Positions 1 through 64,000 of a stretch of DNA of 64,000 bases are shown here, piece after piece. The position numbers were made by a program, and so were the translations under genes. Position 1 is the first letter of the stretch. Each line of letters starts with the position of its first letter. The DNA lies in assembly GCA_003118195.1 (NCBI GenBank), contig BEXV01000171.1:60202-124201 (forward strand), written 5' to 3'. This stretch comes from Hemicentrotus pulcherrimus (lineage: Eukaryota; Echinodermata; Echinoidea; Camarodonta; Strongylocentrotidae). A model generated the notes under the pieces. The model was not told where the DNA came from. It ran no database searches and saw only the letters and a list, made by a program, of their open reading frames with translations.

Positions 1-174
1 GATTGAATTAAACTTCATTTGTTTCCAATCACAGTAAAAGCGACATTATACATTGTTGTTAAAAATAGGCAAAGAAAAATACATTGAAATATATATATAT
101 CTTCTTTTTCTTTTTTCGGAATGTATATGGGAAAAAGAAAGAAAAAGAAGACATAATTAAATGTACTAAAAGTA

Positions 175-199
175 ATCTTGATAAAAAACTTATCAAGAT
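175..199. repeat. Perfect 10-bp inverted repeat (hairpin)
   Basis: ATCTTGATAA at 175-184 and its exact complement TTATCAAGAT at 190-199 are separated by five bases. It could form a small hairpin. Nothing around it suggests a function, and no T-run follows in the sense of a terminator. Confidence 0.6.
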
Positions 200-1324
200 A
201 AAACAAAGAAGTATATAATGAAGAAAGGTATGTTGCAAAAGGGACAGGGGCTTGATGAATGCGCGCAACCTGAGTGCGTCACAATATGATTAACAATAAA
301 AAGCCCAGTCTGCTGAAAAAGAGTAAAGGGATAAACGACGCTTACAAGAAGTACTGTGTAAGTTTACGTTTAATCGATTTGGTGAACTGAATTGATTGTA
401 AAGAATGTGGTAATGAGAGACTTGTGTGAATAGGTTGGACGTGACTGAATCATATTTTAACAAATTGTAGTAAAAGTGTGCACAGTACATTAAAGAACAG
501 GTATGCTAGTTTCCAAATGACCCTCCCTATTCAATAACAGAGATATATGGTTATTTCTTACTTGACAGTTCACTATTTATGTACGGTCATAATTTATGTC
601 ACAGAAGTATTGGCTGATTAACATTCAATTCTCAAGTTCATGATTGATTTTTTTTTTTTATTCGATAGAATCTTTGCAAATCCCAATCCCATAAGTCTTT
701 ACTGAGATTAAGTAGGACCTGTACGCTACCTAGCGTGAAATGTCATTGCAGTATGCTGGATTTATGCATCATTCATGGTGTTACCCAGTGTTTCTATAGA
801 TTGATTCAATACAGGCTCTGGTTTAATGTGAAATAGAGCTGCCTTTTGACATTGAAATACAATCGCTTTGCCTTGAGGGTGTGATGCCTTTAAGAGCATT
901 CATTCCTTGTAAGAGTAAAAAAAAGGTTGATTTATGTTGAAGGTCACGTTTCATGGAAGTCAATGCTTGAAAAGAGACCGCAAGCCAAACTTTCCTCATA
1001 TTCTTTTGATTTTTCTGGTTCTTGTAATTACTTCCGTGGAGCTTGTTTACATTGATTTCGACAAAGAAAATGAGGATCCTATAACTTTTGAATACTGGAC
1101 TGACAATCATGCATCATATTCTTTTACTATCAGATGTATCTGATGCTTATTACAGATCTAATTTTTCCATTCAAGTACATACTGAATTATTAAAAGTACC
1201 TTAGCCTTTATACTCCAGTATGAATCATTGCAGTTATAAAAAGGAAGTAAGAACGTAGAGGCTTTTTAAACTAAATAGGCAAATTAATATTTTAATTCTG
1301 CTGGTGAAGATGGATCAGGCCCTG

Positions 1325-1465
1325 TCTAGTAAAGAGTTACGAATGATTCAAGTCTATCGCAACTTGAAATCAATCGCAGCTGTGTAGTTGATAGATAAGG
1401 GAATGTGAATTTGTGGAGGACATGCAATCGCTTCTGATCAATTGCAGTTCTTTACAATTCTGTGG
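1325..1465. repeat. Degenerate foldback repeat, copy 1
   Basis: The left part (AAAGAGTTACGA, then CGCAACTTGAAATCAATCGC) and the right part (GCAATCGCTTCTGATCAATT, then GTTCTTTAC) are imperfect inverted copies of each other. The same words recur in opposite orientation at 22336-22460, which points to a short dispersed repeat family. Confidence 0.45.
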
Positions 1466-3620
1466 CTGAGTGAAACGGGATCAATCAATTTCATTTATCT
1501 CCAATTATCATGACTATTCAGAGTGATCATAGTTATTTGGCAGTAGCTGCCCATTGCTATATTGCTTGATATGAAGCAAGTCCTCATACTCGATATAGTA
1601 CATACATGTAAACAGACACAAAAGAGAAGCTGTAATCGAGTTGCCAGTGTAGTAATGAAAGCTAGAACTGGATGTATTATGGATAAACTTCAAAACACGT
1701 TTATTAGGATTGCCAAATCCACAATGTCTTTTCGTAATGATGTTCTAGATTTATGTATATTGTTGCATGCAAGAATTCAATGAGTGGACCATTTAACTAA
1801 ATTGTGAAAATGATACGATCTTTACATGGGCTTAAATGTGTATACATGCATGCACACTGTTTAATGACCCCATTGTACTTTTTATTATACAAAATAAAAA
1901 ACATTACATTTCATGAGACATTCTATAAAATAATGCTTGAGTTTGATTTAAGCACATTCCTAGTTTGAATTGCAAACTTGAAGGGAATGAAAATACATCT
2001 ACCCTCCATTGCCCTAGCCTTTGAGGATTTTAACTTCCATAAATCAAGAGAGTAATCTATTGAAGTTTTCAAAAGCACTACTGAATAAGCTTTGTTAAAT
2101 TTCATCACTTCAACAAACATACAAACACTTAGAAATTCATATCCATACTTCTGTAACAATGTCAAACATTGTTGCGTTTGTGCTATTGAGAAGCACTGAA
2201 CCTTACAAACTTGAATAGAAACATTTCAAACTAAAAACAGGCCAGAAATGTTTTCCTCCAAAGTAATATTGATCATTGTAGTAATACTTGGTTGCATATG
2301 TTCACTGTAACTTGGAAATGTGGTGATGTTAACATGATTTATGCATGTCGACAGTAGTAAGTTATGTTGGTGTTTTATGACCCATGCAGCCAAGAGGTGT
2401 GCCTCTTAGTAGAGTGAACAAAAGACTTGCACAATGAATTATCCTTTTCATTTTTTCATTACAATTTGTTTGTATAATGCTGAATATTATCAAAGTTATA
2501 CAACCTGCTTTATACCATGCCTGTTCCTACTAGGCATAGCTTTCATATCTTGATACTAGGTTCATGTAATGAGTGTGAACAGGGTGTTTTATGGAATCAA
2601 GAAAAAATAAAACTTAAAATACCTTAATACTGCTTACTTCAAATCATCAGGTCATCACGTCAGGTCTGGTGGTTGGGATACACAACCTTTTGTGAAACGA
2701 AAGCAGAGGATCACGTGACTTTCCTTAGATTAGCGTAAAAGTGTCAGGGAAAATGGACCAGATCTTTCGTAGATAAGAGGGGTTTATTTCACAAACATTA
2801 CCCCCAACATTTTATGAATGAAGGGGCTTGTTTTCATCGACGCGATGACCCAATGATACGAAGTAAGCCCCTTTAAACCAATTAATTCTCTTTTAGCTTG
2901 TTGCAAATTTCATGGAATAATATTATTTCATTTTTAATACAGCTTTAAAAAAAAAAAGCTTTCTGATGCTAAATAGGTCATGTTTTTGGGTATATGTACT
3001 TGTATGTTTACTTTCTCTGTGCTGCAGTACACACTGAATTTAAGAATTTCTTTACGATTGATATCATAGGTCCATTCCCAGAGTTCTTTTGTACCTTTAA
3101 AACCAAGCAACATCAATCATATTGATGATAGCGTCACTAAGTGATGGGCTGTTTTGATTGTAGGTGATGTTCCTATTGTCATATCCAAACTGATGGCATT
3201 CAGTACAAAAGCAAAGTGTTTCTAGTTGGTGTTTCTGTGGGTGAGAAAGTCAAGTTATCGTTGAAGGTTGGGTGACCATACAAGGACATACCCATGCACA
3301 CAATAGGATGGTTATCGGTGGGTCAGAGTTTGTGTGAAAGTTAGCTCTGACTGTATACTGCACTGGGTCATTGTGCTACCTATATTTGCTCACCCAGCTC
3401 CTGAATCGAAACTTATGACCAGGGGAAAATATTCTGTAAGGTAGTGGAATTGCAAAATATAGTGCCTAGTGGCATGAAAAGATGTGTCTGGCATGCAAAC
3501 AGCATAATTGTTTAAAATATTAATGTTAATTACACAGAAGTAAAATCATGATATATGATACATGTATATATTAACAAACGTCAATTATACTATAATGCAT
3601 TTTTGCATCCTTGACGCATC

Positions 3621-3648
3621 TTTTTCGTACCACTACATTTCGCTAACT
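3621..3648. repeat. Fragment matching a MITE-like terminal repeat
   Basis: CGTACCACTACATTTCGC here resembles the right terminal repeat of the inverted-repeat element at 10815-11379 (GTGCCACTACATTTTCGCC). No matching left end was found nearby, so it is probably a solo or decayed end. Confidence 0.35.
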
Positions 3649-6546
3649 GTACTGTGCAACCAAATTTACAAATATGCATTTATAAGGACTACTGACTTAT
3701 CATTTACCCCATAGGTAATACAGGAGCCACCCGGTTCAAGTTGACAGTCTGTTCATGAGACAGGTTCATCTTGGTACAAACAATAATATGTGGAATAAAA
3801 CTCCACATACAATAAAAACGTTTTGTAAATTTTATGGAAAAAGGCATGTTCTTGAAAAATTTGAATTAAAAAAAAATTGAATAAGCTACTATATATCCAA
3901 ATCGAGAAGAAAATGGATGTATCGTGTTGTATACAAGTAGTTGTATTTGTGATTGATCTTTTTTCTAAAAACATGTTAGAAATGTCACTGTTCAGTATAA
4001 TCTGAATGAAAATTGTGTTTTTCAATTGAACAAAATAAGATGTAATTGAAGGGAAATTCGAGGGATTTTAAAGTATTCACAGGCTAACAGAAAGTGATCA
4101 TTTATAAAATATTGTAAATGTCATATCCTATTGCAGGCTGTATTCTACTATACCAATATAGTAAATGTGGCTGTGATTAAAAAATGGCATACAAAACTTA
4201 TTTCAATGTGGATGGTTTAGATTAAAACGAATAAATCAATAGATATTCCCTCATGTATGAGAATATTTCAATTGCTTTCATTTTGTTGGAAAGAGAAAGG
4301 TGTTTTTGCTGTCTAAATGTAAATATCCCGTGTAGTTTTGCTAACATTTCTAAGAGCAACAAACCACAACACTCAGAGCATGCATGCATGCTCACAATTT
4401 GTTATTGCTGCTGGCAAAAAGGTAGGTGTGTATTATGCCTTAGACCATCTTCCAACAAAACGAGTGATAGAAGGAAAAAAGACCAATTTCATATTGACAA
4501 TTTAAGATGTCTTAAAGTAAGATTATTTTGAACAGACATTCAAAATCCTTTTTTTTAATAAATAGAATCACATTCTTTTACCCATAGAATGTGCCCCTTT
4601 TAGAAGTGTTGTGTTAGAACTCTATTGATGTGTGTATACATTGATAGTTCTTATTTTTGTTACAACTTATTTCACTGTTTGCAAAGGCTTCCTATTCCTG
4701 ATCCTCCTCTTTTCACCAGAGGTCTATTGTAATGGTCTCTAATGAGGTCTTCAATAATAGAAATTGTTCCACCCCAGTAAGCTTTGTCAAAGAGCTTCTC
4801 ATTTCTTCCTGAAGGCTATATAGTTCTATTCCTAGAATGTTTGTGAATCCTTATTTTAAATCCCTAAGCTTAGGCAACTATCAATGCATGGTTGGGTTAT
4901 ATATCATTGATAGAATAATTTTCTGAATTCATCTATCAAAGTAACTCTATCCCTATGGTGTATTAAAACTGAATGAAACCTATTCCTTTCTCTCTTTACC
5001 TGTGCAAGAAATGTTTTTACTGCATCCCCCTCAAACTGAATCTTTTTTCATGTAAAGGAAAGACCAAGAAAGTTCTCTTCTTTTTATTTTGCAATGTTGA
5101 ATGCAAATTAACACACCCTTTATTTTGAAAATCAAGTCACTGGTTTGAATTTAAATGGAATGATACTGAGGCTGGAATAGATAAACTACATGTATTACTG
5201 GAAAGACAAAAAATGAGGAGGAATGGGATTAGTCTACCTTTTCCAGACATAATGCCACTTCATTTTTTATATGAGCAGGTAAAATTCAGTTGGTTGAACT
5301 TGAGCTTCAATGCTATATAATTGAGCATTAAAATAAATCAAAATAATGTACTTGACCCTTCAGTGAAAGAATTTTGTCGGATCTATTTCCATTTTTTTGT
5401 TCTTATTCACCGCCATTTTACGATATCATGAGAGTGAATTATAAGCATTAAGTCTATTTCGTTCCCCATGTAAGCCTGTTGGGACTCCCTAGATGGGAAT
5501 ACAGTAAGGCAGGTCTCTGACTGGATATCAAAGGTGTATAGAATGGGGTTGAATAGTTAAAAGAGGAACACTGACTCACACCTTGTCCATCTGTGTAAAG
5601 CAATCTGCCGACATTAAGACAATTTATCGATCTCTCCCGGTTCTTCTTCTCCAACAAGAACAGTCCCTGGGAGAGATGTGTGAAAGATAGAAGAGTTACT
5701 CAGATCTGCAGCTCAGATGTGTTTAATTTGAGGTTTGTTGTTTCCAAGGTAGAGAATGAAATCGTAGAGAGGGAGGATTCACGTTTCTCTGCCAATCCTT
5801 TCCTAGCCATGCATGGGTGTAGTGAAAATATTGATGCGTGTGGGAGCTCTATAACAGAGATCCCCGTTGGCATAGAAATCAGAATGCCAGGCATAGTATC
5901 CAGTTTCTAGGGCAAATGAAAATTTATTGATTTTTATCTGGAGATACGAAGTATTGACTTAACAAGCTCTTACAAAGTTAGCTACCTCACGTTGCTGTTT
6001 GTGTGGTATGTGCATACATTGAAATCTTCCTACTTTTAGAAGCATGGAGGGAAGGAGATACAGATTATTAGTTGTGAGGTGAAATATATTGCTTTTTCAT
6101 TGAAATTAGGAAGGTAGAGTTTTTCATCAAAGTCCCAGACAAAAAAGTAATTGATTTTGTCAATTGATAACCTGGGTTTATGTTCAACCATGCATCCATC
6201 TTGATTGGATGCAACATTCTTAAGTTATATTTTTTCTTATAAAAAGTTACCATTTTTTGAAAATATATTAACACTGATAGTAATATTTTGCTTTGGATTC
6301 GATTAAGAGGGTGCTCTTGTTCATGTAACACGTATGTGATGTTTGAAAACTATTTGCTATAGTTAGACCTCGTGGAGCCTCTGAAATAATAGTATTTCCA
6401 AGGTGCAATATCAGCCCTAGATTATGACGATGAATGCCAAACCTGTATTACACTTAATTTACATTAGTTTCCTCAATAATCTTTTTATATGCATGCAATT
6501 AAGAAATAATGCACTATTCTATATTTTCTTTTTTTGTATTAACTAG

Positions 6547-6646
6547 CTCTTGGAGAAATTCGTTCCCCGTTCGGTGTGACAGTATACCCAGGAGATACAG
6601 CTAGATTTGAATGTGAGGTGAATGGTACCGTGCCAAAAGTCACAAC
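6547..6646 (+). CDS. DCC/NEO1: Exon 1 (visible): first half of Ig2
   Basis: The exon starts at visible phase 2/3 (CT completes a codon begun upstream), after acceptor aactag, and ends at a strong donor (gtaagt). It reads LGEIRSPFGVTVYPGDTARF, then ECEVNG: the A' and B strands of an Ig domain with its first cysteine (residue 22 or so). It aligns with DCC Ig2 (MGDTVLLKCEV). This is the first exon visible, so the gene is 5'-partial. Confidence 0.88.
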
Positions 6647-6852
6647 GTAAGTATGATATTCCACCTTTTAAAGGAAGATTTGTTCATCATAATGAGAATT
6701 CATTAATGTGCGATCTTATGTTTTGAATGAGTCTTATTTATCTTATTATACTTGTTTCCAGTATCATTTCTCTGCCGGGTGTAATGATTTCAAGACTTGT
6801 CCATTTACTTTCAATTCTTGTCAACATCCTAAAAAATTAAAAAATTTTAATA

Positions 6853-6888
<36 letters not shown>

Positions 6889-9800
6889 AACAAAAAAAAA
6901 AAATAAAAAAAAAAAAAAAAATATTTAATAATCTGTAAAGTTCAGATTCGTCAGTGTTTTAAACCTCAATATATCTCCTGTGAGCAGTTATTATAAAAAT
7001 TAATATGAGACTCTGCACCACTCTTTCTATCTTGTTTATATAAGGAATTTTATCTGGTAAGCTAGAGAAAGCATGACAGCAAAATTCAGTGATGATTTGA
7101 CTGTAAGGTTTGACACTTGTATTATGCCTTAATCATAGCTACAAAATATATCAACAACAAATGAACCAATCAATGTGTTTTATGCATATATTCAAAGCGT
7201 ATAATTGAGAATAGAATTTACAGCAAAGCAGCCAAGCCTAGACTCTTTGATTTCTACTTTCAGGTGGCTGAAGGATCGACAGACGATCGACCTGACTGAA
7301 GAACGTTATGCATCTCGCTACACTCTGCTTCCCAGCGGAGCACTTGAGATTCGGGACGTGAGGGAGGGTGATGCAGGCCGCTATAGGTGTAAAGTAGAGA
7401 GCCTTCTATTACCAGATCAGAGAAGGCGCAGCACCGATGCAGAGCTGGTCGTGAGGAGCGGTATGACTTGAGTTGCTGTTTTGCAATCATAGATTTATTG
7501 TGCCGATAGTGTCCTGGACGCGTATATATTTGAAAATGAAATAATATCTGCACAATATTAAAAAACAGCAACAATTATATATGATAATGAACATGAACAT
7601 GAATGACCAAATTCTAATTCTAGTTGTGGCAGGAAGTCTATGTAAAATAAAATGAATTTGAAATTGATTCTGAACCGTCCATGAAGTAAATTTGTTGTGA
7701 TGGATGGTATATTTCATCTTGACAATTTCTTTACAGATCATCAATTAGAAACGGTAATGAAATTGGGAAATGATAGGGCTACTTTTTTCATGAAACAATG
7801 AAGCCTGCTGCATGCATTACAATCTGACTATGGCGAATATTTAGGATAAGTGATGAAAGAAGAAGATGTTTATTCTACATATATAGCTAATTGTTATTGG
7901 CATAATCACATGAAAAATAGAATCAAGAAGGAAAAGATAGTAAGCAAAAAGTAGGCAGCCATATTTGTAGGGAAAAGATTGTGCAATTTCTGATCCACTT
8001 TGATCTTAACTGTTTTATGAAATATCAGATTCACAAAATGGAATAATTAACAACTTTTCTCTACTGATCCTACTGATAATTATTACTGCCTGTTACCCCC
8101 AAACCCCATATAGTAGTTTGATCAATTTTAGCTCAAGAATGATTTTTTTAAAAGGGAACAAGACATTTGGCATTTTAATGGAATGAAAGATTACATATAA
8201 TAATTAAAATTACTCAGACCTTTAGCTACACTTGTAATTGATTGAAGAAAGGATTCTCATAAGAAATTAATATTTTAAGAGGGTGATTGTCTTATTCTGA
8301 ACTTAAGTTTGATACTAAATTCATTTGATGTTCTTACTTTCCTAAAATATTTTCAATTGTCCTGATTATTTTGTTATTGCTGTGTTCGTTAATAGCACAC
8401 ACAAAACTATCAGTATAAACTCTACCTCAGAACATGTGTACCATTCATATTTTGGGAAGCGTGGGATGTGTGTTTAATATTTAAATCATTAAAAAAACTC
8501 ACAAATTTGTCATTCACGTTAGCGTCTGTTTTTCAAACCACTTGTACCGCATCCTTCAAACTACAAAGAAAGAGAAATAAATGAGTACAATGTGATAGTG
8601 ATATGACTTTTGAAGCATTTTTAGCCCAATTATTCAGCACTATATTTATCTTCCCTTTATGCTTTGTGCCATATTTTTCGCCCACACTCAGCGTCTGTTT
8701 TTATTGCAACACTCCTCTTTTTTTTCCTTCCTTAGACCCAGCCCCAGCCCAGCGTCCAGAGGATTTGGCCTTCCTAGTAGCTCCAGGACCAAGCCAGATA
8801 GAGGCCCTGATAGGGAGTACTATCACTCTTGAAGCAGCTACTACAGAACCAGCAACATTGGAGTGGTACAAAGGAGAGAAAAAGATCAACATGTTAGTAT
8901 TCAACTAACAAAATTCCTTTTTCCCAATACACAGATTTACAAACCGATGAGTACATGGCAAATTGTTGTATTCCAACTTACAGAGAAAGAGAAAGGGGGG
9001 AAAACGGATGCTATCCATCCTCAAGTTGCTATTAGAGATGAGCGTCAAATGTTTTTGATGTTTGCCAACGTCCATTCCACAAACATTTGTCCGTCATTTT
9101 CGCACATAGCGTGCCACCCCTCCGCCCCAAATGAAAAAGACAAACATTTCCATTTCTCAGTTGAAGCTCCTCTTCAAATACACCTTTCAAATTTTCGCAA
9201 AGGTGAATTGATTTTCTTGTCTCCTGTTGATGAAAGGGGAGACAAATGATGGGAGTTTGGGAGAAGATGGAGAAAGGGTATGTTAGTTTTCACTGTATAT
9301 GTGTGTGAAGCTTGTTTGCTTATAGATGCCACTGTTGTCACTGTACATGATGAGATATGAAGCAATATGTCAAGAATGTTGATGAGGCTGGTATCCAGGT
9401 ATTACCCGATATGAAAACAATGGGGGAATAACCAAATAAGATAGAGGATATTGGTGGTGTAAAGTATATTCTTAGAGAGAAAATGATTTCTTTTATATTT
9501 ATCAGCTACTTATTCATAGATAAAAGCTCTTTCTCTGACTCTCAATCTATTCATCTTTCTCTATGTGTTCTTCCCCTTTCTCTCCATCTCTGACCTGCAC
9601 CCTATATACCTCTCCACATCTTCCCCTTCCTGTCTCCCCTCTCTCTGTCTTATTTTCTTCCACTCTCTCTCTCTCTCTCTGACTATCTCATTTTTCCACT
9701 TTAGCTCAGTTTTATGACATTCTGTTCCTTCCTATCAATCACACCTGTCTGAAATTTTGTTAGTAGGGACTTTAGATTTCCATGGACTGATACGTGCATT

Positions 9801-12310
9801 AAGGCATTCAAGGCAGTGCATTAAAAGGACGTCGATCGTAGCAATCTCCATTGTCTTCGTGCAAATCTAAAAGTCCCTACTTAAAAAAAATACTTCCTCG
9901 CCCTCGTTGCATTTAATCAGTTCTGTCATTACTGTATGCTTCTGAGTTGGCACCGTGCTTTCAATAAACATGTAATTGATAGAGGTGATAAACTCATTCC
10001 AAATTAATCAGACCTGCTGGTGCATAGCCATCTTATTTCCTATCAATGATGCTATGGTGTGAATGTTCTGTTTAAGCTTTCCTTCACTGTTTTATTATCA
10101 CATAACATGCACATTGAATGGTTTTTAATATTAGTTTGCCATCTGCCCTGGCCTTTTATGGGTTAATGCTCATTGTAATGCTCTAGTTTGCATAGAAAGA
10201 CTCCTTTGGGAGGAGTGGCATATTGGTAATAGAGGTACCCATGAAATCAGATTGAAATGATGAAATACATCCAACTTGGTATTCATGATTGAGAAAGAAC
10301 ATTTTCAAGGTATTAATGATGACAACAACTATATAATTTGTCATCGGTTGGTTTTAGTGGTAAAACATTAAGAAAGAAAATCTTTATTAGCTCAATATAA
10401 CAAACAAATTTTGGTGATTGTATTCAATATAACAGTAAAAAAATGTTTCCTACAGAAGGTAATATTTCAGATACAGTATACAGATGATTCAATTTTACCA
10501 AAATCTATTTGAAATGCTTAAAAGAATTGAAATATACATCCAATTAATCCCCTAGCATGCTTTGAGAGTAATTACCAAAGCAAGATGGTTCCATTTCAGG
10601 CAAGGCGACCATTACAGACTACTAGGTCAAGGGAGCTTGCAGATAACAGACTTAGGAGAGATTGACACAGGTATCTATCGGGTGGTTGCCATATCTACAC
10701 TTGATCAGAGCAGAGTAGAGAGGGGTGTTACTATTGTAGTACAAGGTGAGTTAATTAACAAAAAATATATTCCTTTCTTCATTTATCATTAATTTGGCAA
10801 CATACATCATGTTCAGGTAGCCTAGCGAAATATAGTGGCACAAACAGAGGCGTCTGGAATACAAAAGACCTGAGAGTTAATGATATTTGTGAATGACAAT
10901 TTCTTTCTTGGTATATCTGAATATTAGTTTAGGTAACATTAAGCCTAATCAAGATAGTACATGTATTTACCAGCTCCACATCTGAACAATGTGGTTCTAC
11001 CTCTGTATGATATAATTTTGATTTTTAATAATTTGTCACCTGGGTGGCAGAAGGATGTTAGCTTGAAATTCAGGTGAAAAATTAAACATTAAGCAGAAGG
11101 GCGTTAGCACTAAATCGCCTCAAACTTTTATGAAACTGACTTATTTCCGAGAAAAAAATTGTGGCCGTGTTCTACTATAACATATCTATTAGTTTTTTCA
11201 GTTTTAAACCAATTTTACAGATGGAAAGCAGTTCAAATATAAAACAAATCTTTAAATGTGAATAATTTCGAAAAGTAGTGTTTAAGTCGCTAACGTCCTT
11301 CTGCCACCTGGCCGACGAATTATGCTTTTTCTGTTTTAAATGTGTCTTTTTGTGCCACTACATTTTCGCCAAGCTACCTAAAACAATAATAGAAGATGAT
11401 TGATTTAGAATATTCATCTGTTAAATCAATAGTTGATCATCATCATATGTAATTGCTCTTCATCAAACTAATGATTCAGAATAATGTAAGCAACAAAGCG
11501 AGTGAATAATTAATTAAAGAAAGCCTTTTTATCATTGTTTTTGCGAGCTCCTCGTTAATGCCCTGTGTTTTACATTTGTATAACTACCTTCATTATTTAT
11601 AATCCATTTAAACATTGGTCACAACAAAATTGAATACCTAAAGTAGTAGTTCTCACAGAAATATGTTTAATTGTTTAATTGAATGTTTTTGTCAAGGTTA
11701 TCAAGAGTCATTCAAAATTAGAAAATGATTATAACATCTTTGTAAAGGGGTTTATATGGATGGGATCACAGAGGGAACCTTGAAAAGTCACTGGACAGTT
11801 GTCGAGAAAATTGCAGTGCATGACTTGGTATATGTAAGGTTAATTGTGCAGAGCTTTGCTGAGTGTATTCCTGCATAATTCAGGGAAAATTGAGATGTAA
11901 TCGTACACCGCAAAATGATACGTTTCTGCCTCGCTGTTTGGTCTGAAACAATTTGTGGTGTATTTCTGATGCCAAATGGAAGTTGTCAATAAACATATTC
12001 ATTATCAGTGAATATTCTGAGCGCTGCTTTGGCAATTATATATAAGAGTAAGGCAATTTCCAGTCAGCAGTAATAAAACCACTTTAAATATCTTTGATCA
12101 TATAATATGGTGAGGATTGCGAAATAAGTCATGGAACAATCTGAAATTATTTGCAAGTTTTAATGACATTTAGTTGCATTTTACTTGTTTAGAGAATTTT
12201 TAAAGAAGAGTGTTCCCAGATAGGTTAAACTCTTTCTTTTCTAAGGATTGTAATCAAATATTTACAAAGGTTTGTGGTTTGGGATATGACATACCATGTA
12301 AATGCTGTTA

Positions 12311-12344
<34 letters not shown>

Positions 12345-15300
12345 GTATTTAAAAAAAGATGATGTTGTAATGTCAATTTGTCCCGTCATTTAGTTACTAG
12401 ATAATATTGACTCTATTAGGTGCTTTTAATCAAAATATTGAACTCTTCCCAATTGTTGTAAGTATCATTAGTATAAGTATCAAAATTCAATACGTTGCCG
12501 ACATTTAAACACTTAGCATAACAAGTCATAATCATTTTACAAGTATTTAATATATAATGCTAGACATTTCTCTGAAATACTTCAAAGGTGACTCCTCCTT
12601 TTGGCTAGTCTTGCATCTTTAACAAATACAGTTAAAACATGGTTGAGGGGGAAGACAAATAGACTGGAGGCGGTTTGGAATTGCATTCAAAATCAAATTA
12701 TGAGGCGTTTGGGGGCTTGCATGTTGTCCAGTAATGCATGCACCATAACATGATTTGCAGGAGATGGTTTAAAGGGGTTTGTCACACAATGCTAGACAGT
12801 ATGAACAGTCGCAAACTATTTTAAGAGGCAATAGTCAGAAGTGAGCAATTTTTGTAGTTTTCGTATTACTAGCATGACAAATTGGGTCAAAAATGCACAA
12901 GGGTTAGTTTTTGGTGATCTAATTTTGTGTTTGGATTTATCTTGCCACCTGTTTACCGGGTATATATTGTTAGGTAATATTGTTATTACCATTATCATTA
13001 CTATTAAGGCTGATAACATTTTTTAAGAATTGGACCGTAATATTTGAATGACAGCTATAGAAAAAATTAACCCTTATATGTTCTGAACTTGGTTTTTTTT
13101 ATGCCACTAAATTTTTTAACAAATCAACATGTAAATGATGTGTGAAGGAATGAAATTGAAAGGTTGATACACTCATTAAATTTCATACTCTGTTTACAAG
13201 TCAAGAACCATACTCCCATTGCCAAATATACGAGTATAATTCTAAATGGCAGGTGCATTTTTACTTGGGTTGATTCATGATTGATGAAAAACAGATTTCA
13301 TTGTGTAATGACATTTCCATTTGCATTGCTGCTTTCTTTTTCTTTTCTTCATTATTGCAATTGAAAAACAGAATGAACTTGACAGGTTCCTACATTGTCT
13401 CCAATACTAGGCTTTTTACTTATTAGATTTAGAATATTTTTTTCCAAATTGTTACTAACACTGACAGAAAAATTGGCTGAAAGCAAAGTGTTTTATTTAA
13501 AAATAATAGGGAGTAGATCCATCAACACACACACAATGTATACTAAATTGACCTTGCATGTATGTTACAGTGATTAAAACCATGACATTCAGACTTGTTT
13601 TGAAACTACCACTTTAGATGATTCGATACCATGAAAAGAAAACATACAAATGATACAAACAGAGGGGTTTTGTCCAAAACTTGATATGAAAACAGGATAT
13701 TTATGTTTCAAAAAGAAAAAAGAAAAAATATGTTCAAGTGATACAAACAAAGAGATGTTTTGTCCAAAAGGTGGTTTTAATACAGCATATTTATGTTTCA
13801 AAAATAAGGAAAAAAAATATTGATACAAATGAAACAAACAAAAACATGTTTTGTCCAAAAGTAGATATTAATACAGGATATTTAATTTTAAAACTGTTTT
13901 GTGATTGCAAAAATAATTTCCAAGCACAGGTGATGCCCGAAACAATAAGAATTGATATTTAATTAATAGAACTTTATCAATAATGTAATAGAGTACGTAG
14001 AATGGACTGATATAGCAATGTAAAATGTAATTATTAGTTTTTCGTAATATCCTAAGGAATTTCTTTCTTTTTTAAATTCTAAAATCCTTAAATCTGAGCA
14101 GTTGGAATGTTGGGCTTCTACTAGAATTTTGAACAGTTTCTGTATTTTTTTATTTCGCTGATTTCCTTTAACAGTTCCACCTGAATTCCTGGAGATGCCT
14201 ACAAACACCTACGCCAGGTTGGGTTCTACCGAGACCCTCCCGTGTACTGTTTACGGTATTCCGACACCCTCCATACAATGGAAGAGTCATGGGGATGATG
14301 TTGACTTGCTGGCTGATGGTGATTTCTTGAGCGTTGATAACCAGGGACTGACGATTCGAGACTTGACTGATCAGGACTCCGGTATTTACCAGTGCCTTGC
14401 CAGCAACCGTTGGGGCAACATCCAAGCTACGGCTCAACTGATTGTGCTTCCAGAAGGTAAGTCAAAGACTGTTACGTCTTGAAGAAGCCCTTGACTTTAT
14501 CCTGCAGAATCATGGAAAACTTGTAAATAATCTACTATCAGAATCCTAGGAAGCTCCTTTTTACCACTACCAGATAAGTTGTCAAACACCTTGCAACTAT
14601 CAACTTTATTTCTAATGCACTACAACAAAACCAGCTTGATATCACAAGAAATTGGTTTACTTTATAATGTTAAAACTTCCGATTATCTCGTTAGAGTCTT
14701 ATGAATTTGTAAGGAGCAGCATTGAAACATTTCTCTAATCAGAAAATTTGTATATATTGTCCAAAAGTATATACTTTACTTTTTATTATTTGTCCCCTAT
14801 GAATTGAGAGGAAAAGTTTGAGTATTAATTTCATAATGGGATATAATGTTCTGCCAATAGCTACCACATCAAATAAGTAAGTCAAGACAGTTTTGTGGAA
14901 CATGTAATTTAGGTTTTTACATCAAACACGCATTTGTTTTTCACCCTCCTTGACTCTTGTAGACCAGATTTATGAAACACATGTTACATCAATACTACCA
15001 AGTCAGATACAATTCCATACAATCACATTGACATGTTTGTGTCACATATATACTCTTTACTTCATTCTAGCCACAAAATCATTAAATGAGAGTGAAAACT
15101 GCCTCCATGACATTCGGGCCATTTACATCACTTGTCCAAAAGCGAGAAAAACAAGTATTTCCCCTGTATAACAAAATATTACCTAGCGCAGGTGCAAGAG
15201 GTCCTGCCTTACCTATGTAAAGTACTCTGATACAATAAAATAAGGTATTCATGCCATGAAAAGTATTGCCATCGATCTTGAAAAATTCAATACGATTATT

Positions 15301-18300
15301 ATTGATTGCTCTTAGGTTATGCAGTTTCATTGCGTTTGAAAAAATAGCAAATATTAGACCAAGACTTTGTTTTTATCTTGCCAATGTTCTACATTGATCT
15401 GGAAGTCAATAATTGAATTTGTGATGAAGAGTTTCATATCACTAGGACAGGGTAGACGTCAGAAAGTTCTGAAAGCAAAGAAGGAGAATACCCTCTGGAG
15501 ACTCTTTTATTAAACAATCTATGAAAAGAGGGTCAGAACATCTAACTGACAAGAATTTTAAGTAACAGTTTTGATTTGATAAAAGCTACTCTGCGCACAC
15601 ACTTTCTTCATTCCCAGTTTTTTTTTCATTAAACCTTTATGTAAACATCAGGACAAAGAATAATGAGCATCCATGTAAGACGAAAGTTGAACAAAGTTAA
15701 ATATAAAGATATCCACAGGAGTTTCAGTATATAGGAAGTGACGCAAATAGCCTCATAAAACTTTGATGTCAGATTGCATACGCATGCATTAAGATGCTGT
15801 TTTAATGGATATAAAATCATGTGTGACAGCGGGACCAACCTAGCTGTAAGGCTTGACACGATGATCAACCGTCAACTAATGAGATAACAGCTTCTGCTTG
15901 CTTTAAAAGTGATGAGGATCAGAAGAAAACTAGGTCAAATAAATCAGTTTGGAGAGTGAGAACGGGAGGAGCACTGCCGGTGCTGCCATTGAGTGAGCTT
16001 GGACTGATTTATTGTGAAATGTAGCAGGCTTACGTATCATTGGATGATGGGGTATATTAGCCAATGGAAGTCTTATCATTTGGTGGGTCAGGTAGTTGCC
16101 ATGTGTTTTTCTCTTGAATCTGTAGAAGCCTGGCTGTTTTTCTATTTGTATCCATTCCTGAGGAGTTAGCTATGGTGTTGTGTCTGTAAACAGTGAGTGG
16201 GGATATATTATGCAGCCAGTATAGTGCATTTCCATCCACTCTGTAGTTTCTTTTTGTAGTTATTAATTTTAATTGTCACAAATATTCTTTTCATTTTGCT
16301 TTATTAAAGCTTAAAAAGCAGTGTTGAAATTGTGAAACACTTCATATTTGGGAAATGTCAAAGTACAGAATTGTTATTAACACTTTTTACTATTTCAAAT
16401 AAAAGTCATGCACCTGCAAATGCTGAATTAGACACAGAAATTGCACATCATTTTAAAAGAGAATTTTGTTACCTTATATGATTATTATAAAACTATGAAT
16501 GGAATATTTACTACACCACTGTTACTGATCAAACTTTCCCAATAAATACATCAGCCCTGTATTTCACCAACCATTCAAATGTCTTTCACGAGAGCTCTCT
16601 TTGGGAAACTCTGCTGCTGCGGACCAGTGTCGTCTTACCGTGCATTATTCATAGATCGGGCACAGAAACTGGGGAGAATCATTGCTAATTCAGCACTCAG
16701 ATGCGTGACTAAAAATTCATGCAGAACCAGGACATGGGGATTAATTCAATCATACTCCAGCCCTGGACTCTCTCCTAAATATGCAGCTTGTGTTTCTGAT
16801 ATGCTGTTTATGTCTTGAACCAAGGCAGGGACGGTGCCAATTTGCAACCGGAGAGACAAAATGGGATCGTGTTGAGATCTTTTATTCATTATTTCCACAT
16901 ACAAAATCATCTCCTGCAAACAAATTGTGTCTCTGTCTGGGAATGAGAGGTAGAAAACAAACAAATTATTCAATGAAATGCTGGAGACAGGGTCATATGC
17001 CTTTAAGCAATATTTTTCCATTCCTTAAAAACGACCCTCCAAAAATCAATTGCAGTTGCCTGTGGTTAGAAAAGGATTTTGAATGAAAGAAAATGTTAGA
17101 AAGCACATTGAATAACTACTAAATCAATGTACTAAACAGCCCCAAGAAAACATCTTGATATTAAACAATATCTGGTGGTTGTCTTTATGTTATATGGAAA
17201 AGAGAATAACATGATATACCTTCATTTTTATGTCTCTTCCATTATTTGATGAATATGAATGAAATCATCATTTACATGATGCAGTTGGTGAAATTATATT
17301 AGTATTTTTAGGTTGTTTGTGTTTCGATATCTACTTTAGATAGCTTGCACTAGTGAATGAAAACAAATTCTCAATATCATACAAACCTTGATTGGATTTA
17401 ATAATTTGCAATAGATAATACCCCTATACTTTAATACTTTAATATATTAACTCGATAAAAAAAACATTTTGATACTAATAATCTGTTTTTGAATAGCACA
17501 CGTAGCATTGTCATGTGCTTTCAAAATACTCTAGCTTTATTTAGCTTAGTCAGTTGCTATCACACATTGTAATGTCAAATATATCCTACCAAGTTTGATT
17601 TAACTCGCAAAGAGATTCAACCTTATACAACTAGTATCTGGCTCATTTAAGGGCACAGTGCTTTTATTGTGAGAGAACAAACCATAAGACAAAACAAGAT
17701 TCTTCAGGATATATAACAATCTTATGAGATCTTTGTCTTAATTCATGTAGTACAGGAAGAATAGCATTTACAATTTTTTTAGTTGAACTTTCAAAAAAGT
17801 TTAATAATTAATGGACAAAGAACAAAAATCATGTAGTTATAACCTATCACTGTAACAATTTAGACAATGCATTGGTTGAAATGTGTTTGGTAGACCAAGC
17901 TGTGAAAGGTCATTACATCAATAGACATATTTGTTGAGATATGCATATGCTTGGTGTGTGCCCTTCTGAAAAAACACAAGAAAATACATAATCTTCTAGC
18001 ATATAGGAATCAAACTAGGTATATTCCTGTGAGTGGAGTTTTTTTTATATTGTCTCTCAGGGTTTGTATCACTTTGTCTTCTTTGCATTATCTTACTGCC
18101 TTTGAGTAGGATTCAAACCGATCCCAATCTTTGGAAAGCAGGCTTGAGATGGTAAGATTACCAAGGGTTATTTTGAGTAAACGTGGAAGAGGAAAAACGG
18201 CGAGGGCTGTCACCTGCATCAATCCTAAAAAAACCGCACTCTTCTCCTGTCTCCATGAATAATGCAGAAAGACCGCTCTCTCATCCATTATTCACCTAAC

Positions 18301-21300
18301 ATCGTGTTTCTCTTTTGTAACGCTATTTTTTTCCCCTACACTTTTCCTCTCACCTGAACCATTATCATCATTGTTGCCATGGAAACAGAATATCTTTAGG
18401 GAGAAATTAACTTGATAGCATCATATGCAGAGCCTTGTCAAAAGTATGTGTGTTACATTCTCACGGGAGAATGTTGGTGTGACAGCATAGAAAGTGAGTT
18501 ATAATAACAGAGCCTCATAAGCTACACACTCAGCAGGTATAGACAGATATTTGGTTGTGATTTCAAGTGCATTTAGAAGGACGAAAGTGAATGTTGAGGA
18601 ATTTCTTGATTTGCTCTTCTTTCTGGCAAGAGATGTTACTTGGAACATCTGAAGGCAGATGTTTTGTTTTAAAGTTCATTTCATATATATTCACACAATT
18701 GTGATGCAACTATTGTATCTTTTTGAAGATTCACCCTCTAGTTATCAAGTTTACATCTCCTGGAAGATCAAAATATAACCTGTGTGCATTTACATGTGTA
18801 CATGTAGCATTTAAAAGTATTTCCCCATCAACATATAGGTTTTGAAAACATCCATAGTCATGAGGATATACATGAGAATGGCCTCATATGCCCTCAAAAT
18901 GTTTGCTTGCCCCAGAAAAATTATATTCAGATTTCATAATTTTTTCATAAACTGGGTTTTTATTGATATGGCTGCATGTATAATTCAATAATATCTTGAG
19001 CAAAGACGTAACATATTACACTTATTGGAGCAATTTCATTTGCACCAATGAAACCCCTTGCATATTTTCTTTACATTTGTAGTGAGCATTTATTTGAAAT
19101 GGGTTAATTTTCTCTTCTTTTATTAAATTTCTGTGAGGGAGAGTGAAATAAGTATCTTATCAAGTTATTGGGGACAAGAAATATATGGATATGTGTATTA
19201 TAGCTTTCAGAGGGGAAATAGTTTTAAGGTTCATCTTTTGCTTGGTTTAAATTGTGACTAGTACCTTTTTAGTATGTATAGACAATAAATGAGGATTTCA
19301 TCATACACAGAACATTAGGAAGATCTAGAAATATTCCAGTACCTCCTTATAGTGTCACTTTGTAGAATTACATTGAATTCTTTATATAACCAGAGCAGAA
19401 TATAACTTTTTTAGCCTGGAATTTTGACTTTCACATAGGAGATTGTTAATTTTTTAAAAAATTCATCACCATGGTACTAATGCAGTCGCCTTCTTTTGGA
19501 TAGCTTGAATTTTTCTTTTTTTCTATGGTTGGGTTTCCAGTGTTTCTGCCCTTTTCCAATGTCTTTCCTTGCATAGAGATTATAGCTATCCTGATCAGGA
19601 ATTGCTGAAAGCTTTTGTGCATATAATCCTCCTTCCCTTCTTGTGTTCTTCCGTCTTCATATCACCAAACACTCGAGCTTAATCAATAGAGATTGCACTG
19701 GCGTTGCCCAGGGTGGGCAACTTGATCCTCATCCTAGTTCGCAGGTTTCTTCAGGAAGAAGGCGTATCACCTCTCCCGCTCATCCAGAATCGAGGATTTG
19801 GGCGATTACTATGACAACGTGAGCCCGTATTCCTAGTTGCCTGTGGCTGGGTAAAAAACCCTCATGTTCCTCCACACGCAACTCTTGCCAGAAATACATC
19901 TCCAATCTTTCTAGCCTCTTCTTGTCATCTTCTTTGGGACTCTTGCTTGAAGGATTCCTGGTGAAAGGTCACTGCAACTTGTATGTATCTCAAGGAACAG
20001 GGTCATCCAGGTCCTTTCTTGTCAATATAGCAGGTTTTTTGGGGTTCTTGATATTGCACTCCTTGCTATCTTCTCAGTTTCTGTGAAGTGACAGTGAGGT
20101 CGCATGTTCGAGGTAGCATTTCCATAATTTGAAGATATACAAGAAACTGTGATGAGCATTGAATTAATGAAATCAAGTTGTCAGCACCCTTGTATCTACA
20201 TATAATCCCTTCCCAATCGATCTCTCACCCTGTGGATAGTACCCATGTTACATCTTTTCGTTTGCAGTGACACCTTTTTCTGTCCCCTGCATCTTTAGAA
20301 TGGATACTTCTATCCTCATCTCAAGTGTAGCTTTTGTCTGTCTTTACTCTTTTTATTTGTTCCCCTCCAACTTGCGGTTTCATCGGCCACTGTGTATTCA
20401 TAAAGATCACTTGTATTTTTAGTTCATGTCTTGCTTTATTTTTCTATTTTCTTCTTATGTGATTGACATAGTTTCTAGCTGTAAGATTATCCCTAAATAT
20501 CACGAAAAAAAGATTTGGCAATTGAATACAAGTACATGTAACAAAATGCCTATTGTACTGATTGAATGTAGATGAATTATTCATGAGTATCCTTCATTTC
20601 AGATTTTTCTGACCTCCTTGCCCCTTTCCGTTGCCACTTTAGAAATCTCTGGTATGGGTGATTGAAAATAAGTGACACGGTCACTATCTCTTCTCCTTGC
20701 TCAAATTGCTGAAATTTGATCATTTAAGTGAATGTCTAAATGGCTACATGGCGCGTGACTCAGTCATCTTAACAGTAACTGGTGGTCCTGTGATTGACAG
20801 ATTAGGAGAAATGTATTGGATGGAAGGAGGGATTGGGGAGGGGATGGTGGGAGGGAAGGAGGGAGAGAGAGAGAGAAAAAGAAAGAGAAAGAAAGAGAGA
20901 GAGAGAGAGAGAGTGAGAGCGGGAGAAAGAGGAGAGAGAGGGGAGAGAGGGAGAGAGTGAGAGAGGGAAGGTTGATGAGGGGTTACACTTTCAGAGTGGT
21001 GACAACTATCTCATCCTGGTTAATAACCTTGTCACTCTCCTATGCAGAAATGTCAAGTTAATGGTGAATGGCATTTAGAGCTTAAAATATCAGGAGGTTT
21101 AAATCCTTTTCTGACTATGATCAAGCCATCCAGATCAATCCACATGCATTGAACAACAGTTACCTCAGCTGCCAAGACATGTCGATAATCGCCTCAAATC
21201 CAACCACATTGCCGGTTCCCACAAGAAAACAGTTTCCAGCTCATCTCCTGAGACTAGCTTCCATAGATTTTCTTACCGTGGTTCTTTCAAGTCAAGGTAC

Positions 21301-24300
21301 CCCAAAACTCTCTCGCAACCCTTGCGCACACATGCACATAGAGAGTCGTGCCTGAGCTGAGCAACGGGTAACAATAACATCACTTGTAGCGTTGGTGGGG
21401 TTTAATTTCACAAATGTTTGCTGTCAAACCTGCCCCCGGGCCCACAGCCTCAGGTAAAGAGACCATTGATGTTGAATCCATGTTTATCCACCACTTGGCT
21501 GAATGTTACTTTTTTGGACACGTCACATTGGGGAGGGTGTGCTAGCTGACAAGGGTTACCCTAGCCAGGAGTTGCCTATACCTCTGGTAGAGAAACATGA
21601 TCTACCATGCTTGTATTGCAATCCTTTCTAAGAGGTAACTAGTCTGGATAGTTTTATATCCACCGTCAAACTCATCAAGAAGTGTATGCCTGCCTCCAAA
21701 GAGATTAGAAGAATACAGGCAGGAGGAGGATAATGAGGTTCGGAATATAGAGTTGAATGACCATGAAGACATTGGTTCCAGCTCTAAGAGTTTAAAGAGA
21801 TAATATAGAGCCATCTGCTCAGGGGATGTAAGCTACCTGATTATTGGATAATGGAACAAGATAGCAGATATTAACAAACATCCACATGAGCTTTTTTATG
21901 TTCCTTTAGAAGTGAATAAGAATTTATATATATTTCCCTGGTAACGCATACCATTTAGATGAAACATAAGCAGGATTTTGATACTCATCTGATGCAACAG
22001 AATACATGTGATAATGTATTCAAAGTACATTTTCATCTAATATAAATTACACAACTTTCTATTTATAATATGATATAAAGCTCCCTTTTTTTCCAGAGAG
22101 AAAGCAAGAAAGCAGTTGAAACGATGAATTTTCAAAATATCAGTTCATTTTCAACTGTAATATATATGTTGCAAATTGACATGAAATATTGTAGAAGCTA
22201 AGAAGAATCCTAGTTTCTTTTCCACATGTGATGTTCAAAATGTAAATGTTTCATCTTAATCTGAATTAATAGCTTTTTATTTATACTGCTGCAGTTATAT
22301 TTAGTCATATATGTTAGTGAAAAGATTGGTGCCCCAACTTAAAAAGAGTTGTGACGGATTTCATTGATCACAATTAATTGCAACTCCTATCTCTAAAGTA
22401 CAGCATTGCGATTGATTTTAAGTTGTGATTGATCGTAACTCTTTATATTACAGCGCCCCGCCCAGAACTCCTACTCCTGGTTTAGCTGGAAAAGGTTAGG
22501 GAAAAAATAAGTTGTTTGAAGGCGTCATGAAAAATCTGTCATAAAAAATGAAGGGAATATATCCAAGACAAATCCCTAAACTTTAAGAGCTGGCTCATAC
22601 GAAAACATGATCTACATTCAGTTTAAAATACAAATAGTAAATAAATCAACAATTCATTCAGTTAACCCTTTGGCTACAGGAACCAGATGGTCCCTGTGTT
22701 ATCTCTATGGACATGAGAAAATCCAGTAGATAATGGGTTAAGTTCAAGTAACCTATATGTTTTCGGGACGTAAATGGTTTCCAGCCAGCGTCATATTTTC
22801 ATTTATGTCATTAATTTTTTTTTTCTTCTTCAAACGGATACATCTCTTACATCGGGAAAAAGGCAGAGATACAAAAATGGAAAACAATCTTACATGTAGT
22901 GAAGGAGGGGGCCTCAAGAGAAATCAAATTTAGCTTGGTGAGAGTGAGAAAATGGCATCAAATATGCATTGGTTCTCACTGCAACCAAGATCAATATTTA
23001 TATCTCATCACCAAAAGTGTGGGCAGTGGCCAGTGTGATTGATAGCTCTAATCATGGGATTACAGCGTCTAAATTTGGGCCTGTTTGGAGGGAAAACATG
23101 GTCAGTAGACTGCCTTGTTTGTACGTCTGACCATCAGTCTGTCTCGATCCCCTCCCAATCCTCCTCCTCCTCATCCCTCTCTTTCCAAGTTTACTTCATC
23201 TATTTTTGCAGAAATTAGATATGTTGATTTGTTGATACAACTAAAACTAATCATGTTTTTTTTTTCATGGGAGGATTTTCATTTATCATTTTCTGCATGG
23301 TTTGACATACAAGATGGCAGCTATTTGATTAAAAAGACAGTTTCACAAGTTTGATTTTGTGAGCTTTAATCCATTTGCCATTTGTACAACACATGGATTA
23401 CCGGTACTGTATGAAATAAACCAAGTAAAGGCAAGCTATGGAAGTACAAACAGAAGTGTTGGTTTATTCACTAATGTCAAAGAGTGCCCTGGATTTTTTT
23501 TCTTTGTTTAAGGTTCTCTAGACATTATTTTTAATAAGGATCCCGATAGTTCAAGACAAATGCATCTTCAGTGCAAAAAATAGAGCATGTTTATGTTGGA
23601 ACTGATAAATTGGAATTAAGAAAGAATATGGAAACTTTAGAGATAGTGCTTGCTGCTTGTCAAGCAAATGTATTTGTGTATTTATGATGTTCTTTTTTTC
23701 AGGTTTATTGATGTTCAATGTACAAGATTTGACAGTCTTAGAAATAGAGCAGCAAACAAATAAATTACAAAACAAAACAGGAAGAAAAAAAATTAACAAC
23801 AACAACAACAGCAATTTCAACAGGGTTTTGATTAGGTGTATTTCAGGGGATGCTGTGAATTTCATAGATTAGAATCAAGATGGAAAGATTGGAGACAAGA
23901 GAAGAGATATTGGCTGCTCGGAGTCAAAGGCAAAATAAGACTCAGTACGTACCACACATAGCCGTCAGCTCTCTAGGCACTGAGCACAAGATTAATTGCA
24001 TTGTCGGGCTAGAAGAAGGAGAAGAAGCGGGGCAACAGCTAAGGCTGTTTACCAACAAGCTAAGGCCTGCTCCAGGCAGATAAACTTAATTTGAGCCATA
24101 TCTTGAAATCTATAGACGTAAATATATCTAGGGCTCAGCCTCTGTATGACTCTCAGACATGAGAGGCGCTTGATCAAATGTTACCGCTTTCGGGCATTCT
24201 CTTTTTTTCTTCTAATTCTGATCCTTTTCTATTTTGTTTCCATTGTATATATTATTAGATGAATATTCCTCATGACTGTTGGCTGGTCATTGGGGAATTA

Positions 24301-27300
24301 CAATTTAGAAGCAAAATAGAATTGCTATTTCTGGCTTATTCATGTTACGTGTGCAACAGCACTATATTTACACTTCATATAATATATTTAAAACTATTTT
24401 TGGAAAAGGCTAATTACAGTGATGTAGATCAGAATATCTAGAGGACTGTGAAAACATACACCCTCATTCTAGCAGGTATCTAGATTATTGTTCCTGTACT
24501 CTTTTGGAACTTTCTGACATTTTCTGAACACTTTACATTCTTATTGCTACTGCATACATTTCCAACACAGTTGCACATCAGTTATACCAAAATCAAATTA
24601 TATCAACCCACTTAAAAAAATACTGCACAAAAGAAAACATACCAAAGACATCAAATTTCAATTTGCTTAAACATTGGCAGAATGTTATATCAAACCAGTA
24701 CAATATTGACATTGTATCAGTTCCTTCAAATTATGCTATATCATGGTTATATAAAATCATTCAAGTGTTTTGTATGTCTTTAAACATGTAAGTTACTAAT
24801 CAGTCCACTATTCAGTTAGGCACTTTTCAGTAAATTAGATTCATTTTAATGATAGACATGTATTTGATGTATTTTCAAGAGAAAAGATATATTAAGTCTC
24901 TTGCTCTTATCAATTATTTTTTACTGTTTTTTTTTACTATAAAAGATTAAGATAAAAATGATCGAATGAAGATAATATTTTTCATGACATGTCATATTGA
25001 TGAGCCCTACCCCACCCGATGTCCCTTGGCCATATTTTGTGCATGGTTGTACGTTGTACCTTTATTTTGATCCTAATTTATTTACATTATATGATGTTTT
25101 ATTATAGACAGCATTATTGTGTCTGCACATTAATGTTCCTGCAGTTTTAATTTTCTTTGTGAATATGTGCTCTGTTTTGTGCTTTTTATTTTTGCATTGA
25201 CTTTATAGCTGACTCTGTGTTTTAATATAATAACTATGGTGGATTCACAATCCACAGCGCCATAACTGGATAAAGTCGACAAAAAATATCAGCTGTAGCT
25301 TTTTTATATACCAAGGGGATTTAATCCAAATTTTTTGGTGGGGAAGGTTTGAATAGCATATCATGTGTGATTTTTTTTACCCTACCTTATTGACCCTACT
25401 CACATCGTTTTGGCCAATTTAACAACAACAAAACAATTTTGGATAGGAAACTGAGCGTTATAGTCACTTTTGATTAGGGATAATTTTTCCAATCATTATT
25501 ATCAACAAAGGAGATTTGAAAGGCCCTCTCTATGTAAAAATGTGCCCTGCAAATGCTAGCAAAAGTGGTCAAACCCTGAGCTCATCAAAAACAATTTGGG
25601 TCATTTTTGCCAACAAAAGACAATTTCTGTTGATTTTTTTCCAAAATCAGACCAAACTTTAAGTTAATTGACAGGTGGCTTTTGACATCCAAATTCACTA
25701 TCAAAATATGCACTGATATCAGAACAATCAATCTTGTTGAATGAATTAATATAGTTTGGACCACTTTGGTCATTTGGATCGGTAGCAAGCATTTTGCTGC
25801 GCTGCACTGGTTGAATCATGTCGCAAGCTGAAAAATTTGCTTGTCAACAATACGGCTTGCCGGTGGGGGTGCTGTTCATTGTGAATCCACCTTATTGATA
25901 AATAACATGTTCATAAGACCTATGTATCTATTTGAAGAGAAATACATAGCAAGAGCATTAAGCTTGATACTGCTCCTTTTTATAAATGTAATCCAACCCC
26001 TTTCTACTGTTCAGCAGCATTATTTCTATGGTATACACTATTTGTGCAATTTGTTAATGCATTTACCTACGTTTTTATGTCTACCATGTAAATTGGACAA
26101 TTACAATCAAACCTAATCTTTTGACAGTTCATATGAAATAAACTTGGATATTTGACGAATTAGCTTAAGAATACCTGCTCATAGAAATAACTTATTGAGA
26201 AGTAATCAGTGGATAGAGAAATATGAAGCCCTTTATGTATGCAAATTGGGATACAATGATAACAATTGAAATATTTATTATTCCATTCTCATTTGTGTTA
26301 GCTATGTGTTGTCATAACATGATATATTTTAGCAGATTGATTTTGAGTTCTGTCATCAAGTGTTCTTATTCTGCATGTCTCATGAGTACTCCCAGTCTGC
26401 ATGTATATGATCCTGATAAAGTAAGTATGGAATGCTTCATGTTTATGATTTTATATTGTTGCCATTTGTGACTTGCATGGTTGCAGCATGTTTTTATATA
26501 TTGCATTTGTGTTTGTCTTTGTGTTTGCATGCCACTCCCCACCCCTCCCTTGATGATCCATCTCCCACTCCCACCCCCTCTGCCCACCAAACCTTCCCCC
26601 TGATCAGGAGTTGACCCCCCTGCACAGCCACTACCCATCCCCTCCATACCTCTACCCATTGACGTGCCAAACCCCTTACCAACTGAGTTACCTGTTCTTC
26701 CTGATGAAGAAACTCCTACTGGACCCGTGGCTACCGCACCTCTTGACCTGAGTGCCATAAGTGTTCAACCTCAGAGCATCACGTTGTCTTGGAGACCACC
26801 AACTTTTATCCCAGGATCTCTCCTTCGATATCAGCTCTATCTTCAGAAGGATGAAGAGGGCGCTAGGTAGGTGATCAGTAACTCAACTCCCTACAGCTGA
26901 AATATGATATCTCTGATTTTAATGTCCAATGCTAAAATAATTGTTTCATCCTCTTAACTGGAACATCAGTATCTTTCTATATTCAATGGGCAATGTTTTA
27001 AAGTCATTTTACATGCTTTAAGTCTTAGTGCAAATATTTGTTACTTCTAAAAATACATGCTAAAAATTTGTTTCTAGATATGAATAGAAGGAGGAGGATT
27101 TGAGTGGTGACGAGGGTATTCTTGAAGAAAAAAAAAACAGCTCATGCTCATGAAGTTAAAGGGAGTGGGTCGTCAGTTTCCATGTGCAGAAGACCGTAAT
27201 TCGCTGACACCAGACTAGATGGAAATACCATTAATGGGAGTACAAATCTGCACACAGCGAACCCATTGGCCCATCAAGAATTACCCCCTAGTCTCTCGGA

Positions 27301-30300
27301 GCATGCTTGGTGATTCTTCAGGCGAAGGAAAAGCAAAGCATTACATAAGGTCTAATGGTCATAAAACTCAAGGCTCACCGTGGTGATTGACAACACCTGT
27401 TATTGGGTAAACACCCGAACGGTGTCAATTCCCCATGATCACTGACTTCTATGTGACTTTAAATGAGATTTTGTGGCACAAACAGGGATTTTATTCTTCA
27501 AATTGAATATTTTGGAATATTGAATGACCTTGATTGGAACACACAGGTACATCCCAAGAGCTTGTAGATGTATTTCATATGAGTCGGGTACAATGAGTGA
27601 AATATTCTCAAAGTGAGTGCAATATAATATAACTAATAACTAATATACCATTAAACTACTTTTAAAACATTGTCCAAATGTTGATAGTACCATTGAGATG
27701 GAGTGAACATAAAAGAGGTATCTATTATTTTGTGTGTCTGTGTCTTTATAGGAAGAGGCTTGTGGATGTCAACAAGGATTCCTTGACTAAGATGGTGACA
27801 GATCTCTTACCTAATCAAGCCTATCGTATATGGGTAGTAGCAGAGAATAACAATGGACTAGGAGCATCTTCTAACGTCATCATAGTCACAACACCAGATG
27901 ATACAAGTGAGTCCATTGGTTTATGATTTGTTACTGCTCGGGTAAAAATTTACAGCATAGAATGTTTTTCAAGATTGAGATGGTAATTACATGTTTATAT
28001 GCGTACATAGAGACTTCTTCAGTAAATATCAGTTTTTGAAAATAAAAGTTTATTAGATTATCATTACAATTTTTCAGTGATATGAATTATAATTTTCCTC
28101 CTGGTTGCAAATGTGATATGAAGATGTGTATGAAAAACAAATGCATTGTTACTGAAAAAGCAGTGAACTTGTTGTCAGGGATTTAATACTGTATAATGTA
28201 GGAAGTTGTAGAAAGTTGAATAGTTGGTTCATTATGTTAAACATCTTGCTTGAAATATACAACATTCATTATTTTTATCATTTACCAGGAGTGACACCTG
28301 ATGAAGTGACAGACTTGAGAGCCCTCCCACTCTCCTCCACCTCGATGGAGTTGTCATGGCGACCACCCTTTGACACGCACGGTGACCTGATGAACTACAT
28401 TGTTCGGGTGACTGATGAGATGATGGGGAGTACGATGGAAAGAGAGGTGGCGCCCTCGGACAAAAGCCTCATTCTTGACAACCTGGATGTATACACGCTG
28501 TATGAGATGACGGTTATCCCCTATAATGCTAATGGAGCGGGTGGAACCAGTACTATTGATGCCAGAACACCCGGGGCAGGCAAGTATAACTAGGATGATA
28601 TAATGATCCAGTAATACCTTTTGTTCTAAAATTCAAAATTTTCTCTGTTATTTTGTTGTACAATTGGTACTCCAATTTGTGTTTGCTCTATTTTCACATA
28701 TTGTCAATATATATTTGGTGTTGTTTAATGAAATTTATGAAAGAACTTTATGCCACATGTTTGATATAGTCAGAAGATGCCAATATCAAAATAATTTGGT
28801 AACAAATCATTTGATCAAATTAATTTCACATTGTTTTTATATACTAGTATACTATTGATGTGTCAATTTATAAAGAAGATTTTTGTAACAAAAAGTTTTT
28901 TAATGATGTGTACTCTGAATCTTACTCTGTGTCGACTCCATATGAATCTGAATTATTGTTTTTAAAATGAAATAAATACCAATTTAAAAATGATCTTAAA
29001 CTAACTCATATCATATATTGTTTGCTTTTTGTTTAGATCCAACTGGTATGCCAACTAATGTGAGTGTAAATCCTGCTCCAGCAGTTCCCAATGCCCTGGA
29101 TATCTCTTGGGTACCACCTCCAATCCATGAGCGTAACGGAGAGATCATGGAATATAAGCTACGTTACCGTGTGAGGGGAGGAGAGGGAATACCGGTCACC
29201 GTAATGGGGAAAGCTACTTCATACAGAATAGAAGGTGATTATACATTCATCACAAAAATGAATCAAGAAATATAATTCATGATTAAAAATATTTGTCATG
29301 ATTTCCTTATTGAATTTAAAAAAATGTGTGTACATGTAAGGTAACGAGCCTACTGTTCATATGAGAGTTGGAGAAAATAAGATAAACTCTACCAATAAAG
29401 CTAATTTATACGAGGAATTTGTTATATAACTTCTAGCTTAATTCCTTTAATACAAAGATTGCGTTTGTCTGAGTCAGATTATTATATACAGATAATACAT
29501 GTTACTTGACTGGTTGAAGCATTGAATGTAAAGTTGAATGATAGTAACATGTCCATGAATTTTGCCAACTGCCTGAAGATGATGTCCAGTATGTTGACAC
29601 ATTTTCAGCTTTTCTAGAGAGCAAAACATATTTACGTTGAGTGGGGAAATAAATGCTTGGGGGTTTCAACTCGGTTGTCTTTTACAAACACACATTTGCA
29701 TTTGAGACTCTCATGAATAGACGCAAGAAACAGACAAAACCCAACTTGGCACTGACATTATTATGACATTCCTATAACACCCATCCTACTTTTGAAAATG
29801 TAGAATTTCCTATAGAATTCAACATAAATGCAAAATATCAAAGAGCCTTTCAAATAAGCTGGTGGGAATCAATATGTGCCATGTTTATGTTTCTCCTGGG
29901 TAGTTAAAACTCTAGAGTTTCCTATAGAATTTAGCATACTTTGCACGATTCCAAAGAGCCTTTCAAATAAGCTGGTTGGAATCAATACATAACATGTTTA
30001 TGTTTGTGCTGGGTAGTTAGTTTATGAGGTTTACAATAACACGGTTATGAACCTTGAATCTCCTTGAACCTTGACTTAATAACAAAAAGGCTATTCTGCT
30101 CTATGTTTATATTGTCATCTTATGAAATTTATATATTTGTTATCATTTTTTCATGCAAGAAATTCAGTGTGATATCAGTTCATACCTGCTGTGAATTTGA
30201 ATTTGAATCTCATAATGGGAGCAATTGAAGTATACGCATAGTATTGGAGAATCTGACTGGGTTGTGTAGTTACAGAAACTTACCTCTTCAAATTCTTCTG

Positions 30301-33300
30301 CAGCCAGTTATAAATGTTTGTTTTTTATAAGGTTTTGAATAGGTATGTTTAGACTAAAAATGATATAATAATGATAATCCAGGAATCAAATTGATCAAAG
30401 AATATTTGAATAATCAAGCAAAATTTTAATTGTTTTCAAAAGTTATGGTCATGTTAAATTCACAATGTGAAATATGAATATATGTATAATATTTAAAACT
30501 AGTTAACTGACCAATGCTTGATGTTACCTAGCCGGAGTAATAACATATGTTTGCCCCCTCCTCAAAACAAATGATCGTAGACCTGGAAAGAGAAACGGAT
30601 TATGAAGTAAGGATAGCCATGGTGAATGTCAATGGAACTGGACCGTTCACTGAGTGGATAGCCGGTAGAACAGAGGTTCTTGCACCAAATGGTAAGGAAA
30701 CAACGTTTTCTTTTTTTTTTAAATGATTATATAGGACTATGTTCATTATGAAACATTAAAAGTCTTTTACTTTCCTAACTGACTTTGTGGAACTTTATAG
30801 ATCTCTGCCTAGGCTTGAAATTATTTCTTCCTTTTTCATGAAATAAAGTCTTTTCTCATAGCAGTCAATTTTTCTTTTTACTCTCATTCCCGAAGGTGTC
30901 CAATGGTGGTATTCTTTATGGGAAATCACTCTTATTTTTATATTGCGAAATGCTCTTTTATTTCAATAATAATTAATTTCTTTCTGGTTAAATTTTTCAT
31001 TTTCTGTTGATAGAAAACACTGTCTATATCAGACACATTCTAAGTCAATTGCATTCCCCCAAACACAATATCTAGCAATAAAGCACATTGTGTAGGTATA
31101 GTAGTAGTATTCTTTTAAGGAAATTCCTGTTTCTCTCAACCCAATGGGGTCACACTTTAAGATGCTATATCTTCCTTTCTGACTTTTCTCTATTTGTTCT
31201 TGAAACTAATGGTCTTTGATACTAACTCATATTTTTCTTTTGTTTTTCACTTCTTTCTTATTTCATTCATTTTAATAATATTCCCTCTTCCTAATGCTTC
31301 AACCATGCTCAACTTTCAATGATATCCCAACCTACCCTTTCCCAACCTTGACTCCTCCATCGTAAAACTTCTCCTTGTTCTGGGTAATGGTCTCCCCAAT
31401 AGAAGACGTACCACCGCCCCCTCCCACCGTAATTGAAACGCGAACGTTTGCCCATCAAATCACCATGCATTGGAGACATCCCGAGGCAGCCATAGTCCTG
31501 GTGGAGGGTTACATTTTGGGTTACGGGGAGAACATCCCTGACATTACAGTCCTTGAGTTGGACGGCTCAACCCGCTATGTTGAGCTAGAAAATCTTAAAG
31601 TGAACACAAACTATGTGATCAAGCTTAGAGCTTTTAACAAGGCTGGAGAGGGCCAGCCCGTCTTAGAGAATGTCAGGACAAGCACTGATGGCAGTAAGTT
31701 GGCAACATTTGGTTTATGCATGGTCGTCTCTGTTGATAGCAGTTGTGAGGTTGTTACAGCATGATATCGTCTACGTACACGTCTTGTCGTGTATTATGCA
31801 TCTTGTTGCATGCTCTTTTAGGAATGACGCATGTTGTGTTGTTTTGCATGATTTGATTTCAGTCTGTATGTATTATCATATCGAACAATAAACTGTTAAC
31901 TTGTGTATACAAATGATAAAAGGCAAATGTTTTATGATTATAGCTATGTTTAAGGATATGTATAAATGTGTGAAGAACTGAAATTACATGTAGACTAATC
32001 TGGAACACATGGAAAGTTGTTAATGGGTGATTCTATGCAATGTATCCCATACCGAAGTACAATGAATGACATTTATCCACACATTTTATCCATGAATGAA
32101 ACATTACTGGATATGACTGACTGATGGTAGTGATACCCGAAAGCACCTTTATTCAGTGGTCATATATCATATTCTGCATTGTGGGATAAAAAAAGGAGGC
32201 AAGGTGGATCGTCTGTAAGCGTCTGCCTGTCATACCAAAGATCTTGGGTTCAAATCAAACAGATTTCAATCATAGTTACTGATATATATTATGCATAGTA
32301 ATATTTGTCTATGTTTCTTTTTAGTGATTATTTTGAAGAACTTGATATATTTGCATGCACTTGTGCACGTTTTTATTTTTGTAATGCATTTCTTGGTGTG
32401 TTCAGTATCAACATTACTTCTAAATACAAAGAAATCACATTGTTTATGAAGGAGGATATGAAATGTAAATTACATCCTTATCAAAATGTTATCAATAATT
32501 TATTTTTAGCGACAATGTTATGTTACTCTGTAGTAATACTTAAGGTTTGTGATCAGTAGGGCGATAAATCTTGTGACTATACATATCTTCTCTAACTTCT
32601 TGTTGCATGTATGTAGTTGTCTGTGTGGTATTATCTTTTGTTAGATGTTGTTTTTTGTCATTAATATAACTGTTATATCCATTAACATCAAACTAACCAA
32701 TTATCAGTATACTTTCTTATATTAAATGATCTCTGTCACTTTAATTCTTGAGACCTTGTTTATAAAGACTACATCAACAAATGCAGCCCCATGCTGTACA
32801 AATTCTTTTATATTTTTTAATTGAAATATATTTAGAAAATATATTTGATTTTTAGCCATATAACAGATTATTGAAAGAAGCATCAAGCTGATAATATTAT
32901 TCTGCACGAATGAGGTCTCAAACGTAAAGTGACAAAGATAGTGCATCGTATTTCATGTTTTATCTATCAATCTTCTTTCCTTTAGAGGTTCGTCTGGGTC
33001 AATGCTCTCTCTCAAACATTCTTTCATCTCTATCTTCAGTATCTACTCTATTTTTCCAGTCATTTTTCAAACTTTTTCAAGCTTTCCAGATTCTTCTTTC
33101 ATTTACCAACATCTATGCCTGACATTTGTATTATACATCATCACATTACAGGCAGTATTCCCTATATCGGAATGGGCCTACCCCCAAGTAAGATAAATTA
33201 AGTTCTTTTCTTGAAGAACGTGGTGTTACATATCATTTCAATAGCCCTTTTTATTTCATCCCTTCTCATCGTCATCATCACCATCATCATCGGCTTCATT

Positions 33301-36300
33301 ATTATCTTCACCTTGCTACATGTCTTGTGAAAAAAGGGGCTGTTTTCATCAAATTGTTTCTCCTCTACCATTTTTGATTTAATTTCTTTCTTTTCAGTCA
33401 TTCTTACCTTATTTTCCATCTGCTAATGCTGGTTCAGCATATATATGATTTAAACAACTTCCTAATCATGCATGGATAATGCCAACTAAAGTTTATATCT
33501 CTCCTAATATGCATGGTCTTGATATCTTCATAAGAATGTCTTGTGTATATGTATTGCATGCATTACCTGCACATTTAACTATAAGCATGATAAGTAAGTT
33601 TGGTATTTTAAATGTGTTAGGTTGCCTGGTTTCTACTAGAAACCTTGCAAACAATTAAAGCAAATCAAATGACTTTCTTTCTCTGATATGTTGGTTAAAG
33701 TTTGCAGATATGTTTAATCAAGTTTGATTGGTACATTTTACACCCTTTGAAAAATACACAGTGAAGTAGCAAATAATTATACAAATAATGATAAGATAAT
33801 GATACTAATTATAACACTGACCGCTCTTTGTTTGTGTTGATGTATATGTCCTTTGCTTGAAATTAAGAACTATCCAAGGGGTAAAGAAGAGAAAGAGGAA
33901 GAAGAAGAAAAGGAATGAGGATTAGAGGAGAATAAAGAAGAACCAAATAAGAAGAGAGGAAGATGGAAAAGAAGATATAGAGTTGGAATGTTTTGCAAAT
34001 CACCTGCCTACAAGCTTTAGCTCGGTAAACTGACAATTCTGTTGTGTATTTGTGTTCTTTGTCAGCTGAAAGAAGTCGCACACTTTGCCACTTAATGATG
34101 CATTTCTGTTTCTGCAGAACACTAGATGGGCCATTTTGACACACTGATGCATTTGTGATATTTGTGCCACTCGCTGGATTTGCAATAATTATGTGGCTTT
34201 ATTTGTGTTCTGCAGTAAGCTCAAGTCAGAGCATTTGTGATATTAGTTGTTTCTTGTTAACTTAATGATTACTGAAGTCTTTACAGGGGTTACCCAGTTC
34301 ATGGAGGCAATGGGTTGAAAATTATGAAAGCTTGACGGTATTTTGAATGAAATATGAAAACTTTCCTCAAAGAGTATTTTTAAATTACTGAAATATTTGG
34401 CTGCATCAGAGCAACAACAATTAATTTCGACTATTTTTTCCTCCATTTATCATTTGAGTTGAGTACAGAGATATGAGAGCCATTTGGGCTTGAGAATGTT
34501 TTGAAAGGTCTCGATTTCTTTTCATTATTCAAGTACAAATGATAAAATCTGTTCGAAAGATAACTCAGTGTTTTGCTTGATTGCACTATGTGAAAACTCC
34601 TGTTAGCACACAATGTCAGATATACAAGTGTAAATAAAGTGAGCAATATGTTGTTCATCTAATGATGATAGTGCACCTTATATTTGTGTTTCTCAGTGTA
34701 ATGGCTTAACCCTGGAACTAGTACTGCTAATTGACAACATGGCTGATTATCCATTTTTTGTACTACCCTGTTACACAGTGCACATAATGTGATTCTTTAC
34801 ATGTTAATTTAATATGTCGAGGTTTTTTATATTTGTATGGCAGAAGCCTTTCAAAACAATAAAATTGGGATTTTGTATTCAAATAGCATAAAAAATTCAA
34901 AAAACATGGGAATTTTTTTTTTTCCTTAGATTTTAGATTTTAGATCTTAAATGATATAAGAACTGGTCGTTTTGATAAAGACATGCGTTTGAACCGTTCT
35001 AAAACCAATTTGAGTTTGAAAGATCTCTTCTAATGTTAGATGTTATAATGTGTTCTTCAAAATATGATCATATTTAATTTCTGAAAACAGCTAGTTTATG
35101 TGCACATTGTTGCAATAGTTGTGACTCAGCTTATACTTTTCTTATACCTGTACTAAATTCAACAAGTTATCTGAGCTTTGTTATTTTAAAAATGCATTAT
35201 ATTTTGCAGAAATGTAAGCATGTTTTTTATTGTTGTCCTAGGCACTGGATTTGAGAAGACCATGCAGACACCTTCAGAGTTAATAGCAACACCGGAGTCA
35301 TCACGAGCAATCCTGCTGACGTGGTATGATCCTAACCCTGCAAGTCAAGAGGAGGGAGTCATCAGATATTATTCCTTGGTGTATAGCAGGAACAATGGGT
35401 GAGGATAATGTAAACATTAAACTATCGTGTTAAGAATGATCCTGTGTTATTTATGATCAGCTCACAATATCCAAAATGTATGATACGCATAAGGAAAAGG
35501 GTAAAATGTTTTTATTAGTCATATTCAGCTATCAGATCTTTGACAGACTTTAAAAAAAAAAGACATTAGGGAGTCTTGATTCCTAAAACAGTTTCCTCTT
35601 TAATATTTTAATCTACTTTTATACCCAACATACTCTAAGATATTTTTACTTGGATAATTTAGACTTTATGGTTGACAATTTTGCTAGCTTTATCTTGTGT
35701 ATTTGTTTGTTTTTACTTCTAATTGTTTTTTCATCCTTAGTTTGTGTCTTGTATTATACTGTTCATAAATTATTATCATCTTTTTTTAATTTACAGGGCT
35801 AACTTCTTGTTAAAAAAGTGTTGTAATCACTGATGAAGCCACTCTGGTAAACAAAAATCTTAATAAATACATATGAATAAATTTTGTGTCTATTACTTTC
35901 ACCCTGAAAGACCAACATACTATGCCAATGCCACACAGCCTCAATTCCTAGTAACGGGACTGAAGCCAGCCACCATGTATGATTTTCAAGTCATGGTTAC
36001 AGAGGGTCAAAAGGCCAGTAAATTCTCTATCATCACCTCTGCAGAGACAATGAATGCAGGTAAGGGCCTTCTTCTCTCTTTATTATATAAGTTTTTTTCT
36101 TTTATTCTTTTATAAATAGCCAATATGGTTCATTTTTTAATTTAGAGCCAGAATGCTTTAAATGATTTTAGATAGAGTTGTCACTCTTCTGGCTCCCAGC
36201 AAAAGATAAATCACTTATTAAAAAAGAGATTTAAGCTGTTGCAAAGATGTCCCCAAGCTATTAAAAATCTGACAGATTGTTTGCCGTGATAGCGTTATTT

Positions 36301-39300
36301 GACATCAGAGGGGAAAATCTAATGTAACAACAAGTTTTAATTCCTGATTATAATCTAGAAATCTAAAAAAAGATTGTTGTGCTGGATTATGTCCATGTAC
36401 AAAGTGAAAATCAGCAATAAGGTATTTGTTTTAATAAGCTTTTTCATTTAGACATTGACTTGAGTAAAAGATATAAAGTTAAAATGCTAATACAGGACCT
36501 AAAATGAACCCCAATCTGCATTGTAAGTACAAGAATTTTATCTACATTTATGAAAGCAAACTCTATTCATCCTATACATGTATTACTAGTAAATTCTTAC
36601 AATATATGCAAATGAGTTGTTTGATAAAAACATACATGTAACTTGAAAGATGCAAAGGGCCATTGTTTTTTATGTAGTGAGTTGTGCCTCCCAAGCTTCT
36701 CAAATGCTTTAAAAAGTCTGCTATTTATATCTTTATATTTCTAGATATTATCAACCGCCACCCTTACCAAGGTACTTTGTCCAATAAATGAAAATTGTTA
36801 GGAATGTTGCATGATGATTAACAATTGTGCCCCATCCATCAAACGAGTAGATCCGTTGTGTAAATCAAAGTGCAATGTTTAACAAGTGTGCCCTGTCTAC
36901 AAATTGATTAGATTGCACTCTGTATAAAATTGAGTGCAATTTTATCAATGTAAGTCTACATTCAACGTGATAATTTTTCCCCATATGGTTTGTGCATCTG
37001 TTTAAGTCTTCATCCAAAAATTGTGCAAGTGATTCTTTGTTTTATATGTTATCCATGTTCATCGGCAGATCTATTTGTGCTTTATTTTGTTTCATCCATT
37101 GGAAATGCCATTAATTTTTATCATTATAAATCTGGTATAATAATGTGAGAATTTGATTTGTGGTATTCCCTATATCTCCATAATTATAGAAACATTCATA
37201 TCCTAAATGACAACTTTCCTCTTGTTCGTATCTGGTATAAAGTTGGAACATTTCTGGCATAATTTCTGTCCCTTGAATATCATGTCAATGTATAATTCAT
37301 CATACCTGTGTGGCAGTACTCCCTGTGAAACAATAAATGGTGTGCTTCCAGAAAGCATGATTACAGTACTCTCTGCATACCAATAGGTAAACTGTATGCA
37401 AGTGCCTTGTATCGTAAACAACAACAATGTGCATGGTAGATCTTAAGAAAAGATTTTTGCAAATAATGTATAATTGCTTTATATTGGAAAAACTTTTCCC
37501 AACTTCAATTAAATGGACAGTCAAGAGGGAGAATTATCTTATGCTTGTTATGACATAGGAAAATCACTCATATTGTCCTTCATCATCCTGTGGATAAGAC
37601 ACAACTTCATCATGTTGATGACTGGGGCTGAGATATATTGAGCTAGGGTTTGTGGAAAATTGATGTTATAAGCAAATTTAAACTGTATTTAGTAGGTTGA
37701 AATATAAGAGATTCACAGGTGTAAATTGATCTCAAATCGTGTAGGTAAAGGCAGGCAAAAGTAAAGTTAAAAAAAATAGCAACTTGAGAATTCTATGAAC
37801 AGAAAGCTGAAATCACGCAATGTAAACGGAAGCTAAAGAAACAAAGCTTTTGAAAAATAATGGTCTGTGATTTAGTGCTGGAAAGTAGACGTAATACTAT
37901 TCATTTAATTAAACAGGCTACAGGAATGCTAGCTAGAAAAATTCAGTCATCTACGAATGCTGGAAGCCGTGTATATTAAGCTTTAATACTGATCCTATTC
38001 TGTGCTGACACATGAGGCCTGTCCTCATCAGACCGAAGTGGCAAAATAACCTGCTATTTTAACTAGCCTAATTTCAAATTAGCCAGCTAATTTGCGTTTT
38101 CATCAGCCCCCAGTTGCAATTAGCGGGCTATTTGGTCAAAAAAATATCCCAAGAAATCTTAGTCTTTCGGAAATAGCAGGGAAATTTGCACCAGTTTGTG
38201 ATGAGCATATTGGTCTGGTGAAGACGCAATTTAAAGCTTCAGGAAAATATCCCGAGTCTGAAAATAGGGGGTTAATTTGCAACTTTGGTCTGATGAAAAC
38301 AGGCCTAAAGAGTTTGTAGGAATCTCATGGTATTCTAGCTACAGACCATGTCCATTAAACAGCTGGCATTATGTCTACTTCCTTGCAGCCAATCACAGCC
38401 ATTATTTTCCTTTAGCTTCCATTTATATTGTATGATTTCAGCTTTCTGTTCAGTGTTGCAATTTAGTCTCATGGGTGCAAGACGTAAGGCTTTAATAAGT
38501 ATGTATTTGTTGCTATTCTTCAACTTTTATAGAACAAATGATCACATTATAATGATGTTCATAAAGTAAGTATAAACTAACTCTTAATGTAATTGGAATC
38601 ATGTAGTTGCCAAATGTAGTTGTGTATTTTTTAGTATTGAATCAAAAGTGTTGTGGTGTACAGTGTTTTGTCCCTCTTTACTGATTTAGAGGATAGTCTA
38701 GCAAGTCCTCTTAATTAAGTTTGATTAACTTCTTGATATTATACGTTTTCAAGATTGATCTTCAAAGTTGATTAAGCCTTCTTTTAATTGTATCTTAGTT
38801 CCAGATTCTGCACCTCAGGAGCTTACAGTTAGTGATTTTACCAACACTTCATCATCTCTGGTTGTTGCCTGGCAACCACCTCTTCATCCTAATGGAGACA
38901 TCACACGTAAGCATGGACAAATCAAACATAGAAATAGAATCAGAACAGGGTAAAGTCTCCTGTTCTATTAAATGTGGTAGTAATACCAAATAAATTCTAC
39001 TTTTCTTGTAATAATTCATGAGATTTGTTTCTCCCCCCAGAGTCAAGCTCTTTAAAAAAAAGTGCATTCCCCATTTTCTGTATATGTGCAATTATATGTA
39101 TATAGTTATTTACTTCTATAGGCATATATTTATAGGCATATTTTTACACAAAACAAAGTTTATTTGCTGAAAAGAAAGATTTTGTGTTGGTCATGTACCA
39201 TACAACTTATGTATATCCCCAACATCTTAATAACAGATTTGATTAGTCTTGGATCAATATTTTGTGGTAATTTTTTCAAAGAAGCAATTTTGTCTTTCGT

Positions 39301-42300
39301 TCAGAAACGTATCTTTATTAAGTAATGCTCATGACTTACAGACATGATTAGTTGTATTGTTTCACTAATACCTATACTTTTGTCTCCCAACAGGCTATAT
39401 ACTATTCTATGGACCTAAAGGCACAACGAATCCTTCAGAGATTGAAAGGATGGAGGTTGGAGGAGAGACACTTACCACCTTCGTTCATGATCTCGATTCA
39501 AATTCAGAATACGATTTCTCAATTCAGGCAGTCAATGGTGCTGGTATAGGACCTATATCTGATGTAGTCACACATAGAACCAAAGGTATGACTACTGTTT
39601 CTTGTTTTCTGCAGCAGTATTCAATTCAATACGGGATTAAGTCAGTAAATACCAAAGATGGATAACTGTTATGTCTTATCCAAAAACTGAGTAAAATAAT
39701 CATATTTCTCAGATAATAAATTAATTGAATACTGGCCCTGATGTGCATTAAAGTGACTCAGTAACATTGTTGAAGGTTAATGAAAAAATTGCGTAATTTT
39801 TGTATGAAATTTTACCTACGATATTGTACTAACCCTCTTACATGCAAAAAATCCTGAACAAATTCTCAAACCACAAGCATATTTATGGTTTTCTTTGAAG
39901 GTGTCTCTGTGCGACATCCTCTAACAGTAAATTCTCCCAACCATTTTTGAATTTTCCCAACCGTTTTTCCATGAAAATAAGACATAGACAGGCTATTAAA
40001 AATCTTTCAACACTTAAACGTCTAGAGTGGTATATAGAGCAAATTCATTGCCTTGTGACGATTTACATTCACCTAGAATGTAATTGAATTGTAATAATAT
40101 AGTTGGGAGGATTAAGGAATCGATCAGATCAGTTTTTCCCTATTTTTATCACTGATAAGACCATTATCTTTAATTGTACATCTAGCATTGAAGATACTAC
40201 CATACTAGTGCCATTTTTCTCTCATCGGAACAATGTTACCAAGTCCCTTTAAAGACCTTACATCTTTACATTATCTCTGTTTTTAGCAATGAGAGAATTT
40301 ATATAGTTTTGTTTTCATCATACCGTAATCTCTCTTTGAAGTAATTTCAAATAAAGATGTTCATGTTGTGTTGCACAGGGGAGTTATCTGCTTGTAATCT
40401 TACATATGAATCAGCAACTGCTGTTGTTCAATGAATATAGTCGGGTCCAATGAATCAGGAACCCATATGAAATTGCATGCATCATTTGATGTAGTTGTAG
40501 ACATTTTAAAAGAAACATGTATAATGTATGATGACAATCAGAATTTAGTACCTGTATATCAGAAGGAATCACAATTTGTACTAAGCTAGATTGTTGACCA
40601 AGCAGAACTGGCACTTTTTAAAACTGTCTGTTGAGAGCCAGAAGGGTGTTAACTCTGTGTTAAACTGTATACCAGTAAGCGCATCCTATCGGGTCCAAAC
40701 AGAGGTGTGTTTCTTCTTTTTTTTCCATTTATCTTTTTTATCATTGGATTATTTATGACAAATAAGTAGCTTGCTAATTGCTATGCTAGAAATGCCACCT
40801 CCTTAAAAAATCATTGACAAAAGTTTTTTTTATTTTGTAAACAAAATTGACAGTTTGTTTTTAGAAAGTTATCTATTTTTGTGTGTGTGCCCCACAGGTG
40901 CAGGCGCAGCAGCCTACCCTGTGGATGATGTGGCGTTCCCCTGGTGGCTGTGGTTGGCTATTGCTCTAGCCTGTCTCTTCCTCATTGCCCTGGCCATCGC
41001 CCTGCTCTTCTGTATCGTCTGTGGCTGTTGTCGATGCTGTCTGAGATGCTGTCCGGGCTGTGCATCCCTCTGTGATGATATCTATGCTTGCTTGGAGCCG
41101 TGCGGAGCCTGTCTCGCTGGATGCGCATCGGGATGCTGTCCATGTTGCTGCGAAGACGAAGACGACTGCGCCAAGTGCTGGACAAAGTGCTGCTGTGGTG
41201 TGCCTTGTTGTGTATGCTGTGGAAAAGATTATAAGGAGAGGAGAGCAAAAGCGTAAGTTCTGCAGTATTCTCTCTGTAAAATTGCATCCTCCTTCGTGTA
41301 TTTTGGAATGTAGGAGAAATGGCCAAATTTTAAATGCTTTGTTGAAAGAAATTCCAGATTATACAATGCAACCTATTTCACTCCATATAATCTCTAACAA
41401 ACAGTTTAAAAGTTTCAATACATACAATGTTGTAATCTGGAGTTCTCATCTACACCACCGACTAGAAGTGCCTCTATAAGAATTGATATTGAATGTATAA
41501 TCTGAAAATCTGGTGAAGTCAACTGTACCATTGATATATTAATGATGTCTTTTCCTTGTGTTCATCTTTCAGAGAGCTGACGGGTTATAAATCTGTATCG
41601 AACGGTAAAGCAATTCACGCTACCAATGCTACCCAGGTGGAGGGGAATCCCCCTGATCTCTGGGCTGATGAACTCATCATGAAGCAGATGGGAGGAAAGA
41701 ATATGGCTACACCATCAGAGATGGAATCACTTAATAAATCTGAAAGTAAGTCACCGTTTGTTTACAGCCTTATTTTTAATCTTTTATGCTTGCTTTGTTA
41801 AATCCCAGTATTAATATGTCAGTGTCTTTTAGTATTAGCGGCCTCTGAACAATTCACGTTCATGACCCTATTTTAGGTTCTCATATATTTACATAATAAC
41901 ATTTTTAATCTTAATCATATATTATAGGAATATAACTTTGTCCTGTATAGTTCTGCATCGTTCTTGAAAAATATATAACTCTAAAGATGACTTGTTCTAG
42001 GCATACAAATATATCATAAATGACTTGTCCAGGATAGAGATTAGATTAATTCATAATAATGGCTGAATACTAGATTTAGCTTGCATTTAGATAGATGAAT
42101 AACATACCCAGTCTTCATAGGATGTTGCTTGTGTAGTGACTCATTTCCTTGAGATACTCCTGTCTCTTTGATTCTTTGGTTGAATCATGGATTCTCCTGT
42201 CCATTGATGTGGTGGGATTCAGTAAAAGTTTAGTACGTCTGTTGGTGTGATGCCCTACCTTATGTCAGAAGTGGTTAATTCAATCCATGTCTCCTGCTTG

Positions 42301-45300
42301 GCTACTTGCTGTTAACGCCCCTTTCATGTTAACGCTTTGCTCTTTTCTTTCTCTCTCTCTGTTCCGTCCCTCTCTACAGTTGAAAGTGAAACACATTTTG
42401 CAAATCATGCACAGCAGCAACAAGGTAAGAATCAAATAGAAACCTGACCGTGTCCCTTCTGTTTATTAACAAACAAATAAGGTGTGATTAAACATTCAGG
42501 ATATATTAGTCGAAGCTATTCATACCTAATACTTGCTGTATGATAATGAATAAATTGTATGTATGTGTGTGTGTGTCTTAGCAGTAGGCAGGTTAGATTT
42601 GTTCAGACTTGTTACCTGGTGTTAACCCATCAAGGACAGTCTAGGAAACAGCAGGACCTGACCATTAGCACTCATCGTTCACACAAGAGATTCAAGTCAT
42701 TCTCTTGAGTGTCTTTGTTCCAGGAGAGCATTGTGTCAAGTTGTCCTGGCAACCAACATCATTGAAAGTACATCCAGTGGAGCAGAGCATCTTGATATCT
42801 TCTGCTTGAATGTGCATTTCATCCTCATAGATTTCTCACATGTTCATATCATTCTGCAAAGAAAGTCAGTATATAAAGCCAGTATGGTGATTCACTATCT
42901 GACTGACATGTAATGCCCTTTTTCTTCCAGCTTAGATCCTTCTATAGAAAAACAGGAGCAGAAAAAACACTGGCACTTAATCAAGCATTTGATATTATGC
43001 ATTCCTTATCATCCTTTCAATTCATCAATGATGTATGTCTGTGTTTATGGTACATTGGATATGTTCCTTACTCACCCATTTTCTAAGATCATTTAAAATC
43101 ATTGTACGGTAGTCATTTATTTTGTCATTAAGTTATGCTCATTTTCATCATCATCAGTCTTGTGAAAATTTAAATTCATACTAGATTAAAAATCCTTGTC
43201 TGATTTTCATGATACATCATCATCTTTAGAATCAACCACATCCCCAGTTCCCAATCAATCAACACTTCCATCCTCTTCATCATCGTCACCCCATCACCAC
43301 CATTGTCATCATTATTACCATTGATGATAATAACACTATTTACTTGTGCCTGCATCATTTTATGATAAAACCATTATCATAACACTATATTATTAATCAT
43401 CATCACCGGTGTCATCTTGTGTTTAACCAGTCATTGGTCTGTTAATCCTCATTCCATACCCTCTGGTGCATGGTATTTCATTTTCAGAGGCTAATGGCAA
43501 TTTCCGTCTTACAACCTTGGCTGACAAAGTCAAAAGTACTGCAGAAACGGTTGTTTCTAAGACAGCTGATAAGGAGGAGATCATGACGGGTAGCGCTAGC
43601 ATGCCAAACTCGCCTCACCCTGGCAGAAAACTACCAGTCTATGAAGCAGGTATTGATTGCCATGGATTTTTAGAACAGCTCAAATACTGCAAGTCTTTCC
43701 TGAAGATGAACTTGGTTGCCTAAGTGGACCTAAAGACCCATAGATTGTAGTCTTTGTGGTAAAGGTCTTCTTTTGAAACCAATGTTTAGATGATTCTTCT
43801 TTTTTCTGCTTGCAAAAGTAGAAAACAACCTGTAACAACCGCAGCCAATCAGCATTGGGGAACCAGATGTAGAAGGACTCAACATCCATCTAATTTTTCT
43901 TGAAATCTTTAATTCTCCATCTTATTACCTCTCTCTCTCTAGGAACTAGTTAAGCTCAGGTAGTGCTGGTGAAGTAGAAAGTCTTCACTATTATTTACAA
44001 GCAAGAAGTCATCCATAGAAGAGTCTGTCTTATTTTTTCTTCTTCCAATAATCCTTTTCTATCTCTTGTTTCAACTAATCTTGCAAGAGTAAAGCAGAGA
44101 CAGGCATGGTTCACAAGAAGGGTGATATTTGGTTGTATTATTGAAAAGAAAATCCAGGGGCATATATGTACCAACAGGAGTATATGAATGTTAAAGTAGC
44201 TACATCCAATCTTTTTTGTCAACTAAGAAGTGTCCCAATTTCCATGAACCATTAACTGCTTCCATGACACAGTGAAAAACAATGTTTCGATTACAAATAT
44301 ATATATGTATATTAGAGGGTGTTGTAACAGTTCAGGTTATATACTTGGTTGTGGTATTGTATGATCTCCAAACTGTATGGAAATGGTAATGACCATACTA
44401 CAGTTTAAACAAAACAGAAATTGTTCAAGATGGATTGAACAAGATACAGTTTTCATTCAGCATAGCGCTCATTGTAAAGCATATTCTGCATTTCTATAAA
44501 AAAAACAAATGTGATTAGATGTGGTGGTCTAACATGTGCTAAATGTATGTAGAAAATATAGGCTATAGTGTTCTGAGATTTATCAAGAAAATAACTTTAA
44601 CATGATGTTAGCATGAATTTAGTAGCTAATATGATAAGTGATACAATGCTTCTTTTATAAAAAGCTTTCATTCTATCAATTTGGATCGCTTAGAGCGTTC
44701 TTACAGCTTCACCACTCGTCAGGTACGGTCTTTCGCTGATCTAGCACCCATAAATGAAATCAGAGGTATACAATAAAGTTCTGTGGATTGTAATAACTAA
44801 TCACCATACACTACACACATCATGAAGAGTTACCACCATTAATTAATTCTTAACATATTAATAGTTTAAAAGACTTATCACACGTTTTTTTCCTTCATAT
44901 TGTGTATCCACATCTTCATTTATCAGCTCAGATATTTACAGGAGGAAGATTTCTTTACTATAAGTAATTCATTAAAAAAAAAAAAAACATGCCATAAAAT
45001 AAAAGACTGGCTAGAAGAGCTATTGGTACAGTCCCAGTAAACCTTTGTAGATTTCTTTTGCTACAATATAGATTTGTGATTATCTGATTTAGTTCTCCCT
45101 CATAGCTGGCTTTATAAGGATTATTTCCATTATAGGAATATCATCATAATCCTATACTAATCTAGCTGTTGACAAACACTTTTTGTACAAAAATGAAATG
45201 TTCACATCTGTTTGTTTCATTTGTCCATCCACTTTGTAACCTGGAAGCCCCATTGAAGCACATTGATAAACCAGCTTCCCCTATCTATTCATCTCCAATG

Positions 45301-48300
45301 TGTCCGTATGCTGCTGTACCACGCAAGAAAAAGAAGAAACCAGGTAGAATGTGGTCCACCTGTTAGTACCCCTCCTGTTTAATAATAGCCCTTACCTGTT
45401 ACCTCCTTGTTACACCATTGCAGGGCTTCAAAAAAAATAATGGGCAGCCAAAATCTTTAAAAAATCAAAATTTGAACAAAGGGCTCAGGTATATAAAGTT
45501 CAATTTGAACCCTCTGTCCAAGTTAGTTAGTATAGAGCCATGTTGGATAAATGATAAAGATTCCTGATACAGAAAAGGCTCCTCAGCTCTGCCCCTCATA
45601 AGAAAAGAAATCTACACCTATCATAGAAGTTTAACATGATATGTTCAGGTTAAAAAGGGATTATTGAAGTTTGTTTATCAGACAAGAAAATTCTTAGAAT
45701 TTACTCTGTGTAGACCTCCCCTATTTTATAGCTGTAATGTACATGATAAACTCTACAGGCAAAATATATTTTAAACTCTTTGTGTAATAGAGCCTTTATG
45801 TATCCATTTGTGACTAGCTGCAAATTCTTCACCCTAGTATTAATACTCACTGACCCATAGTATCACCTAACTAGCTAATTAAGTTATATATAATCCATTT
45901 ATTGATCCCGCATTCAGCCTACATTGATTGTAAAACATTATTATTTTATTATCATCAAGATAATTGAAATTGTATAATGGTTAACAGAGATGCCAACCAG
46001 TACGATTAAATTGTATTTAGTATGATAATAAGAGTGAAATACAATAATACAATATCACTTCTTAAAATACAATTTTTCATCTTTAAAAAAAATATAACAA
46101 AATAAAAACCCATAAAAACCAGCGGAATCGCAGAGAAACACGTACAAGTAAACCCCCTGCAACCCCATCAAAAACTTTGCTTTACAATTTTCTCATTAAA
46201 CTCTAATGAAAGAGAAAACATTTCACTTGACCATAGTTACCAGTAAAACATTTTTCTCAAATTTTTCTGGCCCGAGGCTGACGGGCTAGTGGTAGTGTTG
46301 AGTTTTCGTGAAAATCTGATTTTTCTCTTCAAAATCTGATTTTCTTTTTTAAAGGATACTCAGTCTGTTTTTTTTGTGTGTCAAGAGGTTGGCATCTCTG
46401 AGTTAACATATAGACATAATTCAGTTATAATTCATATTATTGAGAAATCTTGAAACTGTTTTCTTTTGTAGAAAAGTATCTACTGAAAAATAATTCCATT
46501 ATGAACTCCCATGACAATTACATAGCAAGGAAATCTATAGGTTTTTCTGTGCCTTTAATTTGTTAAAACTAAATCTGTCATTTCCCCCTTTGTCACATTC
46601 GTATGGCACATTGGTCATTTAAAACATCGTGCTAGATTTGTGTTATATTAAGGAAGAACATAATGCAATAAGTGGTGAAACATTTTTTTAAATATATCAT
46701 TGTGATCAAATTCATACAATTACAAGTACTACTGTGCAGGTGAAGCAAAGATGGAGCCTTTTTCCGTAATTATCTTGATGTAATTTTGTATTGATCTCTC
46801 GCTCCTTCATTACCAAACCCATGAAGTTTCTCTGCCTCTGAGTGGTAAGATATCCCCGGTAGCCCTGGGGGCATCGGCTACTAGCCCCAGTGCAGACATA
46901 TCTTATAAACCAGGTAGAATACTTGTCAACAACCCCCCCTCCCCCCTCCTTCAAATATTGTCTAAATCAACTCTACCATCTGTTAAGGTGTATTCCATTG
47001 ATCCCAGAGAATTAATTGACAAGTAAAAAATAAAGTCCGTCTACCATTAGAATATCAATACCGTAACAATTAGCCCTATGATAGCACTTCTGCATTAATA
47101 TGTAGTTTACCTATTGTGTTTAACCATTGGTATTGAGAATACCATAATCGACCCATTAACATTTTTGTAACTTTTTTTTGCTAATCAGCACACACCCGTA
47201 GGTAGTTTAATATTTTGAATTTGTGAATTGCATTATTAACGTCATTTTTGAAAAATATGCAAACATACTAATCAAGCTTAGAATATTAAAAATATTTCAC
47301 ACTTTGCATAAACCAAAGTTTTTGGGAAATGGTGTCACTGTGACACTGTGACTGTGTCAGAGATTCTGACAGTACCTGCTGCACAAACCAATTTATGTTT
47401 TTATTCTTAAACTTTTGGGTCTTATCGTACTAGAGACTGTGATCGATATAATGCTGTCATGACAACATATTTTGTGGCTGAAAGTAGATTGATTAGAGTT
47501 ATCTAGAGGTTTGTAACATGCTTAGTGTAGAAATACAACCAATATACTTCCGTCACATGTAAACGTCAGTAATCAAATATATTTAGAAAGTACCCTTTTT
47601 TTTCCACATATCACTTATATGTCATATTACTGAGATATTTTACCAAGATTTGAATCATATGATTATGGAATATACTAAACTTTATATTGTTATACCTTTC
47701 ATATTGCAAGTTTTGTGTATACTTTATTAGTGCATATTTGTTTTATCCTATCTAACCCTCTTGTCAAAATGAGAACGGAAATTTCATGCTCACTTATTGA
47801 CTGAGCTTCAAGAGCATTGGTATTTTCATTGTGTCACAAGAAGTGGAATTGATTATATTGGTTTTGACTTTTGCTTTTATTTTAAAATCTCTTTGCATCC
47901 AAATTTTGTTCTATTTTATTCAGTTGCATGTTGACTCAAATTCTGTTTGATAATTTTGACCTAGCATGTTATTATTTCATTTTGTGATGCTAGTGAATAT
48001 TGTGAGAGTAGCTTAATTGTTTGCATGCATGTTTATTAGTACTTGTTTTGTCTTGCCTTGTGTTTGTGTATCTGTAGTGTCCGAGAGTTATATACCGGCA
48101 CAAAGGAGGCAGGTCCAAGAATCTGTGCAGAGAAGTGCACGTCCAGGTAATATACATATTGATAATTTATTTAAAAGTTGAGCAAATTTCAGTTTGCAGA
48201 TGTATAGTCCATGTTATTGCAATTATGGAATGTACATCTTTCCTATGTAATCAGATAGATGAAGGAACATTCAGTATCCTCATTGAATGAAATATTTGTA

Positions 48301-51300
48301 AATTAGTCCATTCAATGTTAAATCCGTTGAATGCTAAGCCCAAGATAGCCCCTGATAGCGAATATTGAAAATGCGCTTTATACCAAAATTATAATTTATC
48401 TACTGATTTAAATGGCTTTTGCTATTTATTGTTAAATCAAATAACATGATGGCCTAGCATGATGACACATAAATGAAGAAAGACAAAACATTTTATGATA
48501 CTCAATGAATGCTATGTCCATCAAACTAGTTTGTATGTCAATGGAAAGAAAAAAAGAACATACTCTAGTCTTTACTTTGTTAGGTAAATGAATCATTAAT
48601 ACTGCTGTTAAATTAAAGGTTTTAAAACAAAGGTATCCAGCAAAAAGGTGTTTAGTGTTGAGTAAAAGAAACACAGTCAATAAATACAGTTAAACACTCT
48701 TCCTTCATCATTCAAATAATGGACATTCTTCTAATTTCAGATAAATAAGGGCATGTGTATGGATGTGTTCACACACATCTCTGCTATTAATTTGAATGAG
48801 ATAATTATTTGTCTTCAACGTGCATGTACCGGTATTTATATCTGTTGCATGATTGATATTAATTGCATGGATGTTATTTGCATGTTTTATGTTTTGTACC
48901 CCTGTCCCCCTCCCTACTCTGCAATCCTAGCTAACTATGCTAATGTCAAGAAGGGTGAGAAACCGAATGTCAACATCAACACGACCAATGTTCGCATCGA
49001 GGAGGTCAAAAATGAATACCAAGGAAACGATGCTTACTCCACCCTCGGCAGCATGCATTCTGAGATCCCTGAGACCAGAACTCGTGAGAACTCTGACTCT
49101 CAACAGTCTGCCGTGGGTTATCACGACGGTCAGATTGTGACCTTTCCCGATGGACAAATTGTGGCCAGTAGTGGACTAACACCAAACCCATTGACCGTCA
49201 CGTTTGAGGAGACGACTACCACTCATTCAGTGGAGAAGATGGTGCCACAATCAGATGGTAGCAATGTCAAGACCCTGTCAAGTCATCAGACCTTTGCCAA
49301 GTCTTACTCAACATCAGATGCATCAAGAGATCGGAATCTACAGACCATACTACAGGATGGCTTAGATAAAGGACCTCTGGCCATTGACATACCTCAGTAC
49401 TCTGAACAACCTCTCAAAGGTATGATATCAAACTTCTACTAGCTATCTTATTAGGTTGAATATATGAACTCCTTATTATGTAACCCCTTCTTTTTCTGAA
49501 GATCCTTGTCTTGTCAAAGACCAGGGTATAGTTTCTCTCCCTTTTATCTGATACATCTCGAGGTTATGACTTCCACATTATAAAACTTTAAGGATTCATG
49601 TATTGAAGTAAAATTTGAACATATAGGTACACTGTATGTGAAATGTTATAGTCTGCTGTTATAAAATTGTTAATCATTTGCTTGTTTTAAGGGATATTGA
49701 ACCATAGACTAACTACAATAACTTTGAGGATTCCTGTCTCTTTGTTCAGTGACTGTTATCAACCATCTTTAAGCAACGTTCTTGAGAAACTACTAAGTCT
49801 TTCATTTTTAGTTTTTCAATTAGAATGAAATTTTGAGAAATAGACCTGTGGTTTTTCAGCTCTTTTTTAGTTGAAGGTATCTATGTCAGGACCCATAACT
49901 TACAATAAAATACAATTTAAGAAAATAACTCTTGACATGGCTTATTACATATTGTCGATTCTATTTTAATCCACTCTAATGCGTTGTCTCTAAACAGCCA
50001 TCACTGCTCCGACTGTCAGCAGCCTCAATGAACAATCAAGCTACCGTAACAGGTACAACACCTCACAGGATGGCAGCAACACCTCTACTGGTTTCAGTCC
50101 AGGAGGACTCAGAGACTACAACTACAGCTCCAGCGAAAATGCCCAGAGAGAATATAACAACTACAACACTTTGGACAGCGGCATTGACACTGGACGGAGG
50201 CGCGACTACCAGACCGGCAGCCTAAGGGCAAACCCAAGAGGAGGGGTTGTTGAGAACAGCAGCTACGAAGAGACCCAACATTACATAGTCCCTGAGCATT
50301 CTCCTGCAAGTCCACCTCTAGGTCACAGTGCCATATCACCAACCTTCCATGATGTCCCTAGGATTACTAGCCCTGTTCACATGGGTTCCAGTCCTCCTCC
50401 TCTATCACCCATGATGTCCAGGGGTTTGACTCAGGATTCTCATCTCTCCTCCAGCGCTATGACCTTACCAATGTCAACCAGTCGTGGCCTCAGCACAGAC
50501 AATGGCAACTACAAGAGCAGCTCAAGCTACCAGTATCGAAGCGCTTCCAACATCGGCGATATGAATCGTGGAGGAGAGTCTCATGGTTCATCAACCATGA
50601 GTGGGGTCGGAGGTAACCGTAACAAGTGGTACATGGGTGAGGGTAGCGGTGCCAATGGCAGTACCAGTGCTTTCACCCCCAATCTGTCTGAGAGCAGGGA
50701 TATCGACAGAGAGACAAGCTTTGCTAACAGTGTGTATTCTGGTAGCAAGGTTCATGCTGCATCCAGTGACTATGCAACTGACTCCAGAGGTATATTGCAA
50801 TTGGTGGTATAAGTCAACAAATTTAAGAGGAATAACTTTAAAAAAAGAAATGAAATGAAATGATTATTATTCCTTATTTTATATTTTACTCATATTAAAC
50901 ATTTCTGAGCAAAATTGAATAGTGCAAAATTGTCTTTTTTTTACAAGATAAATTTCTATGTACAATGAGATCATTGATAAGCATTATAATCTGGTAATAT
51001 CAAATTAGTCTATTGAACACCTGTTCCCACACCCTGCAGTCTTCCCAATGTCATATTTTAGAATGTGCATGTTTGTTGCTTGTATTAGATTGCTAGATGC
51101 ATGTTTTATGGGACCATTCTGCCTTTCCCTCCTCTCCTAGTGCATGCTCCCCTGTCCACCAACCATCAAGACGACCTCTCTTCCGCTCCCATTTCCAATG
51201 GCTCCGCTCACTCCCACAAGTCCAGTTCCTACCGCTATGAATCCAGTGGCCTTTCCAATAATGGGGGCCTGTCCGCTGGGACAGGCGGGGTTTCATCGGG

Positions 51301-54300
51301 AGGAGGTAGCATGTCTTATGGTGGTGTAGGAGGGTCTGGTCTGTCCAATGGAACATCGGCTGATGCAGGGCGTTACTCCTCGAGCCACTCCATGTCTGGA
51401 AGTCGCTACTCTTCCAACAATAATAACTCTACGGGGGATGTCTTCTCTGATACCGATGCCGAGGTTGCTAGTACTATGAGTCGTGCTAGGAGCCAAGAAG
51501 GTATAGCAAAATCTAGCCTACAAACTTGGTCTTGATCCCATTAGGACAGCTTCTTGAAAAAGTGAAAATATATAGAGCGCAATGCTGCTATAGCAGAAAA
51601 TACATGACAAGATAATTGGAAAGCTGATAGACTAAAATCTATGATAAAATTATACAAATTAATAGCTCTTTACTTCAAAGACAGTGTACTGTTTTAGCTT
51701 AGATATAATGCTTCCAGTTTGAAGTAGATTATATTTGGTCATTGCAATGTGGTATGAACTAAAACATAGTGTGTCCCTTGTTTACAATTTAGAGAGGCTA
51801 CTGAAAGGAAATATGCAATATGAGATATATCTTGCTCTAGCATTTCAAAAAGCTTTGGTGTAGTTATACAGTTTTCTACATATCTTGCATTGAATTTAGT
51901 TGTGCTTTTCAATATTGCATAACATGTTTATCACAAACCACTGTGAGGTCCGTTGTATCTCAGAAAACTAACAAAATTATTTTGTGTAATTCCGTGGTTC
52001 ACAAAATCCTGGAAGTAAGTTACTTAGATAGCTTCTTTGAATAAAATATACAGGTTTTCACTTTGCAATTCTTATTTGGCAGATTCTCTTTGCATGTCCT
52101 GATATTTGTTTCTTGGATTCCCTGCTACATATAACTCTATATTATCCTTCATTCATATTAAGACTTTTTTTATTTTGGGGCTTCAGGAATATTAGAAAAA
52201 ACAAATAAAATGTTAAGCTAACCAGTAGTGAAGCTATTTAGAACACAGTTAGTGAGACGCAAAAATACCAAATATACCTTCATTTCTTCAACCCTTGTCA
52301 AGCCCTATATATTTCCCCAATATTTGGTACTTAACTTCTAAAATACTTTGCTAACAGTTTTTACTTTTCATTGTTTATGCTACTTTCCCTGAGTGATTTT
52401 ATTTATTTCCCTTCCTCCTTTTATCCAATAAGTTTTATACCATCGTCCTCCCATCCCCCAATCTTCCTACCTCCAACCTCCTCCCAATCATCATCATCAT
52501 CGACCACCACCACCAGAGGCTGTCCTCCGTCGCGCACGCTCTGCCAATTTATTTCGCGAAACGAATGACCCAGCGATGGACTATGCTTTTGTTGGAGGAG
52601 ACGACACAGTGTCCGAGATAGGGATGTCAGAGTATGAGAGGCGTCAGGCTAGGGTCATGGCTCGGGTCAATCACACGCTCAAACAACGTGTCGTTTCAAG
52701 GGCTATGTCACTTGATCATGTAGCAGCTCAACAGATTGTTGATAGAAGAAGAGGTAGAGAATAATACATCTTAAGTCCTCATTAATTATTGTTTCATAAT
52801 ATAATAATGATAATAATGAAATATCGTTATAATACTATAAAATCATTATTCAATCATCATTTATGTATAATTCCATATTATTAAATGAATATCGTATATT
52901 CAAGGGAAACATCTATAATCCATTATGCTATTCAGTTATATTTAAATAATAGTTAANNNNNNNNNNNNNNNNNNNNNNNNNNNNNNNNNNNNNNNNNNNN
53001 NNNNNNNNNNNNNNNNNNNNNNNNNNNNNNNNNNNNNNNNNNNNNNNNNNNNNNNNNNNNNNNNNNNNNNNNNNNNNNNNNNNNNNNNNNNNNNNNNNNN
53101 NNNNNNNNNNNNNNNNNNNNNNNNNNNNNNNNNNNNNNNNNNNNNNNNNNNNNNNNNNNNNNNNNNNNNNNNNNNNNNNNNNNNNNNNNNNNNNNNNNNN
53201 NNNNNNNNNNNNNNNNNNNNNNNNNNNNNNNNNNNNNNNNNNNNNNNNNNNNNNNNNNNNNNNNNNNNNNNNNNNNNNNNNNNNNNNNNNNNNNNNNNNN
53301 NNNNNNNNNNNNNNNNNNNNNNNNNNNNNNNNNNNNNNNNNNNNNNNNNNNNNNNNNNNNNNNNNNNNNNNNNNNNNNNNNNNNNNNNNNNNNNNNNNNN
53401 NNNNNNGGGAGGTGGAAAGTAATCCAATGTCATAAAAGAAAAAATGTTCTGGGATACCATTGTAATGTATATTAAGTATTATTAATTATTGTGAAACACG
53501 GTTAAGTCTCATTTGAGACAAGAGTACTCTACTAATGAAGATGAGAAAGTGGCGTCTTTTATCAATAACTAAGGTTCATCTGGTGAATAGTTCTGTGCAT
53601 TTCGACTATATGTTTATCATCTATTTCCATGTGAAAGAAAATGGGTTGACATAGCAATTTGCCATTTCTTTTGCTTCCTTCTATCAGGGTAAAGAAAGGC
53701 AACCTAACAAGCCATTGGTGTAAGCTACATGTCCCCATCTTTCCTTCTTCCATTCAGCTTATTTTCTCTCATAACATTTGTCTTCCTTTCACATGATAAC
53801 GTGAATGTTATTCGGTTCACTGGGATAAACACTAGCTACTTTTTTTCCATGAACCTGTTGACACAAATATGAGTGTTCTTTTTTTTTATTGATGGCTTTT
53901 TGCCAAAGATTTGATCCTGTATTAGCTGAATACTGTTTCCTAATGAGGCAATTTATTGCCAGAGTACTAAAATAGTTCAGAGCCTAATTTAATAGTCATT
54001 ATGATCTCACACTAATGAATGTTAACCAATTACCATCCATGTCCAGGAACATCTTGAAATCAAACACATGTATTATGCTTATGCAAGCTATTTTCTGTGT
54101 TTTTTAAAATATTTTTATCGTTTTTGAGTGTTTGGAAATTGTTCCCAATAAAAATCTTCTTGTGTTTGATCAACAATCATTGAAAAAATGTTTTTTTTTC
54201 TTCAAAATGATCACATAAAGTGCATGTCCCTACTTTATATCTGTTATTTTATGCCAGTGGACAATAAACAATTTTCAATCTTTTGCATGGAGCAGATTTA

Positions 54301-57300
54301 TGTTATCTAAGAGATAATGATGTTTTTAAATACTGTTTTGTAATAAGACTTTTTACACCTCACCAAGGCGCATGTATGTGAAGGGATATCTGTTCTTTAT
54401 GCCCTGATAGTGTATACAATTGCAAATTTCTGGGATTATCTGAGATTACTAACATTGATTTTTGATCACATTTTACTACTGCTTTCATCTTGCATACATA
54501 GTGCAAACTCATCCTCTTTACTCTCTTTATTGCTTTTTCCACAGGATTTTATCATTATTGTAACAAGATTAACTAAAACCTTCTTTTTCTCCATCTTAAT
54601 ATTAACATTTTCTCTCCCTCTTACTCTAACATTGTATGAGTCACAATGAGTGTACTAATACTTTGTGATTGCTCTGATATTAAAGTTCATTTGATGTCAA
54701 CATTTATGAATAACAAGTTCCTTTTATTTTTTTTCCCCTGTCATTTGCATATATGACATTATATTTTCTCTTTTCAAGTAATCTTTTCAAAAAGTTGTTT
54801 TACTTGATTGTTGTATTTCAGTGAGAATTTGATCATGATATTCTTGCACAATTTCATTTTGTGACATTTATATTTTTTTTTCAATACTAGATTGTATGTT
54901 TTCAGCAGGAAATAAATGGTACATTGGCACATTGCTGTTTTATATAGTAAATGATTTACATGAGATATCATGCTCAGTGGTTTAACTAGACAAAGAGAAC
55001 TGAAACACTGTAATTATGTGCTATTTAAGCAGGATCTTAGCCATGATAATTATGCAGAAAAGAAATGATGACTGTATGAAACCACATGCAATTCTGCATG
55101 AAACTTGGCTGTGAAGTCCATGTATGCGTGCTGTGTTAACTCACATTACAAGCAAATTATACCAAATGAAAGGAGAGCAATCCAGATTTATCAAATGACA
55201 CTTTATAAAAATAACAGCACTCCATATAGTATCAGCACTTCACTCAAAATGTTGACATTTTGGTGCATGTTTGACTTATTTTTGTCTTCTTCAATGTGTT
55301 GACCTGATGTGTCTTTGTCTTTTTTCCCCTGGGATATCAGATAATTTGGTTAACACGCAGACCTATGACTTCATGTCTAATGCTTCAACACGCTCTGCTA
55401 TGTCCGACAGGCCGCCATATGTGTATAGTTCAGGTATTGTCAAGGGAGAACTTCACTAACATAATTTTAAGCAGTAGCATGCACTGCATTTCATTTGAAA
55501 AAAATAGTTGTAGATATTGCTTATGCACCAATATGTCTGCTTTACCTAAAAAGAAAATGTGCTGCTAACAGTTTGCTGAGCTTGATATAATATTTTATTT
55601 CAATATCCACTGCATTGAGCAGTACTAGAAGCCTGCATATTCACATGATGGAAAAAGACCCTTCCCCCTTTATTGCACTTCTGCATTTTTGCTTTTATCT
55701 TTGGTAAAGGTAAAAAGACCAGTTTTGGAAATGCCCCCTCTCAAAAAGTGAAATGGAAGCTCTTATTACCAATCATGTGAAAGAATATTTTGACTAATAC
55801 ATGATGATAAAAATTTTGCCTGGGAACCCCCTACAAATTGATATATTTGGTAAATTAGTTTATCTATTGGGACCAAATAGATAATCGCGCACGTGTGCGT
55901 AGTCCCATATACATCTTTCTGTGTACAGTGCTTGTAACTTTACGAAGACTGGGCCAAATTTATTATCATTTTGATGGTTCCAGAACCTTGCAGTACACAC
56001 CAATACCTACCCGGTATATGCTAGATGATCAACCTTTTCTGATTGATTCCACAATGTTTCTTTCACAATGCAATCCATGACCAGAAGTGGTCTTTATCTT
56101 TAAGTATATTTCAAATATTCATATAAAAATAACATGCAGAGTAAGAATGTAGATTATTTCTTCTCCATCTCTAGAAAATGGAAATCCAAGAGTAAGATTT
56201 ACCGTAGAAATTGATTTTGTAATATTATAATATATTGATAGAAACATTTTCTGATTTCAAACACTTAAAATGTCATACAAAATTCTTTGCTGATATAATT
56301 TTTTATTTTAGATACAATTTAAAATCAGGAATATGGATTTAGTTAGGTTGGACAGAAACGAAATTCTGTTTCAGTTAACTCCTTTTCATTATTAGTACTG
56401 AAGAGCTTGCCATGTGATGTAAGGCTCAGACCTGTAAAGTGCATTATCTCAGACTTGTAGATTGAATTACGTTTTTTTTATTGATAGCTTTTTGTTATAG
56501 ATTTGATGCTTTAATAGCAGAATGCTGTTTCCTAATGAGTCAATTCATTGTCAGAGCACTAGACTTGTTCAAGAGCCTGATGTAATAGTCATTATGAACT
56601 CACACTTATGAATGATGAGCAATCACTATCCATCTCCAGGTAACATCTTGAAATGCATTTAGCATCAAATACATCTATTATGCTGCAAGCTATTTTCTGT
56701 GTCTTTTTTTACTTTTATCTTTTCATCTTATTCTTTTAATATTGCCCTTTTGTTTTTCTGTTATCTTCTTACCACTCTCTTTGATCTATTTTCCCCCATT
56801 TATATTTCTCTTGCTTCTGCTTCTTCCTTGATTTGAACAGACTGCTTTTGCTAAGTGAACTGCTTTGTTTGAAAAAACAGAGATATGCAAGCTTGTCTTG
56901 AGCCTATATTTTGCTTAATACTTAAAGAAATTTAAAAAAAGGAATAGTATAAAAGATTATTTAGGGTATGGTAGGTACTGCTAAACCTTTTTATTGGTTA
57001 TGACGGAACTTCTATCTAAATTGGTTTATACTCCCAACATAACCAACATAGAAATAATGGATAAAATATTTCTCACAAAAGTGTGATTTGTAGGTTAATT
57101 TGCTATTTTTAGCTTATATGTGTTTATACATATGAATCCCACTCAGAAATCATAGAAATACATTAGCGTTAGATTTATTTCTTCTCCTGATGAGCACTAT
57201 TATTTTCATTATTTTCTACAAGCAGTTTAAGGTGATTGATGCGCAAATCAAGAATGTTCATGCTTTTAAAAATAATTTGCCCTGCCAACAATTAGATTAG

Positions 57301-60300
57301 ATAATTAATCCTAGTTGAACAAAGCAAAGTCGAAGGCAATTCACTATAAAAAACTATTTTAAAAAATCACATCATTAAAGTTAGGTTCTTTTAGCACAAA
57401 CTTGACACAGATGTGTGCTTGATTAATTTGATTAATATTTGCATCATTCAGACATTTTGTTTTGTTTCTAATTGCACATAACACACACATACACACACAC
57501 TGTTATAGATTAAACTATATTTTCAGTCATGTGATTATACCAATGTATGTTGGAATGGTTTGTATATAACACTATTGTTGTTGCAGCTTTGTGTTTAAAT
57601 CAGCTTTTTGCCAATTACATGTAGACTTACTAACAAATTATCTTTTTGTGCTGCATTTTGCTAATTCATTTATATACTTTGTGTAGTGCACCTTAATGTA
57701 TTTCATTTTACAAGCTGACAGTTGTGTACATGATTCAGTTAAGTTTGTATGAATGTCGATATTCTGCTTTGGTTATGTGAAAGTCTCATAATGCTGTTTC
57801 TGAATGTTTTGGATCAATAGCTTATGTTTGTTAACATGTTGTTTCCAAGCACATGTCTCACAAAAATGGTATCCTAAAAGAATTGATGATTAATTTCAGT
57901 TCCAGCAGGCTTTATTTGTGTGAGTTGATTGAATGAGATTTCAGAGGCAAATCTAAATTAGATATTGTTTCATTTGACTTTAGAGGCAATTTTTCATTTT
58001 TTATCAGTCATATTGTGAGCTATTACAAGTCATTTATCTTTATTTCCAACTCCCATCAAGTGAAGTTTAATTTATAGATATACATGTATTGTAATAAGAA
58101 ATAGGGTTGGCGTTCTTTTACACAAATTCATGCACTAAAATCAGCTTTGCAGTTATTTTTTTTGTCAAAGCTTGTATAGTCTAGGGATCCTGAAACACTG
58201 ATCCGTAATTACTTTGGCATTAGAATTTTTATGAAGTTAATACTTTTTATTGTTTAAAGGTTGTCAATAATAAGGTATAAATATCCTAGAAAAAAAAAAT
58301 CAATTTTAAAAGCTAGAGCAATTATTTTTCATGAGACATAAAACATATTTACTTTTTAATTTGAAATTATTTCAGAAAACCAAACATGAACTCCATATAA
58401 GCCTCAATGCTATTCATTTTGTTCTTGCAATCCAATAATTCAAGCATGAATTATATGAGGTTACAAAGAGCTGTACTAGATCCGAGCCTTTCAGTGTAGA
58501 TGATATATGTGTTTACACTAATCTGTACTTTTGTGTCCAGCAGGTTACCATAGTGATACCAATGCCAGCTCCCAAGATGAGTCCGGTAGTCAAAACAGTG
58601 GTACTGCACCCCGCACCAACCCCCTCTCTAGCTTCACTGTACCCGCTCCTCCTCCTCACTACCAACATCCACAGGCCAAGGGTATGTATGCGTTATTCAA
58701 CTGATCCTGATGTAGATGGTGATGAAAATTATGTTGATTTTGATAATGATGATGATGATGGTGAAAGTGATGGTGGAGATGATGAAAAATGATATTGATT
58801 AGGGGGATAATAGTGATGATATCAATGATAATTGTGGTAATAATGATGATAATAATGATAATAATACTGATGATGATGATGGTGGAGATGATAATAAAGA
58901 TTTTATTGTATTGTATTGTATTATTTATTCGGCACTTTCAAGAAATATAACAATTAAACAATATAAACGTAAATACAAAATTGGAATGACAATGATGGTG
59001 AAAATGACATTGATTAGGATGATGATGATGACAAGGATGATGACAAGGATGATGAGGAGCATGATATTGATTAGGAGAAGGATTATGATGAGCATGATAT
59101 TGATTGAGATGATGGTGATGACGAAGAGCATGTTATCAATTAGGATGAGGATGATGATGATGATGATGATGATGAAGAGCATGATATTGATTAACATGAG
59201 GATGATGATGATACAAAGGATGATGAACATGACAGTGATTAAGAGGAGGACGATGAAATCAATTAGGAGAAAAATGATGGTGAAGAGCATTATATTGATT
59301 AGGGGGATGATGATGGGCATTATCATGATAAGAAGAAGGAGGATGATGATGGTGAAGAGTATGATAGTGATGATGATGATGGTGATGATAGTAATTAAAG
59401 CACTGAAAATAATATTTTGATAATATAAATATATCATAACGTATAAATGATGATGATGATGATGGTAATGACTAAAATGGTAGTTATGATGAAGATGATG
59501 AAAATGGAATAGAGCAGGAGGATAGTAATAACAATGTTATTAAATGAAATATGTGATATGATATACCTTTGAACAACACAGACTCTCTAAGCAATTGATA
59601 ATGCTTATGGTAGTGATAATGGTTAGATTAGTCATAAGGATGACAACGTTGTTTATGTTCATGACAATTATAATTTTAATGAGGTACTGCAAATGATATG
59701 ATAATGTTCAGAGTTTATCAATTCAAACCCTAATTGATCAAGTGGATTAACACCTAGTATTCCTGTTAATGCTGTAGTGAGGATAACTGCTCCAACGTAC
59801 AGTCCACTGAAGAGAGGTCAGCCTGGGCCAGGTCGAGGGCGTGCTCAACCTATGGCTGTCATCACACCCAAAGCACCTGATGTTACTTATAGAGGAATAG
59901 GTGATGGAAACAGCCCTGGGGTGAGGATTATATCTTTCATTATCTCAATCCATTCCTTCATTTTCTCAATCCATTCTTTCATTCTCTCAATTGATTCCTT
60001 CATTCTCTCAATCCTTTCCTTCATTCTCTCAATCCATTCCTCCATTCTCTCAATTCAATTCTCCATTCTCTCAATCCATTCCTTCATTCTCTCAATCCAT
60101 TCCTTCATTCTCTCAATCCATTCCTTCATTCTCTCAATTCAATTCTTCATTCTCTCAATCCATTCCTTCATTCTTTCAATCCATTCCTTCATTCTCTCAA
60201 TCCATTCTTTCATTCTCTCAATCCATTCCTTCATTTTCTCAATCCATTCCTTCATTCTCTCAATCCATTCCTTCATTCTCTCAATCCATTCCTTTATTCT

Positions 60301-60818
60301 CTCAATCCATTCCTTGCAAGTAACATATGTTTTTCAAGACTGTTGTGTTATAGTATAATTATTGTTAATACACAACTCATAAAGATTCACAGACTGTTCA
60401 AACATAATGAATACGATGTGAAAGCCCTACAATTTGAACAGGTCCAATTTCTTTAAGAATTAGGATGATAAATCAATGATTTCCACATCTTACTGAATAG
60501 CGATGATAACACACAGTATAAGTGCTTTAAAGTGAGATTTTGAATATTCAGAAATATTTTATATCTCACTTTCTCTTGTATAATGGTTGTTCTACAAACA
60601 TATCATCACAGCATATCAGATTTTTTTAATTTTCTGCGTAGAGTTAGTATTGTAACCTTAAATGTTCTTCATACATTTTCTGTTTTCCTTTTCTGTTTGT
60701 TGAATGACAGTCGACTGTGCGTACATTCAGTGCTGAGGATCTCAATGCTGAAATGATGCACCTGGAAGGATTGATGAAAGACCTGAATGAAATCACACAA
60801 TCTGAACTACAAAACTGA
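6547..60818 (+). CDS. DCC/NEO1: DCC/neogenin-family netrin receptor gene, 5'-partial, 30 exons seen
   Basis: This is a single-pass guidance receptor of the DCC/neogenin/Frazzled/UNC-40 family, which binds netrins and (for neogenin) RGM and signals through its tail. Exons: 6547-6646, 7264-7460, 8736-8892, 10600-10745, 14175-14456, 26608-26866, 27752-27906, 28289-28579, 29037-29234, 30581-30691, 31403-31693, 35242-35398, 35911-36059, 38799-38906, 39394-39585, 40898-41252, 41573-41745, 42380-42424, 43488-43649, 44694-44765, 45248-45343, 48078-48146, 48931-49419, 49998-50789, 51141-51500, 52517-52753, 55341-55433, 58544-58681, 59778-59920, 60711-60818. Every junction keeps the frame, giving about 2040 residues. 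Visible residues 1-294 are Ig2 to Ig4, about 330-931 are six FN3 domains, about 947-972 the membrane helix, and the rest (about 1070 residues) the tail. P1 (PPDLWADE) and the C-terminal P3 motif (HLEGLMKDLNEIT) settle the family. GLMKDLN is closer to neogenin than to DCC as I recall them. The signal peptide and Ig1 are off-window. Confidence 0.95.
6854..6921. repeat. Long poly-A tract in intron 1
   Basis: 44 consecutive A residues (6854-6897) are followed by an A-rich stretch to 6921. This may be a retroposon tail whose body is no longer recognisable, or simple-sequence growth. The rest of the intron (6647-7263) shows nothing else. Confidence 0.8.
7264..7460 (+). CDS. DCC/NEO1: Exon 2: second half of Ig2
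   Basis: The exon begins after tttcag and completes a Thr codon, giving KVTT then WLKDRQTIDL, so the conserved Ig tryptophan is the first full residue. LLPSGALEIRDVREGDAGRY followed by RCKV supplies the DxGxYxC motif and second cysteine. This matches DCC Ig2 ([21 protein letters not shown]). The exon ends at gtatga with one base of the next codon. The following intron, 7461-8735, is AT-rich with nothing recognised. Confidence 0.93.
8736..8892 (+). CDS. DCC/NEO1: Exon 3: first half of Ig3, canonical Cys absent
   Basis: The exon starts after a pyrimidine-rich acceptor (ccttccttag). It reads DPAPAQRPEDLAFLVAPGPS, a gapless match in style to the DCC Ig2-Ig3 linker (DPG...LYFLQRPSN). IGSTITLEAATTEPATLEWY then gives the B and C strands: the Trp is kept (LEWYKG), but the position of the first Ig cysteine holds Ala/Glu (TLEAAT). 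It ends at gttagt. Confidence 0.9.
8893..10599. other. Intron 3, includes pyrimidine-rich block
   Basis: Noncoding DNA inside Ig3. 9530-9690 is strongly CT-rich, with a (CT)n run at 9662-9680. A 128-codon open frame from 8863 runs into this intron in the wrong frame relative to exon 3 and shows no domain, so I treat it as chance. Confidence 0.6.
10600..10745 (+). CDS. DCC/NEO1: Exon 4: second half of Ig3, second Cys also absent
   Basis: The exon opens after atttcag by completing a Met codon, then QGDHYRLLGQGSLQITDLGE. The DxGxY motif is intact (DTGIYR), but the next position, which should be Cys, is Val (IYRVVAIS). ERGVTIVVQ is the G strand. DCC has GMYTCVV here. So both partners of the Ig3 disulfide are missing while the frame and the other hallmarks are kept. 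It ends at gtgagt. Confidence 0.9.
10815..11379. mobile_element. MITE-like element with ~30-bp terminal inverted repeats
   Basis: The left end (AGGTAGCCTAGCGAAATATA, then GTGGCACAAA) and the right end (TTTGTGCCACTACATTTTCG, then CCAAGCTACCT) are near-complementary over about 30 bases. No transposase frame is present, as expected of a nonautonomous DNA element. No clear target duplication was seen. A second inverted-repeat element sits inside it. Confidence 0.6.
11031..11320. mobile_element. Inner MITE-like element, TA target
   Basis: ATTTGTCACCTGGGTGGCAG, then AAGGATGTTAGC at the left, faces GCTAACGTCCTTCTGCCACC, then TGGCCGACGAAT at the right: an inverted repeat of about 32 bases with a few mismatches. 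TA flanks both sides (11029-11030 and 11321-11322), consistent with a TA target duplication. It lies inside the outer element at 10815-11379. Confidence 0.6.
12310..12346. repeat. (AT)n microsatellite
   Basis: A short interrupted run of alternating A and T in intron 4. Confidence 0.85.
13652..13910. repeat. Three tandem copies of an 88-91 bp unit
   Basis: GATACAAACAGAGGGGTTTT, then GTCCAAAA, recurs in diverged form at about 13740 and 13831. Each copy continues through an ACAGGATATTTA-like stretch. Spacing is 88 then 91 bases. Confidence 0.75.
14175..14456 (+). CDS. DCC/NEO1: Exon 5: Ig4
   Basis: A whole Ig domain lies in one exon: VPPEFLEMPTNTYARLGSTE, LPCTVYG (Cys 1), PSIQWKSHG (Trp), LTIRDLTDQDSGIYQCLAS (Cys 2), AQLIVLPEG. 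It aligns closely with DCC Ig4 (VPPWFLNHPSNLYAYES and GFYQCVAENEAGN). The acceptor is tttaacag and the donor gtaagt. It is symmetric phase 1-1. Confidence 0.96.
20850..20970. repeat. GA-rich polypurine tract
   Basis: About 120 bases are almost entirely A and G on the plus strand, including (GA)n runs. The Arg/Glu-rich open frames here are artefacts of the repeat. Such tracts can form triplex structures. Confidence 0.85.
22336..22460. repeat. Degenerate foldback repeat, copy 2
   Basis: AAAGAGTTGTGAC near the left and GATCGTAACTCTTT near the right are inverted relatives. The reverse complement contains CACAACTTAAAATCAATCGC, close to the word at 1355-1380. Same family as 1325-1465, opposite orientation. 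Confidence 0.45.
22662..22741. mobile_element. Possible short TTAA-bounded element
   Basis: TTAACCC at 22662 and GGGTTAA ending at 22741 bound 80 bases. Beyond the 7-base ends the complementarity is weak, so this may be chance. Confidence 0.25.
25238..25891. mobile_element. MITE-like element, ~26-bp terminal inverted repeats
   Basis: GGTGGATTCACAATCCACAG, then CGCC, at the left faces GGGGTGCTGTTCATTGTGAA, then TCCACC, at the right, inverted with a few mismatches. The 654-bp interior has no transposase frame. The target duplication is unclear (a three-base TAT/TTAT at most). Confidence 0.6.
26608..26866 (+). CDS. DCC/NEO1: Exon 6: proline-rich linker and first half of FN3-1
   Basis: After a long pyrimidine tract and cag, the exon reads GVDPPAQPLPIPSIPLPIDV and on to LPVLPDEETPTGP, a linker of about 40 residues rich in Pro. 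It then reads APLDLSAISVQPQSITLSWR, PP and YQLYLQKDEEGAR, the A to C' strands of FN3-1 (DCC: VPVLVSSRFVRLSWRPP). The acceptor is cag followed by gag, so 26611 is a possible in-frame alternative start. The donor is gtaggt at 26867; reading on would meet TAG at once. Confidence 0.92.
26867..27751. other. Intron 6, less AT-rich segment
   Basis: No exon was seen. 27150-27470 is noticeably less AT-rich than the neighbouring introns, which might mark a regulatory element or an old insertion. I see no open frame or terminal repeat there. Confidence 0.4.
27752..27906 (+). CDS. DCC/NEO1: Exon 7: second half of FN3-1
   Basis: The exon completes an Arg codon, then KRLVDVNKDSLTKMVTDLLP, NQAYRIWVVAENNNGLGASS, then VIIVTTPDDT. 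The LxPNxxYxxxVxAxNxxGxG pattern is that of FN3 strands E to G. It ends at a strong donor (gtgagt) with one base of an Arg codon. The following intron 27907-28288 has nothing recognised. Confidence 0.93.
28289..28579 (+). CDS. DCC/NEO1: Exon 8: FN3-2, ends at a GC donor
   Basis: One whole FN3 domain: VTPDEVTDLRALPLSSTSME, LSWRPPFDTHGDLMNYIVRV, LYEMTVIPYNANGAGG, DARTPGA. It is symmetric phase 1-1. The only donor that keeps the frame into exon 9 is CAG followed by gcaagt at 28580, a GC-AG intron. The GT four bases on (gtataa) would break the phase. The acceptor is cag followed by gag, a possible three-base choice. Intron 28580-29036 is AT-rich without features. Confidence 0.93.
29037..29234 (+). 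CDS. DCC/NEO1: Exon 9: first two thirds of FN3-3
   Basis: It reads DPTGMPTNVSVNPAPAVPNA, LDISWVPPPIHERNGEIMEY, KLRYRVRGGEG and SYRIEG. It matches DCC FN3-3 ([25 protein letters not shown]). The acceptor is tgtttag and the donor gtgatt. Symmetric phase 1-1. Confidence 0.93.
29235..30580. other. Intron 9 with a two-copy tandem duplication
   Basis: 1.3 kb, AT-rich, with a 112-bp unit duplicated head to tail at 29801-30020. No exon was recognised. Confidence 0.6.
29801..30020. repeat. 112-bp tandem duplication, two copies
   Basis: Copy 1 begins TAGAATTTCCTATAGAATT at 29801 and copy 2 begins TAGAGTTTCCTATAGAATT at 29913. Both share AAAGAGCCTTTCAAATAAGC and end in CTGGGTAGTTA. Confidence 0.85.
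30581..30691 (+). CDS. DCC/NEO1: Exon 10: end of FN3-3
   Basis: It reads DLERETDYEVRIAMVNVNGT, GPFTEWIAGRTEVLAPNG, strands E to G of FN3-3 (DCC: [20 protein letters not shown]). The polypyrimidine tract is weak and split (ttgccccctcc, then gatcgtag), but phase and homology are clear. The donor is gtaagg. Intron 30692-31402 holds nothing recognised apart from a T-run. Confidence 0.92.
31403..31693 (+). CDS. DCC/NEO1: Exon 11: FN3-4
   Basis: A full FN3 domain: VPPPPPTVIETRTFAHQITM, HWRHPE, VEGYILGYGENIPDITVLEL, TRYVELENLKVNTNYVIKLR, AFNKAGEGQPVLENVRTSTD. It is the closest match to vertebrate DCC in the ectodomain (GYIIGYGVG and VISLKAFNNAGEGVP). The donor is gtaagt. Symmetric phase 1-1. Confidence 0.96.
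31694..35241. other. Intron 11
   Basis: 3.5 kb, AT-rich. It includes a possible tRNA-derived fragment (32195-32262) and a CAT/ATC-rich patch (33265-33292). In vertebrate DCC an optional linker exon lies near the FN3-4/FN3-5 border. I saw no clear equivalent here. Confidence 0.5.
32195..32262 (+). repeat. Possible tRNA-derived (SINE-like) fragment
   Basis: AAGGTGGATCGTCTGTAAGC is followed 34 bases on by GGGTTCAAATC, close to the RNA polymerase III B box (GGTTCRANNCC), with A-box-like spacing. No cloverleaf with a proper acceptor stem was found, so it is not called a functional tRNA. Confidence 0.3.
35242..35398 (+). CDS. DCC/NEO1: Exon 12: first half of FN3-5
   Basis: It completes a Ser codon, then TGFEKTMQTPSELIATPESS, RAILLTWYDPNPASQEEGVI, RYYSLVYSRNNG. 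It matches DCC FN3-5 (VRVSWADNSVP and VRLYTVRWR). The linker from FN3-4 is short, about 15 residues. The donor is gtgagg, phase 2. Intron 35399-35910 holds a second acceptor-like site at about 35796, followed by an early stop in frame. Confidence 0.93.
35911..36059 (+). CDS. DCC/NEO1: Exon 13: second half of FN3-5
   Basis: PTYYANATQPQFLVTGLKPA, TMYDFQVMVTEGQKASKFSI, ITSAETMNAG corresponds to DCC [20 protein letters not shown]. The acceptor (accctgaaag) is chosen because it alone continues the Gly codon in frame. The donor is gtaagg. Confidence 0.94.
36060..38798. other. Intron 13, with a MITE-like element
   Basis: 2.7 kb, AT-rich. The only structure recognised is the inverted-repeat element at 38015-38306. 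Confidence 0.55.
38015..38306. mobile_element. MITE-like element, ~30-bp terminal inverted repeats
   Basis: AGGCCTGTCCTCATCAGACC, then GAAGTGGCAAA, faces TTTGCAACTTTGGTCTGATG, then AAAACAGGCCT. The ends are complementary with about four mismatches. The 292-bp body has no transposase. No target duplication was evident. Confidence 0.65.
38799..38906 (+). CDS. DCC/NEO1: Exon 14: first half of FN3-6
   Basis: VPDSAPQELTVSDFTNTSSS, LVVAWQPPLHPNGDIT matches DCC SAPKDLTV and VSWQPPLEANGKIT. The acceptor is tatcttag and the donor gtaagc. Symmetric phase 1-1. Intron 38907-39393 holds nothing recognised. Confidence 0.94.
39394..39585 (+). CDS. DCC/NEO1: Exon 15: second half of FN3-6
   Basis: It completes Arg, then YILFYGPKGTTNPSEIERME, LTTFVHDLDSNSEYDFSIQA, VNGAGIGPISDVVTHRTKG. 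DCC has YILFYTLDKN and [20 protein letters not shown]. The acceptor is cccaacag and the donor gtatga. The following intron 39586-40897 is AT-rich without recognised features. Confidence 0.95.
40898..41252 (+). CDS. DCC/NEO1: Exon 16: transmembrane helix plus 28-Cys juxtamembrane block
   Basis: After a very short stalk (GAGAAAYPVDDVAF) comes PWWLWLAIALACLFLIALAI then ALLF, a clear membrane helix at exon residues 15-41. Then 28 cysteines fall within about 70 residues (exon residues 39-111), in motifs such as FCIVCGCCRCC, CCPGCASLC, CCPCCCEDEDDC, CWTKCCCG and CCVCCGKDYK, followed by basic KERRAKA. The frame is fixed by both splice junctions (ccccacag in, gtaagt out at phase 2). Vertebrate DCC goes from helix to a basic tail with few cysteines, so this block is extra. 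Clustered membrane-proximal cysteines often carry palmitate, and metal binding is another option; both are inference. Confidence 0.93.
41573..41745 (+). CDS. DCC/NEO1: Exon 17: P1 motif
   Basis: ELTGYKSVSNGKAIHATNAT, then GNPPDLWADELIMKQM. PPDLWxxE is the core of the P1 conserved region of DCC/neogenin/Frazzled tails (vertebrate PPDLWIHHEEMEMK), which in DCC recruits signalling partners. The acceptor is atctttcag and the donor gtaagt. Phase 2-1, the last exon before the symmetric series. Intron 41746-42379 holds nothing recognised except a CT-rich acceptor tract. Confidence 0.96.
42380..42424 (+). CDS. DCC/NEO1: Exon 18: 45-nt small tail exon
   Basis: IESETHFANHAQQQQG, flanked by a strong acceptor (ctctctacag) and donor (gtaaga). 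It is symmetric phase 1-1, so skipping removes 15 residues without a frameshift. I know no motif in it. Confidence 0.82.
42425..43487. other. Intron 18
   Basis: Contains CAT/ATC-rich simple sequence at about 43200-43420. No exon was recognised. Confidence 0.5.
43488..43649 (+). CDS. DCC/NEO1: Exon 19: tail segment
   Basis: EANGNFRLTTLADKVKSTAE, then VVSKTADKEEIMTGSASMPN, then PHPGRKLPVYEAG. Acceptor cattttcag and donor gtattg, symmetric phase 1-1. The KSTAETVVSKTADKEE part looks helical. No known motif recognised. Intron 43650-44693 shows nothing else. Confidence 0.87.
44694..44765 (+). CDS. DCC/NEO1: Exon 20: conserved ERS block of the tail
   Basis: ERSYSFTTRQVRSFADLAPI then NEIR resembles the vertebrate tail block [20 protein letters not shown], which lies after P1. 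The acceptor after gatcgcttag is chosen because it alone continues exon 19 in frame. An upstream AG at 44663-44664 would shift the frame. The donor is gtatac. Symmetric phase 1-1. An internal gtacgg could act as a second donor but would not keep the phase. Intron 44766-45247 is unremarkable. Confidence 0.78.
45248..45343 (+). CDS. DCC/NEO1: Exon 21: tail segment with basic run
   Basis: APLKHIDKPASPIYSSPMCP, then YAAVPRKKKKKPG. The acceptor is taacctggaag behind a pyrimidine-rich stretch, and the donor is gtagaa. Symmetric phase 1-1. The RKKKKK cluster could act as a basic patch or nuclear signal (inference only). The weaker acceptor lowers confidence. Confidence 0.75.
45981..46406. mobile_element. 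MITE-like element with TTAA target duplication
   Basis: TTAA at 45981-45984 is followed by CAGAGATGCCAACC, and GGTTGGCATCTCTGAG is followed by TTAA at 46403-46406. The ends are inverted copies of 14 bases with a two-base indel. TTAA targets are known for the piggyBac and Kolobok superfamilies. The 418-bp body is noncoding. Confidence 0.7.
46472..46540 (+). CDS. DCC/NEO1: Possible cassette exon, uncertain
   Basis: A strong acceptor (tttcttttgtag) opens 69 bases reading EKYLLKNNSIMNSHDNYIAR then KSIG in the phase of the flanking exons (1-1), ending at a weak donor (gttttt). Without transcript data this is only a candidate. An open stretch of this length is not rare by chance. Confidence 0.25.
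48078..48146 (+). CDS. DCC/NEO1: Exon 22: small tail exon
   Basis: VSESYIPAQRRQVQESVQRS then ARPG. Acceptor tatctgtag, donor gtaata, symmetric phase 1-1, 69 nt. No known motif. Intron 48147-48930 shows nothing recognised; an open frame there extends exon 23 upstream but is not needed. Confidence 0.8.
48931..49419 (+). CDS. DCC/NEO1: Exon 23: Thr/Ser/Asp-rich tail segment
   Basis: 163 residues. ANYANVKKGEKPNVNINTTN opens it, followed by NDAYSTLGSMHSE, DGQIVTFPDGQIVASSGL and SVEKMVPQSDGSNVKTLSS. It is low in hydrophobics and likely disordered. DGQIV occurs twice. Acceptor caatcctag, donor gtatga, symmetric phase 1-1. I find no counterpart in the vertebrate tails I remember. Intron 49420-49997 is empty. 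Confidence 0.92.
49998..50789 (+). CDS. DCC/NEO1: Exon 24: large Ser/Asn/Gly-rich tail exon
   Basis: The longest exon, 264 residues, likely disordered. YNTSQDGSNTSTGFSPGG and RDYNYSSSENAQREYNNYNT are Asn/Ser/Tyr-rich. PEHSPASPPLGHSAISPTF and GSSPPPLSPMMSRG are proline-rich and could bind SH3 or WW partners. Later parts are Gly/Ser-rich (HGSSTMSGVGGNRNKW). Acceptor ctaaacag, donor gtatat, symmetric phase 1-1. It is noticeably less AT-rich than the introns. Intron 50790-51140 is empty. Confidence 0.94.
51141..51500 (+). CDS. DCC/NEO1: Exon 25: Ser/Gly-rich tail exon
   Basis: 120 residues: VHAPLSTNHQDDLSSAPISN, then SYRYESSGLSNNGGLSAGTG, GVGGSGLSNGTSADAGRYSS, ending DVFSDTDAEVASTMSRARSQ. LSNxG and S(S/G)xSxSRYSS motifs recur, so the segment may have grown by internal duplication. 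Acceptor tctcctag, donor gtatag, symmetric phase 1-1. Intron 51501-52516 has no recognised content. Confidence 0.93.
52517..52753 (+). CDS. DCC/NEO1: Exon 26: Arg-rich tail exon
   Basis: EAVLRRARSANLFRETNDPA, DYAFVGGDDTVSEIGMSEYE, RRQARVMARVNHTLKQRVVS, RAMSLDHVAAQQIVDRRRG. It looks more ordered (helical, charged) than its neighbours. The acceptor is directly preceded by a TCA/CAC microsatellite (about 52487-52516). The donor is gtagag. Symmetric phase 1-1. Function unknown. Confidence 0.92.
52957..53406. other. Assembly gap, 450 N
   Basis: An unbroken run of N preceded by low-complexity AT sequence. The real length is unknown. Confidence 1.
53881..54106. repeat. Diverged dispersed duplication, copy A
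   Basis: This shares order and words with 56471-56709: TTTTATTGATGGCTTTTTG, CTGTTTCCTAATGAGGCAAT, TAATAGTCATTATG, ACATCTTGAAAT and CAAGCTATTTTCTGTGT. Same orientation, about 2.6 kb apart, separated by exon 27. Confidence 0.85.
55341..55433 (+). CDS. DCC/NEO1: Exon 27: small tail exon
   Basis: DNLVNTQTYDFMSNASTRSA, MSDRPPYVYSSG. Acceptor gggatatcag, donor gtattg, symmetric phase 1-1. DRPPYVYSS could be a tyrosine-based or proline-based docking site (inference). No family motif recognised. Confidence 0.86.
55434..58540. other. Intron 27
   Basis: 3.1 kb, AT-rich. It holds copy B of the duplication (56471-56709), a (CA)n run near 57480 and a small imperfect hairpin with a CACGTG core at 55868-55907. 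No exon was recognised. Confidence 0.55.
56471..56709. repeat. Diverged dispersed duplication, copy B
   Basis: Counterpart of 53881-54106, same orientation: TTTTATTGATAGCTTTTTG, CTGTTTCCTAATGAGTCAAT, TAATAGTCATTATGAACTCA and CAAGCTATTTTCTGTGTC. It has stops in all forward frames I tried, so it does not look like a duplicated exon. Confidence 0.85.
58544..58681 (+). CDS. DCC/NEO1: Exon 28: start of P2-like region
   Basis: GYHSDTNASSQDESGSQNSG, then TNPLSSFTVPAPPPHYQ. The NPLSSFTVPAPPP part resembles the vertebrate tail around P2 (HPLRSFANPLLPPPM). The acceptor is CAGCAG, so the exon may start at 58541 (adds Ala) or 58544. The donor is gtatgt. Symmetric phase 1-1. Confidence 0.9.
58682..59777. 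repeat. Intron 28, dominated by GAT microsatellite
   Basis: GATGAT-type simple sequence covers most of 58712-59520 and opens long Met/Ile-rich false frames on both strands. A retroposon-like 3' end (58897-58985) is embedded in it. Confidence 0.85.
58897..58985 (-). mobile_element. Short LINE-like 3' end inside GAT repeat
   Basis: Read on the minus strand, A-rich sequence ends in GTGCCGAATAAATAATAC then repeated ATACA units, the form of a non-LTR retrotransposon tail. GAT repeats lie on both sides, so it probably inserted into the microsatellite and is strongly 5'-truncated. Confidence 0.4.
59778..59920 (+). CDS. DCC/NEO1: Exon 29: P2-like block
   Basis: VRITAPTYSPLKRGQPGPGR, GRAQPMAVITPKAPDVTYRG, IGDGNSPG. 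It aligns loosely with the vertebrate stretch VPYTPLLSQPGPTLPK and PVSVPTAPEV between P2 and P3. Acceptor atgctgtag, donor gtgagg at phase 0. The frame stays open past the donor into a minisatellite, as far as a stop at 60356-60358. Confidence 0.92.
59921..60710. other. Intron 29, last intron
   Basis: Begins 12 bases before an 18-copy 21-bp minisatellite and ends at acceptor gaatgacag. The 400 bases after the repeat show nothing recognised. Confidence 0.8.
59933..60310 (+). repeat. 21-bp minisatellite, 18 copies
   Basis: The unit TCCTTCATTCTCTCAATCCA plus T is repeated 18 times with few changes. It is pyrimidine-rich and contains no AG dinucleotide. Because 21 is a multiple of three and the unit has no stop, two forward frames stay open, reading SFILSIH or PSFSQSI heptads. 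Confidence 0.97.
60711..60818 (+). CDS. DCC/NEO1: Exon 30: C-terminal P3 motif and stop
   Basis: STVRTFSAEDLNAEMMHLEG then LMKDLNEITQSELQN and TGA. This is the P3 helix of the DCC/neogenin family (vertebrate MASLEGLMKQLNAIT in DCC, GLMKDLNAIT in neogenin), which mediates tail self-association and binding of focal-adhesion kinase and myosin X in DCC. Here seven residues follow EIT before the stop. Phase 0 entry after gaatgacag matches exon 29. This is the decisive evidence for gene identity. Confidence 0.98.
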   Translation, partial: STVRTFSAEDLNAEMMHLEGLMKDLNEITQSELQN

Positions 60819-61698
60819 TTTCCTTCTATCCTCTATATTCTAAGTGCCAGTTAATATGCTGTTGTAGCGAGAGAGGGAGAGAGAGGGGACACAACCATTT
60901 TTAGAGAAAGAAGCAATGGACATAAAGACCTATTTTGTACATAATGTTCAAATATAAAGCAGTAGGAGAGGCAAGAATATGTAAATTAAATGCTGGTTGT
61001 CCAATAGGAACATTTTTACTTGTGGAATACAGAATGATCAGAATTGCAATTGATTTGTATGTTATATTTCAAAGTGATTTTCTTTCTTTGCTGTATTAAG
61101 TTGTGCATATATTTTCAACATAAGCTGTAATGCTGGGCCAAAATTATAGGCTCTCAATGTCTACTACATTAGTAGATTGTCTTAACATGATGCTCAAATT
61201 ATCAAGGAAGGTTTGTTAAGTTAAACATTTTAAAATATTCCATTTTGTCTCTTCCTGAAAGCAATGTACATGCATTCAAGGGATCAGTAGTATGTGTTTG
61301 GAAGATGAGTTTTTTATTATCTTTAATGTCTTTTCCTCAATTTGTAAAACAATTCAAGTCATGCCAGTTATAAAAACAACTCAGTAAAAGCCAAATATGT
61401 TTGTGTATTTGCATACATGGTAAACTTACCTACTGAACTGGATGTAATACTAGATGGAAGAATAAAGATTGTCTGGAGAATTACTAGTACATGTAATAGC
61501 TGCAAACTATTGTTGTACTTCCACCCCATAAGTTTACCACAGTTTCAATTTTTCAACTCAGAAGTTCATGTCATAACATTCTTGGTTTTTACCTATATGC
61601 AAATGAAGAACATTATGAACAATAAGAGGGATGTATGTGATGATTTATGTCAAGGCTATAATTGTTGTATAACTTTGTGTTTGTATAAATGCTTTATC
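60819..61698 (+). other. Proximal 3' UTR (extent unknown)
   Basis: AT-rich noncoding sequence follows the stop. The first AATAAA is at 61461-61466; others at 61955, 62459 and 62507 fall in or after the retroelement-like segment. The true cleavage site cannot be told from sequence. Confidence 0.55.
61461..61466 (+). promoter_or_regulatory. Candidate polyadenylation signal
   Basis: First AATAAA after the stop codon, about 640 bases downstream, with a moderately GT-rich stretch about 50 bases on. Alternative hexamers lie further downstream, the most plausible at 62459-62464 and 62507-62512, the latter followed by TTGTTGTTGTC. Confidence 0.3.
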
Positions 61699-62440
61699 TG
61701 AGTTTGAGTTTGAGTTTGAGTTTATTAACAAACAAGTAAAAAACATAATGTATCAAGCATGATTACATAAAATATAACAATATAACACAAGATCGATAAC
61801 ATCACACATGAATAATATAAATATTGTTCACAAAGTATGTCGTATACAAATGGAATAAAATGTTATGTGTACACTTTTGTTGTTAAAGGGGGTACCAGAA
61901 GTTAGCACAAGTGCTAGTCGAGTCTGGTTCCCTGTTTATATATATCTATATTTAAATAAAGAAAACATGAACATGTGCCTATATTAGGAAGAATTAAGCA
62001 TAGCTCTCCAAAATGTAGATCAAGCGTAACTGAGGCAATTTTTGCGTCTTGTAAAAATGTGTAAAGGTAGCATATTTTGTCATGAAGATGTTTATCTGTA
62101 AACAGGGTGCTTTCTTTTTACATTTTCTGTAAACTTGTTGGTCAATATGTATAAAATAAGGCTGAGCATACACTCATTGGTTGAACCCAGTGGTGCTTAG
62201 TAATATCTCCTCATTTCCTACGGTTCTTTCAAAGAAGTACCAATGATAATTATTGTCCAAATATTGGGTTAATTGTATATGAAACTCTAGGTTTTGTAAA
62301 TTATCAGTCCATCCAGTGTCAAGTTTGGTAAAGTATTCAAGGTTGAATATGCATGATTTTATTATATCTTCATATTTAGCTTTTTTTCTGTTCAAGCTGT
62401 AAAGAGTTTGAACATCTTTGGTTTGACCATGTCCTCATGT
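61699..62440 (-). mobile_element. LINE-like 3' end, minus strand
   Basis: On the minus strand the segment ends in TTAATAAACTCAAACTCAAAC and further AAACTC units, that is, a polyadenylation-like hexamer plus short tandem tail as in CR1/L2-type LINEs. Upstream lies AACCAGACTCGACTAGCACT then TGTGCTAACTTCTGGTACCC, typical in style of such 3' UTRs. A 73-codon minus frame at 62174-62395 could be the end of a reverse-transcriptase ORF, but I see no conserved RT motif. The 5' limit is uncertain. Confidence 0.45.
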
Positions 62441-64000
62441 TTATCTTGTTTTGTTTTAAATAAAAACATTTAGGGATCTAGTTTAGAGTTTGTATTTCAA
62501 TTGTTTAATAAAACACATTGATAATGAAAAATGCTAGATATATAAATATTTGTTGTTGTCATTTTGCAGCAGCATCACAATGTTTTGTAAAGGTCCATTG
62601 TCATTCTTCCATTTTGAAATGTATTTATGCACAAAAATGTTGAAATGTAACATTTTAAATAGAAATTAGATTGCTTTGCCTATTGAGTTCGTAGCATTCT
62701 TTTATTCTCTGACCAATTACTAGTGATCCAAAATTGCTTTTCAAAAATTATTCTTAGATATAAAGCATATGTAATCATTTCAATTACAATCTTTTGATTA
62801 TTTATAGTGAATTTATTTTGCCCTTTTTTTCCAAATGAATTCACATGTTCTTTTTTTCCGGGAAATGTATATTTCTTTAACGAAGGCTGAATTATCTCTT
62901 TCCAGTTGAAAGTGAGTGTTTCTTAAACAAGAATCAAGAGAAGAGGAACCTGTAAAGAATGAAATTATTATCAGTACTACTCTAAGCTGTTAGGTACTCA
63001 AAGAGTTTAGCCCTTTAGTATATGTATATACATTTTTGTAAGAAGCTTGTAAGTTATTGAGTTATTGTCTAATGTGAATAGTAAAATTATGGTGCTGTAG
63101 GTTGCTAGTTTATTAAATATATTTTTCTGATTTCTGTTACCTCATTTCCCAGTAGCAGGTTTCAACTTTTAAAGTGTAAGAGGAAATATTTCTAAGAAGT
63201 TTTATCATAATGGAAGTAATTCAAAAGTTTGGTCACTCTATATCACTTCATTATATTATTTGAATAAAACTATTAAAAATATCAAATCAAATCAAAAAAT
63301 TGCATTGAATATTTCTGGGCTAATATCTCAGTGGATATAATCCTTCCAAGGGATCTTATCAGGAGCTAACCGCAGCTATATGCTTTCCTATTTTGCTTTA
63401 AAACTTCGTGACAAAGAAAGATTATTGAAAAGTTACTTTTAGATATTTATTTTGATGATTGCTGCATTTGAATGTTTGTTAATGTCTGCAATGAAACCTT
63501 GTAGTTTACCATAAAAAAAGAGATAAATATAAAGTTGTGTTATCATCAAAAGGGGTTTGTGAAGTGGCATCAGTAAATCTATTTCAGTTTCATTAAGAAT
63601 GTTTTTTTAGTAGCAGTCTTATGATTATAAAAGACAAATTAAAATGGTTAAAACCTAATTGCATAATCGAATTTTACAGCACAATTCTGGTCATAATTTG
63701 TGTTTGAATTGAATTATTAATGGGCTATAATCATTTTTCAGAATGATTAGATTATCTTTATGAGCTGCAAGCAGAAGAGAGGGCGTCCTGTTTATTACCG
63801 TGGAAAAGAAGAGTTTTCCTGTATGTGTCCTTCAGTGATTACTGAAGAAGAAGAGACATGTGATATGAAAGTGTACCTATGTCTTCTATTTTTATACAGT
63901 AAGATAAGTTTGAGCGGTTTTTGAGAGGAGAAAATACTTATTGTAGATTTAAAAGTGACCGTTTTGAAATAGTCAAGAGCCAGGCCATGTTGCGGAGTGT
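62441..64000. other. Downstream sequence without recognised gene
   Basis: AT-rich, with stops in all frames at short intervals. It has AATAAA hexamers at 62459, 62507 and about 63263, and a short ATCAA-type repeat near 63280. It may be distal 3' UTR or intergenic. No exon of a neighbouring gene was seen. Confidence 0.5.

Follow-up and report, generated by a model that had tools for sequence, protein, structure and literature searches.

DCC/neogenin is a deeply conserved guidance receptor. In human DCC, according to PMC12556795, a cysteine lies within the last two residues of the membrane helix and 29 residues separate the helix from the P1 segment; these residues, more than half of them hydrophilic, are disordered together with P1, and with P1 they bind the 60S ribosomal subunit. 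In that paper, the alignment of DCC from fish to mammals with mammalian neogenin spans residues 1123-1167, which run from the membrane through the end of P1, and contains four extra residues because neogenin is slightly longer. DCC is palmitoylated in its transmembrane region, as required for raft association and netrin outgrowth (review, PMC8125918), and neogenin is cut by gamma-secretase, after which its cytoplasmic part can reach the nucleus (PMC11599459). Among echinoderms, a neogenin-like gene is one of the markers of a serotonergic neuron cluster in the sea star Patiria (PMC10396339), and according to PMC7555569 sea urchin DCC had not been the subject of any reported functional study by 2020. 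The echinoderm receptor described here carries a block of cysteines at the juxtamembrane position where DCC binds ribosomes (PMC12556795): a natural receptor has 28 cysteines where human DCC has its 29-residue disordered tail start.

A DCC/neogenin gene in the window

The window, the whole 64,000-nucleotide stretch of sea urchin DNA analysed here, holds an exon chain that encodes Ig exons, six FN3 domains, a membrane helix and a tail that contains P1-, P2- and P3-like segments. All exons and protein features lie on the plus strand and are given in window coordinates. The comparison record was the S. purpuratus protein P0008 (XP_011675394.1, labelled PREDICTED). The Ig2-Ig4 exons, placed by the exon chain and by collinearity with P0008, are found at 6547-6646, 7264-7460, 8736-8892, 10600-10745 and 14175-14456; two peptides from the Ig1 region of P0008 had no match at 1-6600. 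FN3-1 to FN3-5, with two small linker exons, occupy 26608-26866, 27752-27906, 28289-28579, 29037-29234, 30581-30691, 31403-31693, 33152-33187, 35242-35398, 35911-36059 and 36745-36771. FN3-6 is encoded by two exons, 38799-38906, collinear with P0008, and 39394-39585, for which the PDB search gave FN3 chains of neogenin and DCC (among 38 rows, receptor phosphatase S comes first and neogenin second). The P1 exon (SVSNGK...PPDLW, 41573-41745) shares PPDLW with its relatives, and P1 of Acanthaster planci (P0018) hits the DCC peptide in PDB entry 3o71 (E=8.1e-4), which derives from the same juxtamembrane region and whose partner in that structure is ERK2. The last coding exon (60711-60818) encodes the P3 motif (AEMMHLEGLMKDLNEIT) and the stop; it matches Pfam Neogenin_C with 32.5 bits against a cut-off of 25 (C171:120921-121004, window 60720-60803), over profile positions 267-294 only. 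Neogenin_C occurs in at least one place in the 414 Mb assembly (a single place was found), and one contig of that assembly has two matches to RGM_C, the family of a neogenin ligand. Single exons pass the Ig Pfam cut-off at 7205 and 14162, the ORF at 8585 having no match, and the fn3 cut-off is passed at 28156, 31366 and 39369, with sub-cut-off fn3 matches at 26604, 27666, 29000 and 35867.

The model from Ig2 to P1 and P0008 are collinear and gap-free, with identity at 1095 of 1127 residues, and a longer model is identical at 1783 of 1894 aligned residues; the source animal is therefore a sea urchin close to S. purpuratus. Together, the FN3-6, P1 (through the sea star relative) and Neogenin_C matches and the collinearity with the S. 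purpuratus record bear out the assignment made in an earlier note from the letters alone, and on these matches we identify the window gene as a DCC/neogenin receptor. Chain exons at 19599, 20806 and 22454 were rejected as spurious, P0008 joining the exon that ends at 14456 directly to the one that starts at 26608; the chain exon at 48078 has an S. purpuratus match and is real.

Several other features of the gene were observed. The intron at 28579-28580, after exon 28289-28579, apparently has a GC donor (GCAAGT) instead of GT, since the P0008 match requires the exon to end before GCAAGT. A 36-nt in-frame exon (SSIPYIGMGLPP, 33152-33187), present in P0008 and optional as to frame, lies in the FN4-FN5 linker, a location that matches the alternative long/short linker of mammalian Dcc (PMC4930329). 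Between FN3-5 and FN3-6, a 27-nt exon (DIINRHPYQ, 36745-36771) is likewise frame-optional and present in P0008, with one change in the L. pictus protein P0001. Long tail exons rich in Ser, Tyr and Asn lie between P1 and P2 (48931-52753); they contain islands that appear conserved by eye, such as TITFEETTT.HSVEK and SSHQTFAKSYSTSDAS, and Pfam returned nothing for them except a sub-threshold Extensin_2 match at 52432. A run of N lies within the gene at about 52957-53410, and a short repeat array that reads FLHSLNP in one frame (59995-60350) lies in the intron upstream of the last coding exon.

The cysteine-module exon and its conservation in echinoderms

Between FN3-6 and P1, a 355-nt exon (40898-41252, split codons at both ends) encodes a short extracellular stem, the transmembrane helix, a cysteine module and a basic stretch. 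It is one open frame of 117 full codons with an acceptor (ccccacag/GTG) and a donor (AGC/gtaagt), joins both its neighbours, the FN3-6 exon (39394-39585) and the P1 exon (41573-41745), in phase, and encodes a peptide that is letter for letter the same as in P0008. The helix, PWWLWLAIALACLFLIALAIALLF, covers about 24 residues (40939-41010, ends set by eye). Directly abutting it, in the manner of a cysteine string, the module (41011-41223) packs 28 cysteines into 71 residues, with 15 TGT and 13 TGC codons. Its N-terminal part, residues 1-41 (41011-41133), has 14 cysteines here and 14-16 in relatives; its C-terminal core, residues 42-71 (CCPCCCEDEDDCAKCWTKCCCGVPCCVCCG, 41134-41223), has 14 here. 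The basic stretch KDYKERRAK(A) (41224-41252), in which Y, E and R are invariant in nine aligned sequences, is probably the counterpart of the basic juxtamembrane region of DCC (PMC12556795).

This is what the earlier note had described, namely 28 cysteines in about 70 residues after the membrane helix, an acidic EDEDD patch and a basic KERR stretch, in an exon with good splice sites and in-frame homologous neighbours. Sites, phases, patch and stretch all agree with that description. Its bounds, 41013-41230, do locate the module, but they start on the third base of the first cysteine codon and end 7 bases beyond the last residue. Its view that the block is no frame artefact also stands, given the single open frame, its retention in 13 proteins and the identical P0008 peptide. 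Tandem Repeats Finder reported no array at 40000-42000, and a frameshift or repeat origin was rejected. Six-frame translation of the window gives 122 stop-free stretches that are 71 residues or longer; in these, the densest 71-residue segment after the module contains 13 cysteines. The whole-exon peptide was found in its own genome in at least one place at E<=0.001 (one found, the tool scoring only the best candidates). Without this exon, FN3-6 would be spliced to P1 in the wrong frame and translation would stop two codons on; the exon itself contains no internal GTRAG donor-like site. A membrane-bound product of the present gene model would therefore include the module.

All 13 echinoderm DCC/neogenin proteins retrieved carry the module, always with 71 residues and with 27-29 cysteines. 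They come from four urchins (Lytechinus pictus, Diadema antillarum, D. setosum, S. purpuratus) and four sea stars (Asterias rubens, six isoforms, A. amurensis, Patiria miniata, Acanthaster planci), and correspond to 2 of 7 rows from one full-length search and 12 of 29 from a second, one being shared; because the module lay within the queried regions, sequences that have it were favoured. The homologue search proposed in the earlier note found the block in all the echinoderm proteins retrieved. No DCC/neogenin row came from holothurians, brittle stars, crinoids, hemichordates, vertebrates or protostomes. A filter on short exact words may explain this silence, and not only absence of the module, because the expected vertebrate DCC and NEO1 did not appear either. 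The exon alone gave 455 candidates in the protein database, none at E<=0.001, and the length range of that search probably excludes full-length receptors. Within the proteins that the word-filtered searches returned, the module has so far been seen only in echinoderm DCC/neogenin, and the occurrence in most bilaterian DCC proteins that the earlier note considered was not observed.

The module has kept a constant length since the lineages of urchins and sea stars diverged, some 480 million years ago. Between S. purpuratus and three sea stars (A. amurensis, P. miniata, A. planci), the module with its basic stretch (78 residues) is 59-64% identical and the membrane helix (24 residues) 58-67%, compared with 39-41% for the Ig part, 34-36% for FN3, 37-45% for the P1 segment, 26-28% for the middle tail and 62-65% for the P2/P3 end. 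Since the levels are similar, the constraint on the module is comparable to that on the P2/P3 end. S. purpuratus and D. setosum are 87% identical over module and basic stretch and 58% over FN3; the L. pictus Ig value of 3.1%, an artefact of the truncated record P0001, was left out. In the Asterias proteins P0010-P0016, the extracellular stem before the membrane helix varies, with or without ALIVPPIPPI... stretches; the module is the same in all seven despite this variation.

Change within the module follows a pattern. Across seven distinct module sequences, 20 cysteines and 13 other positions are invariant, that is, 20 of the 28 window cysteines against 13 of the 43 other positions (Fisher p=0.0013, only a guide since the sequences are related). 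Thirty-two columns ever hold a cysteine and 12 of these vary, the alternatives being W at 9, S at 13, G at 16, Y at 25, L at 28, I or F at 31, G at 32, P at 34, F at 43, F at 60, A at 66 and F at 67. Eight of the 12 (9, 25, 28, 31, 43, 60, 66, 67) thus change to hydrophobic or aromatic residues only, and the other four to S, G, G and P. The cysteine total stays at 27-29 because cysteines lost at some positions in one clade occur at others. Window and sea star sequences (three compared) are identical at 18-21 of 41 residues in the N-terminal part, where cysteine positions drift between urchins and stars, and at 24-26 of 30 in the core. Each module has 9-11 CC and 9-13 CxxC motifs, including invariant CxxC pairs at 1-4, 4-7, 7-10, 14-17, 42-45 and 53-56. 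Invariant residues include P, W, G and acidic ones, among them an EDE, and the net charge is -3 to -7; histidine is absent from the module in the eight proteins counted.

The helix of this exon is the only stretch of the Ig2-P1 model with a mean hydropathy of at least 1.6 over 19 residues (peak 3.2); full-length P0008 shows the same helix and a signal-peptide-like stretch at its start. The model therefore has a single membrane helix followed by a cytoplasmic P1, the latter recognised through the sea star relative. Thirteen helix positions are invariant in the nine aligned sequences. AlphaFold2, run with nine sequences, gave the helix a mean pLDDT of 93 (residues 21-30 of the 117-residue exon product) and 58 of the 71 module residues a pLDDT below 50, the helix alone being confident. 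In the module, the best hydropathy stretch (from residue 5) has a mean of 1.23-1.35 among four urchin proteins and of 1.73-1.79 among four from sea stars; at the latter hydropathy, the sea star module may dip into the membrane near residues 24-43. The summed insertion energy of this region is unfavourable in the two sequences scored (window +6.7, A. planci +4.1), and a full second crossing is implausible because the P1-P3 tail would then end outside the cell.

The module matched no Pfam family at E<=10 in any of seven members (filters dropping most weak matches), and its profile matched no PDB chain at E<=10. Among the open-access journal papers listed in a literature survey, none describes it in its title or abstract opening. 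Judged by these comparisons, the receptor family is known and the module appears to be new.

Readings of the cysteine module

We give an even chance to the module being a heavily S-acylated (palmitoylated) collar that would fix the signalling tail to the membrane. Palmitoylation is the best single reading, and it is favoured because the module starts where the membrane helix ends. Also in its favour are the palmitoylated transmembrane region of DCC, the cysteine at the helix end of human DCC, the likeness of the module core to the palmitoylation motif of PLSCR1, and neuropilin-2 as a guidance receptor that clusters through palmitoylated cysteines. From the observed sequence, place, conservation and frame break on skipping, we infer the acylation and its consequences as follows. 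Many of the 27-29 thiols would be fatty-acylated or lie in the membrane interface, and the first 71 residues of the tail would therefore be pinned to the inner leaflet. The receptor would cluster in ordered lipid domains, the basic/P1 segment would be presented just under the membrane, and after the gamma-secretase cut the cytoplasmic domain would stay on the membrane until deacylation. A cysteine number that holds at 27-29 while 12 of 32 cysteine columns vary, eight of them to hydrophobic or aromatic residues only, is consistent with such a collar. Other features suit it less well. The exact length of 71 residues in 13 of 13 proteins and the 33 invariant positions, 20 of them cysteines, point to more order than a simple string needs, and a plain "string" may not suffice. 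The acidic EDE and the net charge fit poorly with an acidic inner leaflet, the invariant CxxC pairs would also suit metal binding, and AlphaFold2 confidence is low over most of the module. In sea stars, the hydropathy near residues 24-43 could allow a dip into the membrane through hydrophobicity alone.

The main rival, because module length does not vary, is a folded cytosolic metal-binding domain, with Zn or Cu clusters at metallothionein-like density, which would act as a rigid spacer between membrane and P1 and possibly sense metal or redox state. We regard it as a serious but minority possibility. The fixed length, the preferential invariance of cysteines (20 of 28), the invariant CxxC pairs, P, W, G and acidic residues, and the high identity of the C-terminal core between the window and sea stars (24-26 of 30) all argue for such a fold. 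Against it, eight of the 28 window cysteines are variable and two thirds of the variable columns change to hydrophobic or aromatic residues only, the module matches no Pfam family or solved chain at E<=10, AlphaFold2 builds no confident fold, and histidine is missing in all eight proteins counted.

The different evolution of the two parts of the module, 18-21 of 41 against 24-26 of 30 residues identical between window and sea stars, would also suit a mixed arrangement, with residues 1-41 as an acylated string and the 30-residue core as a small metal-bound or otherwise folded unit. This is improbable in our estimation, the 41/42 border having been set by eye after alignment and only two clades being compared. 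Even less probable is a redox switch in which intermolecular disulfides cross-link receptors: the thiol density is very high, with abundant CC and CxxC motifs, but the cytosol is reducing and no observation favours disulfides over acylation. That the module is an annotation artefact, untranslated or spliced out, is hardly credible, for although the S. purpuratus record is labelled PREDICTED, the amino acids are conserved without indel in 13 proteins from four urchin and four sea star species, omission of the exon shifts the frame and ends translation two codons later, and the exon holds the sole membrane-helix-like stretch of the Ig2-P1 model.

Returning to the acylated collar, the basic/P1 segment of vertebrate DCC binds ERK as well as ribosomes. 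We put forward, tentatively and with considerable doubt, that the module is a new fixed-length membrane collar that arose next to the already acylated membrane region of an ancestral receptor, before the urchin/sea star split, that it locks a flexible ribosome- and ERK-binding tail to the membrane, and that turnover of the acyl groups controls both local translation and the freeing of the cytoplasmic domain that goes to the nucleus. More generally, the module raises the question of whether the state of juxtamembrane cysteines controls receptor clustering, local translation or cleavage.

Comparison with known systems

Metallothioneins, which are free soluble proteins with about one third cysteine in CC and CxC motifs, resemble the urchin module in cysteine density; the module, by contrast, is attached to a membrane helix, and none of its seven members had a Pfam match at E<=10. 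CSPalpha/DNAJC5, a co-chaperone that is not known to have a membrane helix, has a dense cysteine run like that of the module, a likeness by description. Its cysteine string, palmitoylated and membrane-binding (PMC5428344), has 14 cysteines, half as many as the urchin module, which differs further by its acidic core and fixed length. The CCCPCC motif of PLSCR1, whose Cys-to-Ala mutant is unpalmitoylated and nuclear (review, PMC11854935), recalls the CCPCCC in the module core through a local CC-P-CCC pattern; the two proteins are unrelated, 6 residues compare with 71, and the likeness is one of motif only. Neuropilin-2 is, like DCC/neogenin, a guidance receptor with cysteines at its membrane helix, and it is clustered through palmitoylated transmembrane and juxtamembrane cysteines (PMC10069869); it is an unrelated receptor with three such cysteines, compared with 27-29 in the module.

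The closest relatives are vertebrate DCC and NEO1. That their tails lack the block, as the earlier note stated, is supported only indirectly, by the 29 disordered residues that precede P1 in human DCC (PMC12556795). The urchin receptor shares with them FN3-6, P1 (through the sea star relative), the Neogenin_C P3 segment and a single membrane helix, and differs from them by the 71-residue, 28-cysteine block that it adds between the helix and the basic/P1 segment.
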